The position numbers were made by a program, and so were the translations under genes. Below, piece after piece: positions 1 to 46,909 of a stretch of DNA of 46,909 nt (positions are counted from its first letter, which is position 1; every line of letters starts with the position of its first letter). Location: contig JAEUQV010000035.1 in NCBI GenBank assembly GCA_016789655.1, forward strand, positions 1 through 46,909, written 5' to 3'. The stretch is from Candidatus Saccharimonadota bacterium. GTDB lineage: Bacteria; Patescibacteriota; Saccharimonadia; Saccharimonadales; UBA4665. The notes under the pieces were generated by a model that did not search any database, was not told where the DNA came from, and saw only the letters and a list, made by a program, of their open reading frames with translations.

Positions 1-7
1 GGTGTGG

Positions 8-36
8 AAAAGTGGTGTAAATGTCACCACTTTTTT
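8..36 (+). terminator. rho-independent terminator of an upstream gene
   Basis: Ten-base arms at 8-17 and 25-34 are perfectly complementary around a 7-nt loop, and the right arm runs into a T tract ending at 36. It probably ends a plus-strand gene lying off the left edge and insulates the mraZ promoter that follows. Confidence 0.7.
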
Positions 37-48
37 GGTGTTTTGGTA

Positions 49-77
49 TTGAAGTGGGTGGAAGTGGGTAGTAAACT
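49..77 (+). promoter_or_regulatory. sigma70-type promoter of mraZ
   Basis: TTGAAG at 49-54 and TAAACT at 72-77 are separated by exactly 17 bp. Transcription would start near 84, giving a leader of about 130 nt before the mraZ ATG. The MraZ-box repeats at 55-100 overlap the spacer and the start region, as expected for autorepression. Confidence 0.6.
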
Positions 78-100
78 GTTGGCAGTGGGTAAAAGTAGGT
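55..100 (+). promoter_or_regulatory. MraZ operator: four TGGGT-type boxes
   Basis: TGGGT occurs at 55-59, 65-69 and 86-90, and TAGGT at 96-100. Each pair is spaced 10 bp start to start, and the two pairs are 21 bp apart, so all boxes lie on about the same DNA face. E. coli MraZ binds TGGGN repeats with 5-bp spacers upstream of mraZ, which matches this layout. The boxes cover the spacer and start region of the predicted promoter, so repression of the cluster by MraZ is inferred. Confidence 0.7.
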
Positions 101-211
101 AGCCCGCTCAGAGCAATCAGGCGAACTGCCTCATGCCTGTCAAAAGTCTCTCAAGTCTTTCGACAGTACAAAAAACAAAAAACTCACCGCACACTAAAAA
201 ACCATAGCTAT

Positions 212-574
212 ATGACACAGGTGGACTATTTCCAACGCAAACTCGATGATAAACGGCGGCTAACCATACCGACCGAGCTTCGTGAAACATTTGCAAGTGG
301 AGCAGTCATAACCCGTGGCTTTGGCAAATACCTGCACCTCTATCCAAAAGATGTTTGGAACAACATGGTCGAACCAAAGCTGGCCGGTGACATCTTGGAT
401 GAGCGGATAGCCGATTTGAACGTGCAATTTCGCATGGGCAAAGTCGAACAGTCGCTCGATGGAAAACAAGGGCGGATAACGGTAGAGCAGCACCTACTCG
501 ACTATGCTGGCATACAGCGAGACGTCGCGGCCGTGAGTGTTGGCAACTATTTTAGGCTTATGGCAGCCGAATAG
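212..574 (+). CDS. mraZ: MraZ, transcriptional regulator of the division/wall cluster
   Basis: 120 residues with the SpoVT/AbrB-like MraZ fold. The N-terminal DDKRRLTIPTELRE block is the family's signature in its first swapped-hairpin repeat, and the second repeat lies around residues 75-110. Typical MraZ proteins have about 140-150 residues, so this is a short version. It is a DNA-binding oligomer that represses the dcw cluster from operators upstream of itself, and matching TGGGT boxes are present at 55-100. The ATG at 212 has no clear Shine-Dalgarno sequence. It is the first gene of the plus-strand cluster, although 630 nt separate it from rsmH. Confidence 0.9.
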   Translation: MTQVDYFQRKLDDKRRLTIPTELRETFASGAVITRGFGKYLHLYPKDVWNNMVEPKLAGDILDERIADLNVQFRMGKVEQSLDGKQGRITVEQHLLDYAGIQRDVAAVSVGNYFRLMAAE

Positions 575-627
575 GGCATAGTGACCCCTTCGGCATTCAA
601 TACACATTAACAATTCGAGCAGAAGAC

Positions 628-658
628 TGAATCATGAATTTTGAATCATGAATCATGC
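628..658. repeat. heptamer tandem array, TGAATCA type
   Basis: Four successive 7-bp units (TGAATCA, TGAATTT, TGAATCA, TGAATCA) followed by a partial one. The same kind of unit flanks the R2 palindromic element at 16494-16623, so this may be a decayed end of such an element. Confidence 0.6.
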
Positions 659-719
659 AAAAACTGAATACAGAAGAAGTTTCTAGTTTGTGAGTTTGAG
701 TTACAAGCCTTTGAGCTTC

Positions 720-775
720 CTAACTACTAACTACTAACTACCAACTACCAACTACTAACTACTAACTACTAACTT
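720..775. repeat. heptamer tandem array, CTAACTA x8
   Basis: Eight consecutive 7-bp units with no spacing: CTAACTA three times, CCAACTA twice, CTAACTA twice and a final CTAACTT. The exact 7-bp period resembles the short tandemly repeated heptamers (STRR) described in cyanobacteria. It is intergenic, so no codon constraint explains the period. Slippage would make the copy number variable. Confidence 0.85.
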
Positions 776-1207
776 CTGGTCACCTATTCGGCAGTCAACA
801 AGTGGATTTAAGGATAACCACTCTAAAACCTTTGTTCTTTCCATAAAACACCTCCCAAAACTCCACCTCACACATAAGTCTCTCACTTGTTTTCCGGGAA
901 GTCGGAAGTTCTAAGGATTTTTCAAATCCCGTTTAACATTTAAACATTTCTTCCTTACATACGGACCGGAGAACACTTTCTTTGCTCTACTGCAAAGAAA
1001 ACCACAAAAACAAAAACATTTTCAAAAAACAAAAAGTTGGCTGCTGAATAGGTGAATAGAAACTGTCGGAAAGTCGCAATGGACGGATAGGTAGGACTAA
1101 ACGCCGTTGATGGCTCCCGATATAAAAACAAAAATCACCATCCTTCTTCGCTAAAGCTACGAAGGACGAAAAACAAATACAAACATAAACAAAAAACGAC
1201 ATGCACT

Positions 1208-2080
1208 ATGTCCCAAACAATCCATACGCCTGTATTGCTCAAGGCAGTGATGGCATACCTCAAGCCAGAACCGGGGGAATCATACCTCGATCTAACGGCT
1301 GGGTACGGCGGTCACGCGACGGCAGTATTGGCACGCACACAATTGACTTCAGCGATGACGCTGGTAGATCGCGACAAGACTGCGATCGCTGCGCTCACCA
1401 GCCTAAAGCGACAAGGTGCTCATGTGATTCATGCCAGTTTCGAAGAGGCTTCGAAAGCGCTGCACGAGCAGGGCGCGAACTTCGACATGATACTGGCGGA
1501 TTTGGGTGTTTCGTCGTTGCACCTTGATACGTCGTCACGAGGCTTTTCATTCGCGCATGATGGTCCACTCGATATGAGAATGGATCAGACCGCAGAACTA
1601 TCTGCCGATGAAATCGTGAACAAGTATGACCAAGATCGACTAACGGAGATTTTGCGTAGATATGGTGAAGAGCCACGAGCTCGAGCTATAGCTGCAGCGA
1701 TAATCTCGAAACGTCCGATATCGTCTACCAGGCAGCTAGCAAGTGTTATTGCTACGCAATGGCCGGGTAGAAGTAAGGTTCACCCAGCTACACGCAGCTT
1801 TCAGGCTATACGGATAGCTGTAAATGATGAACTCGGTCAACTTGAACGTAGCATACCTCTGTGGTTGGCCATGCTTAGACCCGGGGGGAGGCTTGCGATA
1901 ATCAGTTTTCATAGCCTTGAAGACCGAATAGTGAAGCAAGCTTTTGCGGATGTTTCTGGCGATCGTTTTGACGCCGATTACCGCTTGCTAGCAAAAAGCC
2001 CGATTACGGCTGACGACGCTGAAAATGTTTTTAATCCGCGAGCACGCAGCGCTAAACTACGTGTTTTGCAGCGAAAATAA
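1208..2080 (+). CDS. rsmH: 16S rRNA (cytosine1402-N4)-methyltransferase RsmH (MraW)
   Basis: 290 residues, full length. It opens with HTPVLLKAVMAYL, followed by the SAM-binding LDLTAGYGGHA motif near residues 27-37 and the ADLGVSSLHLD motif near 95-105, which are family hallmarks. The conserved SRGFSF and LRPGGRLAIISFHSLEDRIVK blocks are also present. The enzyme methylates N4 of C1402 in 16S rRNA in the decoding centre. Its position directly after mraZ in a division cluster is the classical arrangement. The ATG at 1208 fits the family N-terminus, and an overlapping ATG at 1201 is in another frame. Confidence 0.95.
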   Translation: MSQTIHTPVLLKAVMAYLKPEPGESYLDLTAGYGGHATAVLARTQLTSAMTLVDRDKTAIAALTSLKRQGAHVIHASFEEASKALHEQGANFDMILADLGVSSLHLDTSSRGFSFAHDGPLDMRMDQTAELSADEIVNKYDQDRLTEILRRYGEEPRARAIAAAIISKRPISSTRQLASVIATQWPGRSKVHPATRSFQAIRIAVNDELGQLERSIPLWLAMLRPGGRLAIISFHSLEDRIVKQAFADVSGDRFDADYRLLAKSPITADDAENVFNPRARSAKLRVLQRK

Positions 2081-2102
2081 AAATTAAAGAAAGGGAACTC
2101 AT

Positions 2103-2165
2103 ATGCCAATACGGGTAAAAAGTAGCTCCCGAGCCTACAAAGTCCACGTTAAAGTGGGTCGCTAG
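2103..2165 (+). CDS. possible 20-codon leader peptide between rsmH and ftsL
   Basis: A short ORF encodes a basic 20-residue peptide (MPIRVKSSSRAYKVHVKVGR). It has a strong Shine-Dalgarno-like AAAGAAAGGG about 6-8 nt before its ATG, better than most genes here. It is followed by a perfect 9-bp GC-rich hairpin at 2176-2197, so it could be a leader peptide or attenuator for ftsL/ftsI. I recognise no family. It may be chance, and only conservation would settle it. Confidence 0.3.
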   Translation: MPIRVKSSSRAYKVHVKVGR

Positions 2166-2175
2166 GCAAAAGCAG

Positions 2176-2197
2176 GGCGGGAGCGGTTGCTCCCGCC
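2176..2197. other. GC-rich hairpin in the rsmH-ftsL interval
   Basis: GGCGGGAGC at 2176-2184 pairs perfectly with GCTCCCGCC at 2189-2197 around a GGTT loop. No T tract follows on the plus strand, so it is not a canonical terminator for rsmH. It could be an attenuating or stabilising hairpin. The rest of 2081-2393 holds two tiny ORFs and smaller hairpins and no recognised gene. Confidence 0.5.
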
Positions 2198-2228
2198 ACC
2201 AAATAAAATAAACATAAAAAGGGAAGCC

Positions 2229-2273
2229 ATGTCGCATACGGCGACACGGTCTGTATCCCATGCTTACGCATGA
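2229..2273 (+). CDS. possible 14-codon micro-ORF
   Basis: ATG at 2229 follows an AAAAAGGGAA purine run that could serve as a ribosome binding site, and opens a 14-residue ORF (MSHTATRSVSHAYA). Its first half overlaps a TGTCGC/GCGACA hairpin (2230-2246). It is the second tiny ORF with a good ribosome binding site in this interval. This is weak evidence and is recorded only because the pair could form a leader region. Confidence 0.15.
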   Translation: MSHTATRSVSHAYA

Positions 2274-2393
2274 TGCTGGAGTCATAGCTGGCAGGCGTCG
2301 GTTTCGGTAGCATATCGAGCATTCGAAGTGTAAGGTTCGCTCAGCAAGACTGCAATTCACGCGTAAGTGTAATACAAACAAACAAATATAAGC

Positions 2394-2738
2394 ATGACAT
2401 ATTCATCAACAATGGCACTGGGACGTCAAAATCTTGCAGTGCGTGGACAGAATTCGGTAAGTTTTCGTCCTAAAGATAAACGTCTCGGTCCGGTCAGTAA
2501 CACGATTGTACTGATTGTGCTAGCGTGTCTGCTCGGGTTGCTGTATTTGACGCAGGTGACTAAAACTAACACCTACGGTTATGATATAAACAGCTTGCAC
2601 CACGAACAGGCAGCGCTACAGAGCGAACGTGAAGATTTGGCTGCTGCTTCAGCACGCCTGCGATCACTTGACAGGGTGCAACAATCTGCTGAAGCCAAGG
2701 CAATGGTAGCAGTAGCGCCAAGCGGCAGTGTGAATTAA
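2394..2738 (+). CDS. ftsL: FtsL/DivIC-like bitopic division protein
   Basis: 114 residues: a basic cytoplasmic N-terminus (about 1-35), one hydrophobic segment (IVLIVLACLLGLLYLTQV, about 40-57), then a Gln/Glu/Leu-rich heptad region (about 65-105) expected to form an extracytoplasmic coiled coil. The size, topology and position between rsmH and the class B PBP are those of FtsL, which forms the FtsQLB-type complex that activates FtsW/FtsI. Sequence alone is too divergent to separate FtsL from DivIC/FtsB, so the symbol rests on synteny. Confidence 0.7.
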   Translation: MTYSSTMALGRQNLAVRGQNSVSFRPKDKRLGPVSNTIVLIVLACLLGLLYLTQVTKTNTYGYDINSLHHEQAALQSEREDLAAASARLRSLDRVQQSAEAKAMVAVAPSGSVN

Positions 2739-2908
2739 TATGAAGACCTTGTTCTCCTCGCTGGTTCGAAATTGATTCAAATCAGCTCTCACCCTAAAGT
2801 TTCCCGGCAGTTGCCGGGTCGTTCGCAGCTCTCAAGTAAAAAACAGAGAAAGCAGGTTTAACCTACGGCAAGCAGCAGGGGTGTAGTGCTTACGGTATAC
2901 TTATTGCA

Positions 2909-4690
2909 ATGGATAACTGGCATACCTCAGAACCAAACCCAATTCAACGCACGCGATTGTGGTATTCGCTTATCATGATTGTGATGGCAGTTTTTGTAGT
3001 GCGATTATTTTATCTTGAAATTATACGGTATGACCACTACAAGTCGCTCGCATTGAGCGACCAAGTGCGCGAGTACGAAGTGCGCCCTGAACGCGGGACA
3101 ATATCTGCAGAGCTAAACGGAGAAGTGGTGCCGTTAGTGCTGAATCAAAAACTATTCACGGTATTCGCGGATCCAAGCATAATCAAAAATATATCAAAAA
3201 CCGCAGATGCTATCGCGCCAGTTTTGGGACAAGAGAGCGAGGCGGTTCGGGCAAAATTAAGCACGAAACATACCCGATATGTAGTGCTTAAGAAAAAGGT
3301 TTCTCCGGAAGTTAGTAAAAAACTACTTGCCCTAAAGTACCCAGGTATCGCTTCGCAGGAAACACATTATCGAGTGTACCCTCAGGGCCAAACGGCAGCT
3401 CAGGTACTGGGCTTCGTAAATGATGATGGCGAAGGCAAATATGGTGTCGAGCAAGCCCTAGACACATCATTAGCAGGCACAAAAGGTAGGCTGAAGGCGG
3501 TTACTGATGTGAATGGTGTGCCGCTAGCGGCAAGTAGCGATAATTTGCTAATTGAACCTAAAGCAGGAAATGATATTTCGCTCACCCTAGATCTTGGTAT
3601 GCAGACGCAAGTTGAAGGTATTGTAAAAGCGGCTCAAGAGAAGTTCCGCTCCAAAAATGTTAGCGCTATTGTCATGGAGACAAATAGCGGGGCCGTCAAG
3701 GCAATGGCTAATTATCCGACATTTGACCCGGCTAATTACCAAAGGGTAGAAGATGGAACGATATTTCAAAATTTTAGTGTTGCCAGTCCGATTGAACCTG
3801 GTTCTATCACCAAAATCCTAACGGTTGCTGCGGCGATAGACAAAGGGGTAATAGGGCCTAATACCAGCTATTATGATCCCGGTTCTTGGACAATTGATGG
3901 TGCGAAAGTATTGAACGTAGCTGAGGGCACGGGCACGGGGTCGCAAACCATTAAAAGCCTGCTTAATCTTTCGCTTAACACGGGCGCTACCTGGACGCTC
4001 ATGCAGCTTGGTGGCGGAAAGCTCAATGCACAGGGCAGGGATGCGTTATACGACTACTTTGTGCGCCACTATCGTTTAAGTGAAAAAACAGGCATAGAGC
4101 AGGGTTATGAAGGCACGGGCTATGTCCCAGAGCCGGACGATAAAGATAACGGTATTAATATAACTTACGCCAACATGTCTTTTGGGCAGGCATATTCGGC
4201 TTCGGCGCTGCAAATGGCTTCTGCCTTAAGCGCAGTTGTGAACGGAGGAACCTACTACCAGCCTCAGCTCCTGGCGAAGACAAAATCACCGAATGGTAAG
4301 ATTACTCAAACTCAGCCAAAAGTTGTCGGTACCAATGTTGTTTCTCCTAAAACAAGTGCTTCTATGCGGGATTTGCTGCAATATGTTACCGACGACCACG
4401 CCCGCACCGGCTTTAAGTATATGGATTTTGGGTCTGAGTATAGTGTTGGTGGCAAAACGGGTACGGCACAGATTATAGATGAAAAAACGCACCTGTACCG
4501 CGAAGACGCGTTTAATGGCACGTTTATGGGTTATGTGGGGGGCGATATGCCCCAGTACACCATAATCGTGTACAACATAGAGCCGCATGGCTACAGTGGG
4601 TTCGCAGGCGCGCAGACTGGACAGCCGATTTTTGCAGATATTGCACATATGCTCATAAATAACTACGGTGTTACGCCTAAGAAATCCTGA
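2909..4690 (+). CDS. ftsI: class B penicillin-binding protein (FtsI-like transpeptidase)
   Basis: 593 residues. A single N-terminal membrane anchor (about 18-38) precedes a dimerisation domain with the RPERGTI motif near 59-65. The transpeptidase domain has all three active-site motifs: SITK at 299-302 (nucleophile Ser299), SLN at 355-357 and KTG at 516-518. Together with FtsW it cross-links septal peptidoglycan on the outer face of the membrane. The upstream 170 nt hold a CCCGGCA/TGCCGGG hairpin and a TATACT box only 7 nt before the ATG, which suggests a leaderless start. No PASTA domain is visible at the C-terminus. Confidence 0.93.
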   Translation: MDNWHTSEPNPIQRTRLWYSLIMIVMAVFVVRLFYLEIIRYDHYKSLALSDQVREYEVRPERGTISAELNGEVVPLVLNQKLFTVFADPSIIKNISKTADAIAPVLGQESEAVRAKLSTKHTRYVVLKKKVSPEVSKKLLALKYPGIASQETHYRVYPQGQTAAQVLGFVNDDGEGKYGVEQALDTSLAGTKGRLKAVTDVNGVPLAASSDNLLIEPKAGNDISLTLDLGMQTQVEGIVKAAQEKFRSKNVSAIVMETNSGAVKAMANYPTFDPANYQRVEDGTIFQNFSVASPIEPGSITKILTVAAAIDKGVIGPNTSYYDPGSWTIDGAKVLNVAEGTGTGSQTIKSLLNLSLNTGATWTLMQLGGGKLNAQGRDALYDYFVRHYRLSEKTGIEQGYEGTGYVPEPDDKDNGINITYANMSFGQAYSASALQMASALSAVVNGGTYYQPQLLAKTKSPNGKITQTQPKVVGTNVVSPKTSASMRDLLQYVTDDHARTGFKYMDFGSEYSVGGKTGTAQIIDEKTHLYREDAFNGTFMGYVGGDMPQYTIIVYNIEPHGYSGFAGAQTGQPIFADIAHMLINNYGVTPKKS

Positions 4691-4716
4691 CCAATAGCAT
4701 GATAGTAGGCTATAAT
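4687..4716 (+). promoter_or_regulatory. possible internal promoter ahead of ftsW
   Basis: CTGACC at 4687-4692, overlapping the ftsI stop codon, and a perfect TATAAT at 4711-4716 are separated by 18 bp. A transcript would start near 4723, just before the GGGGAAAG ribosome binding site of the 60-codon ORF. It would allow ftsW-murG-ftsQ to be expressed apart from ftsI. Confidence 0.5.
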
Positions 4717-4738
4717 TATAAACTCGGGGAAAGCAAAT

Positions 4739-4921
4739 ATGAATAAACTCAACTTACGCAAAACTCCCACCATCCCAGATTCACCATCAGCGTCCATAAG
4801 ACCCTGTACTCTTGTCGATGAACCTGCAGGTTCATCTCCTCCATATAAAGTGTCTTCTGGATTACTGGTGGGTGAGCCTTGGTATGGTGCGATTTTGCGT
4901 AAAGCGAGTAAAAGGCGATAG
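4739..4921 (+). CDS. 60-residue hypothetical protein between ftsI and ftsW
   Basis: The ORF starts at an ATG 5 nt after a GGGGAAAG Shine-Dalgarno-like sequence and ends 2 nt before the ftsW ATG, so it fills the gap exactly as a co-translated gene would. The protein is Pro/Ser-rich in the first half and basic at the end, without a membrane segment or recognisable domain. Its tight fit with ftsW and its own promoter-like sequence favour a real gene, either a division-associated small protein or a leader for ftsW. No family is recognised. Confidence 0.5.
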   Translation: MNKLNLRKTPTIPDSPSASIRPCTLVDEPAGSSPPYKVSSGLLVGEPWYGAILRKASKRR

Positions 4922-4923
4922 CC

Positions 4924-6177
4924 ATGCTAGAGCAGCCACGTTACAAAAGGGGAGTCGAACCTAGTGAACCCTCACGCAAGCATCGGCCGGACTATTGGCT
5001 GGTGGTAATTACGGCATGTCTATTGGCGATCGGCTTGATCGTCGTGTATTCGATTAGCCCAGCTCTTACTGAACTGCGTGGCGGTAATTATGTTGCACAC
5101 CAGATCATAGCCATAGTGCTAAGTATCGTGGCATTTCTGGTGACTGCTCGGATTCCTCTGCGGCAGTGGCAAAAGTGGCAATGGTGGTTGCTTGGCCTAG
5201 CAGCGCTCGGGACTCTTGTAGCCCTCGTGACGCCGCCTATACCTGCGTACCCACAGCATAGGTGGATACGGCTAGGGAGTGGTTTTTCGCTGCAATCAGT
5301 CGAGGTACTTAAATTTGCACTCTTGATCAGCCTGAGCGGTTTTTTGGCAAGCAGAGTTCGTGAAGGGACTATCGCAAACTCGAAAATGACACTGAAACCA
5401 CTGGCAATCGCACTCGGAGGGATTGGCATCGTCGTTGCATTTGTGCAAAGTGATCTAGGCTCGGCAGGTGTTATATTAGCTATGGCCATCATTATGGGCT
5501 TCGTAGCAGGGCTGCCTGTGCGCCGCATACTGGGAATAGGTATATTGGTTGTGGTGCTAACTGTACTGGCTGTGTCGACTACACCGTATCGTCGTGCTCG
5601 GCTGACCGCATATATGCACCCCGAAAATAACTGTGCAACAGCGTCCGGGCATCAGGCATGCCAGGCATTGATAGCAGTGGGCTCTGGCGGCATGATAGGT
5701 CTGGGGCTCGGAAAGAGTGTCCAAGCCTACGGATATCTTCCAGAAGCGCAAAATGACTCGATATTCGCCATATACGCTGAAAAGTTCGGTTTTATCGGTT
5801 CGGTGGTACTGCTTGGGCTATTTGGTGCACTTTTTGCAAGGTTGAGACTCATAATTGAACGGGCACCCGATACGTTTAGCAGATTAGTGGTGACCGGTGT
5901 TTTAGCATGGCTAAGTACGCAGGCAATTATCAATATAGGTGCTATGATAGGACTGTTGCCGTTAAAAGGCATCACGCTACCGCTCATAAGTTACGGAGGC
6001 ACGAGCGTGCTATTCGTAGGGGCGGCACTTGGCCTGGTTTTCCAGGTATCTCACTACACTAGTTTCCACTCCCGATTTATACCTCGTGGAGGCGGACAAA
6101 GGAATCGTTATGAACATACTACTGACAGGCGGAGGATCAGGCGGCCACATCAAGCCGGTCTTGGCGGTCGCGCGTGA
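4924..6177 (+). CDS. ftsW: FtsW, SEDS-family peptidoglycan glycosyltransferase
   Basis: 417 residues with about ten hydrophobic segments. Diagnostic SEDS sequences are present: VQSDLGSAGVI (around residues 178-188), EAQNDSIFAIYAEKFGFIG (around 275-293) and PLKGITLPLISYGGTS (around 345-360). It polymerises lipid II into glycan strands in the septal machinery with the PBP encoded upstream. Its last 23 codons overlap the start of murG in another frame (68 bp), so the basic C-terminal tail is encoded by DNA that also encodes the MurG glycine-rich loop. The start ATG follows the preceding small ORF by 2 nt. Confidence 0.93.
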   Translation: MLEQPRYKRGVEPSEPSRKHRPDYWLVVITACLLAIGLIVVYSISPALTELRGGNYVAHQIIAIVLSIVAFLVTARIPLRQWQKWQWWLLGLAALGTLVALVTPPIPAYPQHRWIRLGSGFSLQSVEVLKFALLISLSGFLASRVREGTIANSKMTLKPLAIALGGIGIVVAFVQSDLGSAGVILAMAIIMGFVAGLPVRRILGIGILVVVLTVLAVSTTPYRRARLTAYMHPENNCATASGHQACQALIAVGSGGMIGLGLGKSVQAYGYLPEAQNDSIFAIYAEKFGFIGSVVLLGLFGALFARLRLIIERAPDTFSRLVVTGVLAWLSTQAIINIGAMIGLLPLKGITLPLISYGGTSVLFVGAALGLVFQVSHYTSFHSRFIPRGGGQRNRYEHTTDRRRIRRPHQAGLGGRA

Positions 6178-7273
6178 GCTAAAACGGCAACAGCCAGAAG
6201 TAGTCATCACGTATGTCGGTCAAAAAGGTGATGACTTACTTGACGTGGTACAGCAGGAACAGGCCATAGATATAGTTGAGACTATCTGGGCTGGAAAATT
6301 ACGGCGTTATAGCGGTGAAGGCTGGCAACAATTGCTTGATGTTAAGACACAGTTACTAAATCTAAGGGATGTTGTTCGAACACTGGCGGGGATTTGGCAA
6401 AGTTATTGGTTGCTGGGCACTACACAACCTGAAATTGTGTTTACTAGGGGTGGATTTGTAAGCGTGCCGGTGGCTTTAGCTGCTCGGCTCAGGGGCATCC
6501 CATACATTACGCACGATGCTGATAGTATCCCCAGTCTTGCGAATAGGCTGATTGCACGCGGGGCAACCAAGCATGCAGTAGCATTACCGATAGAATTATA
6601 TCCGTATCCTGCCTCAAAAACAGTTCAGGTCGGTATACCTGCAGGAGAAGAATATGTGCCAGTGACCGAGCGAATGCGAACAGTGTATCGTCATGATATT
6701 GGTCTTGAGGCTTTTAAGCACGTATTGCTCGTAACCGGCGGAGGGAATGGGGCACGCGCTCTGAATGAAATAGTTGTCGCAAACATACGCTACCTGCTGG
6801 CGGCCTATCCTGATTTGGCGATTATTCATTTTGCTGGGCGCTCCTTAGTGCAGGAAACGAACGATGCATATGATGCGCTTAAGCTCGGCAAAGCACGTCG
6901 CCGAATCATCGTGGAAGGGTTTACGGCTGACTTTTACCGCTATAGTGGTGCTGCAGACGTCGTGGTAGCGAGAGGTGGTATGAGCAGCTTGACAGAGTTC
7001 GCGCTGCAGCATAAAGCATGCATTATCGTACCTTCAAGACAGTTGGCTTGGAATGTCAAAAACAGTCGAGCGCTCGCGAAACGAAGTGCAATCATCGAGC
7101 TGAGCGAGGATCAAGCGGAACAACCAGAAAGACTCGGGCGGTTGGTAGGGGAGCTACTTGATGACCCAGAACGACGTCAAAAACTCGGTGATACACTGTC
7201 GCGTTTAGCGCATCCTGCGGCAGCTCGTGATATTGCTGAGATGATTTTTTCGATTAGGAAAGGGGTCAAGTAA
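6110..7273 (+). CDS. murG: MurG, UDP-GlcNAc:lipid I N-acetylglucosaminyltransferase
   Basis: 387 residues in the GT-B fold. I chose the ATG at 6110, because MNILLTGGGSGGHIKPVLA is the family N-terminus and AAAGGAAT precedes it. The longer reading from 6029 only adds ftsW-overlapping residues. The GGGSGGH loop, the VTGGGNGA motif that begins the C-terminal domain, and the late RGGMSSLTEF motif (donor-sugar binding region) are all visible. It adds GlcNAc to lipid I on the inner membrane face to make lipid II, the substrate of FtsW. It overlaps ftsW by 68 bp. Confidence 0.93.
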   Translation: MNILLTGGGSGGHIKPVLAVARELKRQQPEVVITYVGQKGDDLLDVVQQEQAIDIVETIWAGKLRRYSGEGWQQLLDVKTQLLNLRDVVRTLAGIWQSYWLLGTTQPEIVFTRGGFVSVPVALAARLRGIPYITHDADSIPSLANRLIARGATKHAVALPIELYPYPASKTVQVGIPAGEEYVPVTERMRTVYRHDIGLEAFKHVLLVTGGGNGARALNEIVVANIRYLLAAYPDLAIIHFAGRSLVQETNDAYDALKLGKARRRIIVEGFTADFYRYSGAADVVVARGGMSSLTEFALQHKACIIVPSRQLAWNVKNSRALAKRSAIIELSEDQAEQPERLGRLVGELLDDPERRQKLGDTLSRLAHPAAARDIAEMIFSIRKGVK

Positions 7274-7277
7274 TACA

Positions 7278-8207
7278 GTGCGGTGGGGTAAGAAAAAACA
7301 ACCGAAACCACTTATCGCTGGGCGTGATCGCTCGGTTCCACGTACTCCTGCCCAACCAGTCTTTTCATATCACTCATATAGAGCAAAGCCTTCGCTGTAT
7401 GAGCGTGAAACCATCCGTACGGATGCGCCTAGGAAGAGACTTGCCTATGCGTACAACAAAATACCCTGGGTAGCTTCATGGCGACAGGGCGTTGTGTATT
7501 GGGTATGTTTGATGGTCATTGTCCTATGTGCAGCGAAGGTGCTTATAGTGGTACCACAAAGTAGAATCGTAGTGACCGATAATCAAGCGGATGTAGATCT
7601 ACCACAAGCTGAGTATGCGCAATATGCGAACAGAGCACTTCGAAGCAATTTACTCAACACGATGAAACCTACCCTTAATACAAATGGCATTGCCCGTAAC
7701 ATGGAGCAAAAATACCCAGAGCTTTCAAGCGTAGTTGTCGAGGTACCACTTATCGGGAACCGTCCGGTGGTATACGTGGCGGCCGAGAAGCCTGTCTTTG
7801 TGCTCGAAACGACTAGTCAACGCTACACCATTAGCCCCAGCGGCTACGTGCTATCAGAGCTTACTATGTCAGCCCCATCCACACTTGTACGCCTGAAAGA
7901 GTCGAGCAATCGCCAACCCAAACCAGGCAGCCGCTATTTTGCCGGCTCAACGGTAACATTTGCTGGTACTTTGGCATATGAACTTACAAAGGCGCAGTAT
8001 AAAGTTGAATATCTAGAACTACCCATTAATGCCCCTTACGAAATAGACGTACGCCTGTCCGGCAAGCCATACTTAATTCGATTTAATCTGCAAGCAGATG
8101 TTATGCAACAGAGCGGGGGAGCGATTGCCACTCTCCGGCAGCTAGGCGCAAATGAGCCTAAACAATACCTGGATATGCGTGTGCTGGGCAGGGCTTACTA
8201 CAAGTAA
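7278..8207 (+). CDS. ftsQ: FtsQ/DivIB-like division protein
   Basis: 309 residues from a GTG start 5 nt after the murG stop, with AGGAAAGGGG just upstream inside murG. A long, basic, Pro-rich cytoplasmic N-terminus (about 1-70) is followed by one membrane segment (about 73-93). An extracytoplasmic part then has a POTRA-like section (AQYANRALRSNLL through VVEVPLIGNRPVVYVAAEKP, about 115-175) and a beta-rich domain. This order and the position right after murG are those of FtsQ/DivIB, which links early and late divisome proteins. Sequence conservation is low, as is usual for the family. Confidence 0.75.
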   Translation: MRWGKKKQPKPLIAGRDRSVPRTPAQPVFSYHSYRAKPSLYERETIRTDAPRKRLAYAYNKIPWVASWRQGVVYWVCLMVIVLCAAKVLIVVPQSRIVVTDNQADVDLPQAEYAQYANRALRSNLLNTMKPTLNTNGIARNMEQKYPELSSVVVEVPLIGNRPVVYVAAEKPVFVLETTSQRYTISPSGYVLSELTMSAPSTLVRLKESSNRQPKPGSRYFAGSTVTFAGTLAYELTKAQYKVEYLELPINAPYEIDVRLSGKPYLIRFNLQADVMQQSGGAIATLRQLGANEPKQYLDMRVLGRAYYK

Positions 8208-8479
8208 TCTCTCCTTTATCATTTCGCCTTGCCAGTCATTGGATACAGGGGAATTGAGATTGTACGGAGTATTCCCCCTATTGCTGCCCCACTCGAGTTC
8301 GTAAAATGTTCGTATTTAAATGTGAGTTTTAATTAAAAAACAATAGAATCATACAATAACAACCAAAAGTCAAATAAAATAAGAGCAGTAGGGTACAGAG
8401 AGGGGAAAGGCATATAAAAAAGTAAATCGCGTGAAAAAGCAAATGTTTTCACGATGAAACTGTGGAAAAGTCAAAAATA

Positions 8480-8527
8480 CTATACGAAACTAGTGTTTGC
8501 TAAAAAAAGCAAACACTAGGCGTATAG
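8480..8527. terminator. long palindromic hairpin, possible bidirectional terminator
   Basis: CTAGTGTTTGCT (8490-8501) pairs perfectly with AGCAAACACTAG (8508-8519) around six A residues. The stem is extended by CTATACG (8480-8486) pairing with CGTATAG (8521-8527) after a 3/1 internal loop, giving 19 base pairs in total. It lies between convergent transcription units. No long T tract adjoins it, so a terminator role is inferred mainly from position. Confidence 0.45.
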
Positions 8528-8622
8528 CGGCATAGCCGATTCTAAAGACGCAGACATGGAGCTACCGAAGCTGTTATGAGAGCATAAAATCTGCAAACGT
8601 AGCAGCATAATAAAACGCAAAA

Positions 8623-8673
8623 AGGCCTGCCCGGCATATACTTCCCCATAAGGGAGGTATTGGGAAAAAGGCC
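8623..8673. other. structured RNA-like hairpin
   Basis: ATACTTCCC (8638-8646) pairs with GGGAGGTAT (8652-8660), nine pairs with one G-U, around a 5-nt loop. The flanking GGCCT (8624-8628) and AGGCC (8669-8673) can pair across it. It might be part of a 3' UTR structure or a small RNA. No known RNA family was recognised. Confidence 0.35.
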
Positions 8674-8962
8674 CGTAAGTATTTTGTAACGACGCAAAAT
8701 ATACATTGTGCGACATATACACACTGTTCGTTTTCCATTCACTTACCCGAACTTCCCGGCTCGGTTTAAGGTTGCCTGGTTATTCAATGTGTGATTACAA
8801 AGCATGTCCGCCCTTTTTCGAGACTTGTATGATCATACTTCGTTTTGCATCTTCTTTATGTTTTATGGGCACACGTAGTTTCAGTGTTCGCATTTTGTCT
8901 AGAATGTGTGCGCCTTGATATGTATGACGTCGCGTTGCAACAGAGGTGGAACAGAGGTCGTG

Positions 8963-9418
8963 CTAGGGCTTTACAGAGGTGGCGTCGGTCTCTTCTTGCG
9001 TGGAGATGATGATTGCGCGCATAAGCAATTCTAGGTTTTCTAGGGTGGCGATTGCAGCCTTCGAAGCTTTGCTATCGTCTGAGGAGTCTTCACCGTAGCC
9101 GATTCTAGCAAGCTGAGAAGCAATAGATGCAAGCGACGTTCCGATTACTGTACGATCCAGCCTTTCGCTGCCGAAGCTGCAGGCGATTACTGGGGAGGGA
9201 TTTTCGGTAATGGAAAGTTCCCGCATATCTGCCTCAATACTTTCTCCATCTTGATAGCTTTTAGCTAATAATGTCCCCAAAAAGCCATTGAAATTGATTG
9301 CGTCTGGCATGGCTATAGTTAGGCTGCTTACCCTGCATCTGTCCACTGGCGTGAAAGCTACATCTATAACTGCTTGCGTGTCTTTATGTAACGCGGCGTG
9401 ATGGTCTACTATAGGCAA
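8963..9418 (-). CDS. hypothetical protein, 151 residues
   Basis: Unrecognised soluble protein. It starts MPIVDHHAALH, has a mixed alpha/beta look with SLTIAMPDAINFNGFLGTLL in the middle, an acidic, Ser-rich stretch near residues 108-118 and a hydrophobic helix (LENLELLMRAIIIST) near the end. It begins 3 nt after the stop of the preceding 244-residue ORF, so the two are almost certainly co-translated, and both lie behind the sigma4-HARE regulator. I recognise no motif and assign no function. Confidence 0.6.
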   Translation of the reverse strand: MPIVDHHAALHKDTQAVIDVAFTPVDRCRVSSLTIAMPDAINFNGFLGTLLAKSYQDGESIEADMRELSITENPSPVIACSFGSERLDRTVIGTSLASIASQLARIGYGEDSSDDSKASKAAIATLENLELLMRAIIISTQEETDATSVKP

Positions 9419-9421
9419 ATT

Positions 9422-10156
9422 TTAATTTTCTTTAGTTTGAGCTCCTGCAAAATATGTAGAAAATTCTGCTTTTCTATTTGAACCTGGGGTGAGATCGATC
9501 GTGCCACGAAGTGCGTCTTGGTTTTCGAGGGGTTCCCCTTCTGGGGTGCTGTTTTTAAGCCGATTACTAAAAAAACCGTAGGCTGATAAACCGCTTTGTC
9601 TTCGTGCTATCTCTTGCAGCATCTCCACTAAGCCACTAAGAGGTGTATCTGTTTCAGTGCTGCGTTGTGTTAAGTCGACTACATGCAGTCCCTCTCCGCC
9701 AAGTATGAGCGCGTCTTCGGGTAGATCTGCGATAGCATCTTGAGCATTTGGTTTGTCGTATAGCCCAAGCGCAATGAGGAGCCCTATATATGGGATTGTA
9801 TTTTCTGAGCTATTAAGTATCGAGCTTGGCGTAAGGTACAGGTCGGTCTCGCCGAGCGATACCGTCAAAACTGCCCTACCTAGCCTGCATGCTCGTGTGT
9901 CATATATGGTTTTCTCGACTGGTCCAGCTCCACGGGACGGGTTTACAAGTAGAGTTAGTTCGGTGTTGGCTACCAGTGGCGTTTCGGTGCCTGCAGCCGG
10001 TATGTTTACTCTGAGGCTGTCATCTAGGCTATCATCCGTGGGTGGGTCGATTATAGAACCAGCAACGAGTAATGCAGATAATACGCTGTATATTTCTGCA
10101 ATATTACTATCGCGGTTCGGGCCTCTTGCAGTATCTGCGGTCGTCGATTTTACCAT
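9422..10156 (-). CDS. hypothetical protein, 244 residues
   Basis: Unrecognised soluble protein. The start ATG at 10156 is preceded by an AAGGGACGG-like ribosome binding site; a TTG at 10162 is an alternative. It has a short hydrophobic stretch (IYSVLSALLVAGSII, about 22-36), then a Thr/Pro-rich acidic part and a beta-rich middle (RAVLTVSLGETDLYLTPS). It is the second gene of a minus-strand set: regulator (stop at 10181), this gene, and the 151-residue ORF 3 nt further on. The close packing implies an operon. Function unknown. Confidence 0.6.
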   Translation of the reverse strand: MVKSTTADTARGPNRDSNIAEIYSVLSALLVAGSIIDPPTDDSLDDSLRVNIPAAGTETPLVANTELTLLVNPSRGAGPVEKTIYDTRACRLGRAVLTVSLGETDLYLTPSSILNSSENTIPYIGLLIALGLYDKPNAQDAIADLPEDALILGGEGLHVVDLTQRSTETDTPLSGLVEMLQEIARRQSGLSAYGFFSNRLKNSTPEGEPLENQDALRGTIDLTPGSNRKAEFSTYFAGAQTKEN

Positions 10157-10180
10157 CTGCAAGCCGTCCCTTAGCGGAGG

Positions 10181-11209
10181 CTACTCGCTGAGTTCGTAGG
10201 TGGCTTTGGCGACGCGTTTAAACTGGGGTTTGCTCTGGAGGTTTAGGAGGATGGTGGTTTCTTTGACGAAACGGCTCTTTAAGACGCGCTGGACGATTTC
10301 GTCGCGGTGCAAAGGCTCTTTGGCTTCACGCAGAACTTCGGAGATAATGTCGGCGACAGTGCCTTTTTCGTAGCCCCATTCTTTAAGTGCATAGATACCT
10401 CGGCCGATAAGTACGAAACGCTTGTCTTTTATAAGCTCATTATGGATGGCCTGGGTAGTAACATCTTTTCTCTTGAAGTCGCTTGCTTTGATAGACTCGG
10501 CGATTTCATTGAAATGCATGTGCTGTTTGCGTTCGCTCAGGATAACGTAGATTTTATCTCGGATATTCTTTGGATTGACCGTAGGCCACTTGACAAGGCC
10601 CCAGCGACCATTGAGCGTAGCGAGCTGCTTGCTGATACTGGCGAGTGCAGTTGTATACACTTCTGAAGGCGTACCGGCAAGTTTTGTCAGCTCCTTAGTG
10701 CTGAGTGGCTGCCCTGCCTTTTTAACGGCGTCGACTATCTTGGCAACTTCTTTTTTGATGCTTGCGCTATCGTGTACTTTGCTGCTTCCTGCTGACTGGA
10801 AGAAGCTATCGTCTTCTGAAATGACGGAAATTTGAGGGCACAATTCAGTGAGGAATGCGAGACGGGATTGGTCGGTACGAGTATTTTCAGCGGTCAGTTT
10901 AGCTGCAAGCGCCGTAATGCGGGCGGTTTCGCCAATGGTTGTAAGTGTGTCTATGATGGCAGCTTCGGCGTCGGTGATGTGTGGAAGCTCGACGCCCATA
11001 GTTCGAAGCTTGGTCATGACCGATTTTTCTAGCTGTCGGACACGCTCTCGAGTAATGCCAAGAAGCTCGCCAATTTGTTCGAGGGTTTCCTTGCGGTCAA
11101 ATAAGCCGTACCGGCGTGCGATGATTTCGCGCTCACGTTCGCGGTCTATGCTACTGAGGATGTCTTGAACAATCGCTTCAGTATTGAGTACGGCTGATTT
11201 ATCTGTCAT
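10181..11209 (-). CDS. sigma-70 region 4 / HARE-HTH fusion transcription regulator
   Basis: 342 residues. The N-terminus (about 1-75) is a sigma-70 region 4-type helix-turn-helix with the ARRYGLF...TLEQIGELLGITRERVRQLE signature that binds -35 elements. A linker leads to winged-helix parts, including a HARE-HTH-like segment near 205-275 (IYVILSERKQHMHFNEIAESI) and a second related repeat near 280-342. HARE-HTH is also found in the RNA polymerase delta subunit. There is no region 2, so it is not a full sigma factor; a global transcription modulator is the likely role. A consensus promoter (11220-11248) and AGAGG ribosome binding site precede it. Confidence 0.8.
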   Translation of the reverse strand: MTDKSAVLNTEAIVQDILSSIDREREREIIARRYGLFDRKETLEQIGELLGITRERVRQLEKSVMTKLRTMGVELPHITDAEAAIIDTLTTIGETARITALAAKLTAENTRTDQSRLAFLTELCPQISVISEDDSFFQSAGSSKVHDSASIKKEVAKIVDAVKKAGQPLSTKELTKLAGTPSEVYTTALASISKQLATLNGRWGLVKWPTVNPKNIRDKIYVILSERKQHMHFNEIAESIKASDFKRKDVTTQAIHNELIKDKRFVLIGRGIYALKEWGYEKGTVADIISEVLREAKEPLHRDEIVQRVLKSRFVKETTILLNLQSKPQFKRVAKATYELSE

Positions 11210-11219
11210 AATTACCTCT

Positions 11220-11248
11220 ACTATAAAACTTTTAGTTTACAAAGTCAA
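11220..11248 (-). promoter_or_regulatory. strong promoter of the sigma4-HARE operon
   Basis: Read on the minus strand, TTGACT (11248-11243) and TATAGT (11225-11220) are separated by exactly 17 bp. Transcription would begin only a few nucleotides before the AGAGG ribosome binding site and the ATG at 11209, so the leader is very short. Confidence 0.75.
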
Positions 11249-11647
11249 CACAATTTTATACACACATGCTTCGTAAGGTCGTACTTACTCTCCCACCACT
11301 TTTTGCACTCGTCTAGTAATGTGCACTAACAAGTTTATTGTAGCATAAAAATTGACTCTACTACACACAGTATGTTGTAAAAGTTAACGAGCTCATGTTT
11401 TGCCTGTGGACAAAGTTAGTTTTTAGTGCGATGCCTCTAGTATATAGAAGATGGCGCGAAAGACTTCCCTGTTAAGTATTAATCCCAGATAAAACAGAGT
11501 AGTTCTTGCGCGGGAACGGCACATTCCGGGCGAAAAACTCTGCCCCCTCATTTCGCTGTTCCTCAATACGGCCGCTCCGGAGCCCTTTTTTCATCCCAGA
11601 TTGCACCATTTTGCGCAAGTCCTAACAGAGGTTAATTACACATGATA
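11249..11647. other. gene-free interval between the sigma4-HARE gene and topA
   Basis: About 400 nt without a credible ORF. The left part is AT-rich upstream DNA of the regulator. The right part (about 11480-11610) is GC-richer, with short palindromes such as GCTCCGGAGC followed by a T run near 11571-11592, which could terminate plus-strand transcripts. It resembles the palindrome-dense intergenic DNA found elsewhere in the window. Confidence 0.4.
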
Positions 11648-13978
11648 TTACGATGATCGCTTGCGGCGGAACGGTGGTCGGCGCTTGCTCTCAGACGCTT
11701 CAGCTAAGAGCTTGAGCGCTTGTTCATGTGAAATGCTTCGAGGGTCAGTTTGCTTATCGATCTTGGCATTCTTCTTGCCATCGGTGATGTATGGCCCCCA
11801 TCGACCGTTCAATACTTTAACGCCATCACCGAAGTCCGCTATATTCTTTTCGGCATCTGCTTGTAGTTTTGCGGTATACAATTCTCGCGCCGTAAGGAGG
11901 TCGATGTCGTGTGGATCGTGTGGTTTTATGCTCACGAAGAGCTTCCCTATTTGGATGTAAGGGCCAAAACGACCGACGTTTGCTCTGATATCCTGCCCGT
12001 CTTCAGTTTGACCGACCAACCTAGGCAGCTCAAATGCCCGGAGGGCCTGTTCTAGTGTTACGGTCTCGATGCTGGCACCCTTGGGCATGGGTGCGAACGT
12101 TGGTTTATCGTCTTTGGACTTGCTATCACCCAATTGTAGGAGCGGACCAAACCGCCCGAAGCGAGCGTAGATTGTCTTTCCTGTCTTGGGGTCGATACCG
12201 ACTTCCCTAGCTTGGGCGACACTTGCACGATCGATAGAGCTACTTTTATCTACCAGCTGGTGGAAGGGCTCGTAAAAGCTGCGTAACATGGTGTTTCGCT
12301 CCAGCTTGGCATCGGCAATATCATCAAAATGTTCCTCGACACTGGCGGTAAAACCGTAGTCGATAACCGGTTCAAAATGCTCTGTCAAAAAGTCGGCGAT
12401 AAGCTGGCCGCTGGCTGTCGCTACGAGCTTGCCTTTGGTTGCGCCGGTGTTTTCCTGCACAACTTGCCGTGCTACATCACCGGCTGGCAATTGCAGCGTA
12501 AGCTCAATAATGTCTCGGGGAGTACCTTCGGAATCACCCTTTTCTGCGTATCCTCGCGTCTGGATGGTGTTGATTATGGTTGCATATGTACTCGGCCGGC
12601 CTATCCCAAGCTCCTCTAATTTTTTTACCAAGCTACCTTCGGTGTATCGAGCTGGTGGTCTTGCGAACATTTGACGGGATTGGGCGGCTTTGAGTGACAG
12701 TTGATCACCGGTAGCGACTTTAGGTAGAATAGTGTCTTCCTTGCCACGACCATACACTCGCATGAAGCCATCAAAGGTAATAACTTCACCCTTTGACTCA
12801 AGAGTGAGCGCTTTTGACGTAGGGCGTGAGGCATCAATCTGGATGGTAATCTTAGTTTTTTCGAGTCGCGCCGGAGCCATCTGACTGGCTAACGTGCGAC
12901 GACGGATGAGATCGTAGAGCTTTTGGTCATAAGAATCATTGCTGGCGACTTCTACACTGATATCGGTCGGGCGGATCGCTTCATGAGCTTCTTGTGCGCT
13001 TGCTGACTTCGTTTTAAATGTTCGCGCCACCGAATACTCTGCGCCGAATTGCCGTGATATGTAGCTAGCGGCTGCTGCGATGGCTTGCTGGCTGAGGTTA
13101 ACTGAGTCGGTACGCATATAGGTAATCTTGCCCGCCTGATACAGCTTTTGGGCGGCTGTCATAGTGGCTCGTGACCCAAACCCTAGTTTGGCATTGGCTT
13201 CTTGTTGTAGTGTACTGGTCGTAAATGGCGCTCCCGGGTTGCGGGTTCCAGGGGTCGTGGACACATCCGAGACGCGGAATGAGGCATCTGCGAGGCTGCC
13301 CAGGAAGTTGTGAGCTTCAGCTTCAGTGCTAAAACGGTGAGGCAGTTCAGCCTCAAATGTATCTTGGTCATGAGTTAACTGAGCGATTACTCTGAACTGT
13401 GACGAACCAGCAAATGCTGTTATTTCTCGCTCTCTCTCGACGAGAAGCCGTACGGCCGGACTCTGCACTCGGCCTGCACTTTTCCCGCCGGGTACTTTTT
13501 GCCAGACTACCGGGCTTAACTCGAAACCGACAATACGGTCGAGAATCTGGCGCGCCTGCTGGGCTTGGACCAGGTGCATATCGACGGTGCGAGGTTGCTG
13601 TATGGCTTTTGTGATGGCATCTTTGGTGATTTCATGGAAAACAATGCGGTTTGTCTTGGCGGAGTCAAGACCCAGTACTTCGCATAAGTGCCAGGCGATA
13701 GCCTCCCCTTCGCGGTCTTCGTCGGTTGCGAGCCATACAGTACTAGCAGCTTTGACGGCTTTTTTTAATTCGGCAATAACCTTTTTTTTCTCCGGGTCAA
13801 CTTCGTACACGGTGGCAAAATTGTTTTTGACGTCAACTGGTGGAGTGCCATCTTTGGTTTTTTTAGGGATTGCACGGATGTGGCCGATGCTGCTCAGCAC
13901 ATGAAAATCGCTACCGAGATACTTCTCGATAGTTTTTGCTTTTGCTGGGCTCTCTACTATGACCAGGTTTTTTGCCAT
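11648..13978 (-). CDS. topA: DNA topoisomerase I (type IA)
   Basis: 776 residues. The TOPRIM domain opens the protein (LVIVESPAKAKTIEKYLG at 5-22; ATDEDREGEAIAWHL at 84-98, with the metal-binding DxDxE acidic residues). The catalytic tyrosine is Tyr287 in ITYMRTDSVNLS. Later come ARYTEGSLVKKLEELGIGRPSTYA and three C-terminal repeats of the type GRFGPxLQLGD/GRFGPYIQIG/GRWGPYITDG in place of Cys zinc ribbons. The tail is very basic. It relaxes negative supercoils. A 16-bp palindrome overlaps its likely promoter just upstream. Confidence 0.96.
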   Translation of the reverse strand: MAKNLVIVESPAKAKTIEKYLGSDFHVLSSIGHIRAIPKKTKDGTPPVDVKNNFATVYEVDPEKKKVIAELKKAVKAASTVWLATDEDREGEAIAWHLCEVLGLDSAKTNRIVFHEITKDAITKAIQQPRTVDMHLVQAQQARQILDRIVGFELSPVVWQKVPGGKSAGRVQSPAVRLLVEREREITAFAGSSQFRVIAQLTHDQDTFEAELPHRFSTEAEAHNFLGSLADASFRVSDVSTTPGTRNPGAPFTTSTLQQEANAKLGFGSRATMTAAQKLYQAGKITYMRTDSVNLSQQAIAAAASYISRQFGAEYSVARTFKTKSASAQEAHEAIRPTDISVEVASNDSYDQKLYDLIRRRTLASQMAPARLEKTKITIQIDASRPTSKALTLESKGEVITFDGFMRVYGRGKEDTILPKVATGDQLSLKAAQSRQMFARPPARYTEGSLVKKLEELGIGRPSTYATIINTIQTRGYAEKGDSEGTPRDIIELTLQLPAGDVARQVVQENTGATKGKLVATASGQLIADFLTEHFEPVIDYGFTASVEEHFDDIADAKLERNTMLRSFYEPFHQLVDKSSSIDRASVAQAREVGIDPKTGKTIYARFGRFGPLLQLGDSKSKDDKPTFAPMPKGASIETVTLEQALRAFELPRLVGQTEDGQDIRANVGRFGPYIQIGKLFVSIKPHDPHDIDLLTARELYTAKLQADAEKNIADFGDGVKVLNGRWGPYITDGKKNAKIDKQTDPRSISHEQALKLLAEASESKRRPPFRRKRSS

Positions 13979-13982
13979 AAAC

Positions 13983-13998
13983 TTTATACCAGTATAAA
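13983..13998. promoter_or_regulatory. palindromic operator-like site upstream of topA
   Basis: TTTATAC and GTATAAA form a perfect 7-bp inverted repeat around 2 nt, 5 nt upstream of the topA ATG. On the minus strand it contains a TATACT-like -10 box, so a bound repressor would cover the promoter, and the transcript would be almost leaderless. The symmetry may also be an incidental result of -10-like sequence on both strands. Confidence 0.4.
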
Positions 13999-14258
13999 CA
14001 CTTTACGAAATATAGCTAGCGACCAAGCATAGCGCGGCAAGGTAGGTTTCGTCAATAGCGATTTTCATCTATGCTTGAAGCATCTGAGCATATTCGACCT
14101 TCGCACATTGTTATTTCCGTTCCCCTCTTGGGCATCCTAGCCCTATGATCCGGTTCAAGCGGCAGGCGTCGGATGGAATCTAAGATTAGAAAAGAGACAA
14201 TAGTGAATTGGGATTGGAGAATTGATTGAAAATGATGAATGATTAAAGACCTACTACA

Positions 14259-15125
14259 TTAATTCGGAGCCCAATGGTTATTTCCAAGGGGGTGGATTTT
14301 GCCTGAGAGTTCAAGCATGGTCAGCGTTTGAGTATATATGTCTGCGGAAAGATTGGTTTGGATGAGTAGCTGGTACCCATCGCTGACTCCATTGTACAGT
14401 AGGTCTAGTATTGCCTGCTCATCAGCATTTTCACCCTTGTGTACGTAGGCGGTACGATTGAGATTTTCGGCGCCAATGATATGCAGTATATCCTCTACAC
14501 AGGTAACGGGCGTTGCTCCGGCTTTAATGAGGTTATTGCAGCCGACACTGTGGGGGCTGGTTATGTTGCCAGGTACTACCATCACATCTCTCCCCTGTTC
14601 AAGAGCAAAACGGGCCGTGTGTAACGTACCGCTTTTATCACTTGCTTCGATGATAAGCAGTGCCTGGGAAAGCCCGGCAACTATGCGATTGCGTGCTACG
14701 AAGTTTTGCTTAAAACTGGGAGTTCCGACTGGATACTCAGAAATGATTGCCCCACCCTGCTCCAGTAGCCGCTGAGCGAGTATTGTGTTACTTGCTGGAT
14801 ATATTTCATCAAGACCGTTGGCTAGTACAGCGAGATGCGGGCCTTGCCCGCTCCGCACGGCAGCCTCATGTGCAATGGCATCAACACCAAGGGCTAAGCC
14901 GCTTACTATGGATATGCCACGTTCTGCTAACTGCGATGCCAGCAATTCGGCAACGGAACGCCCATAGGGGGTAACCCCTCGGCTGCCCACAATGGCTACA
15001 CGCGGCCGTGCCAGCCATTCCTCAGGATCAAGGCCAAGGTAATACAATTGCTTCGGTGGCGTAGCAATGGTGCGCAGTACCGAAGGGTAAGCATTATCGT
15101 CTAATGTAATCTTTTTTACTTTCAT
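14259..15125 (-). CDS. dprA: DprA/Smf, DNA-processing protein for natural transformation
   Basis: 288 residues carrying the Rossmann-like DprA core: VAIVGSRGVTPYGR near 44-57, SIVSGLALGVDAIAHEAA near 72-89, GAIISEYPVGTPSFKQNFVARNRIVAGLS near 130-158, and GSNNLIKxGATPV-like GCNNLIKAGATPV near 197-209. A short C-terminal winged-helix-like part follows. DprA protects incoming single-stranded DNA and loads RecA during transformation, so a competence pathway is implied, as is common in Saccharibacteria. The start at 15125 lies 20 bp from a divergent promoter at 15145. Confidence 0.92.
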   Translation of the reverse strand: MKVKKITLDDNAYPSVLRTIATPPKQLYYLGLDPEEWLARPRVAIVGSRGVTPYGRSVAELLASQLAERGISIVSGLALGVDAIAHEAAVRSGQGPHLAVLANGLDEIYPASNTILAQRLLEQGGAIISEYPVGTPSFKQNFVARNRIVAGLSQALLIIEASDKSGTLHTARFALEQGRDVMVVPGNITSPHSVGCNNLIKAGATPVTCVEDILHIIGAENLNRTAYVHKGENADEQAILDLLYNGVSDGYQLLIQTNLSADIYTQTLTMLELSGKIHPLGNNHWAPN

Positions 15126-15144
15126 ACGAAATCATGAAAAAGTA

Positions 15145-15173
15145 TTGACAATATCTCATGTTTTTGCTAAAAT
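15145..15173 (+). promoter_or_regulatory. consensus sigma70 promoter of a non-coding transcript
   Basis: TTGACA (15145-15150) and TAAAAT (15168-15173) are exactly 17 bp apart, with a TG-containing T-rich spacer. It points away from dprA into a 400-nt region without an ORF, which ends at a strong terminator at 15574. Confidence 0.75.
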
Positions 15174-15179
15174 TGCAAT

Positions 15180-15574
15180 TCGTAAGCGGTTATCACCGTT
15201 TTAAGTACCTTATATCCCCATTCTAACAATTTGTTAGATTGTTTTAGAACGTGCCATAGCGGTCGTAAGACCGTTCCAAAAGTTGTTACCCTCCACTTTT
15301 CTCTTGGCGTCTCCAGCAAAGCTGGAAGCGTTCTAAAACATACTAACCCCTTTAACTAGGATCACACAAAAGTCTTTGGCTTTGTGTGAACCCCAGAAAA
15401 ACCAATGAATCTGGACGATTTCTGATCGCTTTGCGGCCAGAGGGCACGTCATCGCCTAAGCCATAGATGCACGATGCTTCATTCTCTGTGGGTGGGTTGA
15501 AGGGTGGAGGGAGGCGACCTCGGTCGCCTCCATAAAAAGCCTGTAGCGGTGCCCACCCCCTCTACAGGCTTTTT
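15180..15574 (+). ncRNA. candidate structured non-coding RNA of about 395 nt
   Basis: The unit has its own consensus promoter and a terminator: AAAAAGCCTGTAG (15534-15546) pairs perfectly with CTACAGGCTTTTT (15562-15574). Inside, GTTTTAGAACG (15241-15251) pairs perfectly with CGTTCTAAAAC (15329-15339), enclosing two hairpins (CGGTC/GACCG at 15260-15273; TCCAGC/GCTGGA at 15312-15326). Downstream are a CACACAAA/TTTGTGTG hairpin near 15363-15390 and a 10-bp hairpin at 15510-15531. No long ORF is present. I looked for RNase P, tmRNA and SRP signatures and found none, so the family is unknown. The downstream hairpins could also reflect inserted palindromic repeats. Confidence 0.55.
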
Positions 15575-15833
15575 ATGTATACTTGCAAAAATTCTAGATT
15601 AGTCTCACCTCCTCAGGGCATCGCTTCGCCACTTACGTGGCTCGCTTATGCGCCCGCTTCACCCCCGCCCACCTACCTCCGGCAGGCCCGCGACTGCGCG
15701 TATTTCAGCATAGCTGAACCGGCAGATCGCCCTAAGGAACAGTCACAGACTGTTCTCACTCTCTCTTCGAATCGGCTGGGCGCCGGCGCTTCGCACCGGT
15801 GCCTGCGGAACAGGGCACATCAGAAGGCGGTTT
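15562..15833. repeat. palindrome-dense GC-rich intergenic DNA
   Basis: After the terminator, about 240 nt hold stacked short palindromes: GAACAGTC/GACTGTTC around ACA near 15739-15757, TTCAGC/GCTGAA near 15705-15720, and a GCCGGCGC-TTCG hairpin near 15780-15800. A 95-codon ORF in this stretch looks like a by-product of GC-rich sequence. It resembles the R1-type palindromic repeats and the array at 34130-34377, and probably consists of degenerate or nested repeat elements. Confidence 0.45.
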
Positions 15834-16412
15834 TTATAAGAAGCTGCGGGTTTCGGCGGTAACGGGGGCGCCGTAGGCGTATTCGCTCAATGCGGCGCTT
15901 ACTTCGCGGGTCAGCTTAGCCAAGCTCTCCTGCTCTTTAACGCTAAATTTCTGAAGCACGAAATCGGCTGAATCCATTTGGGCTGGCTTCTTGGGGCCGA
16001 TACCTACGCGTACGCGGCCGTACTCTTCGCTGCCGAGCTGTTTTGTAACTGATTTTATACCGTTGTGACCGGCGCTGCTACCACCACGGCGCAGCCGGAT
16101 TTGGCCGAAGTCAATATCTATCTCATCATGGACCACGATAATGTTGTCGGTTTGAATTTTATAGAAGTGGGCTATGGCTTGCACTGCTTCCCCGCTGAGG
16201 TTCATGAAGGTTTGCGGTTTGCACAAGATGACGCGCGTATCTCCGATGGTTTTCGTCGCGGTGGCACATTTCATATCTGTTTTGTTCACCCAGGATTCAA
16301 AGTCGTTTTTACGGGCAAACTCGTCGATGCAGAGAAAACCGATGTTGTGACGAGTACCATCGTACTCTTTGCCGGGGTTACCTAGGCCGACGATAAGCAG
16401 CGTCTTGTTCAT
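15834..16412 (-). CDS. pth: peptidyl-tRNA hydrolase
   Basis: 192 residues from the ATG at 16412. That start gives the family N-terminus MNKTLLIVGLGNPGKEYDGTRHNIGF, with the substrate-binding Asn and the catalytic His of TRHNIGF. A longer reading from 16472 adds 20 non-conserved residues. KPQTFMNLSGEAV and the VVHDEIDIDFGQIRLRRGGSSAGHNGIKS block with the catalytic Asp confirm the family. It recycles peptidyl-tRNA released from stalled ribosomes. It lies downstream of der on the minus strand, with repeat R2 between them. Confidence 0.95.
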   Translation of the reverse strand: MNKTLLIVGLGNPGKEYDGTRHNIGFLCIDEFARKNDFESWVNKTDMKCATATKTIGDTRVILCKPQTFMNLSGEAVQAIAHFYKIQTDNIIVVHDEIDIDFGQIRLRRGGSSAGHNGIKSVTKQLGSEEYGRVRVGIGPKKPAQMDSADFVLQKFSVKEQESLAKLTREVSAALSEYAYGAPVTAETRSFL

Positions 16413-16493
16413 GCCGTATGTGCTGAAGCTGAGGCGAGAACCTAATTCGGGGCGTTTGACGAAAAGTGCCATTAGGGGCGATCTCCGGTCGCA

Positions 16494-16623
16494 GAATTAT
16501 GAATTATGAATTGGGAATTGGGAATGGAAATTTCGTCCGGCAGCTGCCGGACTATTTTATCGCCGCGTAGCGGCTCAGTTTCCCCTCTTGTCTCTTGACT
16601 CTTGTCTCTTGACTCTAATTTTC
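16494..16623. repeat. palindromic repeat R2, intergenic copy
   Basis: The left flank is a 7-bp periodic array (TGAATTA, TGAATTG, GGAATTG, GGAATGG). The core has a perfect GTCCGGCAGCTGCCGGAC palindrome near 16535-16552 and a GCCGCG-TAGCGG hairpin. The right flank is another heptamer array (TCTTGTC/TCTTGAC alternating), ending CTCTAATTTT. The core aligns without gaps to the copy inside the pseudouridine synthase gene (21587-21685) at roughly 80% identity by eye. Confidence 0.85.
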
Positions 16624-16629
16624 CCATGC

Positions 16630-18219
16630 CTATAGTTTACCAGCGCGGCGCTTGTTTCGCACGATTTTGCGCTGGGTCGCACTACGCTCGGGTTTGGTGG
16701 GGCTATTGCCATGGGCGTGGCGACCACTCTTCTCTATGAACCACAGCTGCACTGCTGTGCCATCGAAGTTAAATTCTTGCCGGAGTTCGCGCTCCATATA
16801 CCGCTTATAACTCCAGTGGAGGAATTTGGTGTGTGCGCCGAAAATTTTGAAAGCTGGGGTTGGATTGTCATCTTCTTGGACCATATAATTCAATTTTGGT
16901 GCGCGGTTTTTGAGGCCGGCTGGCGGGTGTTTGGAAATGACTTTGTTGAGCCACTCATTGAGCCTGCTTGTACTGATGCGGGTTTTACGATGATCAAACA
17001 CCTGCAATACGAGGTCGAAAATTTTGGCTACATTCTGACCAGTCACACTGCTGGTAAAAATTAGCGGTGCCCATGGTACGAAGTTGAACGCTTCGGCTAT
17101 CTGTGGTGCAAGCGCGTCGCGGGTATACGCCGTTTTTCCTTCGACACTATCCCATTTCGATACGATTATAATTAGCCCTTTGCCTGCTTCTTCGATCATA
17201 CCGGCGATTTTCTGGTCGAGACCGGTGTTGAGCTCGTTGACGTCCATGAGTAACAGGCATACATCGGCTTGTTCGATGGCGGCAAGGCTTCGGATGACGC
17301 TGAAGTGCTCTATGCCCTGCCCGATTTTGCCGCTACGTCGGATGCCAGCGGTGTCCATCAGCTCTATTTCGCACCCCTGATATTTTATGGTCGTACGGTT
17401 GACATCGCGCGTGGTACCCGCCCTGTCGGCGACGATGGCCTGCTGCTTTTTAGCCAGCGTGTTAAACAACGCGCTTTTGCCTACATTAGGGCGACCTAAG
17501 AGCGCGAGGCGTATACGGTTGCAATCTTCTTCTAGCGTTGCCTGCGGGATCTGACGCACCAAGGCATCGAGCAGGTCGGATATTCCTCTGTTCTGTGTGG
17601 TGCTGGTCGGGAAGATGGGTTTTATACCGAGGCGGTCAAAGCCCTCAAGGTCGTGCCCCCGAGCCCGGTCTACTTTATTGATGATTAGGAAAACCGGTTT
17701 GCCAGTTTTAAGCGCGATGCGGGCGATGCGGCGGTCTTCTTCGGTTATAGACGCATTTGCCTCTACAACGACCCAGATGATGTCGGCGCTGTCAGCGGCT
17801 TGGGCGATTTGCTCTTGAATGGTAAACTCGAACTCATCTTCGGCGGATTTCATACCTGCGGTGTCTACCAACCAAAAATCGTACCGATTTTTGGTTGGAG
17901 AATCATAGCGCACTCTGTTAGCCACGATTTCATTTTTTGAAGAGGGGCTCGCCCCTCTTGAGGTACTCTCATCGCTGCGCTCTAGAGTAGCCTCCACTCC
18001 CCCAGCCATCCTTTCGGATGGCTGCCCTCGCTGTGCTCGGGTTTGCCCGGGAGTTACAGCTTCGCTAACCCAGCTAGCTTTTGCCCAGACGCTGTCGCGA
18101 GTGGTGCCAGCTTCTTGCGCTACAATCGCTTCGCGCCGCTGCAAAATGGCATTAAACAGGCTGCTTTTGCCCACATTGGCTCGTCCAACAATCGCCACAA
18201 TCGGTAATTTTTTACTCAT
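16630..18219 (-). CDS. der: ribosome-assembly GTPase Der (EngA), with repeat insertion
   Basis: 529 residues, longer than the usual 430-490. Two tandem GTPase domains: the first has GRANVGKSS (12-20), AGTTRDSV (38-45), VDTAGM (118-123) and NKVD; the second has GRPNVGKSALF, AGTTRDV, DTAGI and SKWD. A C-terminal KH-like domain follows. Der promotes 50S subunit assembly. Between the switch I region of the first domain (ends near residue 50) and the G3 DTAG motif there are about 64 residues where relatives have only a few; 35 of them are encoded by the R1 palindromic repeat (17941-18045). The reading frame stays open and all GTPase motifs survive, so the protein is probably functional. Confidence 0.93.
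   Translation of the reverse strand: MSKKLPIVAIVGRANVGKSSLFNAILQRREAIVAQEAGTTRDSVWAKASWVSEAVTPGQTRAQRGQPSERMAGGVEATLERSDESTSRGASPSSKNEIVANRVRYDSPTKNRYDFWLVDTAGMKSAEDEFEFTIQEQIAQAADSADIIWVVVEANASITEEDRRIARIALKTGKPVFLIINKVDRARGHDLEGFDRLGIKPIFPTSTTQNRGISDLLDALVRQIPQATLEEDCNRIRLALLGRPNVGKSALFNTLAKKQQAIVADRAGTTRDVNRTTIKYQGCEIELMDTAGIRRSGKIGQGIEHFSVIRSLAAIEQADVCLLLMDVNELNTGLDQKIAGMIEEAGKGLIIIVSKWDSVEGKTAYTRDALAPQIAEAFNFVPWAPLIFTSSVTGQNVAKIFDLVLQVFDHRKTRISTSRLNEWLNKVISKHPPAGLKNRAPKLNYMVQEDDNPTPAFKIFGAHTKFLHWSYKRYMERELRQEFNFDGTAVQLWFIEKSGRHAHGNSPTKPERSATQRKIVRNKRRAGKL
17868..17898. repeat. perfect 14-bp inverted repeat inside der
   Basis: CCAACCAAAAATCG (17868-17881) and CGATTTTTGGTTGG (17885-17898) are perfect inverted copies around a 3-nt loop, within the codons just before the G3 motif of Der. 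It abuts the insertion-containing segment and looks like a local inverted duplication linked to the repeat insertion. Confidence 0.8.
17941..18045. repeat. palindromic repeat R1, copy inside the der coding sequence
   Basis: About 105 bp aligning closely with 44834-44938. It contains an AGAGGGGC/GCCCCTCT palindrome and an AGCCATCC-TTTC-GGATGGCT hairpin. On the der coding strand it is open and adds about 35 residues (including GQPSERMAGGVEATLERSDE) to the G1-G3 loop of the first GTPase domain. The other copy is intergenic, showing that it is a mobile or dispersed unit, not a Der domain. Confidence 0.85.
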
Positions 18220-18248
18220 TACCTACAAGTATAGCACCTCTGTTTTGC

Positions 18249-18277
18249 TTGACAAAATAGCGGAGTGCTTTTATATA
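18249..18277 (+). promoter_or_regulatory. consensus promoter of the 218-residue unknown gene
   Basis: TTGACA (18249-18254) and TATATA (18272-18277) are exactly 17 bp apart. The predicted start near 18285 leaves a leader of about 100 nt before the GTG at 18386. It is divergent from der. Confidence 0.7.
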
Positions 18278-18385
18278 GTGTTCAGGTTTTATTTGCGTTC
18301 TCTCATCCATGATGACACGGTATGGGTTAGCGTATGCATGGTAGACTGCAAGGTATGATAGGCTCTAATTAGCACGGGAGGTTTT

Positions 18386-19042
18386 GTGGCTCAGAGAAAG
18401 AATAGCGTTCCATCCGTGTTATTACGAGGAGTTGAGTTTAATTCAGGGTTTAACATTCAAAATTTTACATATGACCCGAATTTCGGCTTTATTTGTCGAA
18501 AGCAAAAGGAAAAACTTACTATACTTGGCGCTGCAGCAATTGGTGCCGAATGGGCTTTAGATCAAGATGATGAACATACATACACTCCCCTTACAATATT
18601 GCATTATCTGCCCGATTCTGCGCAGCAGTTCAAGCGTCAATGCATGGGGGTCGGGCCAAGGCTATACAACTACCCGTGTGGTCCGGCTAGTTGGGATGCG
18701 GGCTCAGAGCGTGAGATAGGCATGTTCACAGTTATGCTTAATTCGTACCAGCAGAAGAGGGTTATGGACTCACGCAAAATAAGTAGCCCATATGGTGGAG
18801 TGGTAGGTTGGATGAAAAATCATTTGCGAGGTCAGACTGCAGAAACAAGTAGAGTAGTGCGGAACGTTCATAATAGTTATGGGTTATACGATGCAGTTAT
18901 TCGTAACGTAGACCTGCAAGAATTCGCGGCACTCGGCAGTATAGGGGCGCAATACGATGAAGGTGTTGAAGTCTTATACACGCTTATTCGTAATCCCCGT
19001 ATAAGATTCGTTAGGGTAGGCACCGTCATCGGGGTTCTCTAA
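18386..19042 (+). CDS. hypothetical protein, 218 residues
   Basis: The GTG start is preceded by a strong GGGAGG ribosome binding site (6-9 nt) and a consensus promoter, so expression is well supported. The protein is soluble, with hydrophobic strands (KLTILGAAAIGAEWAL), many Tyr/Asn, and a beta-rich end (RIRFVRVGTVIGVL). I recognise no family. Its stop codon (19040-19042) lies at the left boundary of the IS remnant, so its 3' end may have been shaped by that insertion. Conserved codon use and a good ribosome binding site argue for a real gene. Confidence 0.65.
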   Translation: MAQRKNSVPSVLLRGVEFNSGFNIQNFTYDPNFGFICRKQKEKLTILGAAAIGAEWALDQDDEHTYTPLTILHYLPDSAQQFKRQCMGVGPRLYNYPCGPASWDAGSEREIGMFTVMLNSYQQKRVMDSRKISSPYGGVVGWMKNHLRGQTAETSRVVRNVHNSYGLYDAVIRNVDLQEFAALGSIGAQYDEGVEVLYTLIRNPRIRFVRVGTVIGVL

Positions 19043-19748
19043 ACTAAACGGAACATCCCGTAAACTTGTAAGTGCGAACTAACAAGTAAAGAGAATATGT
19101 TCCAATGCTTAAAATACCAAACTTTGCCAGTAACAAGAAATGCTGACAGATCCTCAACCGGCTGGTCTTCGGTGACGCTGTCTGCTGCCCGTCCTGCGGC
19201 CAGAACTTGTCCGAGCGGTACAAAGGCCGCTACTGTTGGTGCGACCACTTTCGGGCGCATCTACTGGACACGCTGCCATTGCTTGAGGCAGTCGTCAAGG
19301 CTGACGAAAGCTACATCGGGAAGCGACGTAGCAAACAGGCGCAACTGGTAGTCACCGGAGCGGTTGATCCAGACACCGGCAGAAAGGCACTGCGGATTAC
19401 AGGTATCTCTCATGCCGGGCGAGCCCAGGATGTTCTGGAGCAATTCATTCAATACAGCGTCAAACCCGGCAGCCTCGTGGTCACCGACAAGTGGTGGGGT
19501 TACGACGATTTACCACTCCTAGGTTACCAGCACGAAAGCCATAACCACTCCAAGGGAGACTACTCAGATACCAACCATGCCAAGAATATCTGGAGTGTGG
19601 CCAAGCGGCATATGCGGAAGGTGTACGGTGGTCGCTTACTGACCCGACGACTCGATGACTTCTAAGAATGGATGGCCCGAACCAACCAGCCTGAGTTGTT
19701 TGTAAGCCCTACTGCATTCCTACGGTTTACGCTTGTTCCGTGTTAGTT
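19042..19748 (+). mobile_element. IS1595-like insertion sequence remnant (707 bp)
   Basis: The ends are imperfect terminal inverted repeats: AACTAAACGGAACATCCCG... at 19042-19065, and the reverse complement AACTAACACGGAACAAGCG... at 19725-19748, both continuing into GTAAAC. The interior encodes a damaged ISXO2-type transposase. No clear target-site duplication is visible. The size is shorter than complete IS1595 members, consistent with an internal deletion. Confidence 0.8.
19105..19746 (+). pseudogene. degraded IS1595-family (ISXO2-like) transposase
   Basis: One frame runs from the ATG at 19105 through a zinc-ribbon-like CCPSCG...YCWC segment, the DDE-domain core (VVKADESYIGKRR with its first acidic residue; VVTDKWWGYDDL with the second) and the NHAKNIWSVAKRHMRK motif. 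It is broken by TGA at 19144 and TAA at 19663, after which coding-like sequence resumes (EWMARTNQPELF). The roughly 70 residues normally lying between the zinc ribbon and the DES motif are missing (join near TLPLLEAVVKADESY). The element cannot move by itself. Confidence 0.8.
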
Positions 19749-19810
19749 GACTGAACCCAGTAGCGATAGCGTCTTGACTGGTTGAAGCTAAAGCGTTAGT
19801 ATGGACGCCG

Positions 19811-20464
19811 ATGAGTGTTGTTCTTGATCAACGTGCTGGTGCCAACGCACCAGCACACTATATGTCGATGCCTGGCGTGGCTAATCTGCCCAGCGAACTA
19901 TTTACGCCGCAGAAAGTTGTTGTGCCGGACGCAAAGGGCATAGACAAGAAGGGCCTAAGCGTTGCTCCTATTTATTACGAATCGAGTTCTCCGTGGCGCG
20001 AGGTATCTGATGGTGTAGCGAGAGTGATCTTAGGTTTTTATTAGGGTCTTGTTGCGGTCGGCCTACAAGCACCATTAAGCAGGAAAATTGCAAGTGTAGC
20101 AATGGGCTTGCGTGGTTTGTACGATACAGTCTATCTTGATAATGGGGCGTTGTTTCGCCCCGTGCGCACCGGTGTGCCGAGCGGTCGATTGACGAGCTTG
20201 ACTGTTACGCCAACTTCACCTCGCGAACTCGCAGACGCTAGTCTTGACCCTACGACTTTATTCGGTATGCATAACCCCGCTCGCCCGAGATCAAACATCG
20301 AAGATCCTTTTGAAGCAGCAATTGCATATTTTGCATTGAAGGGAGTGATAGCAGAAGGCCCAGAGGTAGTAGCTCACGGAATTGTGCAGGTTGTGCCGTA
20401 CATATCAAGGGTTGATGATGTGGCTGTGCAAATGACGCTGCGGCATCAAAGTGTACGTGTCTAG
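19811..20464 (+). pseudogene. hypothetical protein gene interrupted by an in-frame amber codon
   Basis: Two open segments (19811-20044, 77 codons; 20102-20464, 120 codons) are in the same frame and separated only by one TAG at 20042-20044. The 19 codons between that TAG and the second ATG are also open, so the whole reads as one 217-codon frame with a single stop. No family is recognised. The second part has a Pro/Arg-rich stretch and an EAAIAYFALKGVIAEGPEVVAHGIVQV segment. It follows a dead IS, so simple decay is likeliest; a sequencing error or a short and a long product are alternatives. Confidence 0.5.
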
Positions 20465-20536
20465 TCTCTCATACCTGACTTATTAGGCGGGTGCTCAGAT
20501 ATAAAGGTTTGATGAATAAATGTATAATTCTCGTAT

Positions 20537-20926
20537 ATGTGTTGTAGCAATAGTTTTGAAGGTGGTCGCCAGCCCTGGGTTTTATTGGCATTCGGTGCGG
20601 TTGGTTTAGTCGCACTTGCAGGGTGCGAGCAAACGTATCCTGATTCGGTCGAGTTGCTTGACGGGGGCTGTCCTGCGGGTGGTAAGGTGGTTTCTGTAAC
20701 AACTGCGCGGGCAGTTACGACGGGGTATCTAGGGGGTGAGCCCGTAAGTGTTATGGGAGAATTTTCGTATGCACCAGCGGAGAGTATTAGCCCTGAGCGA
20801 GTATGCGGCACGATCGTCCCGTATGGTGTTGACCCGGCAAACCTGCCGCAAGGCTCAAAGAAGTATGCGACTGTGGATATGAACTTGCCCGGTGTAGTTA
20901 CACAAGTTTTTATGTCTAGCCGCTAG
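20537..20926 (+). CDS. putative lipoprotein, 129 residues
   Basis: The N-terminus has a basic residue, a hydrophobic run (VLLAFGAVGLVALAG) and a lipobox LAGC with the acylated cysteine near residue 30, so export and lipid anchoring are expected. The mature part is about 100 residues with Cys at two further positions (GGCPAG, RVCGTI). No domain is recognised. A perfect TATAAT lies 8 nt before the ATG, in keeping with the leaderless pattern seen in this genome. An overlapping minus-strand ORF lacks any comparable feature. Confidence 0.65.
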   Translation: MCCSNSFEGGRQPWVLLAFGAVGLVALAGCEQTYPDSVELLDGGCPAGGKVVSVTTARAVTTGYLGGEPVSVMGEFSYAPAESISPERVCGTIVPYGVDPANLPQGSKKYATVDMNLPGVVTQVFMSSR

Positions 20927-20979
20927 GGTGCATACTCGAGCATATACAGCTTACCGCTTGCTCATCGTGCTGTGCTGTC

Positions 20980-21355
20980 TTACGGGAGGGTGACGCCTTC
21001 TAGGGAGGCGAGGTGGCGGACTTCTTTGTGGAGTTCCAAGAGCTTTTGGCTATTGGATAGTTTGGTGTAGGCGCGACTGCCGAAGGCAGAAACTGGCTTG
21101 AGCGCAAGCATGTCATAGATTTCTTTGACGTCGTTTTCGACCGCCTGCAGATGACCATCTATACTGCCAACACTGTCTTCAAGCCCGGAGACTCCGTTGG
21201 CTTAATTCTCTTAGCTGAGTCTTTACCTCAAGCATGTCTGACTTTAATGTCGCGACGTCCGACTCAAGTGCGTCAAACTTTGGGCCGGTAACGGTTTCGA
21301 CACCTTCGATTATAAGTGAAAGCAGCTCTTGTTTTTCTTCGGTCGTAAAACTCAT
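20980..21355 (-). pseudogene. coiled-coil protein gene with a +1 frameshift
   Basis: From the ATG at 21355 the frame encodes MSFTTEEKQELLSLIIEGVE and a heptad-rich helix (LESDVATLKSDMLEVKTQLREL), then stops at a TGA near 21181. Moving one base forward around 21185 restores an open frame (GLEDSVGSIDGHLQAVENDV, then KEIYDMLALKP) that runs on as coiled coil and ends at TAA, 20980-20982. The combined product would be about 124 residues. The continuous coiled-coil pattern across the shift shows one ancestral gene. It may be a pseudogene, a sequencing error or programmed frameshifting. Confidence 0.65.
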
Positions 21356-21398
21356 AGGAAGGCCAGTATAGTATTGATGGGCGGGGCTATAGTGTAGG

Positions 21399-22172
21399 TT
21401 ACGCAACCTTTTTCCACTGCCCAGCTTGCAGATCATCTAACGTATGCGGGCCGAAGTGGGTGCGATGGAGGGTGGTGACGGTGTAGCCGAGGGCGGCAAA
21501 GGTGCGGCGGATTTGGCGGTTGCGGCCTTCTTGCATGCGTACTTCGTACGCATGAGAGTCATGAGGCAAGAGATAAGAGTCATGAGTGGAAATTGTGTCC
21601 GGCTTTTGCCGGACATTTTTATTGCCGCGCAGCGGTGTATCCTCCTCTCTTGACTCATGTCTCATGACTCTTGACTCTAATTTTTGAATGGAAAAACGGC
21701 TCAAGCCGTCTTCGAGCAAGATGCCGTGGTCGGAGATAATTTGCTGGTGAAGTGGCTGGAGGGGTTTGTCGAGTGTTATTTCGTATACCTTTGTTTTGGC
21801 ATATCGGGGGTGTGTAAGCTTGTTGGCGAGATCGCCATCGTCGGTCATCAGCAGTAAACCTGAAGAATCTTTGTCCAGCCTGCCAACTGGGTTAAGTAGA
21901 TGAAGCTCTGGCGGCAAGAGGTCATAGACCGTCAGGCTTCCCTGCCCATCCCTGGAGCAGACGTAGCCTACCGGCTTATGCAGTATGATAGTTGTGTGTG
22001 TTTGCCGAAAAACTAGTTTCACCCCATCGAGGCTAATAACATCGGTGAGTTCAGCCGGGGATCCTATACTGGCAATTTTGCCGTTTATCGTTACTCGCCC
22101 CTCGGCAATCGCTACGTCGGCGGCTCGCCGGCTTAGTTCACTAGCTGCGGCAATGTATTTGTTGAGACGCAT
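21399..22172 (-). CDS. rluB: 23S rRNA pseudouridine synthase (RluB/RsuA family), with repeat insertion
   Basis: 257 residues from the ATG at 22172, which begins the S4 RNA-binding domain (MRLNKYIAAASELSRRAADVAIAEGRVTINGK). The catalytic domain has GRLDKDSSGLLLMTDDGDLAN with the catalytic Asp, KVYEITLDKPL, and the late EGRNRQIRRTFAALGY motif. Between KLE and AYEVRMQEGRNRQIR there are about 44 residues encoded by the R2 palindromic repeat (21551-21686), inserted in frame. Upstream DNA carries two perfect hairpins. Which member of the RluB/RluE/RluF/RsuA group it is cannot be fixed by eye. Confidence 0.88.
   Translation of the reverse strand: MRLNKYIAAASELSRRAADVAIAEGRVTINGKIASIGSPAELTDVISLDGVKLVFRQTHTTIILHKPVGYVCSRDGQGSLTVYDLLPPELHLLNPVGRLDKDSSGLLLMTDDGDLANKLTHPRYAKTKVYEITLDKPLQPLHQQIISDHGILLEDGLSRFSIQKLESRVMRHESREEDTPLRGNKNVRQKPDTISTHDSYLLPHDSHAYEVRMQEGRNRQIRRTFAALGYTVTTLHRTHFGPHTLDDLQAGQWKKVA
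21551..21686. repeat. palindromic repeat R2, copy inside the pseudouridine synthase gene
   Basis: The core has a GTCCGGC-TTTT-GCCGGAC hairpin and a GCCGCG-AGCGG segment and aligns without gaps to the intergenic copy at 16525-16622. The flanks are heptamer arrays in inverted orientation: GAGTCAT/GAGGCAA/GAGATAA units on the left, TCATGTC/TCATGAC/TCTTGAC units on the right. On the gene's strand it is open throughout and contributes about 44 hydrophilic residues just before the conserved RNRQIRR motif. Confidence 0.85.
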
Positions 22173-22189
22173 ATTAGCTATAGTAACCC

Positions 22190-22265
22190 GAGCTCGACAC
22201 AACTGTCGAGCTCTACAGATGCCCGCCCGCCTCGCTCATTAAACTGGAGTAATCCAGTTTAATGA
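22190..22265. repeat. two adjacent perfect hairpins upstream of the pseudouridine synthase gene
   Basis: GAGCTCGACA (22190-22199) pairs with TGTCGAGCTC (22204-22213) around CAAC. TCATTAAACTGGA (22236-22248) pairs with TCCAGTTTAATGA (22253-22265) around GTAA. Both arms are perfect (10 and 13 bp) with 4-nt loops. They lie between two minus-strand genes and lack long T tracts. They may terminate response-regulator transcripts or be palindromic repeat units. The rest of 22203-22420 shows no gene. Confidence 0.6.
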
Positions 22266-22420
22266 ACTCCCCACCCTTGGGAGGCTGTGCTTTCGCTTGC
22301 TTGGCACCTTCAGAGCACTGACTAATATCTGGGGTGGTTTTGTCGAGTTCGGGATAAGGTAGCATTTTGGCCTGAAGCCAATCGGCTAACACTTCTGTGC
22401 TAAGGAGTTAGGTGACGCAA

Positions 22421-23947
22421 TTATAGTGCGATACTGTTTGGGTCAAGTTTGCTGGGTTCGTTTGATTGAGGGGTCACATTGCCTACTGTGACTGGTGCGG
22501 CGCCATTCGCAATGGCAGCCGTCTCTTTAGCAGCTTCTTTGGCGAGTAAATCATTGAGGTCTGGCCCGTGTGATATATCGTTAATTGGTTTAATCACTTT
22601 TTTGCCAGCAACCTCGACCTGGTCATTCTCGGTCTGCTGAGTTGGTGTAATCACAACAGATGCGGGCATAGTAGCAGAAGTTGTTTCCAGGGTTGATGGC
22701 ACCACGGGTTCGGGCGCTTGTTCAGGTGTATTAGGCGCTACATTAGCAGTATTTTCTACAGGGGTGGATGTTGGCTGGTCTGATTCCCCTGAGCTAGCAG
22801 CTTGCACGGGTTGAGTTTCGCCGGGAACCACTTGCTGGCTAGGTGGTAGTAGGGGCGCTGGTGGTGTGTCTGCGGCAGCATGCAGTTCGTTTACGACGTT
22901 GTCTATAATGGCTTGGTTTGAAGCGGTAGGACTTTCTGGTGGTGCAGCGGTTTCAGGTGCGGTCGCTTCAGGAAAGAGCGGGCTAACTTGCTGGCCGGCA
23001 AAAGCTTCAATTTGTGACTCGATCACGGCCTCTTCGTTTGCCATTGTCTGCGGCACGATAGGTATCTCATTAGTAGTCGGTGTCGTATCATCTGTCTGGG
23101 CCGAGGAATAAGCTTCCGTCGTTTGGGGCACGGCTGGCGTAACTGTAGTCGACATACTGCTATCTGTAACATTCTCACTGACTCCTGGTATGGTATTGTC
23201 GGATGCGGTTGGCGTCTGAGCGGCCTGCGGATCCTCTGTCATCATAGGGGCGCTATGTGTCACGATTGCTGGGCCGGCGGATGCTTGCACTAGTGGGTCT
23301 GGATCTGGTACTGAAACGATTGGAGCTGCGGCAGGAGCCATGTCGTCAGGCGCAGGTGTTGGCCCTGGCACGAGGGGGACGGCATTGGGTGCAGGAGTTG
23401 GAGGTATCGGGTCGACAGTTGGTGCTGGTGTCGGCAATGTCTCGGGGGTTGCCGTTACGCCAGTCGGGGCGCTAGTACTGGGAGCAGTCGTAGTAACAGG
23501 TATAACAGGAGTGATGGTCGCTGGTGCGATTTGTGGCTCAGCTGGCTCTGCAGGAGGGGGTGTGGGCGCTGGGGCTGATGTACCGTTTATGAGATCTTCA
23601 GCGCATTTTACAATGTCTTCAAGGGTAACCTGTGATTTTACGAGATATTTATCGGCACCAAGCTTACCGGCTCTCGCCTGATCCTCGGCTTGACCAAGCG
23701 CAGTTAACATGATCACCTTTGTGTCGCGTAGTTCCGGTGTATTTCGCAAAATATCAAGCATTTCAAAACCACTTATTCGGGGCATCATCACATCGGAAAT
23801 AATGAGATCTGGATGTTGCTGTTTGGCGACGACCAAGGCCTCTTCGCCGTTTTGCGCGGCTACTATATCGTAGCCTTCAGCTGCCAGACGCGCCTGATAA
23901 ATTTCTCGTAGGTTATTGTCGTCTTCGACCAGGAGTAACTTTGCCAC
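22421..23947 (-). CDS. response regulator with a long disordered Pro/Ala/Thr-rich tail
   Basis: 508 residues. Residues 1-120 form a complete receiver domain: acidic pair near 9-10 (VEDD), phospho-acceptor Asp52 in LIISDVMMP, Thr in VIMLTALGQ and Lys in DKYLVKSQV. There is no DNA-binding or enzymatic output domain. The remaining 380 residues are low-complexity Pro/Ala/Thr/Val-rich, with many Gln and acidic residues and repeated PTPAP/PTPPP-like words. The DNA here is not a simple tandem repeat. It follows the histidine kinase by 65 nt on the same strand and is its likely partner. Output through protein interaction of the tail is inferred. Confidence 0.85.
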   Translation of the reverse strand: MAKLLLVEDDNNLREIYQARLAAEGYDIVAAQNGEEALVVAKQQHPDLIISDVMMPRISGFEMLDILRNTPELRDTKVIMLTALGQAEDQARAGKLGADKYLVKSQVTLEDIVKCAEDLINGTSAPAPTPPPAEPAEPQIAPATITPVIPVTTTAPSTSAPTGVTATPETLPTPAPTVDPIPPTPAPNAVPLVPGPTPAPDDMAPAAAPIVSVPDPDPLVQASAGPAIVTHSAPMMTEDPQAAQTPTASDNTIPGVSENVTDSSMSTTVTPAVPQTTEAYSSAQTDDTTPTTNEIPIVPQTMANEEAVIESQIEAFAGQQVSPLFPEATAPETAAPPESPTASNQAIIDNVVNELHAAADTPPAPLLPPSQQVVPGETQPVQAASSGESDQPTSTPVENTANVAPNTPEQAPEPVVPSTLETTSATMPASVVITPTQQTENDQVEVAGKKVIKPINDISHGPDLNDLLAKEAAKETAAIANGAAPVTVGNVTPQSNEPSKLDPNSIAL

Positions 23948-24012
23948 CGTATGACCTCTATACGCTTATGTTTATATGTGCCAGTATATCACGCCACTTC
24001 ACAAGATGATAC

Positions 24013-25356
24013 CTATGGTGCGGTCGGTGTTTGAGCTGTGGGGCTAAGGGTCGTGCTCGCTTCGGTTGCCATCATTTGTTCTGCTTTTTGTGAACTGAGG
24101 CGCGGCAAGTTGATGTAAAATGTGCTGCCCTTGCCTATTTCACTTTCAACCCAAATACGTCCTTGATATAGTTCGATTATTTTACGGCAAATGAATAGCC
24201 CTAGACCAGTTCCGCCTACGGTACGTGTCGCGCTATTATCAACTCGATAAAATTTCTGAAACAGATGCGGTATGTCTTCCCCGGGTATACCTGGACCAGT
24301 ATCGCGTACATATACCTGCACTACTCCCTCATTACCAGTGAGGCCCAGGCTAACTTTTCCTTGTTCTGTATATTTACAGGCATTGTCAAAGATATTAGTA
24401 ATTACTTCTCGTACGCGATCTGGATCGACCTGCACGTAATACAACGGACGCACTATTTTGTTCATATCCATGGCAGTGCCACCGCCACCACTCGCGTCTT
24501 TTATTTCTGAATTGCCGAAAAGAAACTCCATGAACAAACCCTTCTTTTCGGCAGAAAACCGTAGGTCTTGGGCTAATTGCTCGAGGAACGTACCCATTTC
24601 GGTTACTTTCGGGTGGTTTGTGAGGCGTCCATCTTCTGCCTTGGCGCTAGTAAGCAGATCTTGGAAAAGCTGACCGAGATGTTTTGTACTGGCATGGGCT
24701 TTTTCAAGATAGTCGCGAGCGCGGTTATCGATAGTCGACACTTTGCTATTGAGTGCGAGGCTTAGGTATCCTTCTATAGCGGCAACGGGGGTGCGCATCT
24801 CATGGCTAGCGGTACTTATAAACTCAGCTCTGCGGTCTTCTTCGCCTCGCTCCTGGCTTACGTCGCGAAAAATTGCTACGAGGCCAGTCGTTTTTTTATC
24901 GGCGTCTAATAGGGGTGAGACGCTGAAATTACTTGCGATAGAGGTTCCCGATTTGGTCTGTAGAGTTACGGAGTTGTCATGAATTTGTTGGCCGCTCGCA
25001 AAGGCTTTGGCAAGCGGCGTTTCTTCTGGTGCCATAGGTTCGCCTTTTGCATTGGTGAATTTCAGCACTGAGTGCCAGTCAAGATTCTCTGCTTCCTGCC
25101 GACTCCAGCCGGTTATATTGGCTGCTCCTTGGTTGAAGTGTTGGATAACCTGCTGTTCATCTATCAGGATGACGCCGTCTTGTATGGCGCCAAGGATTAT
25201 ATCTGATTTAACCTTCTCGCTCCGAAGAGAGCTAGCGAGCTTGGTTTTATTGGCCGAATCTTTACGCGCAAAGCGGCGCTTAGAAAGCTGCCAGAGCAAC
25301 ACACCGCTCAGCGACAAAGCTACTACCCCACCACCGATAATAAAGTAATTCTGCAT
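24013..25356 (-). CDS. sensor histidine kinase with PAS domain
   Basis: 447 residues from the ATG at 25356; an upstream in-frame start at 25395 would lie above a TATACT box, and AGGAAA precedes the chosen one. One N-terminal membrane segment (FIIGGGVVALSLSGVLLW, residues 5-22) is followed by a PAS domain (about 50-165; GVILIDEQQVIQHFNQGAANITGWS). Then come HisKA with the phosphorylated His in STASHEMRTPVAAIEGYL, and HATPase_c with N (ITNIFDNACKYTEQGK), G1 (DTGPGIP), F (FQKFYRVD) and G2 (GGTGLGL) boxes. There is almost no extracellular part, so a cytoplasmic or membrane signal is sensed. Its partner is encoded immediately downstream. Confidence 0.93.
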   Translation of the reverse strand: MQNYFIIGGGVVALSLSGVLLWQLSKRRFARKDSANKTKLASSLRSEKVKSDIILGAIQDGVILIDEQQVIQHFNQGAANITGWSRQEAENLDWHSVLKFTNAKGEPMAPEETPLAKAFASGQQIHDNSVTLQTKSGTSIASNFSVSPLLDADKKTTGLVAIFRDVSQERGEEDRRAEFISTASHEMRTPVAAIEGYLSLALNSKVSTIDNRARDYLEKAHASTKHLGQLFQDLLTSAKAEDGRLTNHPKVTEMGTFLEQLAQDLRFSAEKKGLFMEFLFGNSEIKDASGGGGTAMDMNKIVRPLYYVQVDPDRVREVITNIFDNACKYTEQGKVSLGLTGNEGVVQVYVRDTGPGIPGEDIPHLFQKFYRVDNSATRTVGGTGLGLFICRKIIELYQGRIWVESEIGKGSTFYINLPRLSSQKAEQMMATEASTTLSPTAQTPTAP

Positions 25357-25474
25357 AGCGCTAACGTTTCCTATAGTATAACGAACCCTGAGCATTTTTC
25401 GAAGTTTTTCTATTATGAGCGAGGCTTGCTGCCATGCTCATGAAGCCTGGCGGGTACTGTGCTATAGTTAAAAC

Positions 25475-26746
25475 ATGAGTACAATGGCACGAAGAATGTG
25501 GCGTGCTGGACAATCTAGTGGTGGTGCTGGCGGCGGATTACGGCTGTCTGTCAGCGGCAATGGGCGCTATTTTCAGAATCAGAGCGGCGAGCCATTTTTA
25601 GTAGTGGCTGATACGTGCTGGACACTCATGGTCGGTGTATCTTTAGCTGATGCAAAACAGTATATCGATATTCGTAGTTCGCAGGGTTACAATGCCATAC
25701 TTACAAACATCGTTGCTTTCAGCCGGACGCAGTCAGGACCACGCGGTACGGCGTTCATAGGCGGAGACATCACGCAGTGGAATAGCAGCTACTTCGATGG
25801 TATTGACGAAATTGTTGCCCATGCCGCCTCAAAAGGTGTCATTATTTTTCTAAACGGCATATGGATGGCCGATAACGGCGGTTGGGCTGGTGGCTCTGCG
25901 CCGTCAAATGGAGATATGGCGACGTTTGGCACGATGGTCGGTAATCGATATAAAAATGTTGATAATATTGTGTATTTCATCGGTGGTGACGAGCAGGCAG
26001 ATGAAGTGTGGAACCCTATAAAAGCTTATGCCGATGCACTTGAAGCAGCCGACCCCGCGCATATTAAAACCTATCATCCGCGATGGGATTCATATGCACA
26101 AACTTCGGGTGAAACGTGGTTGGATTTTAATGCATTCCAGCGTAATGACAATACATCTCCCTACCTTAACCAAGAAACCCAGGCTGGGTATGCGCTAAGC
26201 CCAACACGTCCGATATTCTGTATAGAGCCGCCGTATGACCCAAATACTGCAATTGGCGGAATAGACACTACTCCTGCTCTAAACCGAGACAATGTATGGG
26301 GTACTGCCTTAGCGGGAGCACTCGGTATAGCCTATGGAGGTCCGATAGAAACGTGGAATATTGGCAACAGCACTGGAGGGGTTATCGACACGAATGCGCT
26401 TGATCGTACCGCAGCTTACGAGACGGGCTATGCTGGCCAAATACTGTCGCAGTATAACTGGCAACTGTTAGTACCGAATAATGCGCTAGTAACAGGTAAT
26501 CAGGGTTCTGGGCGGTCGCAGATATATACGGCAGCTGCACCGAATGGGTCGCTGATAGTGTCATATGTGCCAACCCAGCGTACCTTTACGCTCAATGCCA
26601 GTGGGCTGAGCACAACTGGCACGGCGCGCTGGCACGACCCCACTACCGGTACTCAAATGGGTGGTACGCAGTCGGTGACGGCTGCTAGCGGCCAGTCAAT
26701 CACTAGCCCGGGTGGCGGCGATAGTGTGTTGGTGATTACCGCATAG
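25475..26746 (+). CDS. DUF4038 (apiosidase-like) glycoside hydrolase-type protein
   Basis: 423 residues. After a short basic, Gly-rich N-terminus comes a DUF4038 pattern: GRYFQNQSGEPFLVVADTCWTLM (about 30-52), then DAKQYIDIRSSQGYNAILTNIV, typical of TIM-barrel proteins related to GH140 apiosidases. The C-terminal 80 residues (SRSQIYTAAAPNGSLIVSYVPTQRTFTLNASG) look like the beta-sandwich usually attached to DUF4038. No signal peptide is evident, so export would need another route. A TATAGT box lies 6 nt before the ATG. Its substrate is unknown; plant or host glycan trimming is the family-level guess. Confidence 0.78.
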   Translation: MSTMARRMWRAGQSSGGAGGGLRLSVSGNGRYFQNQSGEPFLVVADTCWTLMVGVSLADAKQYIDIRSSQGYNAILTNIVAFSRTQSGPRGTAFIGGDITQWNSSYFDGIDEIVAHAASKGVIIFLNGIWMADNGGWAGGSAPSNGDMATFGTMVGNRYKNVDNIVYFIGGDEQADEVWNPIKAYADALEAADPAHIKTYHPRWDSYAQTSGETWLDFNAFQRNDNTSPYLNQETQAGYALSPTRPIFCIEPPYDPNTAIGGIDTTPALNRDNVWGTALAGALGIAYGGPIETWNIGNSTGGVIDTNALDRTAAYETGYAGQILSQYNWQLLVPNNALVTGNQGSGRSQIYTAAAPNGSLIVSYVPTQRTFTLNASGLSTTGTARWHDPTTGTQMGGTQSVTAASGQSITSPGGGDSVLVITA

Positions 26747-26778
26747 TAAGCCATGCCGCATTTGTTACAATACGTTGC

Positions 26779-27633
26779 ATGAAGAAGGTTATATTGACTG
26801 GAGTGAGTAGCTTTACGGGCACGAAATATATAGAACTATATGGCAAGAAGTACGATATTTACCCTGTTTCAAGGAATAATGCACAGTTCTCTATTGATTT
26901 GAGTGATACAGAACGAATTAAACAATATTTCAATGATGTTCAACCAGATGCTGTCGTACATTTAGCTGCGACTATTGGCCGAGATGCCGGCAATGCTGAC
27001 GTGTTGACGGTAGATGTTGACTCTACGAAAGCTTTGATCGATTTGGCGCGGGAGCGCAATATTCCATTTGTCTACACTAGTACAGAGATGGTTTATGGTG
27101 GTCGGCCGAATGGTATGTATGAAGAAACTGACCCATATAAACCGCGAAGTGATTACGGTAGGTCAAAAGTCATTTCGGAAGAGTATTTGCGAGTATCGGG
27201 CCTGCCCTACCTCATTACGAGAGGCCATCGCTACATAGGCTTCCCTGCTCCTGGCTTCGATCGTCCCAAGCAGTTCCCTGACGCACTACGTGACATCATG
27301 GCTGGTAAACACATTCACCTTGATTCGAAACGGAAAGTGACGCTTATACTTATCGACGACATCTGCGACATAATCGACCACTACCTGTCGCACGAAGCCG
27401 ACAAACAGCTGATACTGAATATGGGTATGGAGCGCGTGACTACCTACTACGATTTATGGATGGATTTAGCCCGGGAGGCCGGTTTTGACAGGGGTCTGCT
27501 GCATCCCGATGGCGATGAACCCGCCTGGCTCATGAACAATACGCTCTCGACCGCTAAGCTCCGTCAGCTCGGCTACCCGCAGCGTAGCTATGAAGAGGTC
27601 ATCGGTACCATAGCTCAAGCGCTTCGCTCTTGA
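26779..27633 (+). CDS. NAD(P)-dependent epimerase/dehydratase (extended SDR, RmlD-like)
   Basis: 284 residues. The Rossmann start MKKVILTGVSSFTG carries a relaxed Gly-rich loop, followed by PDAVVHLAA and the catalytic Ser/Thr (YTSTEMVYGG) and YxxxK (YGRSK, residues about 137-141). The closest pattern is dTDP-4-dehydrorhamnose reductase-type SDR proteins that act in nucleotide-sugar or surface-sugar pathways. No other sugar gene is adjacent, so the substrate is open. A TACAAT box sits 7 nt before the ATG. It converges with the heliorhodopsin gene, 70 bp between the two stops. Confidence 0.82.
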   Translation: MKKVILTGVSSFTGTKYIELYGKKYDIYPVSRNNAQFSIDLSDTERIKQYFNDVQPDAVVHLAATIGRDAGNADVLTVDVDSTKALIDLARERNIPFVYTSTEMVYGGRPNGMYEETDPYKPRSDYGRSKVISEEYLRVSGLPYLITRGHRYIGFPAPGFDRPKQFPDALRDIMAGKHIHLDSKRKVTLILIDDICDIIDHYLSHEADKQLILNMGMERVTTYYDLWMDLAREAGFDRGLLHPDGDEPAWLMNNTLSTAKLRQLGYPQRSYEEVIGTIAQALRS

Positions 27634-27703
27634 CTCGCGTGGGCTACATCAAAGCAGTTTGAACGCGTATGAAATCTATTGGCCAAGATATCCTTATTGC
27701 GTG

Positions 27704-28486
27704 CTACGGCTGGAAGACACCGCCAAAGACTTGCCATGCCAGAGCACTTTTGGCCACCAGGCTTAGTACAATGTATACCTTTTCGCCGTACAGGTAGTTA
27801 GCCCACTTGCCTATGCGCTTATACTGTAGCCACATGTTGATGGCGAAGCAGTTAAAGAACAAGAAGATACTGGCGTAAATGCCATACACAAAACCGGGCA
27901 CTCCATTTTCGCTGTACATGTTTGCGGCCCACACGTATATACCGAAGGCTATCCAGGGTACGATGCCAGCAATGCAACCAACTACATAACTCAGCCATTC
28001 CGGGCGGTTTTTACCTTGATTCACGACCTCCATGACCAGTCCCAGGAGGTTCATAACAGCAACCAACGTAAATAGCATAAGCAGGCTGGCAAGGTCGCTC
28101 ATGCCACTCAGCAAAGCAATGGCTACCATCATGGTGCTAGCGCTTACACTGTATTCGTACCAGCGAGCCTTATTTATGCCTTTTTTCAAGTTTGCCAAGT
28201 AGGTTGGCTGGTAGACGGTTGTAATAATAACGTGTGCTAGCGCAGACATGAACAAAAAGCTGGCCACCAACCACGCAAAATTAATACTAAACAGTTGCTG
28301 GGTTGCTGGCAGTAAAGATTGGCTAGCAACGTCGTATGACAAGAAGTTGACGGTGATGTCATACGATTTGTTGGTGTCGAGCGCTGCAACAAGCGCCACC
28401 ATCGTAACACCCTGCAGCAGGTGTAGCCACAGCCCAACCTGGTTTAGTCTAAGTAAGGATGCGTTTGAGATAGTTTTGTTACTCAT
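27704..28486 (-). CDS. heliorhodopsin
   Basis: 260 residues with seven hydrophobic segments and the heliorhodopsin signature. The retinal Schiff-base Lys246 sits in helix 7 (VYIVLSLVAKSALAWQVFGG), and the counterion-position Glu111 in helix 3 (RWYEYSVSASTMM). His22 and His85 match the two conserved histidines of heliorhodopsin helices 1 and 2, and MNLLGLVMEVVN follows in helix 4. Type-1 pump motifs (DTD, NDQ) are absent. Heliorhodopsins are inverted in the membrane, with the N-terminus cytoplasmic; their role (light sensing, enzyme regulation or transport) is unsettled. A TATAGT box lies 7 nt before the ATG. No retinal-synthesis gene is in the window. Confidence 0.93.
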   Translation of the reverse strand: MSNKTISNASLLRLNQVGLWLHLLQGVTMVALVAALDTNKSYDITVNFLSYDVASQSLLPATQQLFSINFAWLVASFLFMSALAHVIITTVYQPTYLANLKKGINKARWYEYSVSASTMMVAIALLSGMSDLASLLMLFTLVAVMNLLGLVMEVVNQGKNRPEWLSYVVGCIAGIVPWIAFGIYVWAANMYSENGVPGFVYGIYASIFLFFNCFAINMWLQYKRIGKWANYLYGEKVYIVLSLVAKSALAWQVFGGVFQP

Positions 28487-29044
28487 AAGCAGTACTATAG
28501 CACGTCTGCTTGCGCTTTGGCATGAATAGGTAGAACCGAGTTGGTATGAAAGGCACGAGAGTATTCTATGTCTTCTAGATGACGATTTGCTTTATTGTCG
28601 CACGGCGATAGGAGCAAGCCACTGTACGCTCCCCCCCCTTACGAACCCTATCCCCCAAAATTGACTCTTGGTATTGCTTCCTCGTGACTAATCATTTTAG
28701 TTCTGTCAAATAGTTCTCTGAGATATTAGCAAAACTTCGTTTATTATTGCGTGGGCGTTGCCTCATACGGACTAACCGGGCCATTCAGTTTTTCGTAATC
28801 TTTTCCGCTGTATAAATCAGCAACGTGTTAAACACCGAAACCGACTGCCAAACTTGGTACTATACCTTCCCCTGCTCGTAGAGGGTTGTCCTGTAGCAGA
28901 TGGTGAAGATGTAGATTTGCTTTTTAACTCAAAACACGGCAGCTGATATTACCACACCCACTCTGCGTTTTAGCTGCATTTGAATCACCTCTATCAACAA
29001 AAGGGTGATCGGGGTGCCAGTCTACCTTTGTTATAATCATACTT
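28487..29044. other. gene-free interval with a possible decayed gene fragment
   Basis: No intact ORF. On the minus strand around 28750-28870 there are coding-like but stop-interrupted stretches in two frames (for example YSGKDYEKLNGPVSPYEATP), suggesting a gene remnant of unknown identity. The two ends carry the TATAGT (28494-28499, minus) and TATAAT (29032-29037, plus) boxes of the flanking genes. A run of nine C residues occurs near 28630. Confidence 0.35.
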
Positions 29045-29761
29045 ATGAGAAACGAACCTGTGCAGGTTATATCTTTATACCTCGATGATTCAGGTGTGTT
29101 TACTATAGGTGAAAAGTCGAAATTTTTCGTCTACGGTGGCTACTCTTTTACTAATGATAAAGATAGACTGACCGCAAAAAATGTATATAAAAAGAGGGTG
29201 TTACAGATTAAGGCAGGTCTAGGCCTTGGTGCCGACGACGAGCTGAAAGCCGCAATGCTAAATGCAAAGCACAAACGATCTTTATTCGAAATATTGAAAA
29301 ATTATAACTCTCTGGACTGTGCGGTAAATATCGACAATGTGTACCCAAGTATTTTGGAAAACAAGCTCTCGGTGCATAGGTACAAAGATTACGTGTTAAA
29401 ACGGCTTATAAAGATAGAAATAGAGCGACTAATATCCGCTGGCAGCGTGGACCCATTTAGAGCTGCCGCGCTACGCGTTTACATAGACCAGCAACACACA
29501 TCTACGGATGGTTACTATACCTTGTCAGAAAGTATCAGCGAAGAGCTAAACCATGGTATACACAATTTTGAATACGGCGTGTTCCATGCGCCATTATTTA
29601 AAGCACCGGTATCCGTAAAAATTGAATTTTGTGACTCAAAGCACCATTATCTGATACAAGCCAGTGATATTCTTGCGAACAGGGCTTTTACTGCCTACAA
29701 CTTTAACCTTTCGAAGCTCATGCAAGACATCCCGCATCACAACCACTTGGATATGCCATAA
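29045..29761 (+). CDS. DUF3800 domain protein
   Basis: 238 residues. The N-terminal VISLYLDDSGVF with FFVYGGYSF, and the C-terminal SKHHYLIQASDILANRAF, are the two conserved blocks of DUF3800. This family has an RNase H-like fold with acidic residues (the DDSG pair and the late D of ASDIL) proposed to bind metal, and it is often found in mobile or defence-associated loci. The biochemical role is unproven. TATAAT lies 7 nt before the ATG. It is the first gene of the accessory region. Confidence 0.8.
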   Translation: MRNEPVQVISLYLDDSGVFTIGEKSKFFVYGGYSFTNDKDRLTAKNVYKKRVLQIKAGLGLGADDELKAAMLNAKHKRSLFEILKNYNSLDCAVNIDNVYPSILENKLSVHRYKDYVLKRLIKIEIERLISAGSVDPFRAAALRVYIDQQHTSTDGYYTLSESISEELNHGIHNFEYGVFHAPLFKAPVSVKIEFCDSKHHYLIQASDILANRAFTAYNFNLSKLMQDIPHHNHLDMP

Positions 29762-29770
29762 CGTTTGTAC

Positions 29771-29912
29771 TTGTTGTGCGTATTGGGCTGTTGTAAAATG
29801 ATAATGCAGATGCGTTGCATACTGCCCAACAAGCTGGCTCCGATCGAATGATTAAGCGTATTGTAAATACGTCGACCAGCGTGGGACTCCGGCCGTAAGG
29901 CTGGAGTTTTTT
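29771..29912 (+). ncRNA. candidate small RNA with promoter and terminator
   Basis: TTGTTG (29771-29776) and TAAAAT (29794-29799) are 17 bp apart. A strong terminator follows: ACTCCGGCC (29886-29894), GTAA loop, GGCTGGAGT (29899-29907) and six T residues to 29912. The transcript would be about 105 nt, with smaller hairpins (GCAGATGC/GCATACTGC; CGTATT/AAATACG) and no ORF of note. The terminator could equally end the DUF3800 transcript, so the sRNA is tentative; the terminator itself is solid. Confidence 0.4.
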
Positions 29913-29940
29913 GTTAGGCAGGTGCGCTTCAAGACTATGC

Positions 29941-30056
29941 TGCGGGTGAGCGGGCTGTCAACCTAGCGGGTTCGTATCCCGCGCAATGACCACGAAAAAA
30001 AGCCTACCTTTCGGTAAGCTATTTTCGTGGTGAACGTGGTTGAATCGAATTGGAAC
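29941..30056. repeat. tRNA-3'-end-like junction, repeat copy A
   Basis: A plus-strand tRNA-like 3' fragment (GCGGG-TTCGTAT-CCCGC T-arm at 29966-29982, CCA at 29990-29992) leads into an imperfect 18-19 bp inverted repeat (29990-30030) whose right side ends TGG. A further 26 bp follow, including GAATCGAATTGGAAC. The last 56 bp (30001-30056) align without gaps to 34388-34443 with 48 identities. The tRNA-like part lacks a matching 5' half, so it is a fragment. I read this as an att-type junction of an integrated element. Confidence 0.55.
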
Positions 30057-30208
30057 GATATCCTTATGGAGTTCAATAGGCGCTATCACCTTATGAGGGG
30101 ATTATCTCTGGCATAATCCATTCGCTATGGTAATAGAACTAGTTTATGCTTGACACATGACGCTAATGCTTTTGTTATAAGCTGTTCAACTCTATAATAC
30201 AGCGTAAT

Positions 30209-33200
30209 ATGTCTGCGTTACGTAAAAGAGTATGGGATAAAATTAAGAGCTACTTTGCAAGGGATGAAGCCGAAAAGCAAACACACCCCCTAAAGTCTCT
30301 CAGGCCAGCAAAGAATATTGATGGCCACTCTGCTTATGTTGATGACATTGCTGAAGCGGTTGCTAATGATGACATTCTGAATATAGCCCTTACTGGTAGC
30401 TATGGCTCTGGTAAAAGCAGTATCCTTAGGGACTTCAAGGTTTCAACAAAGAAGAATAAAGTAGTCCAAATATCCTTCTCAAGCCTAGGAGCGAATATAC
30501 AGGGCTATATTAACAAGTCCGATGATGATGAGCACGAAAAGCTAAATAATCTCACAAACTTAATTCAAAAAGAGATTGTTAAACAGATACTCTTCAAGGA
30601 AAAGTACAAGAATATACCGTATTCAAAGTACAAAAGGGTCTCCAGTCCACGCTTGACCCTTGTTTTTCTTAACGCATCATTAATATCTATAGTTCTGTTG
30701 GCCGTATCATTCGCAAACGGGTGGCTGGCTCAACTGTTTAAAATTGCAGCTATATCGGATTTCTGGTGGCAAGTGGCACTCTGTGCAGACCTATTCATTA
30801 TCAGCACCTCACTTATTGCTATCTTTGTGCTTACGCTATCTGGCAAAATACGGATAGATAAAATTGGTGCATCTTCAATATCATTATCACTCTCGGGAAG
30901 TGCCAGTTATTTTGACGAATACTTAGATGAAATTATCTACTTCTTTGAAGCTGGACGATACAATGTGGTTATTTTTGAAGATATTGATAGGTTTGAGAGC
31001 CTTTACATCTTCGAGACCCTTCGACAACTAAACACCATTCTGAACAACTCAGAGCAGATAAAACAACCTGTGACTTTTATCTATGCAATCAAGGATAGTA
31101 TTTTTGCCAAGGAAGTTGTTGATGCCAAGAATGACCACAAGGAGCGAAGCGCAAACAGAACTAAGTTCTTTGACCTGATTATTCCAGTAGTTCCTTTCAT
31201 TACTAACGTCAACTCACAAGACCACATACTTCAAGTCTTTGATAGCGAGTACCGAGACATCATCAGAGAGCCAGCCTCAGTAGTGGCAAAGCATATTACT
31301 GACATGCGTCTTGTGGTTAACATCTATAACGAATTTCTGATATTCAAGGACAAGGTCGTACTCCCTGACTCAGGTTTATCACTAGATAAGCTGTTTGCTG
31401 TTGTTGCGTATAAAAACTGGAATCTGGATGAATTTGAAAAAGTGAAAGATGGTGACAGCTCAATCGATAAGGTTATCGCTGCACATAGCAAATATGTTGA
31501 CGAGAGAATACGTGCAATTAACTCTGAGATACGAGGTAAAGAAAGTGCGCTAAAGACTGTCAATACAATTGCCGAACGGTCACAAAGCCTAGGCAAAATT
31601 CTTACCGATTATATAGCTGACGTACTACGTCAAGTACAAGGCTCCGCTCAATCGTACAGTCTTAACAGCACCTCTTACAGCTTAGAAGATTTTGCAACCG
31701 AAGACTTTTGGAGCGACATCATTAAAGGTGGTAATACTACCACTCTTATCGTTACCTATCGAGCATCGACTGGCTACACACAAAACCTTACATTAACAGC
31801 AGCCGACATTAGCAGTGTCTGTAATGACAGTCTAGATAAAACCCAATGGGACACTAAAGCGGCAGAAGCTATTGAAAACGAAATAGGACTGCTACGAGCC
31901 GAAGCCAATAAGCTCCCATACCAAAGTATCAAGGAACTCATTCAGGAGTCGCCAGAGTTTCTTATTAAACTAAAGGAACTTGAGGGCGGTAAAGTTATTG
32001 CTGACGAGGTGGGATGGCAGCTCATTAAGGCTGGCCACATCGATACCGAATTCGTACATTACACTTCGCTGTACTACAGCACTAGCATGAGCCTCAAAGC
32101 TCGCAGCTTCTTGCTCAACAACATCCGCTTAAACAAACAATCTTTGCATCACAAGTTTGAAGATAATGACGACATAAAAGCACTTCTAGAGAAAATGGGC
32201 AGCACCTATCTTAGTGATAAGAGCATGTATAACATCTCAATCGTTGATTACTTACTCGGTAATGATGATTCAAGAGTAGATAAGGTTATAGCCAACTTGG
32301 CAGGCGGTGGTGCCGATGACATTGAATTTATCAATGCATATGTGAAAGAAGGTTCTGAGGTGACTAAATTCATCCAGCGGCTTGCTGCACAGTGGGATGG
32401 AATCTTTACATATATTGCAGGCAATGAGGAAATGGATGAGAAAAAGAAGGGGCGTTTCATTAGCCTTGCACTAACTGCTGGTTCTGAGAGTATTAAATAC
32501 AAAACTAGTCCATCCGTTAAAAGCTTTATTGAGGCCAATAAAACAAACATCCAGATACTCACAAACGACAATCAAGATAGCTCAGCTGTAGACGATGCTT
32601 GCCGATTACTGATGCAATTTGGAATTGAATTTGATGCCCTTGATGATCTGAACGAGCCAGCAATAGAAGCCGTAAAAGATTATGGCCTCTATAAGGTCAA
32701 TGAGCAGAATATGACGTCTATTCTTGGACGCCCTAGAGTACCTTTGGATACAATCAAACGCACAAATGAGTATGTTTACTCTCATCTGCTAGGGCATCTT
32801 GGTGAGTACGCAGACTTATTCCAGAATCGAGCAGGTTCAGAATATGCACTTGCAGGCGAAGACGGATTCGAAGCAGTAATTGACGAGGTGTCAAAGATTT
32901 CGATGGATGACTTAGGGTTAATTCTTGCTAATGCCGACCTGTCAAACTGTATTGTCCAAGATATTAATAAACTGGGCTCAGATACATGGCCTCTATTGGT
33001 TGAGAATGTCATCCTGTCCAACACATTAAGTAATGTATTAACTTACTACGAGCTGTCACATGCCGATGACAAGACTGTAATAAGTGACCTATTGGCCGAA
33101 TATCTTAATACTTCAGAAACAATCGTACTCGATAAAGACTTCAGTGAGTACACTCTAGAAAATGTGAAGACCTTCATCTTAGCCGTGCTAGATAGCTCAA

Positions 33201-33880
33201 AGATTAACGTAGATACTACTGTTAACATAGTGCATGATTGCTACAAGGGTGGATATATTGGTGTATCAGAAATTAGAGCTCAGGACGGTACTTTATACGG
33301 AGAGTTACTGTCAAAGAACTGCATCGAAGATACTCAAGCAAACTTCGAAGCAATACGAAGTCTTAAATGGGAAACGAAGAGTGCATACATAGCTCATTCG
33401 CAGAAGTTTATAGAGTATATAGATGCGTTAAATCTGAATTCTGATGAGCTGAATAGCATTGCAGATGATAATTCGATACCTGATGCAGTAAATGAATATA
33501 TTGTTGATAATATAACCCAGTACGCATCAGAACTTTCTATACATTCAGCAGCAAACTTTGCTGAGTTCGCATTAAGTAAATCAAAAGTACTTAGTGCCGA
33601 TGCACTTAAAGTTATCCTTGACGGTGCTAGCAAGGAAACTAGTATCAAGCTTATAGGTCTAGCCCTGAGCAACCTCGACTTTTCAAATATGCTCACACTT
33701 ATGCCAGTTGTTGGCGGAGAGTATAAGAAGTTATCAGAGAAAAACAAACGACCATCATTCGAGAACACTGACTACAACTTAAACCTTATTACCCGACTCA
33801 GAGAACTGGGATTAGTGAGTAGTTACGAATTAAAAGATAATGAAACAAAAATCAAAGTAGTCATGAAATCACGATGGTAG
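30209..33880 (+). CDS. YobI/KAP-like membrane P-loop NTPase, 1223 residues
   Basis: The N-terminal HPLKSLRPAKNIDGHSAYVD block and Walker A (GSYGSGKSS, 63-71) are typical of YobI-like P-loop NTPases. Two membrane segments (about 149-169 and 186-210) lie between Walker A and Walker B (VVIFEDID, 253-260), the arrangement of the KAP NTPase family. The C-terminal 950 residues are predominantly helical, without a recognised catalytic motif, and may be a sensor or scaffold. KAP members include phage-exclusion proteins such as PifA; an anti-phage role here is inferred. A TATAAT box is 10 nt upstream of the ATG. It is the only gene between repeats A and B. Confidence 0.82.
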   Translation: MSALRKRVWDKIKSYFARDEAEKQTHPLKSLRPAKNIDGHSAYVDDIAEAVANDDILNIALTGSYGSGKSSILRDFKVSTKKNKVVQISFSSLGANIQGYINKSDDDEHEKLNNLTNLIQKEIVKQILFKEKYKNIPYSKYKRVSSPRLTLVFLNASLISIVLLAVSFANGWLAQLFKIAAISDFWWQVALCADLFIISTSLIAIFVLTLSGKIRIDKIGASSISLSLSGSASYFDEYLDEIIYFFEAGRYNVVIFEDIDRFESLYIFETLRQLNTILNNSEQIKQPVTFIYAIKDSIFAKEVVDAKNDHKERSANRTKFFDLIIPVVPFITNVNSQDHILQVFDSEYRDIIREPASVVAKHITDMRLVVNIYNEFLIFKDKVVLPDSGLSLDKLFAVVAYKNWNLDEFEKVKDGDSSIDKVIAAHSKYVDERIRAINSEIRGKESALKTVNTIAERSQSLGKILTDYIADVLRQVQGSAQSYSLNSTSYSLEDFATEDFWSDIIKGGNTTTLIVTYRASTGYTQNLTLTAADISSVCNDSLDKTQWDTKAAEAIENEIGLLRAEANKLPYQSIKELIQESPEFLIKLKELEGGKVIADEVGWQLIKAGHIDTEFVHYTSLYYSTSMSLKARSFLLNNIRLNKQSLHHKFEDNDDIKALLEKMGSTYLSDKSMYNISIVDYLLGNDDSRVDKVIANLAGGGADDIEFINAYVKEGSEVTKFIQRLAAQWDGIFTYIAGNEEMDEKKKGRFISLALTAGSESIKYKTSPSVKSFIEANKTNIQILTNDNQDSSAVDDACRLLMQFGIEFDALDDLNEPAIEAVKDYGLYKVNEQNMTSILGRPRVPLDTIKRTNEYVYSHLLGHLGEYADLFQNRAGSEYALAGEDGFEAVIDEVSKISMDDLGLILANADLSNCIVQDINKLGSDTWPLLVENVILSNTLSNVLTYYELSHADDKTVISDLLAEYLNTSETIVLDKDFSEYTLENVKTFILAVLDSSKINVDTTVNIVHDCYKGGYIGVSEIRAQDGTLYGELLSKNCIEDTQANFEAIRSLKWETKSAYIAHSQKFIEYIDALNLNSDELNSIADDNSIPDAVNEYIVDNITQYASELSIHSAANFAEFALSKSKVLSADALKVILDGASKETSIKLIGLALSNLDFSNMLTLMPVVGGEYKKLSEKNKRPSFENTDYNLNLITRLRELGLVSSYELKDNETKIKVVMKSRW

Positions 33881-34377
33881 ATGGGGTGCGGTAGGGCTCG
33901 CCAAGTGTAGCAGACTAAGTCCTGTTTATCTGGGTACTACTTTATACCTTAAGCATAACATAAGCAAAAAGCGAAAAAATCCATACTTTCACCTCTGTAA
34001 ATTGGCAGGTTTCAAGCAGTTTTTGGTTATAGCTGACTATATGTTCTAGTAGCTTGTAGGGATAATCTTACATGGTTTGCGAGGGTTATTCTTGTGCAGG
34101 TAGGCGAAATGTGAATTGGGAAGTCCGCCATGCTGGTGAGCTTCCCTCCTGCGGGCTATCGCGCGGCTCTGCCGCACTCCTTCCTGCGGTGCTCGCTAAA
34201 AACATGCAAGCACGTTTTTCGCTCCGTTCATCGTTCGTCGAACCCTAAAGGGTTCTTGTCGCCCTCTGGGGGGTGGCCTGCAAGCTGGCCCGCACTGCGT
34301 TGTGCTCGGAGTGAACTCCTGCGCGCAACTCCGTTGGCGTCGTACCCGCTTCGTGTGCTCAATCTCCAAAGAGATTA
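33881..34377. other. gene-free interval ending in a palindrome-dense GC-rich array
   Basis: 33881-34128 is AT-rich without a gene. 34130-34377 is GC-rich and packed with short palindromes: GAACCC/GGGTTC around TAAA near 34238-34253, a near-perfect AAAAACATGC/GCACGTTTTT hairpin near 34197-34218, GGCC-rich hairpins near 34275-34295, and AATCTC/GAGATT near 34361-34376. A 96-codon ORF here is a compositional artefact. It leads directly into repeat B. Confidence 0.5.
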
Positions 34378-34443
34378 CCAAGAATATAGCCTACCTTTCG
34401 GTAGGCTATATTCTTGGTGACCCTAATAGAATCGAATTGGAAC
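34378..34443. repeat. tRNA-3'-end-like junction, repeat copy B, with a perfect 18-bp palindrome
   Basis: The 18-bp arms 34378-34395 and 34400-34417 are perfect inverted copies around TTTC, beginning CCA and ending TGG. The sequence then reads TTGGTGACCC, identical to the minus-strand 3' end of tRNA-Glu at 40970-40979, followed by GAATCGAATTGGAAC as in copy A. Copy B thus shares its hairpin with A and its tRNA end with the tRNA-Glu gene, as expected for a boundary between two adjacent integrated elements. Confidence 0.65.
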
Positions 34444-34528
34444 TCTATCTTATCAGAGATTGCCCGCTGGTGGGGTTTACTCCGTGATTTACACCTTGGT
34501 GGTTCCTACCTAGGAGCGACTAGAACCT

Positions 34529-34921
34529 ATGCGTAATTTTCAGACTAGGCGGGGGGAGAGCCCCCAAGGAACCCTCATTGCCCTTGATCCCAGACAGGAG
34601 AAGTTTCTTGAGCTCTATTTTAGCGTATCAAGCCCTACATTTGGAAATTGTTACCAGTCCGCAATCAGCGCGGGTTATACCACCGAGACGGCGCGCAACT
34701 TGATGCACAACCGCCCTAAGTGGTTATCGGAAAAACTCGGACAAATGCAAACTATGGAGCCAGAGCTTTTGCTACTCAAGCTGACAGGTATCATCAATGA
34801 CCGCGCGGAAACCACGCAGAACAAGCTCCGTGCCATCGACATGATGATGAAGCACTATCAGATGTTCGGCGTGCAAAATGTGACAGCATTTCAGCTAAAT
34901 ATCCAAAGTGTTCTAGATTAG
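34529..34921 (+). CDS. terminase-small-subunit-like HTH protein
   Basis: 130 residues. The first half (ALDPRQEKFLELYF, then NCYQSAISAGYTTETARNLM, about 18-60) resembles the helix-turn-helix DNA-binding part of phage terminase small subunits (PKQxxFxxxYL...NAxxAAxxAGY...TAxxxx). The second half is helical. There is no large terminase or capsid gene nearby, so it more likely acts as a DNA-binding regulator or recognition factor of the integrated element. It stops 27 nt before the 1039-residue membrane protein and may be co-transcribed with it. Confidence 0.6.
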   Translation: MRNFQTRRGESPQGTLIALDPRQEKFLELYFSVSSPTFGNCYQSAISAGYTTETARNLMHNRPKWLSEKLGQMQTMEPELLLLKLTGIINDRAETTQNKLRAIDMMMKHYQMFGVQNVTAFQLNIQSVLD

Positions 34922-34948
34922 CCATTAGGGGTGGTAAAATCGAGGTAG

Positions 34949-37900
34949 ATGAAAGTCCCCGACAAAATCAGTAAAGTCGGGTGGGCGGCTAAGAAGAAGC
35001 TAACTAAAATCGTGCAATCTGCACGTCGTAAATCCCACGCCCTCAAAGAACGGGTACTGAAGCTACGGCAAATTATCAAGTCAGCATCCATGTCCCTGTG
35101 GCAGAAAGTCCTTTCGTTATATAGGCGTGTGCCTTGGTTTGTGATAAGAATTCTGATCACTCTTGTTCTAATCTGTGGTGCCATCTGGGGCGTATGGCAG
35201 CTGTGCCTGCTTGATTTATCGAATCCAGGAATACCAGACAGTCTAGCTAATCTCGCCAAGAAGATATTGACCGCAAAACCGCAACTTCAATACATATCGG
35301 ACTTAGCTGCTTTTACGGGCGTTATCCTGGCGATTGCCGTACCGCTCGGTATTGATATTGTCCAGAAGGTTTCTGGCTATTACGCAGGCTCACGAACCAT
35401 TCGTGAACGGTTACAGCACGAATGGCAGATGGAATGGATGGTGCCGATTTATCTTATGACGGTTCTCCTTGCACTCACTTCTAGGTTTTTCTTTATAGAT
35501 ATATCCGTTCATCCCGAGTTTCAGCGCGCTGTGAGCTATGTCCTTCTGCTTTTGCTGTTCATTGGATTACTCGTATTTGCCTGGTATTTGAATCGGCTTT
35601 ATGTATACACACTGGATCAGAAAAAATTGAAGTTGGAGCTTAGCGCTGGTCTTGTTTCAGCTATTTCCAGAAAGAAAAAAAGCAAATATCTAGATCTGAT
35701 AGAGGCATATGGTGACTTGGTGGTTTCGGAGGCGCGCAACGCAAACCTCAAAACCCTCATCGACGAAAGCCTGCCATTCCTTGAAGATCGTATAAAACAG
35801 ATGATACCGCGAGGCGATTTGGAAGACGCTGAAAAATTCCTGCTTAGCGATGAGTTTTTCGAGATATTCAATAAGGGCAAGCAACGAAGAAAACCCGCCA
35901 AGGCTTCTTCTCAACACCCTGACGATGCTTTGGCGGACAGCACACTTGCTGCGTTTGACGAAGAGGCGTACGGCAAAATTATTGATTTCCAAGAAGAGGC
36001 CAAGATGAGGCTCTATTTTGATCCTGACCGTTATATGCTGGCATATCTCTCCACTATCCAGCAGATTATACGGGTATACCAAGAAGGCTTGAACAGCAAG
36101 AATGATGACCTAACTACCAAGGCAGTTTACTCACTAATAAGGATACTAAGTTACTTCGCCCGTGAGACTGAGCGCGGTTTTTATATTGAGCTCCTGCTGC
36201 GACGGTTGGCTGTGATCGCACGACAATCAGCTAAGGCAAATGATGTGTCAATGCATGCTGCGGCTGGTCATTGGTATACTTCAATTGTTTTCGACAAGTA
36301 TGAAGATGAGAAATACAGCTTCCAGTTGGAGTATCTGAATATATGCGACCGTGAGCTGTATTCTACTCTCAAGTTCATCGTAGACGGCAATCATAAGCAA
36401 CTATTTACTTCATTTGTCGGTTACTTAGTGGACGGTCTGCATGAACCGCTGTACTCCGAATCTGTATGGGACTTGGGGCACATGCCTCTCCGCGAAGACT
36501 TTGAAAAGTATCAGATTAGCGGCAAGGCCGATGAAGTCGAGAAAGTAATCAAAGAACTTGATAATTCTACGGGTGCAGTCAACTCAATTGAACAGGTTAG
36601 AAACTGGCAGAACAGGCTTCAGGAGCTCAAGAAGCTCGTGCGCCCATTATTGAAGCCTGAAAGTAAAATCAAAGCCGACAAGCTAACAAACAAGCTAGCT
36701 CGTGATATTGAGGAGATTTATAAGCATGCAAATCTCAGGGAACTTGTCTTCTCGCTTGGCGCATACTGCATGTTCAAAAAGCGCTATGACTTCGTCAAGG
36801 AAGTATTTGAGTATAAACAGCCGTCAGATTCAGATGCCTCGTGGGGAGGAAACGATATACAACCCGAAACGGTAGCAGGCGTTACGCGCTTCTATTTTCA
36901 GCATGGATCTTCACGTCGCGACGTAAATTTCTGGGAAGGTCATCATGGCAGTGGCATCTACACAAAGCGATACTTTATCTGTTTGTTAGCTCGCGCAATA
37001 TCGCGGAATCCTGAGGAGACTGTGCAGCTGGGCAATCTCACTCCTACGCGCCTTAGCGACATAAATTATTCTTATGATGGTTTGAAGCAAGTAGCGGCGG
37101 ATATAGCGAACGATGAAGAGCTCCTACAAACAATGGGGCTACAACAGTCACTAATTACTGACAAAGTGTTGCCCATGCTCGATACCATCAATGAGCAAGC
37201 TAAAAGCCAGCTTTTGGCCATAGAGAACAATCGCGGCATCAGCATCGATAAGGTCAAAGAATTTCGCGAAGAAGCAGCCCAGAGATATGAAAAAGAAACA
37301 CACATACGGTCGCTGCTGGCCAAATACGGCAAAGTAGAAGACGAAACCCAGCGTCGCTATGTAGGTGAAATTCTACGGTATGGTATATCGCGAGTCGATG
37401 AAAAGGCTGTATTCTTCGACGAGTGGTACGTATCATACGGAGAATGGGGTCATCACTACGGTGAAGACCTGGGACGCTCCGAAAATAACGCGCTATACCA
37501 GGAGATCAAATCTAGATGTCGCGTCAGCACGAGCATCAATACAATCGAAAAAGCCGTACGAGCTTGCGATGCGCCAGTCATCCTAGCGCCAACGCGCAGC
37601 TTATTCAGATATGAAGATAGTTCAAAGTTCATACCGAATTGGCGGGGTGCAGAAATAAAAATACCAGAAGCAGAATGGGATGGGTTTGCTGGGGCATACA
37701 TAGTGGATGGCAAGCATGTCCCTGTCTTTGAAATCGCATACTTCCCGCGATCAGATAAAGAAGTGGCGGTTGTAGATATGAAGAAGATGCCAGTCCTAAG
37801 ATCACTATCCCCGCTTGCCGACGACGATCCTAAGGCTGAGCGTAAGGGTAACCTAGCAATTAGTGTGCAAGCCTTTTCAGAGGAAACGGCAATGACTGAC

Positions 37901-38068
37901 GATTTTCTTGCAAAACCACCTGAATGGCTTCAGAAGGTAGGAGACTCCACGGCTCAGCGTCAACATCTTATGACTAAGGTACTGATTCAAATATATGAAC
38001 GCTACGAGCTGACGCGCAACCGCTTCAAACTAGGTTATCTTATAGATATAAAAGTTGACGGCAAGTAA
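34949..38068 (+). CDS. large membrane protein of unknown family, 1039 residues
   Basis: A very basic N-terminus (1-60, many Lys/Arg) precedes four hydrophobic segments (about 63-85, 118-138, 164-184 and 195-215). Some 820 residues follow, mostly helical and charged, with no visible catalytic, nucleotide-binding or repeat motif. The C-terminal third has conserved-looking blocks (VNFWEGHHGSGIYTKRYF; RYVGEILRYGISRVDEKAVF). The large soluble part probably faces the cytoplasm. GAGGT sits just before the ATG and TAAAAT 9 nt upstream. Its location in a recombinase island suggests an accessory, possibly defensive, function. I do not recognise the family. Confidence 0.75.
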   Translation: MKVPDKISKVGWAAKKKLTKIVQSARRKSHALKERVLKLRQIIKSASMSLWQKVLSLYRRVPWFVIRILITLVLICGAIWGVWQLCLLDLSNPGIPDSLANLAKKILTAKPQLQYISDLAAFTGVILAIAVPLGIDIVQKVSGYYAGSRTIRERLQHEWQMEWMVPIYLMTVLLALTSRFFFIDISVHPEFQRAVSYVLLLLLFIGLLVFAWYLNRLYVYTLDQKKLKLELSAGLVSAISRKKKSKYLDLIEAYGDLVVSEARNANLKTLIDESLPFLEDRIKQMIPRGDLEDAEKFLLSDEFFEIFNKGKQRRKPAKASSQHPDDALADSTLAAFDEEAYGKIIDFQEEAKMRLYFDPDRYMLAYLSTIQQIIRVYQEGLNSKNDDLTTKAVYSLIRILSYFARETERGFYIELLLRRLAVIARQSAKANDVSMHAAAGHWYTSIVFDKYEDEKYSFQLEYLNICDRELYSTLKFIVDGNHKQLFTSFVGYLVDGLHEPLYSESVWDLGHMPLREDFEKYQISGKADEVEKVIKELDNSTGAVNSIEQVRNWQNRLQELKKLVRPLLKPESKIKADKLTNKLARDIEEIYKHANLRELVFSLGAYCMFKKRYDFVKEVFEYKQPSDSDASWGGNDIQPETVAGVTRFYFQHGSSRRDVNFWEGHHGSGIYTKRYFICLLARAISRNPEETVQLGNLTPTRLSDINYSYDGLKQVAADIANDEELLQTMGLQQSLITDKVLPMLDTINEQAKSQLLAIENNRGISIDKVKEFREEAAQRYEKETHIRSLLAKYGKVEDETQRRYVGEILRYGISRVDEKAVFFDEWYVSYGEWGHHYGEDLGRSENNALYQEIKSRCRVSTSINTIEKAVRACDAPVILAPTRSLFRYEDSSKFIPNWRGAEIKIPEAEWDGFAGAYIVDGKHVPVFEIAYFPRSDKEVAVVDMKKMPVLRSLSPLADDDPKAERKGNLAISVQAFSEETAMTDDFLAKPPEWLQKVGDSTAQRQHLMTKVLIQIYERYELTRNRFKLGYLIDIKVDGK

Positions 38069-38128
38069 TTGCTTATTGAGAAGCTCAGGTTTCCAATTAC
38101 TCTATATCAACTGCTATAATTCAGCTAA

Positions 38129-39040
38129 ATGAACGCCTTCTTACTATCTCTTATTGCTCCTGCATTGTGGGCGGCCTCTAACCACTTCGATAAGTACATT
38201 GTCGGTAAATACTTCAAGTCTATGGGTGTGGGTGCGATGATGGTATTTTCGGCACTGGTCGGCCTAGCAGTTATGCCCGTTGCTTTCATCTTCCAAAAAT
38301 CCGCCTTTGATGTAAGTGTTATGACTGCCGTGCTAATCGCGCTCAACGGATGTCTTTACCTCGTTGCTGTACAACCATACTTGAAAGCACTGAAGATCAG
38401 TGATGCCTCGGCGGCGATACCGATGTTCCAAATAATACCTGTTATTACTTTTGTACTAGCGCGTGTGTTTCTAGGTGAGACGCTAACGACAAACCAAATG
38501 TTGGGTGGTCTTCTAATAGTCCTTGGTGCCATTATTATTTCATTCGAGATGGTAGAAGGTCGTAAGTTCAAACTTCGAGCTGATGTTCTTTGGCTCATGT
38601 TTCTCTCATCACTTATTTTTGCGGTCAACTTCCTGATCTTCAAAGTCTTCGCAATTGATACTGATTTCTGGACTACGACCTTTTGGGAAAGCGTAGGCTT
38701 TATTGGCTTTGGTATAGCCTTGCTTGCATTCGTAAAACCCTATCGCCGCGATTTCTTCAAAGTGTTTACTAAGAATCCGATGGCCACGGGTTTGAACGTT
38801 ACGAATGAGTTTATAAACATAGTTGCCAAGATAACGTTCAATTATGTGTCATTACTTGCGCCGCTGACCCTGGCATGGATAGGAGTGGGCTTTCAGCCCG
38901 TGTTTGTACTGTTTTATAGCATTCTATTGGCGGCCTTTGTGCCGCATATCAGCAAGGAAAATGTTGCAGGTAAACACCTCATTCAGAAGGTAACATCCAT
39001 CGTGATTATGCTTATCGGTGCCTACATACTCAATCTGTGA
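38129..39040 (+). CDS. EamA/DMT-superfamily transporter
   Basis: 303 residues with about ten membrane helices in two halves, as in drug/metabolite transporters. The first half starts LLSLIAPALWAASNHFDKYI and contains QPYLKALKISDASAAIPMFQIIPVITFVLARVFLGETLT, the classical end of an EamA repeat (GExxxxxQxxGxxLIxxGx). The second half ends with a degenerate repeat. The substrate cannot be told. TATAAT lies 8 nt before the ATG. It sits between the 1039-residue protein and the recombinase and appears to be cargo of the island. Confidence 0.85.
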   Translation: MNAFLLSLIAPALWAASNHFDKYIVGKYFKSMGVGAMMVFSALVGLAVMPVAFIFQKSAFDVSVMTAVLIALNGCLYLVAVQPYLKALKISDASAAIPMFQIIPVITFVLARVFLGETLTTNQMLGGLLIVLGAIIISFEMVEGRKFKLRADVLWLMFLSSLIFAVNFLIFKVFAIDTDFWTTTFWESVGFIGFGIALLAFVKPYRRDFFKVFTKNPMATGLNVTNEFINIVAKITFNYVSLLAPLTLAWIGVGFQPVFVLFYSILLAAFVPHISKENVAGKHLIQKVTSIVIMLIGAYILNL

Positions 39041-39185
39041 AAACTGCAATTATTTGATATAATATAGTTATATCGCTATACGCGGACGAAAAGCTATATA
39101 TCACTAAGTCTGCCTGAATGACAGGTGTGTAACCCGCCTCCTACGTGAGCGGACGGGAACGGACAAGAAGGGTCAGTATGACACT
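39041..39185 (+). promoter_or_regulatory. recombinase-operon leader with promoter-like box and hairpin
   Basis: A TATAAT box lies near 39057-39062. A long leader follows, with CCGC/GCGG and CCCG/CGGG segments around 39138-39165 that can form a hairpin. The leader may contain regulatory or recombination sites of the element; no ORF with a good start occurs in it. Confidence 0.35.
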
Positions 39186-39365
39186 TTGGCTTTTTCCGCG
39201 TCTCAACAAAACAAAAACCTCAAACCAATTATTACAATCAAAGAAGCTAGGAAACTTCTAGGTGCTGATGCGCACGCCCTAAGTGATGACCAAGTAGAAG
39301 AAATTATTAGCATGCTATCTTCTATGGCGAATGAGTTTTTACAAGATAACGGTTCCAAACTATAA
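39186..39365 (+). CDS. small protein translationally coupled to the serine recombinase
   Basis: An ORF of 59 residues from a TTG at 39186 (the start is uncertain; no in-frame ATG exists before internal Met codons). It contains a coherent helical segment: KPIITIKEARKLLGADAHAL, then SDDQVEEIISMLSSMANEFL. Its TAA overlaps the recombinase ATG as TAATG, the hallmark of coupled translation. Small DNA-mobility partners such as recombination directionality factors are often encoded beside large serine recombinases, so that role is inferred. The motif looks protein-like, not random. Confidence 0.6.
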   Translation: MAFSASQQNKNLKPIITIKEARKLLGADAHALSDDQVEEIISMLSSMANEFLQDNGSKL

Positions 39366-41020
39366 TGATAAATATGGAATCCGCCATACCAAAACGACTG
39401 CAAGAACAGAAGATGCGTATGCAGACCCAGCGTCCGAGTAAAGCAGTCGCGTATGTCCGCGTATCGGATGAGTCTCAAGTCGAGGGCGAGAGCCTAGATA
39501 CCCAGCGCGCTCGCATCCAGCAGTATGCAAACAATAACGGGCTGGAAATCGTAAAGTGGTTCGGTGATGAGGGCAAGTCGGCCAAAACCGTCACCAAGCG
39601 CGATGATATGATCGAAATGCTCAAATACTGCTCCCGTAACAAAGGCAAGGTTGGTTACGCTATCTTCTATAACATGAAACGTGCATCCCGCGATGCACCA
39701 AGCTATTATTCTGATCTCAAGGCAGTACTGAGTGGTCTTGGCATGGCCGTGCGCTCCGCTACTGAGCATATCGAAGACTCACCGACTGGTCGCTTTATCG
39801 AAGGTGTACTAGTACTCAATGGGCAGCTTGATAACGAAATCAAAGCGGGTACAACCATCGACAACATGCAGAGCATTGCGCGCCAAGGCTGGTGGCAACA
39901 TGGCTTCTTGGTGGGCTATGACATCGAGCGCGTGAAGGTCGGCATCAAACAGAAGCGAACCACGCTCAAACGCAACAAGGATGCGCGGATAGTCGCGGAG
40001 CTTTTCGCTGCTTTCGCACGGGGCGGCTTGACTCAGGCAGACATCAAACGGATGGCCAAAGAAAAAGGTCTAAAAAACTTCAAGGGCAAATATCTCGATG
40101 ACAATGCTGTTTATCGCATGCTCACCCAGCCAGCCTACGCGGGTTACATTTGTAGTAAGCATACCGATTACGAGATGCACGAAGCCCAACACATGAAAGA
40201 TGCAATCGTAAGCCTAGAAGTATTCCAGCGCGTACAGCATATTCTTGATACGTCTAGCCGTACACGAGTCGGTATCAAAGTAAATATACCGACCGAGGAG
40301 TTTGTATTGAAGCGGTTCGTACTCTGTCCGAATTGTAATAATCCAATGTATGCATCTAGTCCGCGTACGGGTGGCGGTAAATCTCACTCTCCGCGTTATC
40401 ACTGCGCACGACCGTCATGCAAAGGCTTGGTGCCATCAATAAAGGCAGAGACAGCCAACAACGCGTTCGCTTCACTACTCAAGGACATCCAGCCGTCTGG
40501 CTCGACGCTGAAGCTCTACAAAGAGATTCTCAACCGCACGGCTATGCGACAGCTTGATAATCTCAATCGACGCTTGAGCGATCTAAGAAGTAGTCTCAGC
40601 GCGCTCGATGAGGAGCGTAGCATTGCTATGCGCCGCTGGAATAAAGACGAGATGACCGATGCCGAGAAAGACGAGATTATTGCCACCATTGAATCTGACA
40701 AGGCCGAAAAGAAAGATCAGATCGCAAAGCTCGAAGAGCAACAGAGCGTCAAACAGTCACAGATCGACTACGCGATGAACTTCATGCATGATGCACATAA
40801 GCTATGGGTGGATGCGGACGCGGGCATGAGGCAAAGGTTCCAAAAAGCGATCTTCCCAGAGGGAGTGATACTAGACACCAAGACCATGCAGTTTGGAACC
40901 ACACTCATAAGCCCAATTTACAGATACGCACCAAATAAAAAAGACCTTTCCGTATCGGAAAAGTCCCTTTTGGTGACCCCTGCGGGGTTCGAACCCGCGA
41001 TCTTCAGGATGAGAACCTGA
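39365..41020 (+). CDS. large serine recombinase (site-specific integrase)
   Basis: 551 residues. Resolvase catalytic domain with the nucleophile Ser34 in VAYVRVSDESQ and the downstream DTQRARIQQYA...VKWFGDEGKSAKT block. Then come a recombinase domain (about 170-290), a zinc ribbon (CPNCNNP ... CARPSCKG, about 315-345) and a coiled coil (about 385-450). Such enzymes integrate and excise elements between attP and attB. The last 16 residues (TPAGFEPAIFRMRT tail) are encoded by the antisense strand of the tRNA-Glu gene, so the reading frame crosses the presumed attachment junction. The element's own stop would have been different. Confidence 0.93.
   Translation: MINMESAIPKRLQEQKMRMQTQRPSKAVAYVRVSDESQVEGESLDTQRARIQQYANNNGLEIVKWFGDEGKSAKTVTKRDDMIEMLKYCSRNKGKVGYAIFYNMKRASRDAPSYYSDLKAVLSGLGMAVRSATEHIEDSPTGRFIEGVLVLNGQLDNEIKAGTTIDNMQSIARQGWWQHGFLVGYDIERVKVGIKQKRTTLKRNKDARIVAELFAAFARGGLTQADIKRMAKEKGLKNFKGKYLDDNAVYRMLTQPAYAGYICSKHTDYEMHEAQHMKDAIVSLEVFQRVQHILDTSSRTRVGIKVNIPTEEFVLKRFVLCPNCNNPMYASSPRTGGGKSHSPRYHCARPSCKGLVPSIKAETANNAFASLLKDIQPSGSTLKLYKEILNRTAMRQLDNLNRRLSDLRSSLSALDEERSIAMRRWNKDEMTDAEKDEIIATIESDKAEKKDQIAKLEEQQSVKQSQIDYAMNFMHDAHKLWVDADAGMRQRFQKAIFPEGVILDTKTMQFGTTLISPIYRYAPNKKDLSVSEKSLLVTPAGFEPAIFRMRT
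40931..40973. terminator. bidirectional terminator-like hairpin between recombinase and tRNA-Glu
   Basis: CCAAATAAAAAAGACCTTTCC and GGAAAAGTCCCTTTTGG face each other around a short loop with one mismatch in the GC-rich part. Read from the tRNA side it ends in a T-rich run, so it suits tRNA-Glu termination. It lies inside the recombinase reading frame. Like junctions A and B it is bounded by CCA and TGG. Confidence 0.55.
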
Positions 41021-41047
41021 TGTCCTGGACCACTAGACGAAGGGGCC
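40971..41047 (-). tRNA. tRNA-Glu (anticodon CUC)
   Basis: A complete cloverleaf on the minus strand. The acceptor GGCCCCT pairs with AGGGGTC (one G-U); the D-arm region is TCTAGTGGTCCAGGA; the anticodon arm TCAGG-TTCTCAT-CCTGA gives CUC; the T-arm GCGGG-TTCGAAC-CCCGC is perfect; and the CCA end is encoded in the DNA (TGG at 40971-40973 on the plus strand). It overlaps the 3' end of the recombinase frame by 50 bp and is the likely integration target of the adjacent element. Confidence 0.95.
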
Positions 41048-41247
41048 AAAGTCGCTACGCTCCAATTTTCATTTGACATTTATCAATTTTCATTTGAGCT
41101 ACAACAGAGTAGCATATCTGTTACTCTGTGTCCAGGTAAGCTAAAAAATGTTAGATCTGCAGGTTGTAATGCTTATAAAAACGATCAAACCATAGAGCTG
41201 TAAAATAACATACAATTTCTCGAGGGCACCTACCGTATAATGGGTGG
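41048..41247. other. intergenic region upstream of tRNA-Glu and the ABC exporter
   Basis: It contains a direct repeat of CAATTTTCATTTGA (two copies 22 bp apart near 41062-41097) and a perfect 8-bp hairpin ACAGAGTA/TACTCTGT (41104-41129). A TATAAT box at 41236-41241 lies 6 nt before the ABC ATPase ATG, another leaderless-type start. Confidence 0.5.
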
Positions 41248-42234
41248 ATGGCTACGAAACATTCGCGTATATCTGCTAGTGTGGCAATCCAAGCGAAGGG
41301 CTTACGTAAATCTTACGGCGAACAGCAAGTATTGAAGGGTGTTGATTTCACGTTAGAGCAAGGCAGCATATTGGCGCTGCTCGGTCCGAATGGGGCTGGC
41401 AAAACGACAACCATCCGCATATTGAGCACTCTTTTGAAGCCAGATGAAGGTTCTGCTTCGGTCAATGGCTTTGATGTCGTTAAGAAAAGCGCCCAAGTTC
41501 GTGCCAGCATAGGCTTGACTGGCCAGTTCGCTGCTGTGGATGACTATATGACCGGTCGCGAAAATATCCTCATGATCGGTCAGCTGTATCACCTGCCAGC
41601 TGAAGATTTACCGGAACGAACTCGAGATTTACTCGAACAGTTCGACCTGGTAGATGCAGCTGACCGCCCTGCCCGTACGTATTCGGGTGGTATGAAGCGT
41701 AGGCTCGATCTGGCTATGAGCCTTGTCGCCTCGCCCGCCATTTTATTCCTCGATGAACCGACGACCGGGCTTGATCCGCGTAGCCGGCTCGCCCTATGGC
41801 ACATGATAAAAGAACTTGCCAGAGGCGGGACTACCATTTTGCTCACGACACAATATATGGAAGAAGCCGAATATTTAGCCGACAACGTCATTGTGATTGA
41901 CCACGGCCAAGTGATTGCAGAAGGCACGGTGAGCGAGCTAAAAGCCCAGGCCGGTGCCGAGCGTGTCGAAGTAACGCTGAAACGCGCGAAAGATCTGCAT
42001 GTGGTACGAAAGTTGGCTGGCGCCGAAGCTAGTTCAGATGAAGAAACACTGATGGTTACCGCTCCGGCACGAAAAGGCGCAGAGTCGCTTTATGAACTAT
42101 TAGGTAAACTCAACACGGCAAAAATCCCGCTAGAATCAGCAGCTTTGCGGCGCCCCACACTAGACGATGTCTTTCTTGCTCTAACAGGACATGCTACTGA
42201 AGAAGAAGCCGCAAAGGAGGCCAAGCATGCATAA
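41248..42234 (+). CDS. ABC transporter ATPase, DrrA-type (antibiotic/lipid exporter)
   Basis: 328 residues. Walker A GPNGAGKTT (about 48-56), Q-loop (GLTGQFAAVDDYMTGREN), ABC signature YSGGMKRRLDLA, Walker B ILFLDEPTTGLDP and the H-loop region (TILLTTQYMEEAEYLAD) are all present. The last 80 residues match the C-terminal extension (DUF4162) of daunorubicin-resistance DrrA proteins. It powers export through the permease encoded next, whose start overlaps its stop by 8 bp. A TATAAT box is 6 nt upstream of the ATG. Substrate unknown. Confidence 0.92.
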   Translation: MATKHSRISASVAIQAKGLRKSYGEQQVLKGVDFTLEQGSILALLGPNGAGKTTTIRILSTLLKPDEGSASVNGFDVVKKSAQVRASIGLTGQFAAVDDYMTGRENILMIGQLYHLPAEDLPERTRDLLEQFDLVDAADRPARTYSGGMKRRLDLAMSLVASPAILFLDEPTTGLDPRSRLALWHMIKELARGGTTILLTTQYMEEAEYLADNVIVIDHGQVIAEGTVSELKAQAGAERVEVTLKRAKDLHVVRKLAGAEASSDEETLMVTAPARKGAESLYELLGKLNTAKIPLESAALRRPTLDDVFLALTGHATEEEAAKEAKHA

Positions 42235-42997
42235 TCTAACTTGGGCATTTAAAGATTCCGTCGTGCTGGCTCGCCGGAGCATCTTACATATACTGCGCAG
42301 CTTCGACCAAGTCATGTCGCTAATTATGTTCCCTATCATGTTTATGCTTTTAAACCGCTATGTACTAGGGGGCGCTATAGACACCGGAAAAGTGAGCTAC
42401 GCCAATTACCTCTTTGCCGGCATACTAGTGCAAACTTTGGCTTTCGGGGCCAACTACACCACCATAAACCTAGCCGTAGACATGAAAGAAGGCATTATAG
42501 ACCGGTTCCGCAGCTTGCCTATGCACAATGCTGCCGTTGTTGTCGGGCACATCATCAGCGATTTATTTAGGAATATCATCTCTGGGCTCATTATAGTTTT
42601 GGTGGGCTTCGTCATAGGTTTTCGGCCGAATGCCAGTGCTGGTGAGTGGCTGCTCGTTGCCCTGCTTGCGATACTCTTTACTCTCGCCATATCTTGGCTG
42701 TCTGCTATCTTAGGTCTTTTAGTCAAATCGCTCGAGGCAGCACAGTGGATGGGTTTTATCATCATATTTCCCCTCACCTTCATATCTAGTGCCTTTGTAC
42801 CGACCAATACTATGCCGAGTGTCCTCAGGGTATTTGCCGAAAACCAACCGCTGACGCACGTTATAGACACTATGCGAGCGTGGCTTGTCGGTACCTCGCT
42901 CGATAATTCCGGTTGGCTATCGTTCGTCTGGTGTATAGCCATAATCATCGTGTCTGTACCTGTTACGGCCTGGCTCTTCCGTCGTCGCTCAAACTAA
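42227..42997 (+). CDS. ABC-2 type exporter permease, DrrB-like
   Basis: 256 residues from the ATG at 42227, selected because a perfect AAAGGAGG Shine-Dalgarno lies 6-7 nt upstream; an upstream in-frame ATG at 42191 would lie deep in the ATPase gene. Six membrane helices and the ABC-2 signature region (SLEAAQWMGFIIIFPLTFISSAFVP, then FAENQPLTHVIDTMRAWLVG) are typical of DrrB. It overlaps the ATPase gene in the form ATGCATAA, so the two subunits are translationally coupled. Confidence 0.92.
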   Translation: MHNLTWAFKDSVVLARRSILHILRSFDQVMSLIMFPIMFMLLNRYVLGGAIDTGKVSYANYLFAGILVQTLAFGANYTTINLAVDMKEGIIDRFRSLPMHNAAVVVGHIISDLFRNIISGLIIVLVGFVIGFRPNASAGEWLLVALLAILFTLAISWLSAILGLLVKSLEAAQWMGFIIIFPLTFISSAFVPTNTMPSVLRVFAENQPLTHVIDTMRAWLVGTSLDNSGWLSFVWCIAIIIVSVPVTAWLFRRRSN

Positions 42998-43150
42998 GTC
43001 TCATGGGCACGCCGCATATTGATCAGATAGTGTTCTTCTATATGTGTGCCGCTCAGTGTTGATGTACTCTTTTTAGGGCATAATCTGTCCTAAGGCCAAC
43101 AAATACCTGTATAGTATGTAGTAATATAATTTTATAATTTATTGCTGAGT

Positions 43151-43780
43151 ATGGTCGCACCCGAAGCATCTGATGTATCTAGGTTTACTATGGCTGAGTC
43201 TGCGCTACATGAAGCGTCGTTTATTCGACGAGTCGCACGAAGATCCATTGGGCTTGTACCGGAGCTATATGACCGCGCAACCTTGGCTGCGTTCGGCGTA
43301 GTGCTAAATGCGGTTTCGGGCTACCAGGTAGCTCGTGATCACATCGGTGGGTTACCAAACTTAGGGCAAGAAGATGGTAATTGGTTGCAACAAATACTGT
43401 ATGATAGCGGCCAGCATTTTGGGCCATCGTTGGTTGTCGGGCTTACGGGGGCTAGCCTTTTACGCGCATGCGACGAAAAGGCATTAGCGCAAGGAAGGAT
43501 GCCAGAAGCAGATATTCGCCATATGCGTGGACCTCGTCGGGCTATTCGGTACGCGTCAGCCGCATTTTTGGCTGCAGGTTTCGCCAACTGCGCGAATGAG
43601 CTTTGCGAGGGATCAACCGGACGAAATCTTGTTGCGAAGACCGTAACCGAGAGTTTCTTTTCTTTTGAAGACCTTGCCGTAGGCACGGCGACACCTGTAG
43701 CTGTTTTGGCTCTAGCTGCTGCGGCGCAAGTAGTCCGGAACACTTGGCAGACACGCACTCGCTTAACGGTGGTACGGTAA
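43151..43780 (+). CDS. hypothetical protein with hydrophobic segments, about 209 residues
   Basis: The ATG at 43151 gives 209 residues; a TTG at 43142 would add three. There are moderately hydrophobic, Ala/Gly-rich segments (FGPSLVVGLTGASLL; IRYASAAFLAAGFANCANELC; VGTATPVAVLALAAAAQVV) that may be membrane helices, separated by Arg-rich stretches. No family is recognised. A TATAAT box lies 12 nt before the ATG. Its 3' end overlaps the 3' end of rlmH by 18 bp, tail to tail. Confidence 0.55.
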   Translation: MVAPEASDVSRFTMAESALHEASFIRRVARRSIGLVPELYDRATLAAFGVVLNAVSGYQVARDHIGGLPNLGQEDGNWLQQILYDSGQHFGPSLVVGLTGASLLRACDEKALAQGRMPEADIRHMRGPRRAIRYASAAFLAAGFANCANELCEGSTGRNLVAKTVTESFFSFEDLAVGTATPVAVLALAAAAQVVRNTWQTRTRLTVVR

Positions 43781-44194
43781 GCCAGCATTGATGGTGCTGG
43801 CGCGGTAGAGGGCTTCAAGCGTGACGACCATGGCTAGGTCATGTGGTAATGTCAGGCGGCCTAATGACCACTGGTAATCTGCACTGTCGCGTACCTGTTG
43901 CGGCAGCCCATCTGGACCACCGACGATGAAGCTGACTTCCCTGCTTTCTAGCTCGCGGGCTTCTAAAAAGCTCGCTAGGTCTTCTGAAGTATATTCTTTA
44001 CCAAAAATTTCCAAGATAATTCGGACCGTACCCGCTGTTTCTGCCAGTATTTTTTCGGCGTCGTTGGTGTACTTATCGTGCAGCTGCGTGGTGCGTACTG
44101 AGTGCAGGCGCTGTAGCCTACCATAATATTCATCCCAGCCTGCATGAGCATAAGCGAGCTTTGGTTTACCAATTGTTAAAATATGCAATTTCAC
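43763..44194 (-). CDS. rlmH: 23S rRNA (pseudouridine1915-N3)-methyltransferase RlmH
   Basis: 143 residues, SPOUT family. MKLHILTIGKPK at the start, FIVGGPDGLPQQV in the SAM-binding knot, and the C-terminal MVVTLEALYRASTINAGLPYHR ending in YHR are diagnostic. It methylates Psi1915 in helix 69 of 23S rRNA in assembled ribosomes. The start is a GTG that overlaps the TGA of the upstream methyltransferase gene as GTGA, so translation is coupled. It is tail-to-tail with the unknown gene at 43151-43780. Confidence 0.93.
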   Translation of the reverse strand: MKLHILTIGKPKLAYAHAGWDEYYGRLQRLHSVRTTQLHDKYTNDAEKILAETAGTVRIILEIFGKEYTSEDLASFLEARELESREVSFIVGGPDGLPQQVRDSADYQWSLGRLTLPHDLAMVVTLEALYRASTINAGLPYHR

Positions 44195-44811
44195 AAGTGT
44201 ATTATCCCCAGATTATGAGCAGTGCGTACACGATCTCGGTGCATAAACTCATGCACAGCTCGCGCTGCACCTGGTAAGGCTTCTCTTGCGTAATCGTCAA
44301 CGATGATGGTGCCTCCCTTTTGCATGTTTGGCAATACTAGCTGCATGGAATCTCGTATAGATTCGTAAAAGTCTCCATCTAAAAAAGCGAATGCTATTTT
44401 GTCAGGTACATCTTGACTAGTTAAGTTAGAGAACCATGCTTTATGAATAATCGGAGTACGTACTTGTGCCTTTTGAAACTCATGCATAAACTGTTTTTTA
44501 CTTACTGCCAACTCACCCCGGACGAACTGCTCCCCTGTTATGGAGACATCCTGGGCTGATTTAGCTGGTAGGCCTTCGAAACTGTCGTAAACGTGGAATG
44601 TCCGGGTCGCCGATTCGCCCAGTACATCAAGTATGCGTCGAATGAAGAGGCTGGTAGTGCCTATATAGCAACCGAATTCCACGATGTCGCCCGGTGTTCC
44701 CTTGGCGATCACACGCTCGAGCTCACGTAGTATAATCTCGACCTGCGCCTTGTTAACTTGGTCGGAGATGAGCGGGTACTTGGTGAGAAGTGAGGAGATA
44801 GTGGATGTCAT
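44191..44811 (-). CDS. TylF/MycF-like class I methyltransferase
   Basis: 206 residues from the ATG at 44811 (a TTG at 44826 is an alternative). The SAM motif is GDIVEFGCYIGTTSLFI, preceded by a helical N-terminus. HVYDSFEGLPAKSAQD and KIAFAFLDGDFYESIRDSMQLVLPNMQKGGTIIVDDY match the TylF/macrocin O-methyltransferase family with its metal-binding Asp residues. The substrate, probably a sugar or surface glycan, is unknown. It is coupled to rlmH through a 4-bp GTGA overlap. Repeat R1 lies immediately upstream. Confidence 0.82.
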   Translation of the reverse strand: MTSTISSLLTKYPLISDQVNKAQVEIILRELERVIAKGTPGDIVEFGCYIGTTSLFIRRILDVLGESATRTFHVYDSFEGLPAKSAQDVSITGEQFVRGELAVSKKQFMHEFQKAQVRTPIIHKAWFSNLTSQDVPDKIAFAFLDGDFYESIRDSMQLVLPNMQKGGTIIVDDYAREALPGAARAVHEFMHRDRVRTAHNLGIIHL

Positions 44812-44833
44812 GTGATATGCCTTCAATCTGTTT

Positions 44834-44938
44834 AAGAGGGGCTCACCCCTCTTGAGGTACTCTCATCGCTATGCTCGAGAGCAGCCTCCACTCCCCCAGT
44901 CGCCCTTGCGGGCGCCTGCCCTCGCTGTGCTCGGGTTT
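44834..44938. repeat. palindromic repeat R1, intergenic copy
   Basis: About 105 bp matching 17941-18045 in der. It has the AGAGGGGC/CCCCTCT palindrome, identical GAGGTACTCTCATCGCT and CCTCCACTCCCCCAG blocks, a variable central hairpin (GTCGCCC/GGGCG) and an identical CTCGCTGTGCTCGGGTTT end. The central hairpin differs in sequence while keeping its pairing, evidence that structure matters. It lies between the TrmB-like regulator and the methyltransferase. Confidence 0.85.
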
Positions 44939-44960
44939 ACAGCAGCCGAACGCAGTTTGT

Positions 44961-45707
44961 CTAGAGGGTTTGCCATAGGTGGTCGAAAAGCTCTTTTTGC
45001 ATGTGGGTGACGCCAGGGTTATCGATGACGATGGCGGAAAGGACGTTGGCTTCATCCATGGTGATGAGGGCGGTTTTATTGCCATATATAAGCGTGTAAC
45101 AGCTGGGAGCTTCGCCGCGTGTGGCGGGGATGATTTTGCGCTCGCTGAGCTCATCAGGGCTGCCGCCGTTGCCTATACCTATAACTCGTACACGAATTCG
45201 CTCGCTAATCCGCCGCTGCGTAAAGTTGGGGAAGTTCTGGTACATATACTGCCTAACTCGTTTGGTAGATATGACGCGGTACGAATCATAATCTTGCTCA
45301 CGGCAGGTAGCAAGTACATCTCGTAAGACTGCCGCAACACCCTCATGATCTTCGAAAAAGGTAGCAAATGGAGTGGCAGCGTTTAGCTCTATAGGCTTGG
45401 GAAGGTTTGCAATGTAGTCTGCGGCTAGCACCTGGGCGCGGGCAGCTTTGACTTGCCGCTCCTTGAGCAACTCGGTAATTACATCGGGGTTAGCGGCCGT
45501 AAAACGGCGCTGTTTGCCGACCTCTATAGAGCCTACGAGCCCCTGTTCGGTCAGTTTCTTGATGCTTTCGTATACGCTGCCGCGGTTTATACCAGTAGCA
45601 GCAGCAATTTTACGCAGACTGCTTTGAGGGTATGCTACCAGAGATTCATATACGCGTTTGTCACGCGCATCTAAGCCAATTTCTTCGAAATGAAATGAAT
45701 CGGGCAT
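44961..45707 (-). CDS. TrmB-family-like transcriptional regulator
   Basis: 248 residues. The N-terminal winged helix (about 12-70) has RDKRVYESLVAYPQSSLRKIAAATGINRGSVYESIKKLTEQGLV, the pattern of TrmB/sugar-specific regulators. A short helical linker is followed by a C-terminal effector-like domain (YRVISTKRVRQYMYQNFP; YGNKTALITMDEANVLSAIVIDN) like the phospholipase D-like domain of TrmB relatives. An inverted repeat covers the promoter just before its ATG, so autoregulation is likely. The target genes are unknown. Confidence 0.78.
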   Translation of the reverse strand: MPDSFHFEEIGLDARDKRVYESLVAYPQSSLRKIAAATGINRGSVYESIKKLTEQGLVGSIEVGKQRRFTAANPDVITELLKERQVKAARAQVLAADYIANLPKPIELNAATPFATFFEDHEGVAAVLRDVLATCREQDYDSYRVISTKRVRQYMYQNFPNFTQRRISERIRVRVIGIGNGGSPDELSERKIIPATRGEAPSCYTLIYGNKTALITMDEANVLSAIVIDNPGVTHMQKELFDHLWQTL

Positions 45708-45710
45708 AAT

Positions 45711-45726
45711 TATACTGGTTAGTATA
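45711..45726. promoter_or_regulatory. operator-like inverted repeat over the TrmB-like gene's promoter
   Basis: TATACT (45711-45716) and AGTATA (45721-45726) form a perfect 6-bp inverted repeat around GGTT, ending 4 nt from the ATG at 45707. Read on the minus strand, the distal arm is a TATACT -10 box 13 nt before the start codon. A repressor bound here would block transcription, fitting autoregulation. Confidence 0.5.
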
Positions 45727-45816
45727 CCATTCAGGTACTATTAAGATAACAGATGACAGAAATGTAGCAGGTAGCATACCCCTCAGAAACTGTTTTCCAC
45801 CCCCTCTCACCAGCCC

Positions 45817-46164
45817 TCACCGGCCAAAACAGGCGTATGTCGCCTGCGTCTTATACCGATAAGCCTTGCCGGCAGATGTCTGTTTTGACTTGCCCATATC
45901 TGTTATGACAATGACGATTTTGTCTGGGATAGGTGTAAGCGAGCGATCTACGATGGCTATATCGCCGTCGAATATGCCGCAGCGGTGCCAGCTGTGTCCA
46001 GGTATGCGGAAGAAATAGGTGCTGTTGGGTCGTTTTATAAGCAATCGGTCGAGGTTCAGCGGTGTTCGCCCGCGCTTGGCAGCTGGGTTGGGAAACCCCT
46101 TGCGGGTTGCTACGACAGTGCTGATTGCATTTGCGGTTTCGTCGAGTAGGTTTATATCGTCCAT
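45817..46164 (-). CDS. UmuD/LexA-like S24 peptidase-fold protein, short
   Basis: 115 residues from the ATG at 46164, which follows GGAGAGGG. FPNPAAKRGRTPLNLDRLLI, then the KRPNSTYFFRIPGHS stretch and GIFDGDIAIVDRSL, match UmuD (the FPSPAxxxxxxxLdLNxLLI, GDSM and GIxDGDxxIVD regions). The nucleophile serine is kept (GHSW, where UmuD has GDSM), but the segment that carries the catalytic Lys and the last beta-strands is short and divergent (GKSKQTSAGKAYRYK). Whether it self-cleaves is doubtful. It is the last gene of a tight three-gene operon; no UmuC/DinB polymerase gene is in the window. Confidence 0.75.
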   Translation of the reverse strand: MDDINLLDETANAISTVVATRKGFPNPAAKRGRTPLNLDRLLIKRPNSTYFFRIPGHSWHRCGIFDGDIAIVDRSLTPIPDKIVIVITDMGKSKQTSAGKAYRYKTQATYACFGR

Positions 46165-46337
46165 CGCAGTTTCCCTCTCCAAGTTGGTGCGGACGGCTCT
46201 TCGCGGTATAGGTCTATGGCAAGGCGGCGTGGTCGCGGGGTGATATCGAATGGGGTGTGCAGTGCTACTGGCTCTGCGCCCGGAAAATAGCGCTGAATTT
46301 GCTCTAAGTCTTCGGTAAGGTATTGGCGACGCTTCAT
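46152..46337 (-). CDS. 61-residue hypothetical protein of the UmuD-like operon
   Basis: The ATG at 46337 lies one base after the TAA of the preceding gene, and the 3' end overlaps the UmuD-like ATG by 13 bp. The product is basic and Pro/Arg-rich (HTPFDITPRPRRLAIDLYRE). A longer frame from 46436 only overlaps the neighbour. Packing between two coupled genes is the main evidence for reality. I recognise no family. Confidence 0.6.
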   Translation of the reverse strand: MKRRQYLTEDLEQIQRYFPGAEPVALHTPFDITPRPRRLAIDLYREEPSAPTWRGKLRWTI

Positions 46338-46338
46338 T

Positions 46339-46599
46339 TTAAAATACCTCCGTGCCGGTTGTGAGGCCCAGTAGCGTCCAGCGCTGGCCATCTTGCCGCA
46401 GGCGGTATATATCGCCATCATCTGCGTGCATATCAAAAAGTTTTATAGCTTCACTTCCTTTGCGCACCAAGTAACGCAGCCCGTTAGCGAAGGTGACAGC
46501 CTGGCCATGGTATTCGATTTCGCGGGGGAAAGTACGCATGTCTTGCCCGGAAAAGTAGATTGCGTTAACGGTAACTTCTTGGTTGATAACGTGTGTCAT
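46339..46599 (-). CDS. 86-residue hypothetical protein, first gene of the UmuD-like operon
   Basis: A compact beta-rich protein: VTVNAIYFSGQDMRTFPREIEYHGQAVTF, then GLRYLVRKGSEAIKLFDMHADDGDIYRLRQDGQRWTLLGL. It begins with an ATG preceded by GGAGACCCC and ends one base before the next ATG. The co-directional, nearly overlapping arrangement with the UmuD-like gene suggests a shared function in stress or mutagenesis. I do not recognise a named family. Confidence 0.6.
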   Translation of the reverse strand: MTHVINQEVTVNAIYFSGQDMRTFPREIEYHGQAVTFANGLRYLVRKGSEAIKLFDMHADDGDIYRLRQDGQRWTLLGLTTGTEVF

Positions 46600-46909
46600 A
46601 AGGGGTCTCCAGTACGAGATTAAGAGTTATACGATGAGGACGACAAAAAAGCCAGAGAGAGCTCTAGCGGCGGATTTTGGGGTTATAAGATGCCTGTGGC
46701 GAGGAGACCGTCTACTTCTCTGCCCGTGTAAGGAATCTGATTACGCACTGAAGGCGCACAGTGACCGAAGTGTGATTGCCTGATGTATAGTCCGTGAAGT
46801 AAAGGTGTTTATAAGACTCGAATGAGCTTGAAGCCGCCAGTCCTCACGTGGCTACATACTACTATACGCTCGTGGTTATGGTGTGCATAGTGTAGTTTTG
46901 GCGACGATT
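46600..46909. other. right edge of the window, no supported gene
   Basis: About 310 nt upstream of the UmuD-like operon. It should hold the operon's promoter on the minus strand, but I found no convincing -35/-10 pair. A 66-codon plus-strand ORF (46583-46783) overlaps the operon's start and has no supporting feature. Confidence 0.4.

Follow-up and report, generated by a model that had tools for sequence, protein, structure and literature searches.

The window (the whole 46,909-nt stretch of DNA that was analysed) comes from a 1.35 Mb MAG in 118 contigs that belongs to the Saccharibacteria, which are tiny parasitic bacteria. On the minus strand, at 21399..22202, it encodes an rluB-type 23S rRNA pseudouridine synthase of 267 amino acids, which matches the profiles PF00849 (2.2e-20) and PF01479, the S4 domain (8.6e-7), and has RluF (3dh3) and RluB (4lgt) as its best fold matches in the PDB. 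Inside this gene, at 21551..21686 and likewise on the minus strand, lies a palindromic element, R2, supported by its fold and by the absence of a counterpart in orthologues. The rluB frame stays open through the entire insert, so that the initial annotation was right to place R2 in frame within an RluB-type gene.

The R2 element of rluB consists, in this order, of a left heptamer arm, a hairpin (GTCCGGC/GCCGGAC), an AT linker, a second hairpin (CCGC/GCGG) and a right heptamer arm. The left arm (21555..21590, plus strand) is made of GAG-N-Y-A-W heptamers (GAGTCAT, GAGGCAA, GAGATAA and GAGTCAT) together with GTGGAA, and the right arm (21643..21678, minus strand) is the inverted heptamer array. 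The two hairpins are both G+C-rich and were identified by folding, with no strand assigned; they occupy positions 21595..21616 (TGTCCGGC..GCCGGACA) and 21624..21636 (CCGC..GCGG). At one end the element shows only a short mirror of host codons (CATGCGTAC/GTACGCATG), and it has no long site-specific arms of the kind described below for family C. A second copy (16494..16623, no strand assigned) is found between pth and der. The two copies align without gaps over 130 nt (16493-16622 versus 21555-21684) with 72% identity and thus belong to the same repeat family, as had been proposed. The hairpin core with inverted 7-bp arrays that the initial annotation described is present in both of them, but the left arrays are not built of the same heptamer (AATTATG/AATTGGG at 16494, GAGTCAT-type in rluB), and clear homology is limited to the core and the right arm. 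Each R2 copy has one open frame, and the frame used in rluB differs from that used in umuC.

When folded as RNA, the rluB copy reaches -55.9 kcal/mol (z -8.1 versus dinucleotide shuffles); its DNA fold also has a z of -8.1, and none of 200 dinucleotide shuffles folded as well. Among 12 rluB inserts found at this position, 10 are strong DNA palindromes with a fold z of -4.1 or lower; the inserts have a mean of -5.1, whereas the DNA upstream of them in these genes has one of -0.1. The two that are not strongly folded come from genomes G001, the sister species of the source, and G014. The G001 copy (L112) has kept the heptamer array and the open frame and has lost the fold (z 0.3), so that one old rluB copy has lost its palindromicity.

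Analysis of 90 distinct rluB orthologues, based on the spacing between GRLD and EGRNRQ, revealed normal spacing in 77 of them, whereas 12 had 24 to 58 additional residues, all at one loop, and one more had 17; the loop of the window protein exceeds the median of the 90 by 36 residues. Within the same genus, the genes of G002 and G003 are free of the insert and that of G006 is nearly so. Orthologues without the insertion thus exist in the genus and make up most of those in the order, which rules out an ancestral origin of the segment, as its initial description as an insertion had implied. Other genes that carry such elements in the source genome are also empty in relatives: der and polA in G002, G003 and G005, and ligA and leuS in these three genomes and in G006. 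The insert-free rluB orthologues led us to reject the view of the segment as an ancestral RluB domain. The broader possibility that it is an ancestral or functional domain, or else an error of assembly, is barely credible: the insert is indeed shared with the sister species, but it is missing from 77 of the 90 orthologues, unrelated sequences occupy the same spot elsewhere, the insert is disordered in the structural model and independent MAGs agree. In that AlphaFold model, the insert sits between strands 171-174 and 217-223 of a beta-hairpin with pLDDT values of about 45-50, compared with mostly 90-98 for the rest of RluB. The insert is thus predicted to be a disordered tip of the beta-hairpin that leaves the enzyme core intact, which agrees with the exposed loop originally suggested.

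The genome-wide search for further copies, with tandem repeats of the degenerate GAGNYAW as the pattern, its reversal as the control and overlapping windows as the unit of counting, yielded 83 array windows in the source genome (G000), 39 in its sister G001, 19 in G004, 15 in G002 (a single long array) and 2 in G005; the reversed pattern gave 0-1 matches. The pattern was absent from G003 and G006 and from all 53 genomes searched in other genera. As far as pattern matching can tell, the heptamer arrays are genome-wide and confined to the genus of the source MAG. Full two-arm R2 elements were also found at L021 and L028 and, in G001, at L152 and L159, with umuC of G001 among the genes that hold a full copy; this bears out the initial description of R2 as a repeat family. 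In the source genome, arrays or elements are in frame in polA, trmD, leuS, pepN and purL and apparently occur at the C-terminus of dnaK (a gene assigned by reading only). The corresponding host genes in G001 are umuC, tsaD, polA, purL and dedA. Copies of all elements were counted by search and from the stretches around the matches, not from whole-genome sequence. The window also contains an array of a different heptamer, AACTACT (722-788), with no paired inverted array noted.

R2 is not the only dispersed palindrome in these genomes. Another element, R1, is inserted in frame in der (EngA) at 17932..18044 on the minus strand and has a second copy in the window at 44826..44938 (no strand assigned); elsewhere in the source genome R1 lies in frame in ligA, with a partial match in alaS, and in G005 it is found in rluB (L114) and umuC (L146). 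At the alaS loop, G001 (L187) encodes GHPELVSGS...RIKPGMTD versus an R1-related insert in the source genome; the G001 insert presumably resembles a widespread ATTCCC-type bacterial palindrome, which is a lead only. Family C, from rumen Saccharibacteria, matched each of seven genomes 5-17 times, family D has four copies in its own genome, and the insert found in rluB of L040 has further copies of its own. Owing to these multiple copies, the C, D and L040 inserts are dispersed repeats.

Outside the source genome, the rluB inserts are unrelated to R2, with the exception of the G001 array. In total, no fewer than four dispersed families that are unrelated to one another have occupied the rluB loop, namely R2, R1, C (in L044, L046, L058 and L073; the inserts of L034 and L040 are related to it) and D (in L032); L043 has a lone palindrome at this loop. 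At L040 5500-5690, the C-type rluB palindrome contains a nested second palindrome of about 74 nt that has no counterpart in other copies. The same pattern is seen in five more genes. The leuS loop carries an array in the source genome and family C in L210 (L213 is ileS and was excluded), the tsaD loop an array in G001 and family C in L207, L212 and L245, the ligA loop R1 in the source genome and family C in L252, the tlyA loop family C in L216/L218 and family D in L283, and the umuC loop R1 in G005 and R2 in G001. By contrast, trmD, polA, dusB and a TrmG10-like gene have been struck in more than one lineage or by more than one family, yet at different loops. Unrelated families thus reuse the same loops in these genes, although no formal probability is attached to the sharing. 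The suggestion in the initial annotation that such insertions are tolerated, or even favoured, is strongly supported in its first part by these other families in the same rluB loop and by the five genes that behave alike; for the second part, a benefit to the host, there is no evidence. The inserted residues can come from any frame of the element, and disorder is predicted for them.

Family C offers the clearest view of how such elements relate to coding sequence. Of the 59 copies examined, 56 lie inside long ORFs, an excess that may partly reflect the use of a genic copy as the query; L254, which is included in these 56, is placed at the 5' end of an rplL-like ORF and may precede the true start. 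Named by NCBIfam, the host genes are tsaD, gyrA, tgt, leuS, recX, ileS, miaA, tlyA, trmD, pheT, dusB, queA, tatD, polA, an iscS-type gene, gatB, ligA, a P-type ATPase gene, valS, a femX-type gene, aspS, obgE, argS, an rlmD-type gene, uvrC, uvrB and mnmA. The hosts of families C and D (L206-L221 and L242-L285) seem rich in tRNA/rRNA-modification enzymes and tRNA ligases, with no background rate available for comparison. Family C is read in all six frames (19, 13 and 4 copies in the sense frames, and 12, 5 and 3 in the antisense ones). An element adapted to coding was considered and rejected, since stop-free frames are no more frequent than in dinucleotide shuffles; because the elements are not unusually stop-free, frame compatibility acts as a filter and is not a matter of design.

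Beyond their common core, insertions of family C are bordered by inverted repeats that are unique to each site. At 13 independent sites, the arm score was 8.2, as opposed to 3.1 for mismatched flanks; the controls gave a maximum of 7, and none of 601 permutations reached 8.2. In six rluB inserts with hand-cut arms, standard pairs make up 96.4% of the arm pairs, and covariation, with both sides changed, is seen in 8 of 14 pairs, a level reached by none of 500 shuffles, although the six sequences are related and no strict probability can be given. In L058, the core has been inverted in place between nearly the same arms, with 98.9% identity. When rluB sites are compared across genomes, the cores are 95-99% identical, and cores from separate genes within a single genome reach up to 99%. 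For the host gene, by contrast, the DNA that precedes the insert shows an identity of only about 75%, and this difference points to movement, conversion or transfer in the recent past.

These arms admit more than one explanation. Template switching during replication is an established source of hairpins and compensatory changes, which it also maintains (PMC8794818), and it is known to homogenise the arms of inverted repeats and to invert the spacer (PMC8604942). We infer, without direct demonstration, that such switching at the replication fork, in the form of snap-back synthesis, probably makes and repairs the arms and keeps them complementary. It is doubtful, though conceivable, that the elements instead insert into hairpin loops that the gene possessed beforehand, with the matching arms being the target and not the product. 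Nearly all tested family-C insertions are flanked by inverted repeats, and the extra palindrome inside the C-type copy of L040 (by inspection) would fit such targeting; however, the empty alleles recovered for uvrB (L288), tgt (L296) and trmD (L286 and L287) show no long arms on inspection, although only a few are comparable. A functional role of the palindromes as structured mRNA elements (for example in regulating translation, or as hairpins subject to skipping or processing), with the structure under selection, appears very unlikely. The folds are strong, and the compensatory changes in the rluB arms could reflect selection on RNA structure, but template switching also predicts covariation (PMC8794818), most orthologues do without the element, the sister copy L112 is unfolded and still in frame, the core can be inverted, and searches of Rfam returned no match for any of the elements.

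The means by which the elements move remain to be identified: no transposition event was seen and no mobility enzyme could be linked to them. None of the sites showed a convincing target-site duplication: such duplications were not evident at rluB, and a possible one of 6 bp (TGTTAG) was noted only at umuC of G001. Terminal inverted repeats, a trait of MITEs, are present as inverted arrays in R2 and as site-specific arms in family C. RAYT-like Y1_Tnp genes number five in the source genome (L167-L171, on contigs C16, C44, C68, C21 and C76) and from one to four in each of its genus relatives, and three of the five are flanked by palindromes of their own. In two of them (L168 and L170) these flanks are long near-perfect palindromes, that of L168 being partly translated, as LRQGRTLTQ, at both ORF ends. 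A MITE- or REP-like system in which resident RAYT/Y1 transposases drive the palindromes would draw on these genes, but we consider it unlikely: the palindromes at the RAYT genes are, on inspection, not like R1 or R2, and Y1_Tnp, the only transposase type searched for, was not found in the seven family-C genomes. A general role of Y1_Tnp as the mover is thus improbable, and the mobilisation of the elements as REPs by RAYT is weakened as a candidate. The window also contains (at 19063-19665, by reading only) a remnant-looking IS1595/ISXO2-like transposase ORF (19207-19665), which separates der from rluB, two genes that lie close together in the genus relatives.

The closest parallel is provided by the Rickettsia palindromic elements (RPEs; Ogata et al. 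2000, 2002), palindromes of 100-150 bp that form several families, occur both between genes and in frame within unrelated housekeeping genes (PMC10969869, PMC3767692) and include different groups inserted near the same place in orthologues (PMC3767692). The elements described here are similarly dispersed palindromes of about 100-150 bp, inserted in frame into pre-existing ORFs with empty orthologues. They differ in belonging to another phylum, in the heptamer arrays of R2 and in their site-specific covarying arms, and they lack the conserved peptide in the host ORF, family C being read in six frames. We therefore call them RPE-like by behaviour and do not file them as RPEs, as the conserved peptide is lacking and sequence homology has not been established. 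Coding palindromes of nematomorph mitochondria also consist of inverted repeats in translated genes whose arms evolve in concert, with template switching as the proposed cause (PMC6649704); unlike the dispersed families in loops seen in Saccharibacteria, those repeats encode conserved protein regions. The TAACTGA repeats of Beggiatoaceae and cyanobacteria (PMC4679880) share with R2 the 7-bp tandem arrays scattered in certain clades, but they are mostly intergenic and lie just before start codons, whereas the R2 arrays form inverted pairs around hairpin cores and are often genic and in frame. In REP/RAYT systems, palindromes are dispersed in genomes with Y1 transposases, but REPs are 20-40 bp long (PMC3733652), compared with more than 100 bp here, and are extragenic, and family C is mostly genic and occurs in genomes without detected Y1.

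We consider it highly probable that R2 is a selfish non-coding palindrome in rluB, RPE-like in its behaviour and retained in a permissive loop. It would have entered rluB before the split of the source species from its sister G001 and may owe its retention to chance, having no stop codons and landing in frame at a harmless beta-hairpin tip. Several unrelated palindrome families of Saccharibacteria act like RPEs, each lineage with families of its own; selection would purge insertions outside a limited number of permissive loops, and the same loops would be refilled independently because only insertions in them are spared. That the elements bring no benefit to the host is an inference; on this view, the housekeeping proteins of these bacteria grow by absorbing selfish DNA. 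A bolder and more tentative idea, for which the case is at present the weaker one, is that the palindromes need no transposase, and that template switching at replication is by itself enough for them to spread and to regrow, copying flanks into new inverted arms, keeping the arms matched and flipping their cores in place; if so, proteins would gain loops through purely mutational self-copying.

Protein-coding palindromes have so far been treated as a Rickettsia speciality, and the literature searched, with partial coverage, contained none from Saccharibacteria or Patescibacteria; several unrelated families are now found in another phylum, where they share loops of rluB, leuS, tsaD, ligA, tlyA and umuC. 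This sharing bears directly on a point that the Rickettsia work did not settle, namely whether different elements at one site reflect a shared hotspot or a single diverged insertion (PMC3767692). The elements also provide a natural map of the loops in which conserved enzymes accept 10-60 additional residues, and material with which to test whether genic hairpins are built by template switching. Two further features of the window are a match to the DUF3800-I RNA (RF02969) at 29799-29918, with 72 bits against a gathering threshold of 44, and a pair of 67-nt repeats (29996-30062 and 34383-34449, 82% identity) that contains a terminator-like hairpin.

Follow-up and report, generated by a model that had tools for sequence, protein, structure and literature searches.

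We analysed a window of 46,909 nucleotides from a Candidatus Saccharimonadota bacterium, and found two tandem segments next to a gene for tRNA-Glu(CTC) (Table 1). The outer segment reaches from junction A (30001-30056) to junction B (34388-34443) and holds one long NTPase gene. The inner segment reaches from junction B to the tRNA and holds a large serine recombinase (LSR). The first-pass annotation had divided the region in this way, and gene and domain content confirmed the division.

Table 1. Features of the two segments and their boundaries, with positions in the window
Feature	Position	Strand	Description
Hairpin A	29985..30031	-	terminator of the tRNA-Glu type, outermost part of the putative tandem insertions; CCA/TGG; z -7.7
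Left end A	30028..30116	+	junction TGGT; putative tail frame VNVVESNWNDILMEFNRRYHLMRGLSLA, then stop; GTG at 30030
Cargo of cassette A-B	30209..33880	+	1223-aa YobI-type P-loop NTPase; PF20693, E 5e-101
Segment of ~190 bp	33882..34072	+	81% identical to an element on contig C3, where it lies on the inner side of different cargo
Hairpin B	34377..34418	-	right end of cassette A-B; terminator-like; CCA/TGG; z -10.7
Left end B	34415..34536	+	junction TGGT; putative tail frame VTLIESNWNSILSEIARWWGLLRDLHLGGSYLGATRTYA, then stop; GTG at 34417
Small terminase-small-subunit-like protein	34529..34921	+	PHROG 51, E 3.9e-6; adjoins the left end of the LSR element
1039-aa cargo protein	34949..38068	+	without family match
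EamA-type transporter	38129..39040	+	PF00892
Small ORF (KPIITIKEARKLLG...)	39186..39365	+	overlaps the LSR start
LSR	39365..41020	+	junction TGG at 40971; PHROG 95, E 9e-61
Right end of the LSR element	40931..40975	-	LSR codons doubling as a terminator-like hairpin behind tRNA-Glu; z -5.5
tRNA-Glu(CTC), CCA encoded	40971..41047	-	anchoring site; ARAGORN and Rfam RF00005

The NTPase of the outer segment resembles the defence protein Tmn (PADLOC, E 9e-63). The small protein beside left end B also matched PF03592 at 5e-5, under the Pfam cut-off, and weak terminase-small-subunit matches lie beside left ends in three relatives as well (L062 8556-9056, L064 9118-9513, L067 9651-10037). These genes possibly point to a link with phage satellites (PICI-like) or encode a recombination accessory factor. 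ORFs similar to the small ORF precede the LSR in L053, L062, L064 and on contig C3 of the same genome; for two relatives, no family match was found. A palindrome-like AAGGGTCANTATGACNCTTTGG, perhaps an operator, is conserved ahead of the small ORF and the LSR in the window (~39165-39190), L062 and L064.

Just outside junction A, a DUF3800 gene is followed by a DUF3800-I RNA (29045-29918; RF02969, 72 bits, cut-off 44). We looked for a left end of this unit and found none, so that it is possibly, but not necessarily, another cassette. A heliorhodopsin gene lies near the array (27704-28486; PF18761, E 1e-88). Megablast of 29000-41300 against plasmids returned nothing.

Junctions and a proposed exchangeable recombinase tail

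Re-comparison upheld the earlier report that junctions A and B agree at 48 of their 56 positions, and the repeat reaches 67 nt at 82% identity. The sequence GAATCGAATTGGAAC occurs twice in the window when up to two mismatches are allowed, against 0.08 occurrences expected. Each junction consists of a strong hairpin, directly followed by TGGTGA and then by a stretch with TCGAATTGGAAC. The antisense 3' end of tRNA-Glu(CTC) reads TGGTGACCCC, and TTGGTGACCC, as previously noticed, is common to this 3' end and junction B. The layout of CCA, hairpin and TGG, also described before, was borne out by the folds: at all three sites, hairpins folded in the direction of tRNA transcription are closed by CCA/TGG, with energies of -26.1 (A), -33.4 (B) and -23.1 kcal/mol (tRNA site). 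The stem of hairpin B is a perfect 19 bp.

The view of A and B as tRNA-3'-end-like did not hold. Each instead combines a terminator-like hairpin with an adjoining element left end, and beyond TGG their likeness is mostly coding sequence for a recombinase tail rather than tRNA. Minus-strand tRNA pseudogenes were also considered as an explanation of the junctions, and rejected since no T-stem pairs were found by hand and a third-position pattern indicated protein coding. A conserved RNA was rejected as well: the only Rfam matches of the window at gathering score are the DUF3800-I RNA and the tRNA. In L010, L013 and L015, no Rfam match reached its gathering score.

The recombinase has the Resolvase (PF00239, 4e-19) and Recombinase (PF07508, 5e-10) domains, a zinc ribbon (PF13408, 3e-4, below the cut-off) and a predicted coiled coil, the set that defines an LSR. 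Its last 15 codons (VTPAGFEPAIFRMRT) fall in the antisense strand of tRNA-Glu, so that the protein reads ...SEKSLL up to the junction and VTPAGFEPAIFRMRT after it. When left end B was joined by script to the LSR 3' end, it read VTLIESNWNSILSEIARWWGLLRD... in the LSR frame. The shared left end codes for V....SNWN..L.E in one frame. Judged from these frames, the left-end peptide would be the C-terminal tail that the LSR carries in an excised circle. The AlphaFold2 model of the integrated LSR (mean pLDDT 76, pTM 0.37) has two long helices at 379-475 and predicted disorder from residue 521 to the end (521-551). The junction falls at residue 537 of this model, which would attach the exchangeable tail through a flexible linker.

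A search of the family found 29 LSR homologs in 26 of 92 genomes (E 1e-30). In 25 of them, the gene continues into the 3' end of a tRNA, read in antisense (10 Glu, 8 Met, 3 Gly, 2 Arg, 2 Leu). Among the other four, two stop at contig ends (L077, L090), one is interrupted and ends otherwise (L076), and the LSR on C3 (L099) reads into a left end. A left end lies upstream and in the LSR frame at 14 of 23 loci tested by script, in elements of the Glu, Met and Arg types; for the Gly and Leu types, this test found none. At 27 LSR loci from a wider scan of genome contigs, most of them outside the family, the upstream search gave no convincing left end. Further serine recombinases lie at 10106-11455 of L004 and at 22546-24264 of C3.

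Contig C3 belongs to the same genome as the window and bears a left end near-identical to left end A with different cargo. Here the reading frame of the LSR at 5593-7272 continues into the left end belonging to the next tandem element, and the tail of this LSR reads VTQVDQSWNNIVEG..., also given as VTQVDQSWNNIVEGIVRI.... The LSR of that next element (22546-24264) ends in tRNA-Glu(TTC) at 24224, where this second tandem pair of the genome sits. Thus, the antisense-tRNA tail and the cassette tail are both present in one genome.

In the wider scan, the close relatives are named as Candidatus Saccharibacteria/Saccharimonadia. An LSR overlapping a tRNA was flagged at 33 of 47 examined loci (65 in the scan), with the tRNA oriented oppositely at one of them, L256. 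Loci of this kind (L226-L273) occur in other Patescibacteria, actinobacteria and Sphingobium, with Daviesbacteria and Roizmanbacteria also represented, indicating that LSR genes ending inside an antisense tRNA are a wider habit. Compared with phages, the LSR matched 98 records, each over less than 80% of its length, and the 15 listed have 24-28% identity; viral contigs gave 80 relatives, mostly at 20-31% identity.

Left ends and cassettes across the family

We examined tRNA-Glu(CTC) genes in the same genus. In five genomes (L103-L107; 260 nt inspected), an A/B-type hairpin stands directly at the tRNA 3' end, and in a sixth (L108) the contig ends at this position. This suggests that the insertions have come to stand between tRNA-Glu and the terminator that belongs to it. 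A hairpin is also formed by the right end of the LSR element, so the tRNA would keep a terminator-like structure. The earlier proposal of two successive insertions at a tRNA 3' end is supported by the terminators standing directly 3' of the relatives' tRNA genes, by the second A-type left end with other cargo on C3, and by the same layout at tRNA genes of other Saccharibacteria. Synteny that would make all genes from A to tRNA-Glu ancestral was not seen. On sequence grounds, we regard segments A-B and B-tRNA as probable tandem insertions between tRNA-Glu and its terminator.

Two of the same-genus genomes (L106, L107) have miniature units, roughly 150-180 bp long, whose starts resemble tRNA-Glu and which lie between two such hairpins. 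These units, and a further one at 1315-1487 of L001, start with TGGTGACCCC and end in a terminator-like hairpin, resembling empty cassettes.

The DNA of junction A matched 12 of 93 family genomes (E 1e-3), some through the hairpin half alone. We then used the pattern TGGTGANCN9TCGAATTGGAAC with up to 3 mismatches, and found it in 54 of 92 genomes, compared with 16 of 92 (counted by hand from the table) for the backward control. A profile of the tail peptide had copies in 9 of 12 chosen genomes. Scanned with TGGT anchors, it gave 85 matches at 20 bits against 18 in a decoy run with other anchors, although some of the 18 may be real sites with a mutated junction. Since the profile scan alone is not clean, we relied on the DNA pattern.

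Left ends form arrays. The longest, in L055 (G068), has nine left ends spaced 0.5-1.1 kb apart, and in L053 (G063) at least eight fall in the stretch from 7 to 20 kb, next to an LSR that sits at tRNA-Glu. The cargo of the intervals includes YafQ-like, ParE and Phd families, NUDIX, transglutaminase-like and AHSA1 proteins; 3 of 10 scanned proteins were unmatched. In G068, which is 73% complete, no LSR match was found at E 1e-30. These arrays were seen in this Saccharibacteria family, the one family searched for them.

To relate left ends to tRNA genes, we grouped them by locus and strand into 45 groups. Within the sequence covered at each locus, a facing tRNA lies downstream in 24 groups, no group has a wrongly oriented tRNA alone, and most of the remaining 21 have less than 2.1 kb of downstream DNA. 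In 22 of the 24, the first six bases equal the antisense end of the tRNA (TGGTGA for Glu, TGGTTG or TGGTAG for Met, TGGTAC for Arg); L063 is off by one base and L069 is without clear match. Conservation is weak to the left of the junction, and the site is thus clearly defined in only one of its halves. At L119 (G022), two left ends 0.7 kb apart (8045 and 8719) are near-identical left of the junction, and their tails differ.

We also asked where similarity between genomes ends. The 116 BLASTN matches of at least 200 nt that connect loci of different genomes have 209 interior ends; 34 of these lie no more than 12 nt from a left end, against 2.8 expected at random. Eight matches are bounded by sites at both ends, but all are one 0.7-kb toxin cassette and the pairs are not independent. 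This cassette is found in six genomes of four genera (G044, G045, G009, G035, G055, G062) at 75-94% identity. A 1.4-kb stretch of G063, running from one left end to the next, is 90% identical to G046.

Left ends of cassettes lacking an LSR also look protein-coding. The least biased test used 66 distinct left ends chosen by the DNA pattern alone: 59 are open for 13 codons past the pattern in the tail frame, compared with 16 and 15 in the other plus frames and 36, 16 and 20 in the minus frames. The other seven have a stop within these 13 codons and a few further left ends have one inside the pattern (e.g. L056, L058, L060), suggesting that the tail is dispensable or decaying in some. In the tail frame, pN/pS was 0.38 (seven L055 copies, the two divergent units of the nine being excluded), 0.39 (eight copies of the VN type), and 0.57 and 0.58 (two other sets), compared with 0.45-0.66 in the codon-mirroring minus frame and 0.60-1.69 in the rest, in a test that leans to low pN because the sites were partly selected by the tail profile. 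For the VTL type, the ratio was equalled in 14 of 200 column shuffles.

Proposed model and known systems

Taken together, these data suggest, with a probability of roughly 0.8, that two site-specific mobile elements have inserted in tandem between tRNA-Glu(CTC) and its terminator, forming an array in which LSRs move the cassettes and have their own tails exchanged. The LSR would have its crossover site, NTGGT, within its own coding sequence, some 15 to 40 codons before the end, and would recombine this site with the 3' end of a tRNA. Integration would thereby swap the native tail, V....[ST].WN.[IL]..E[LI]..W, for an antisense-tRNA peptide, and excision from the chromosome as a circle would restore it. 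The same type of left end, without a recombinase, is found in the outer unit A-B and in many cassettes of relatives (~0.5-1.5 kb). Such units form tandem arrays at tRNA 3' ends, and presumably they are moved by the LSRs of neighbouring or resident elements. A unit inserted between an LSR and its tRNA would supply an in-frame tail of the native type, as seen on C3.

The tail may also influence the direction or activity of recombination. We tentatively extend the model to a serine-recombinase counterpart of the integron, an extension that we consider conceivable and somewhat doubtful. Here, the meaningless tail given by a tRNA neighbour would switch the LSR off or alter its direction, a cassette neighbour would restore the tail, and cassettes would be selected to keep a tail that promotes capture. 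The genomic position of the LSR gene would then be read out in its own protein, since the neighbour sets the tail. If this is true, a C-terminus rewritten by the recombinase's own product junction would be a simple candidate for directionality control, which is an open question for serine integrases.

The same units might instead be remnants of successive LSR insertions at tRNA-Glu that lost their recombinase, with tail coding inherited rather than selected. That A-B has its left end and inner segment in common with the C3 LSR element agrees with such an origin, as do the broken tails. Remnants would hardly account, however, for a site-bounded toxin cassette shared across four genera, or for the seven of nine single-gene L055 units that, tested jointly, keep the tail frame at the low pN/pS given above, and we consider this origin unlikely. 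The left-end peptide could also be made as a separate small protein, starting at its own junction NTG, and might for example act as a directionality factor. An NTG does precede the V codon at TGGT junctions and a TATAAT-like box lies close upstream of some of them (L008, L051, L136), but the CCA of the tRNA dictates this NTG, elements of the Glu, Met and Arg types have the peptide in the LSR frame, and the C3 LSR is naturally fused to such a tail. This makes a separate protein quite improbable. Finally, terminator- or REP-like repeats could have been spread by homologous recombination, with no site-specific recombinase involved. The hairpin half is indeed terminator-like and similar hairpins stand at ordinary tRNA genes, yet the conserved half encodes protein and has a fixed orientation towards a single type of tRNA, and LSRs are placed at the tRNA end, so that we give this explanation very little weight.

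The array model can be compared with several known systems. Archaeal suicidal (SSV-type) integrases also have the site inside the gene, and the part of PMC8371274 consulted calls them exclusive to archaea and describes tyrosine recombinases split in two halves. In both cases the crossover lies within the recombinase gene, so that integration alters the protein, which for our locus follows from sequence layout alone; the enzyme here, in contrast, is a bacterial serine recombinase of which only the last residues are exchanged. Genomic islands at tRNA genes (Islander type) likewise insert site-specifically and leave the tRNA intact, but according to the consulted part of PMC4383910 they are catalysed by tyrosine integrases. 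Our locus differs from them in its LSRs and multi-unit cassette arrays. The LSR-cassette arrangement was absent from the consulted part of PMC12884075, on tRNA targets of integrases. Titles and opening abstract lines in the open literature, with subscription journals mostly outside this scope, gave no description of LSR cassette arrays at tRNA genes. If the model is true, the system offers LSRs with predictable tRNA targets, and it would help explain the exchange of toxin-antitoxin and defence genes in cells with very small genomes.

Staphylococcal cassette chromosome (SCC) elements, which have Ccr serine recombinases, stand in tandem behind a single gene, at the 3' end of rlmH, with units that have or lack a recombinase and with varied cargo. 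Our arrays share this arrangement and the use of a large serine recombinase, and the nearest curated NCBIfam model is SCCmet_CcrB. However, the LSR of the window scores 66.5 bits against this model, whose cut-off is 900, which places it outside CcrA/B/C. The targets here are tRNA genes (tRNA-Glu) rather than the rlmH 3' end, the crossover lies inside the recombinase gene, and cassettes are as small as 0.5-0.7 kb.

Integrons comprise the tyrosine integrase IntI, an attI anchor and attC sites between cassettes. The arrays of L055 and L053 resemble them in having tandem small cassettes, with one gene or a toxin-antitoxin pair, one type of site and one orientation. A crude motif scan of the ORFs in 22 loci found no tyrosine recombinase. 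Between cassettes, where integrons have attC sites, the right side seen here is only weakly conserved. In contrast to integrons, the recombinase here is of the serine type, the anchor is a tRNA 3' end instead of attI, and the left end codes for a recombinase tail. If the model holds, gene capture in tandem arrays, best known from tyrosine-recombinase integrons, has also evolved with serine recombinases in a lineage of very small genomes.
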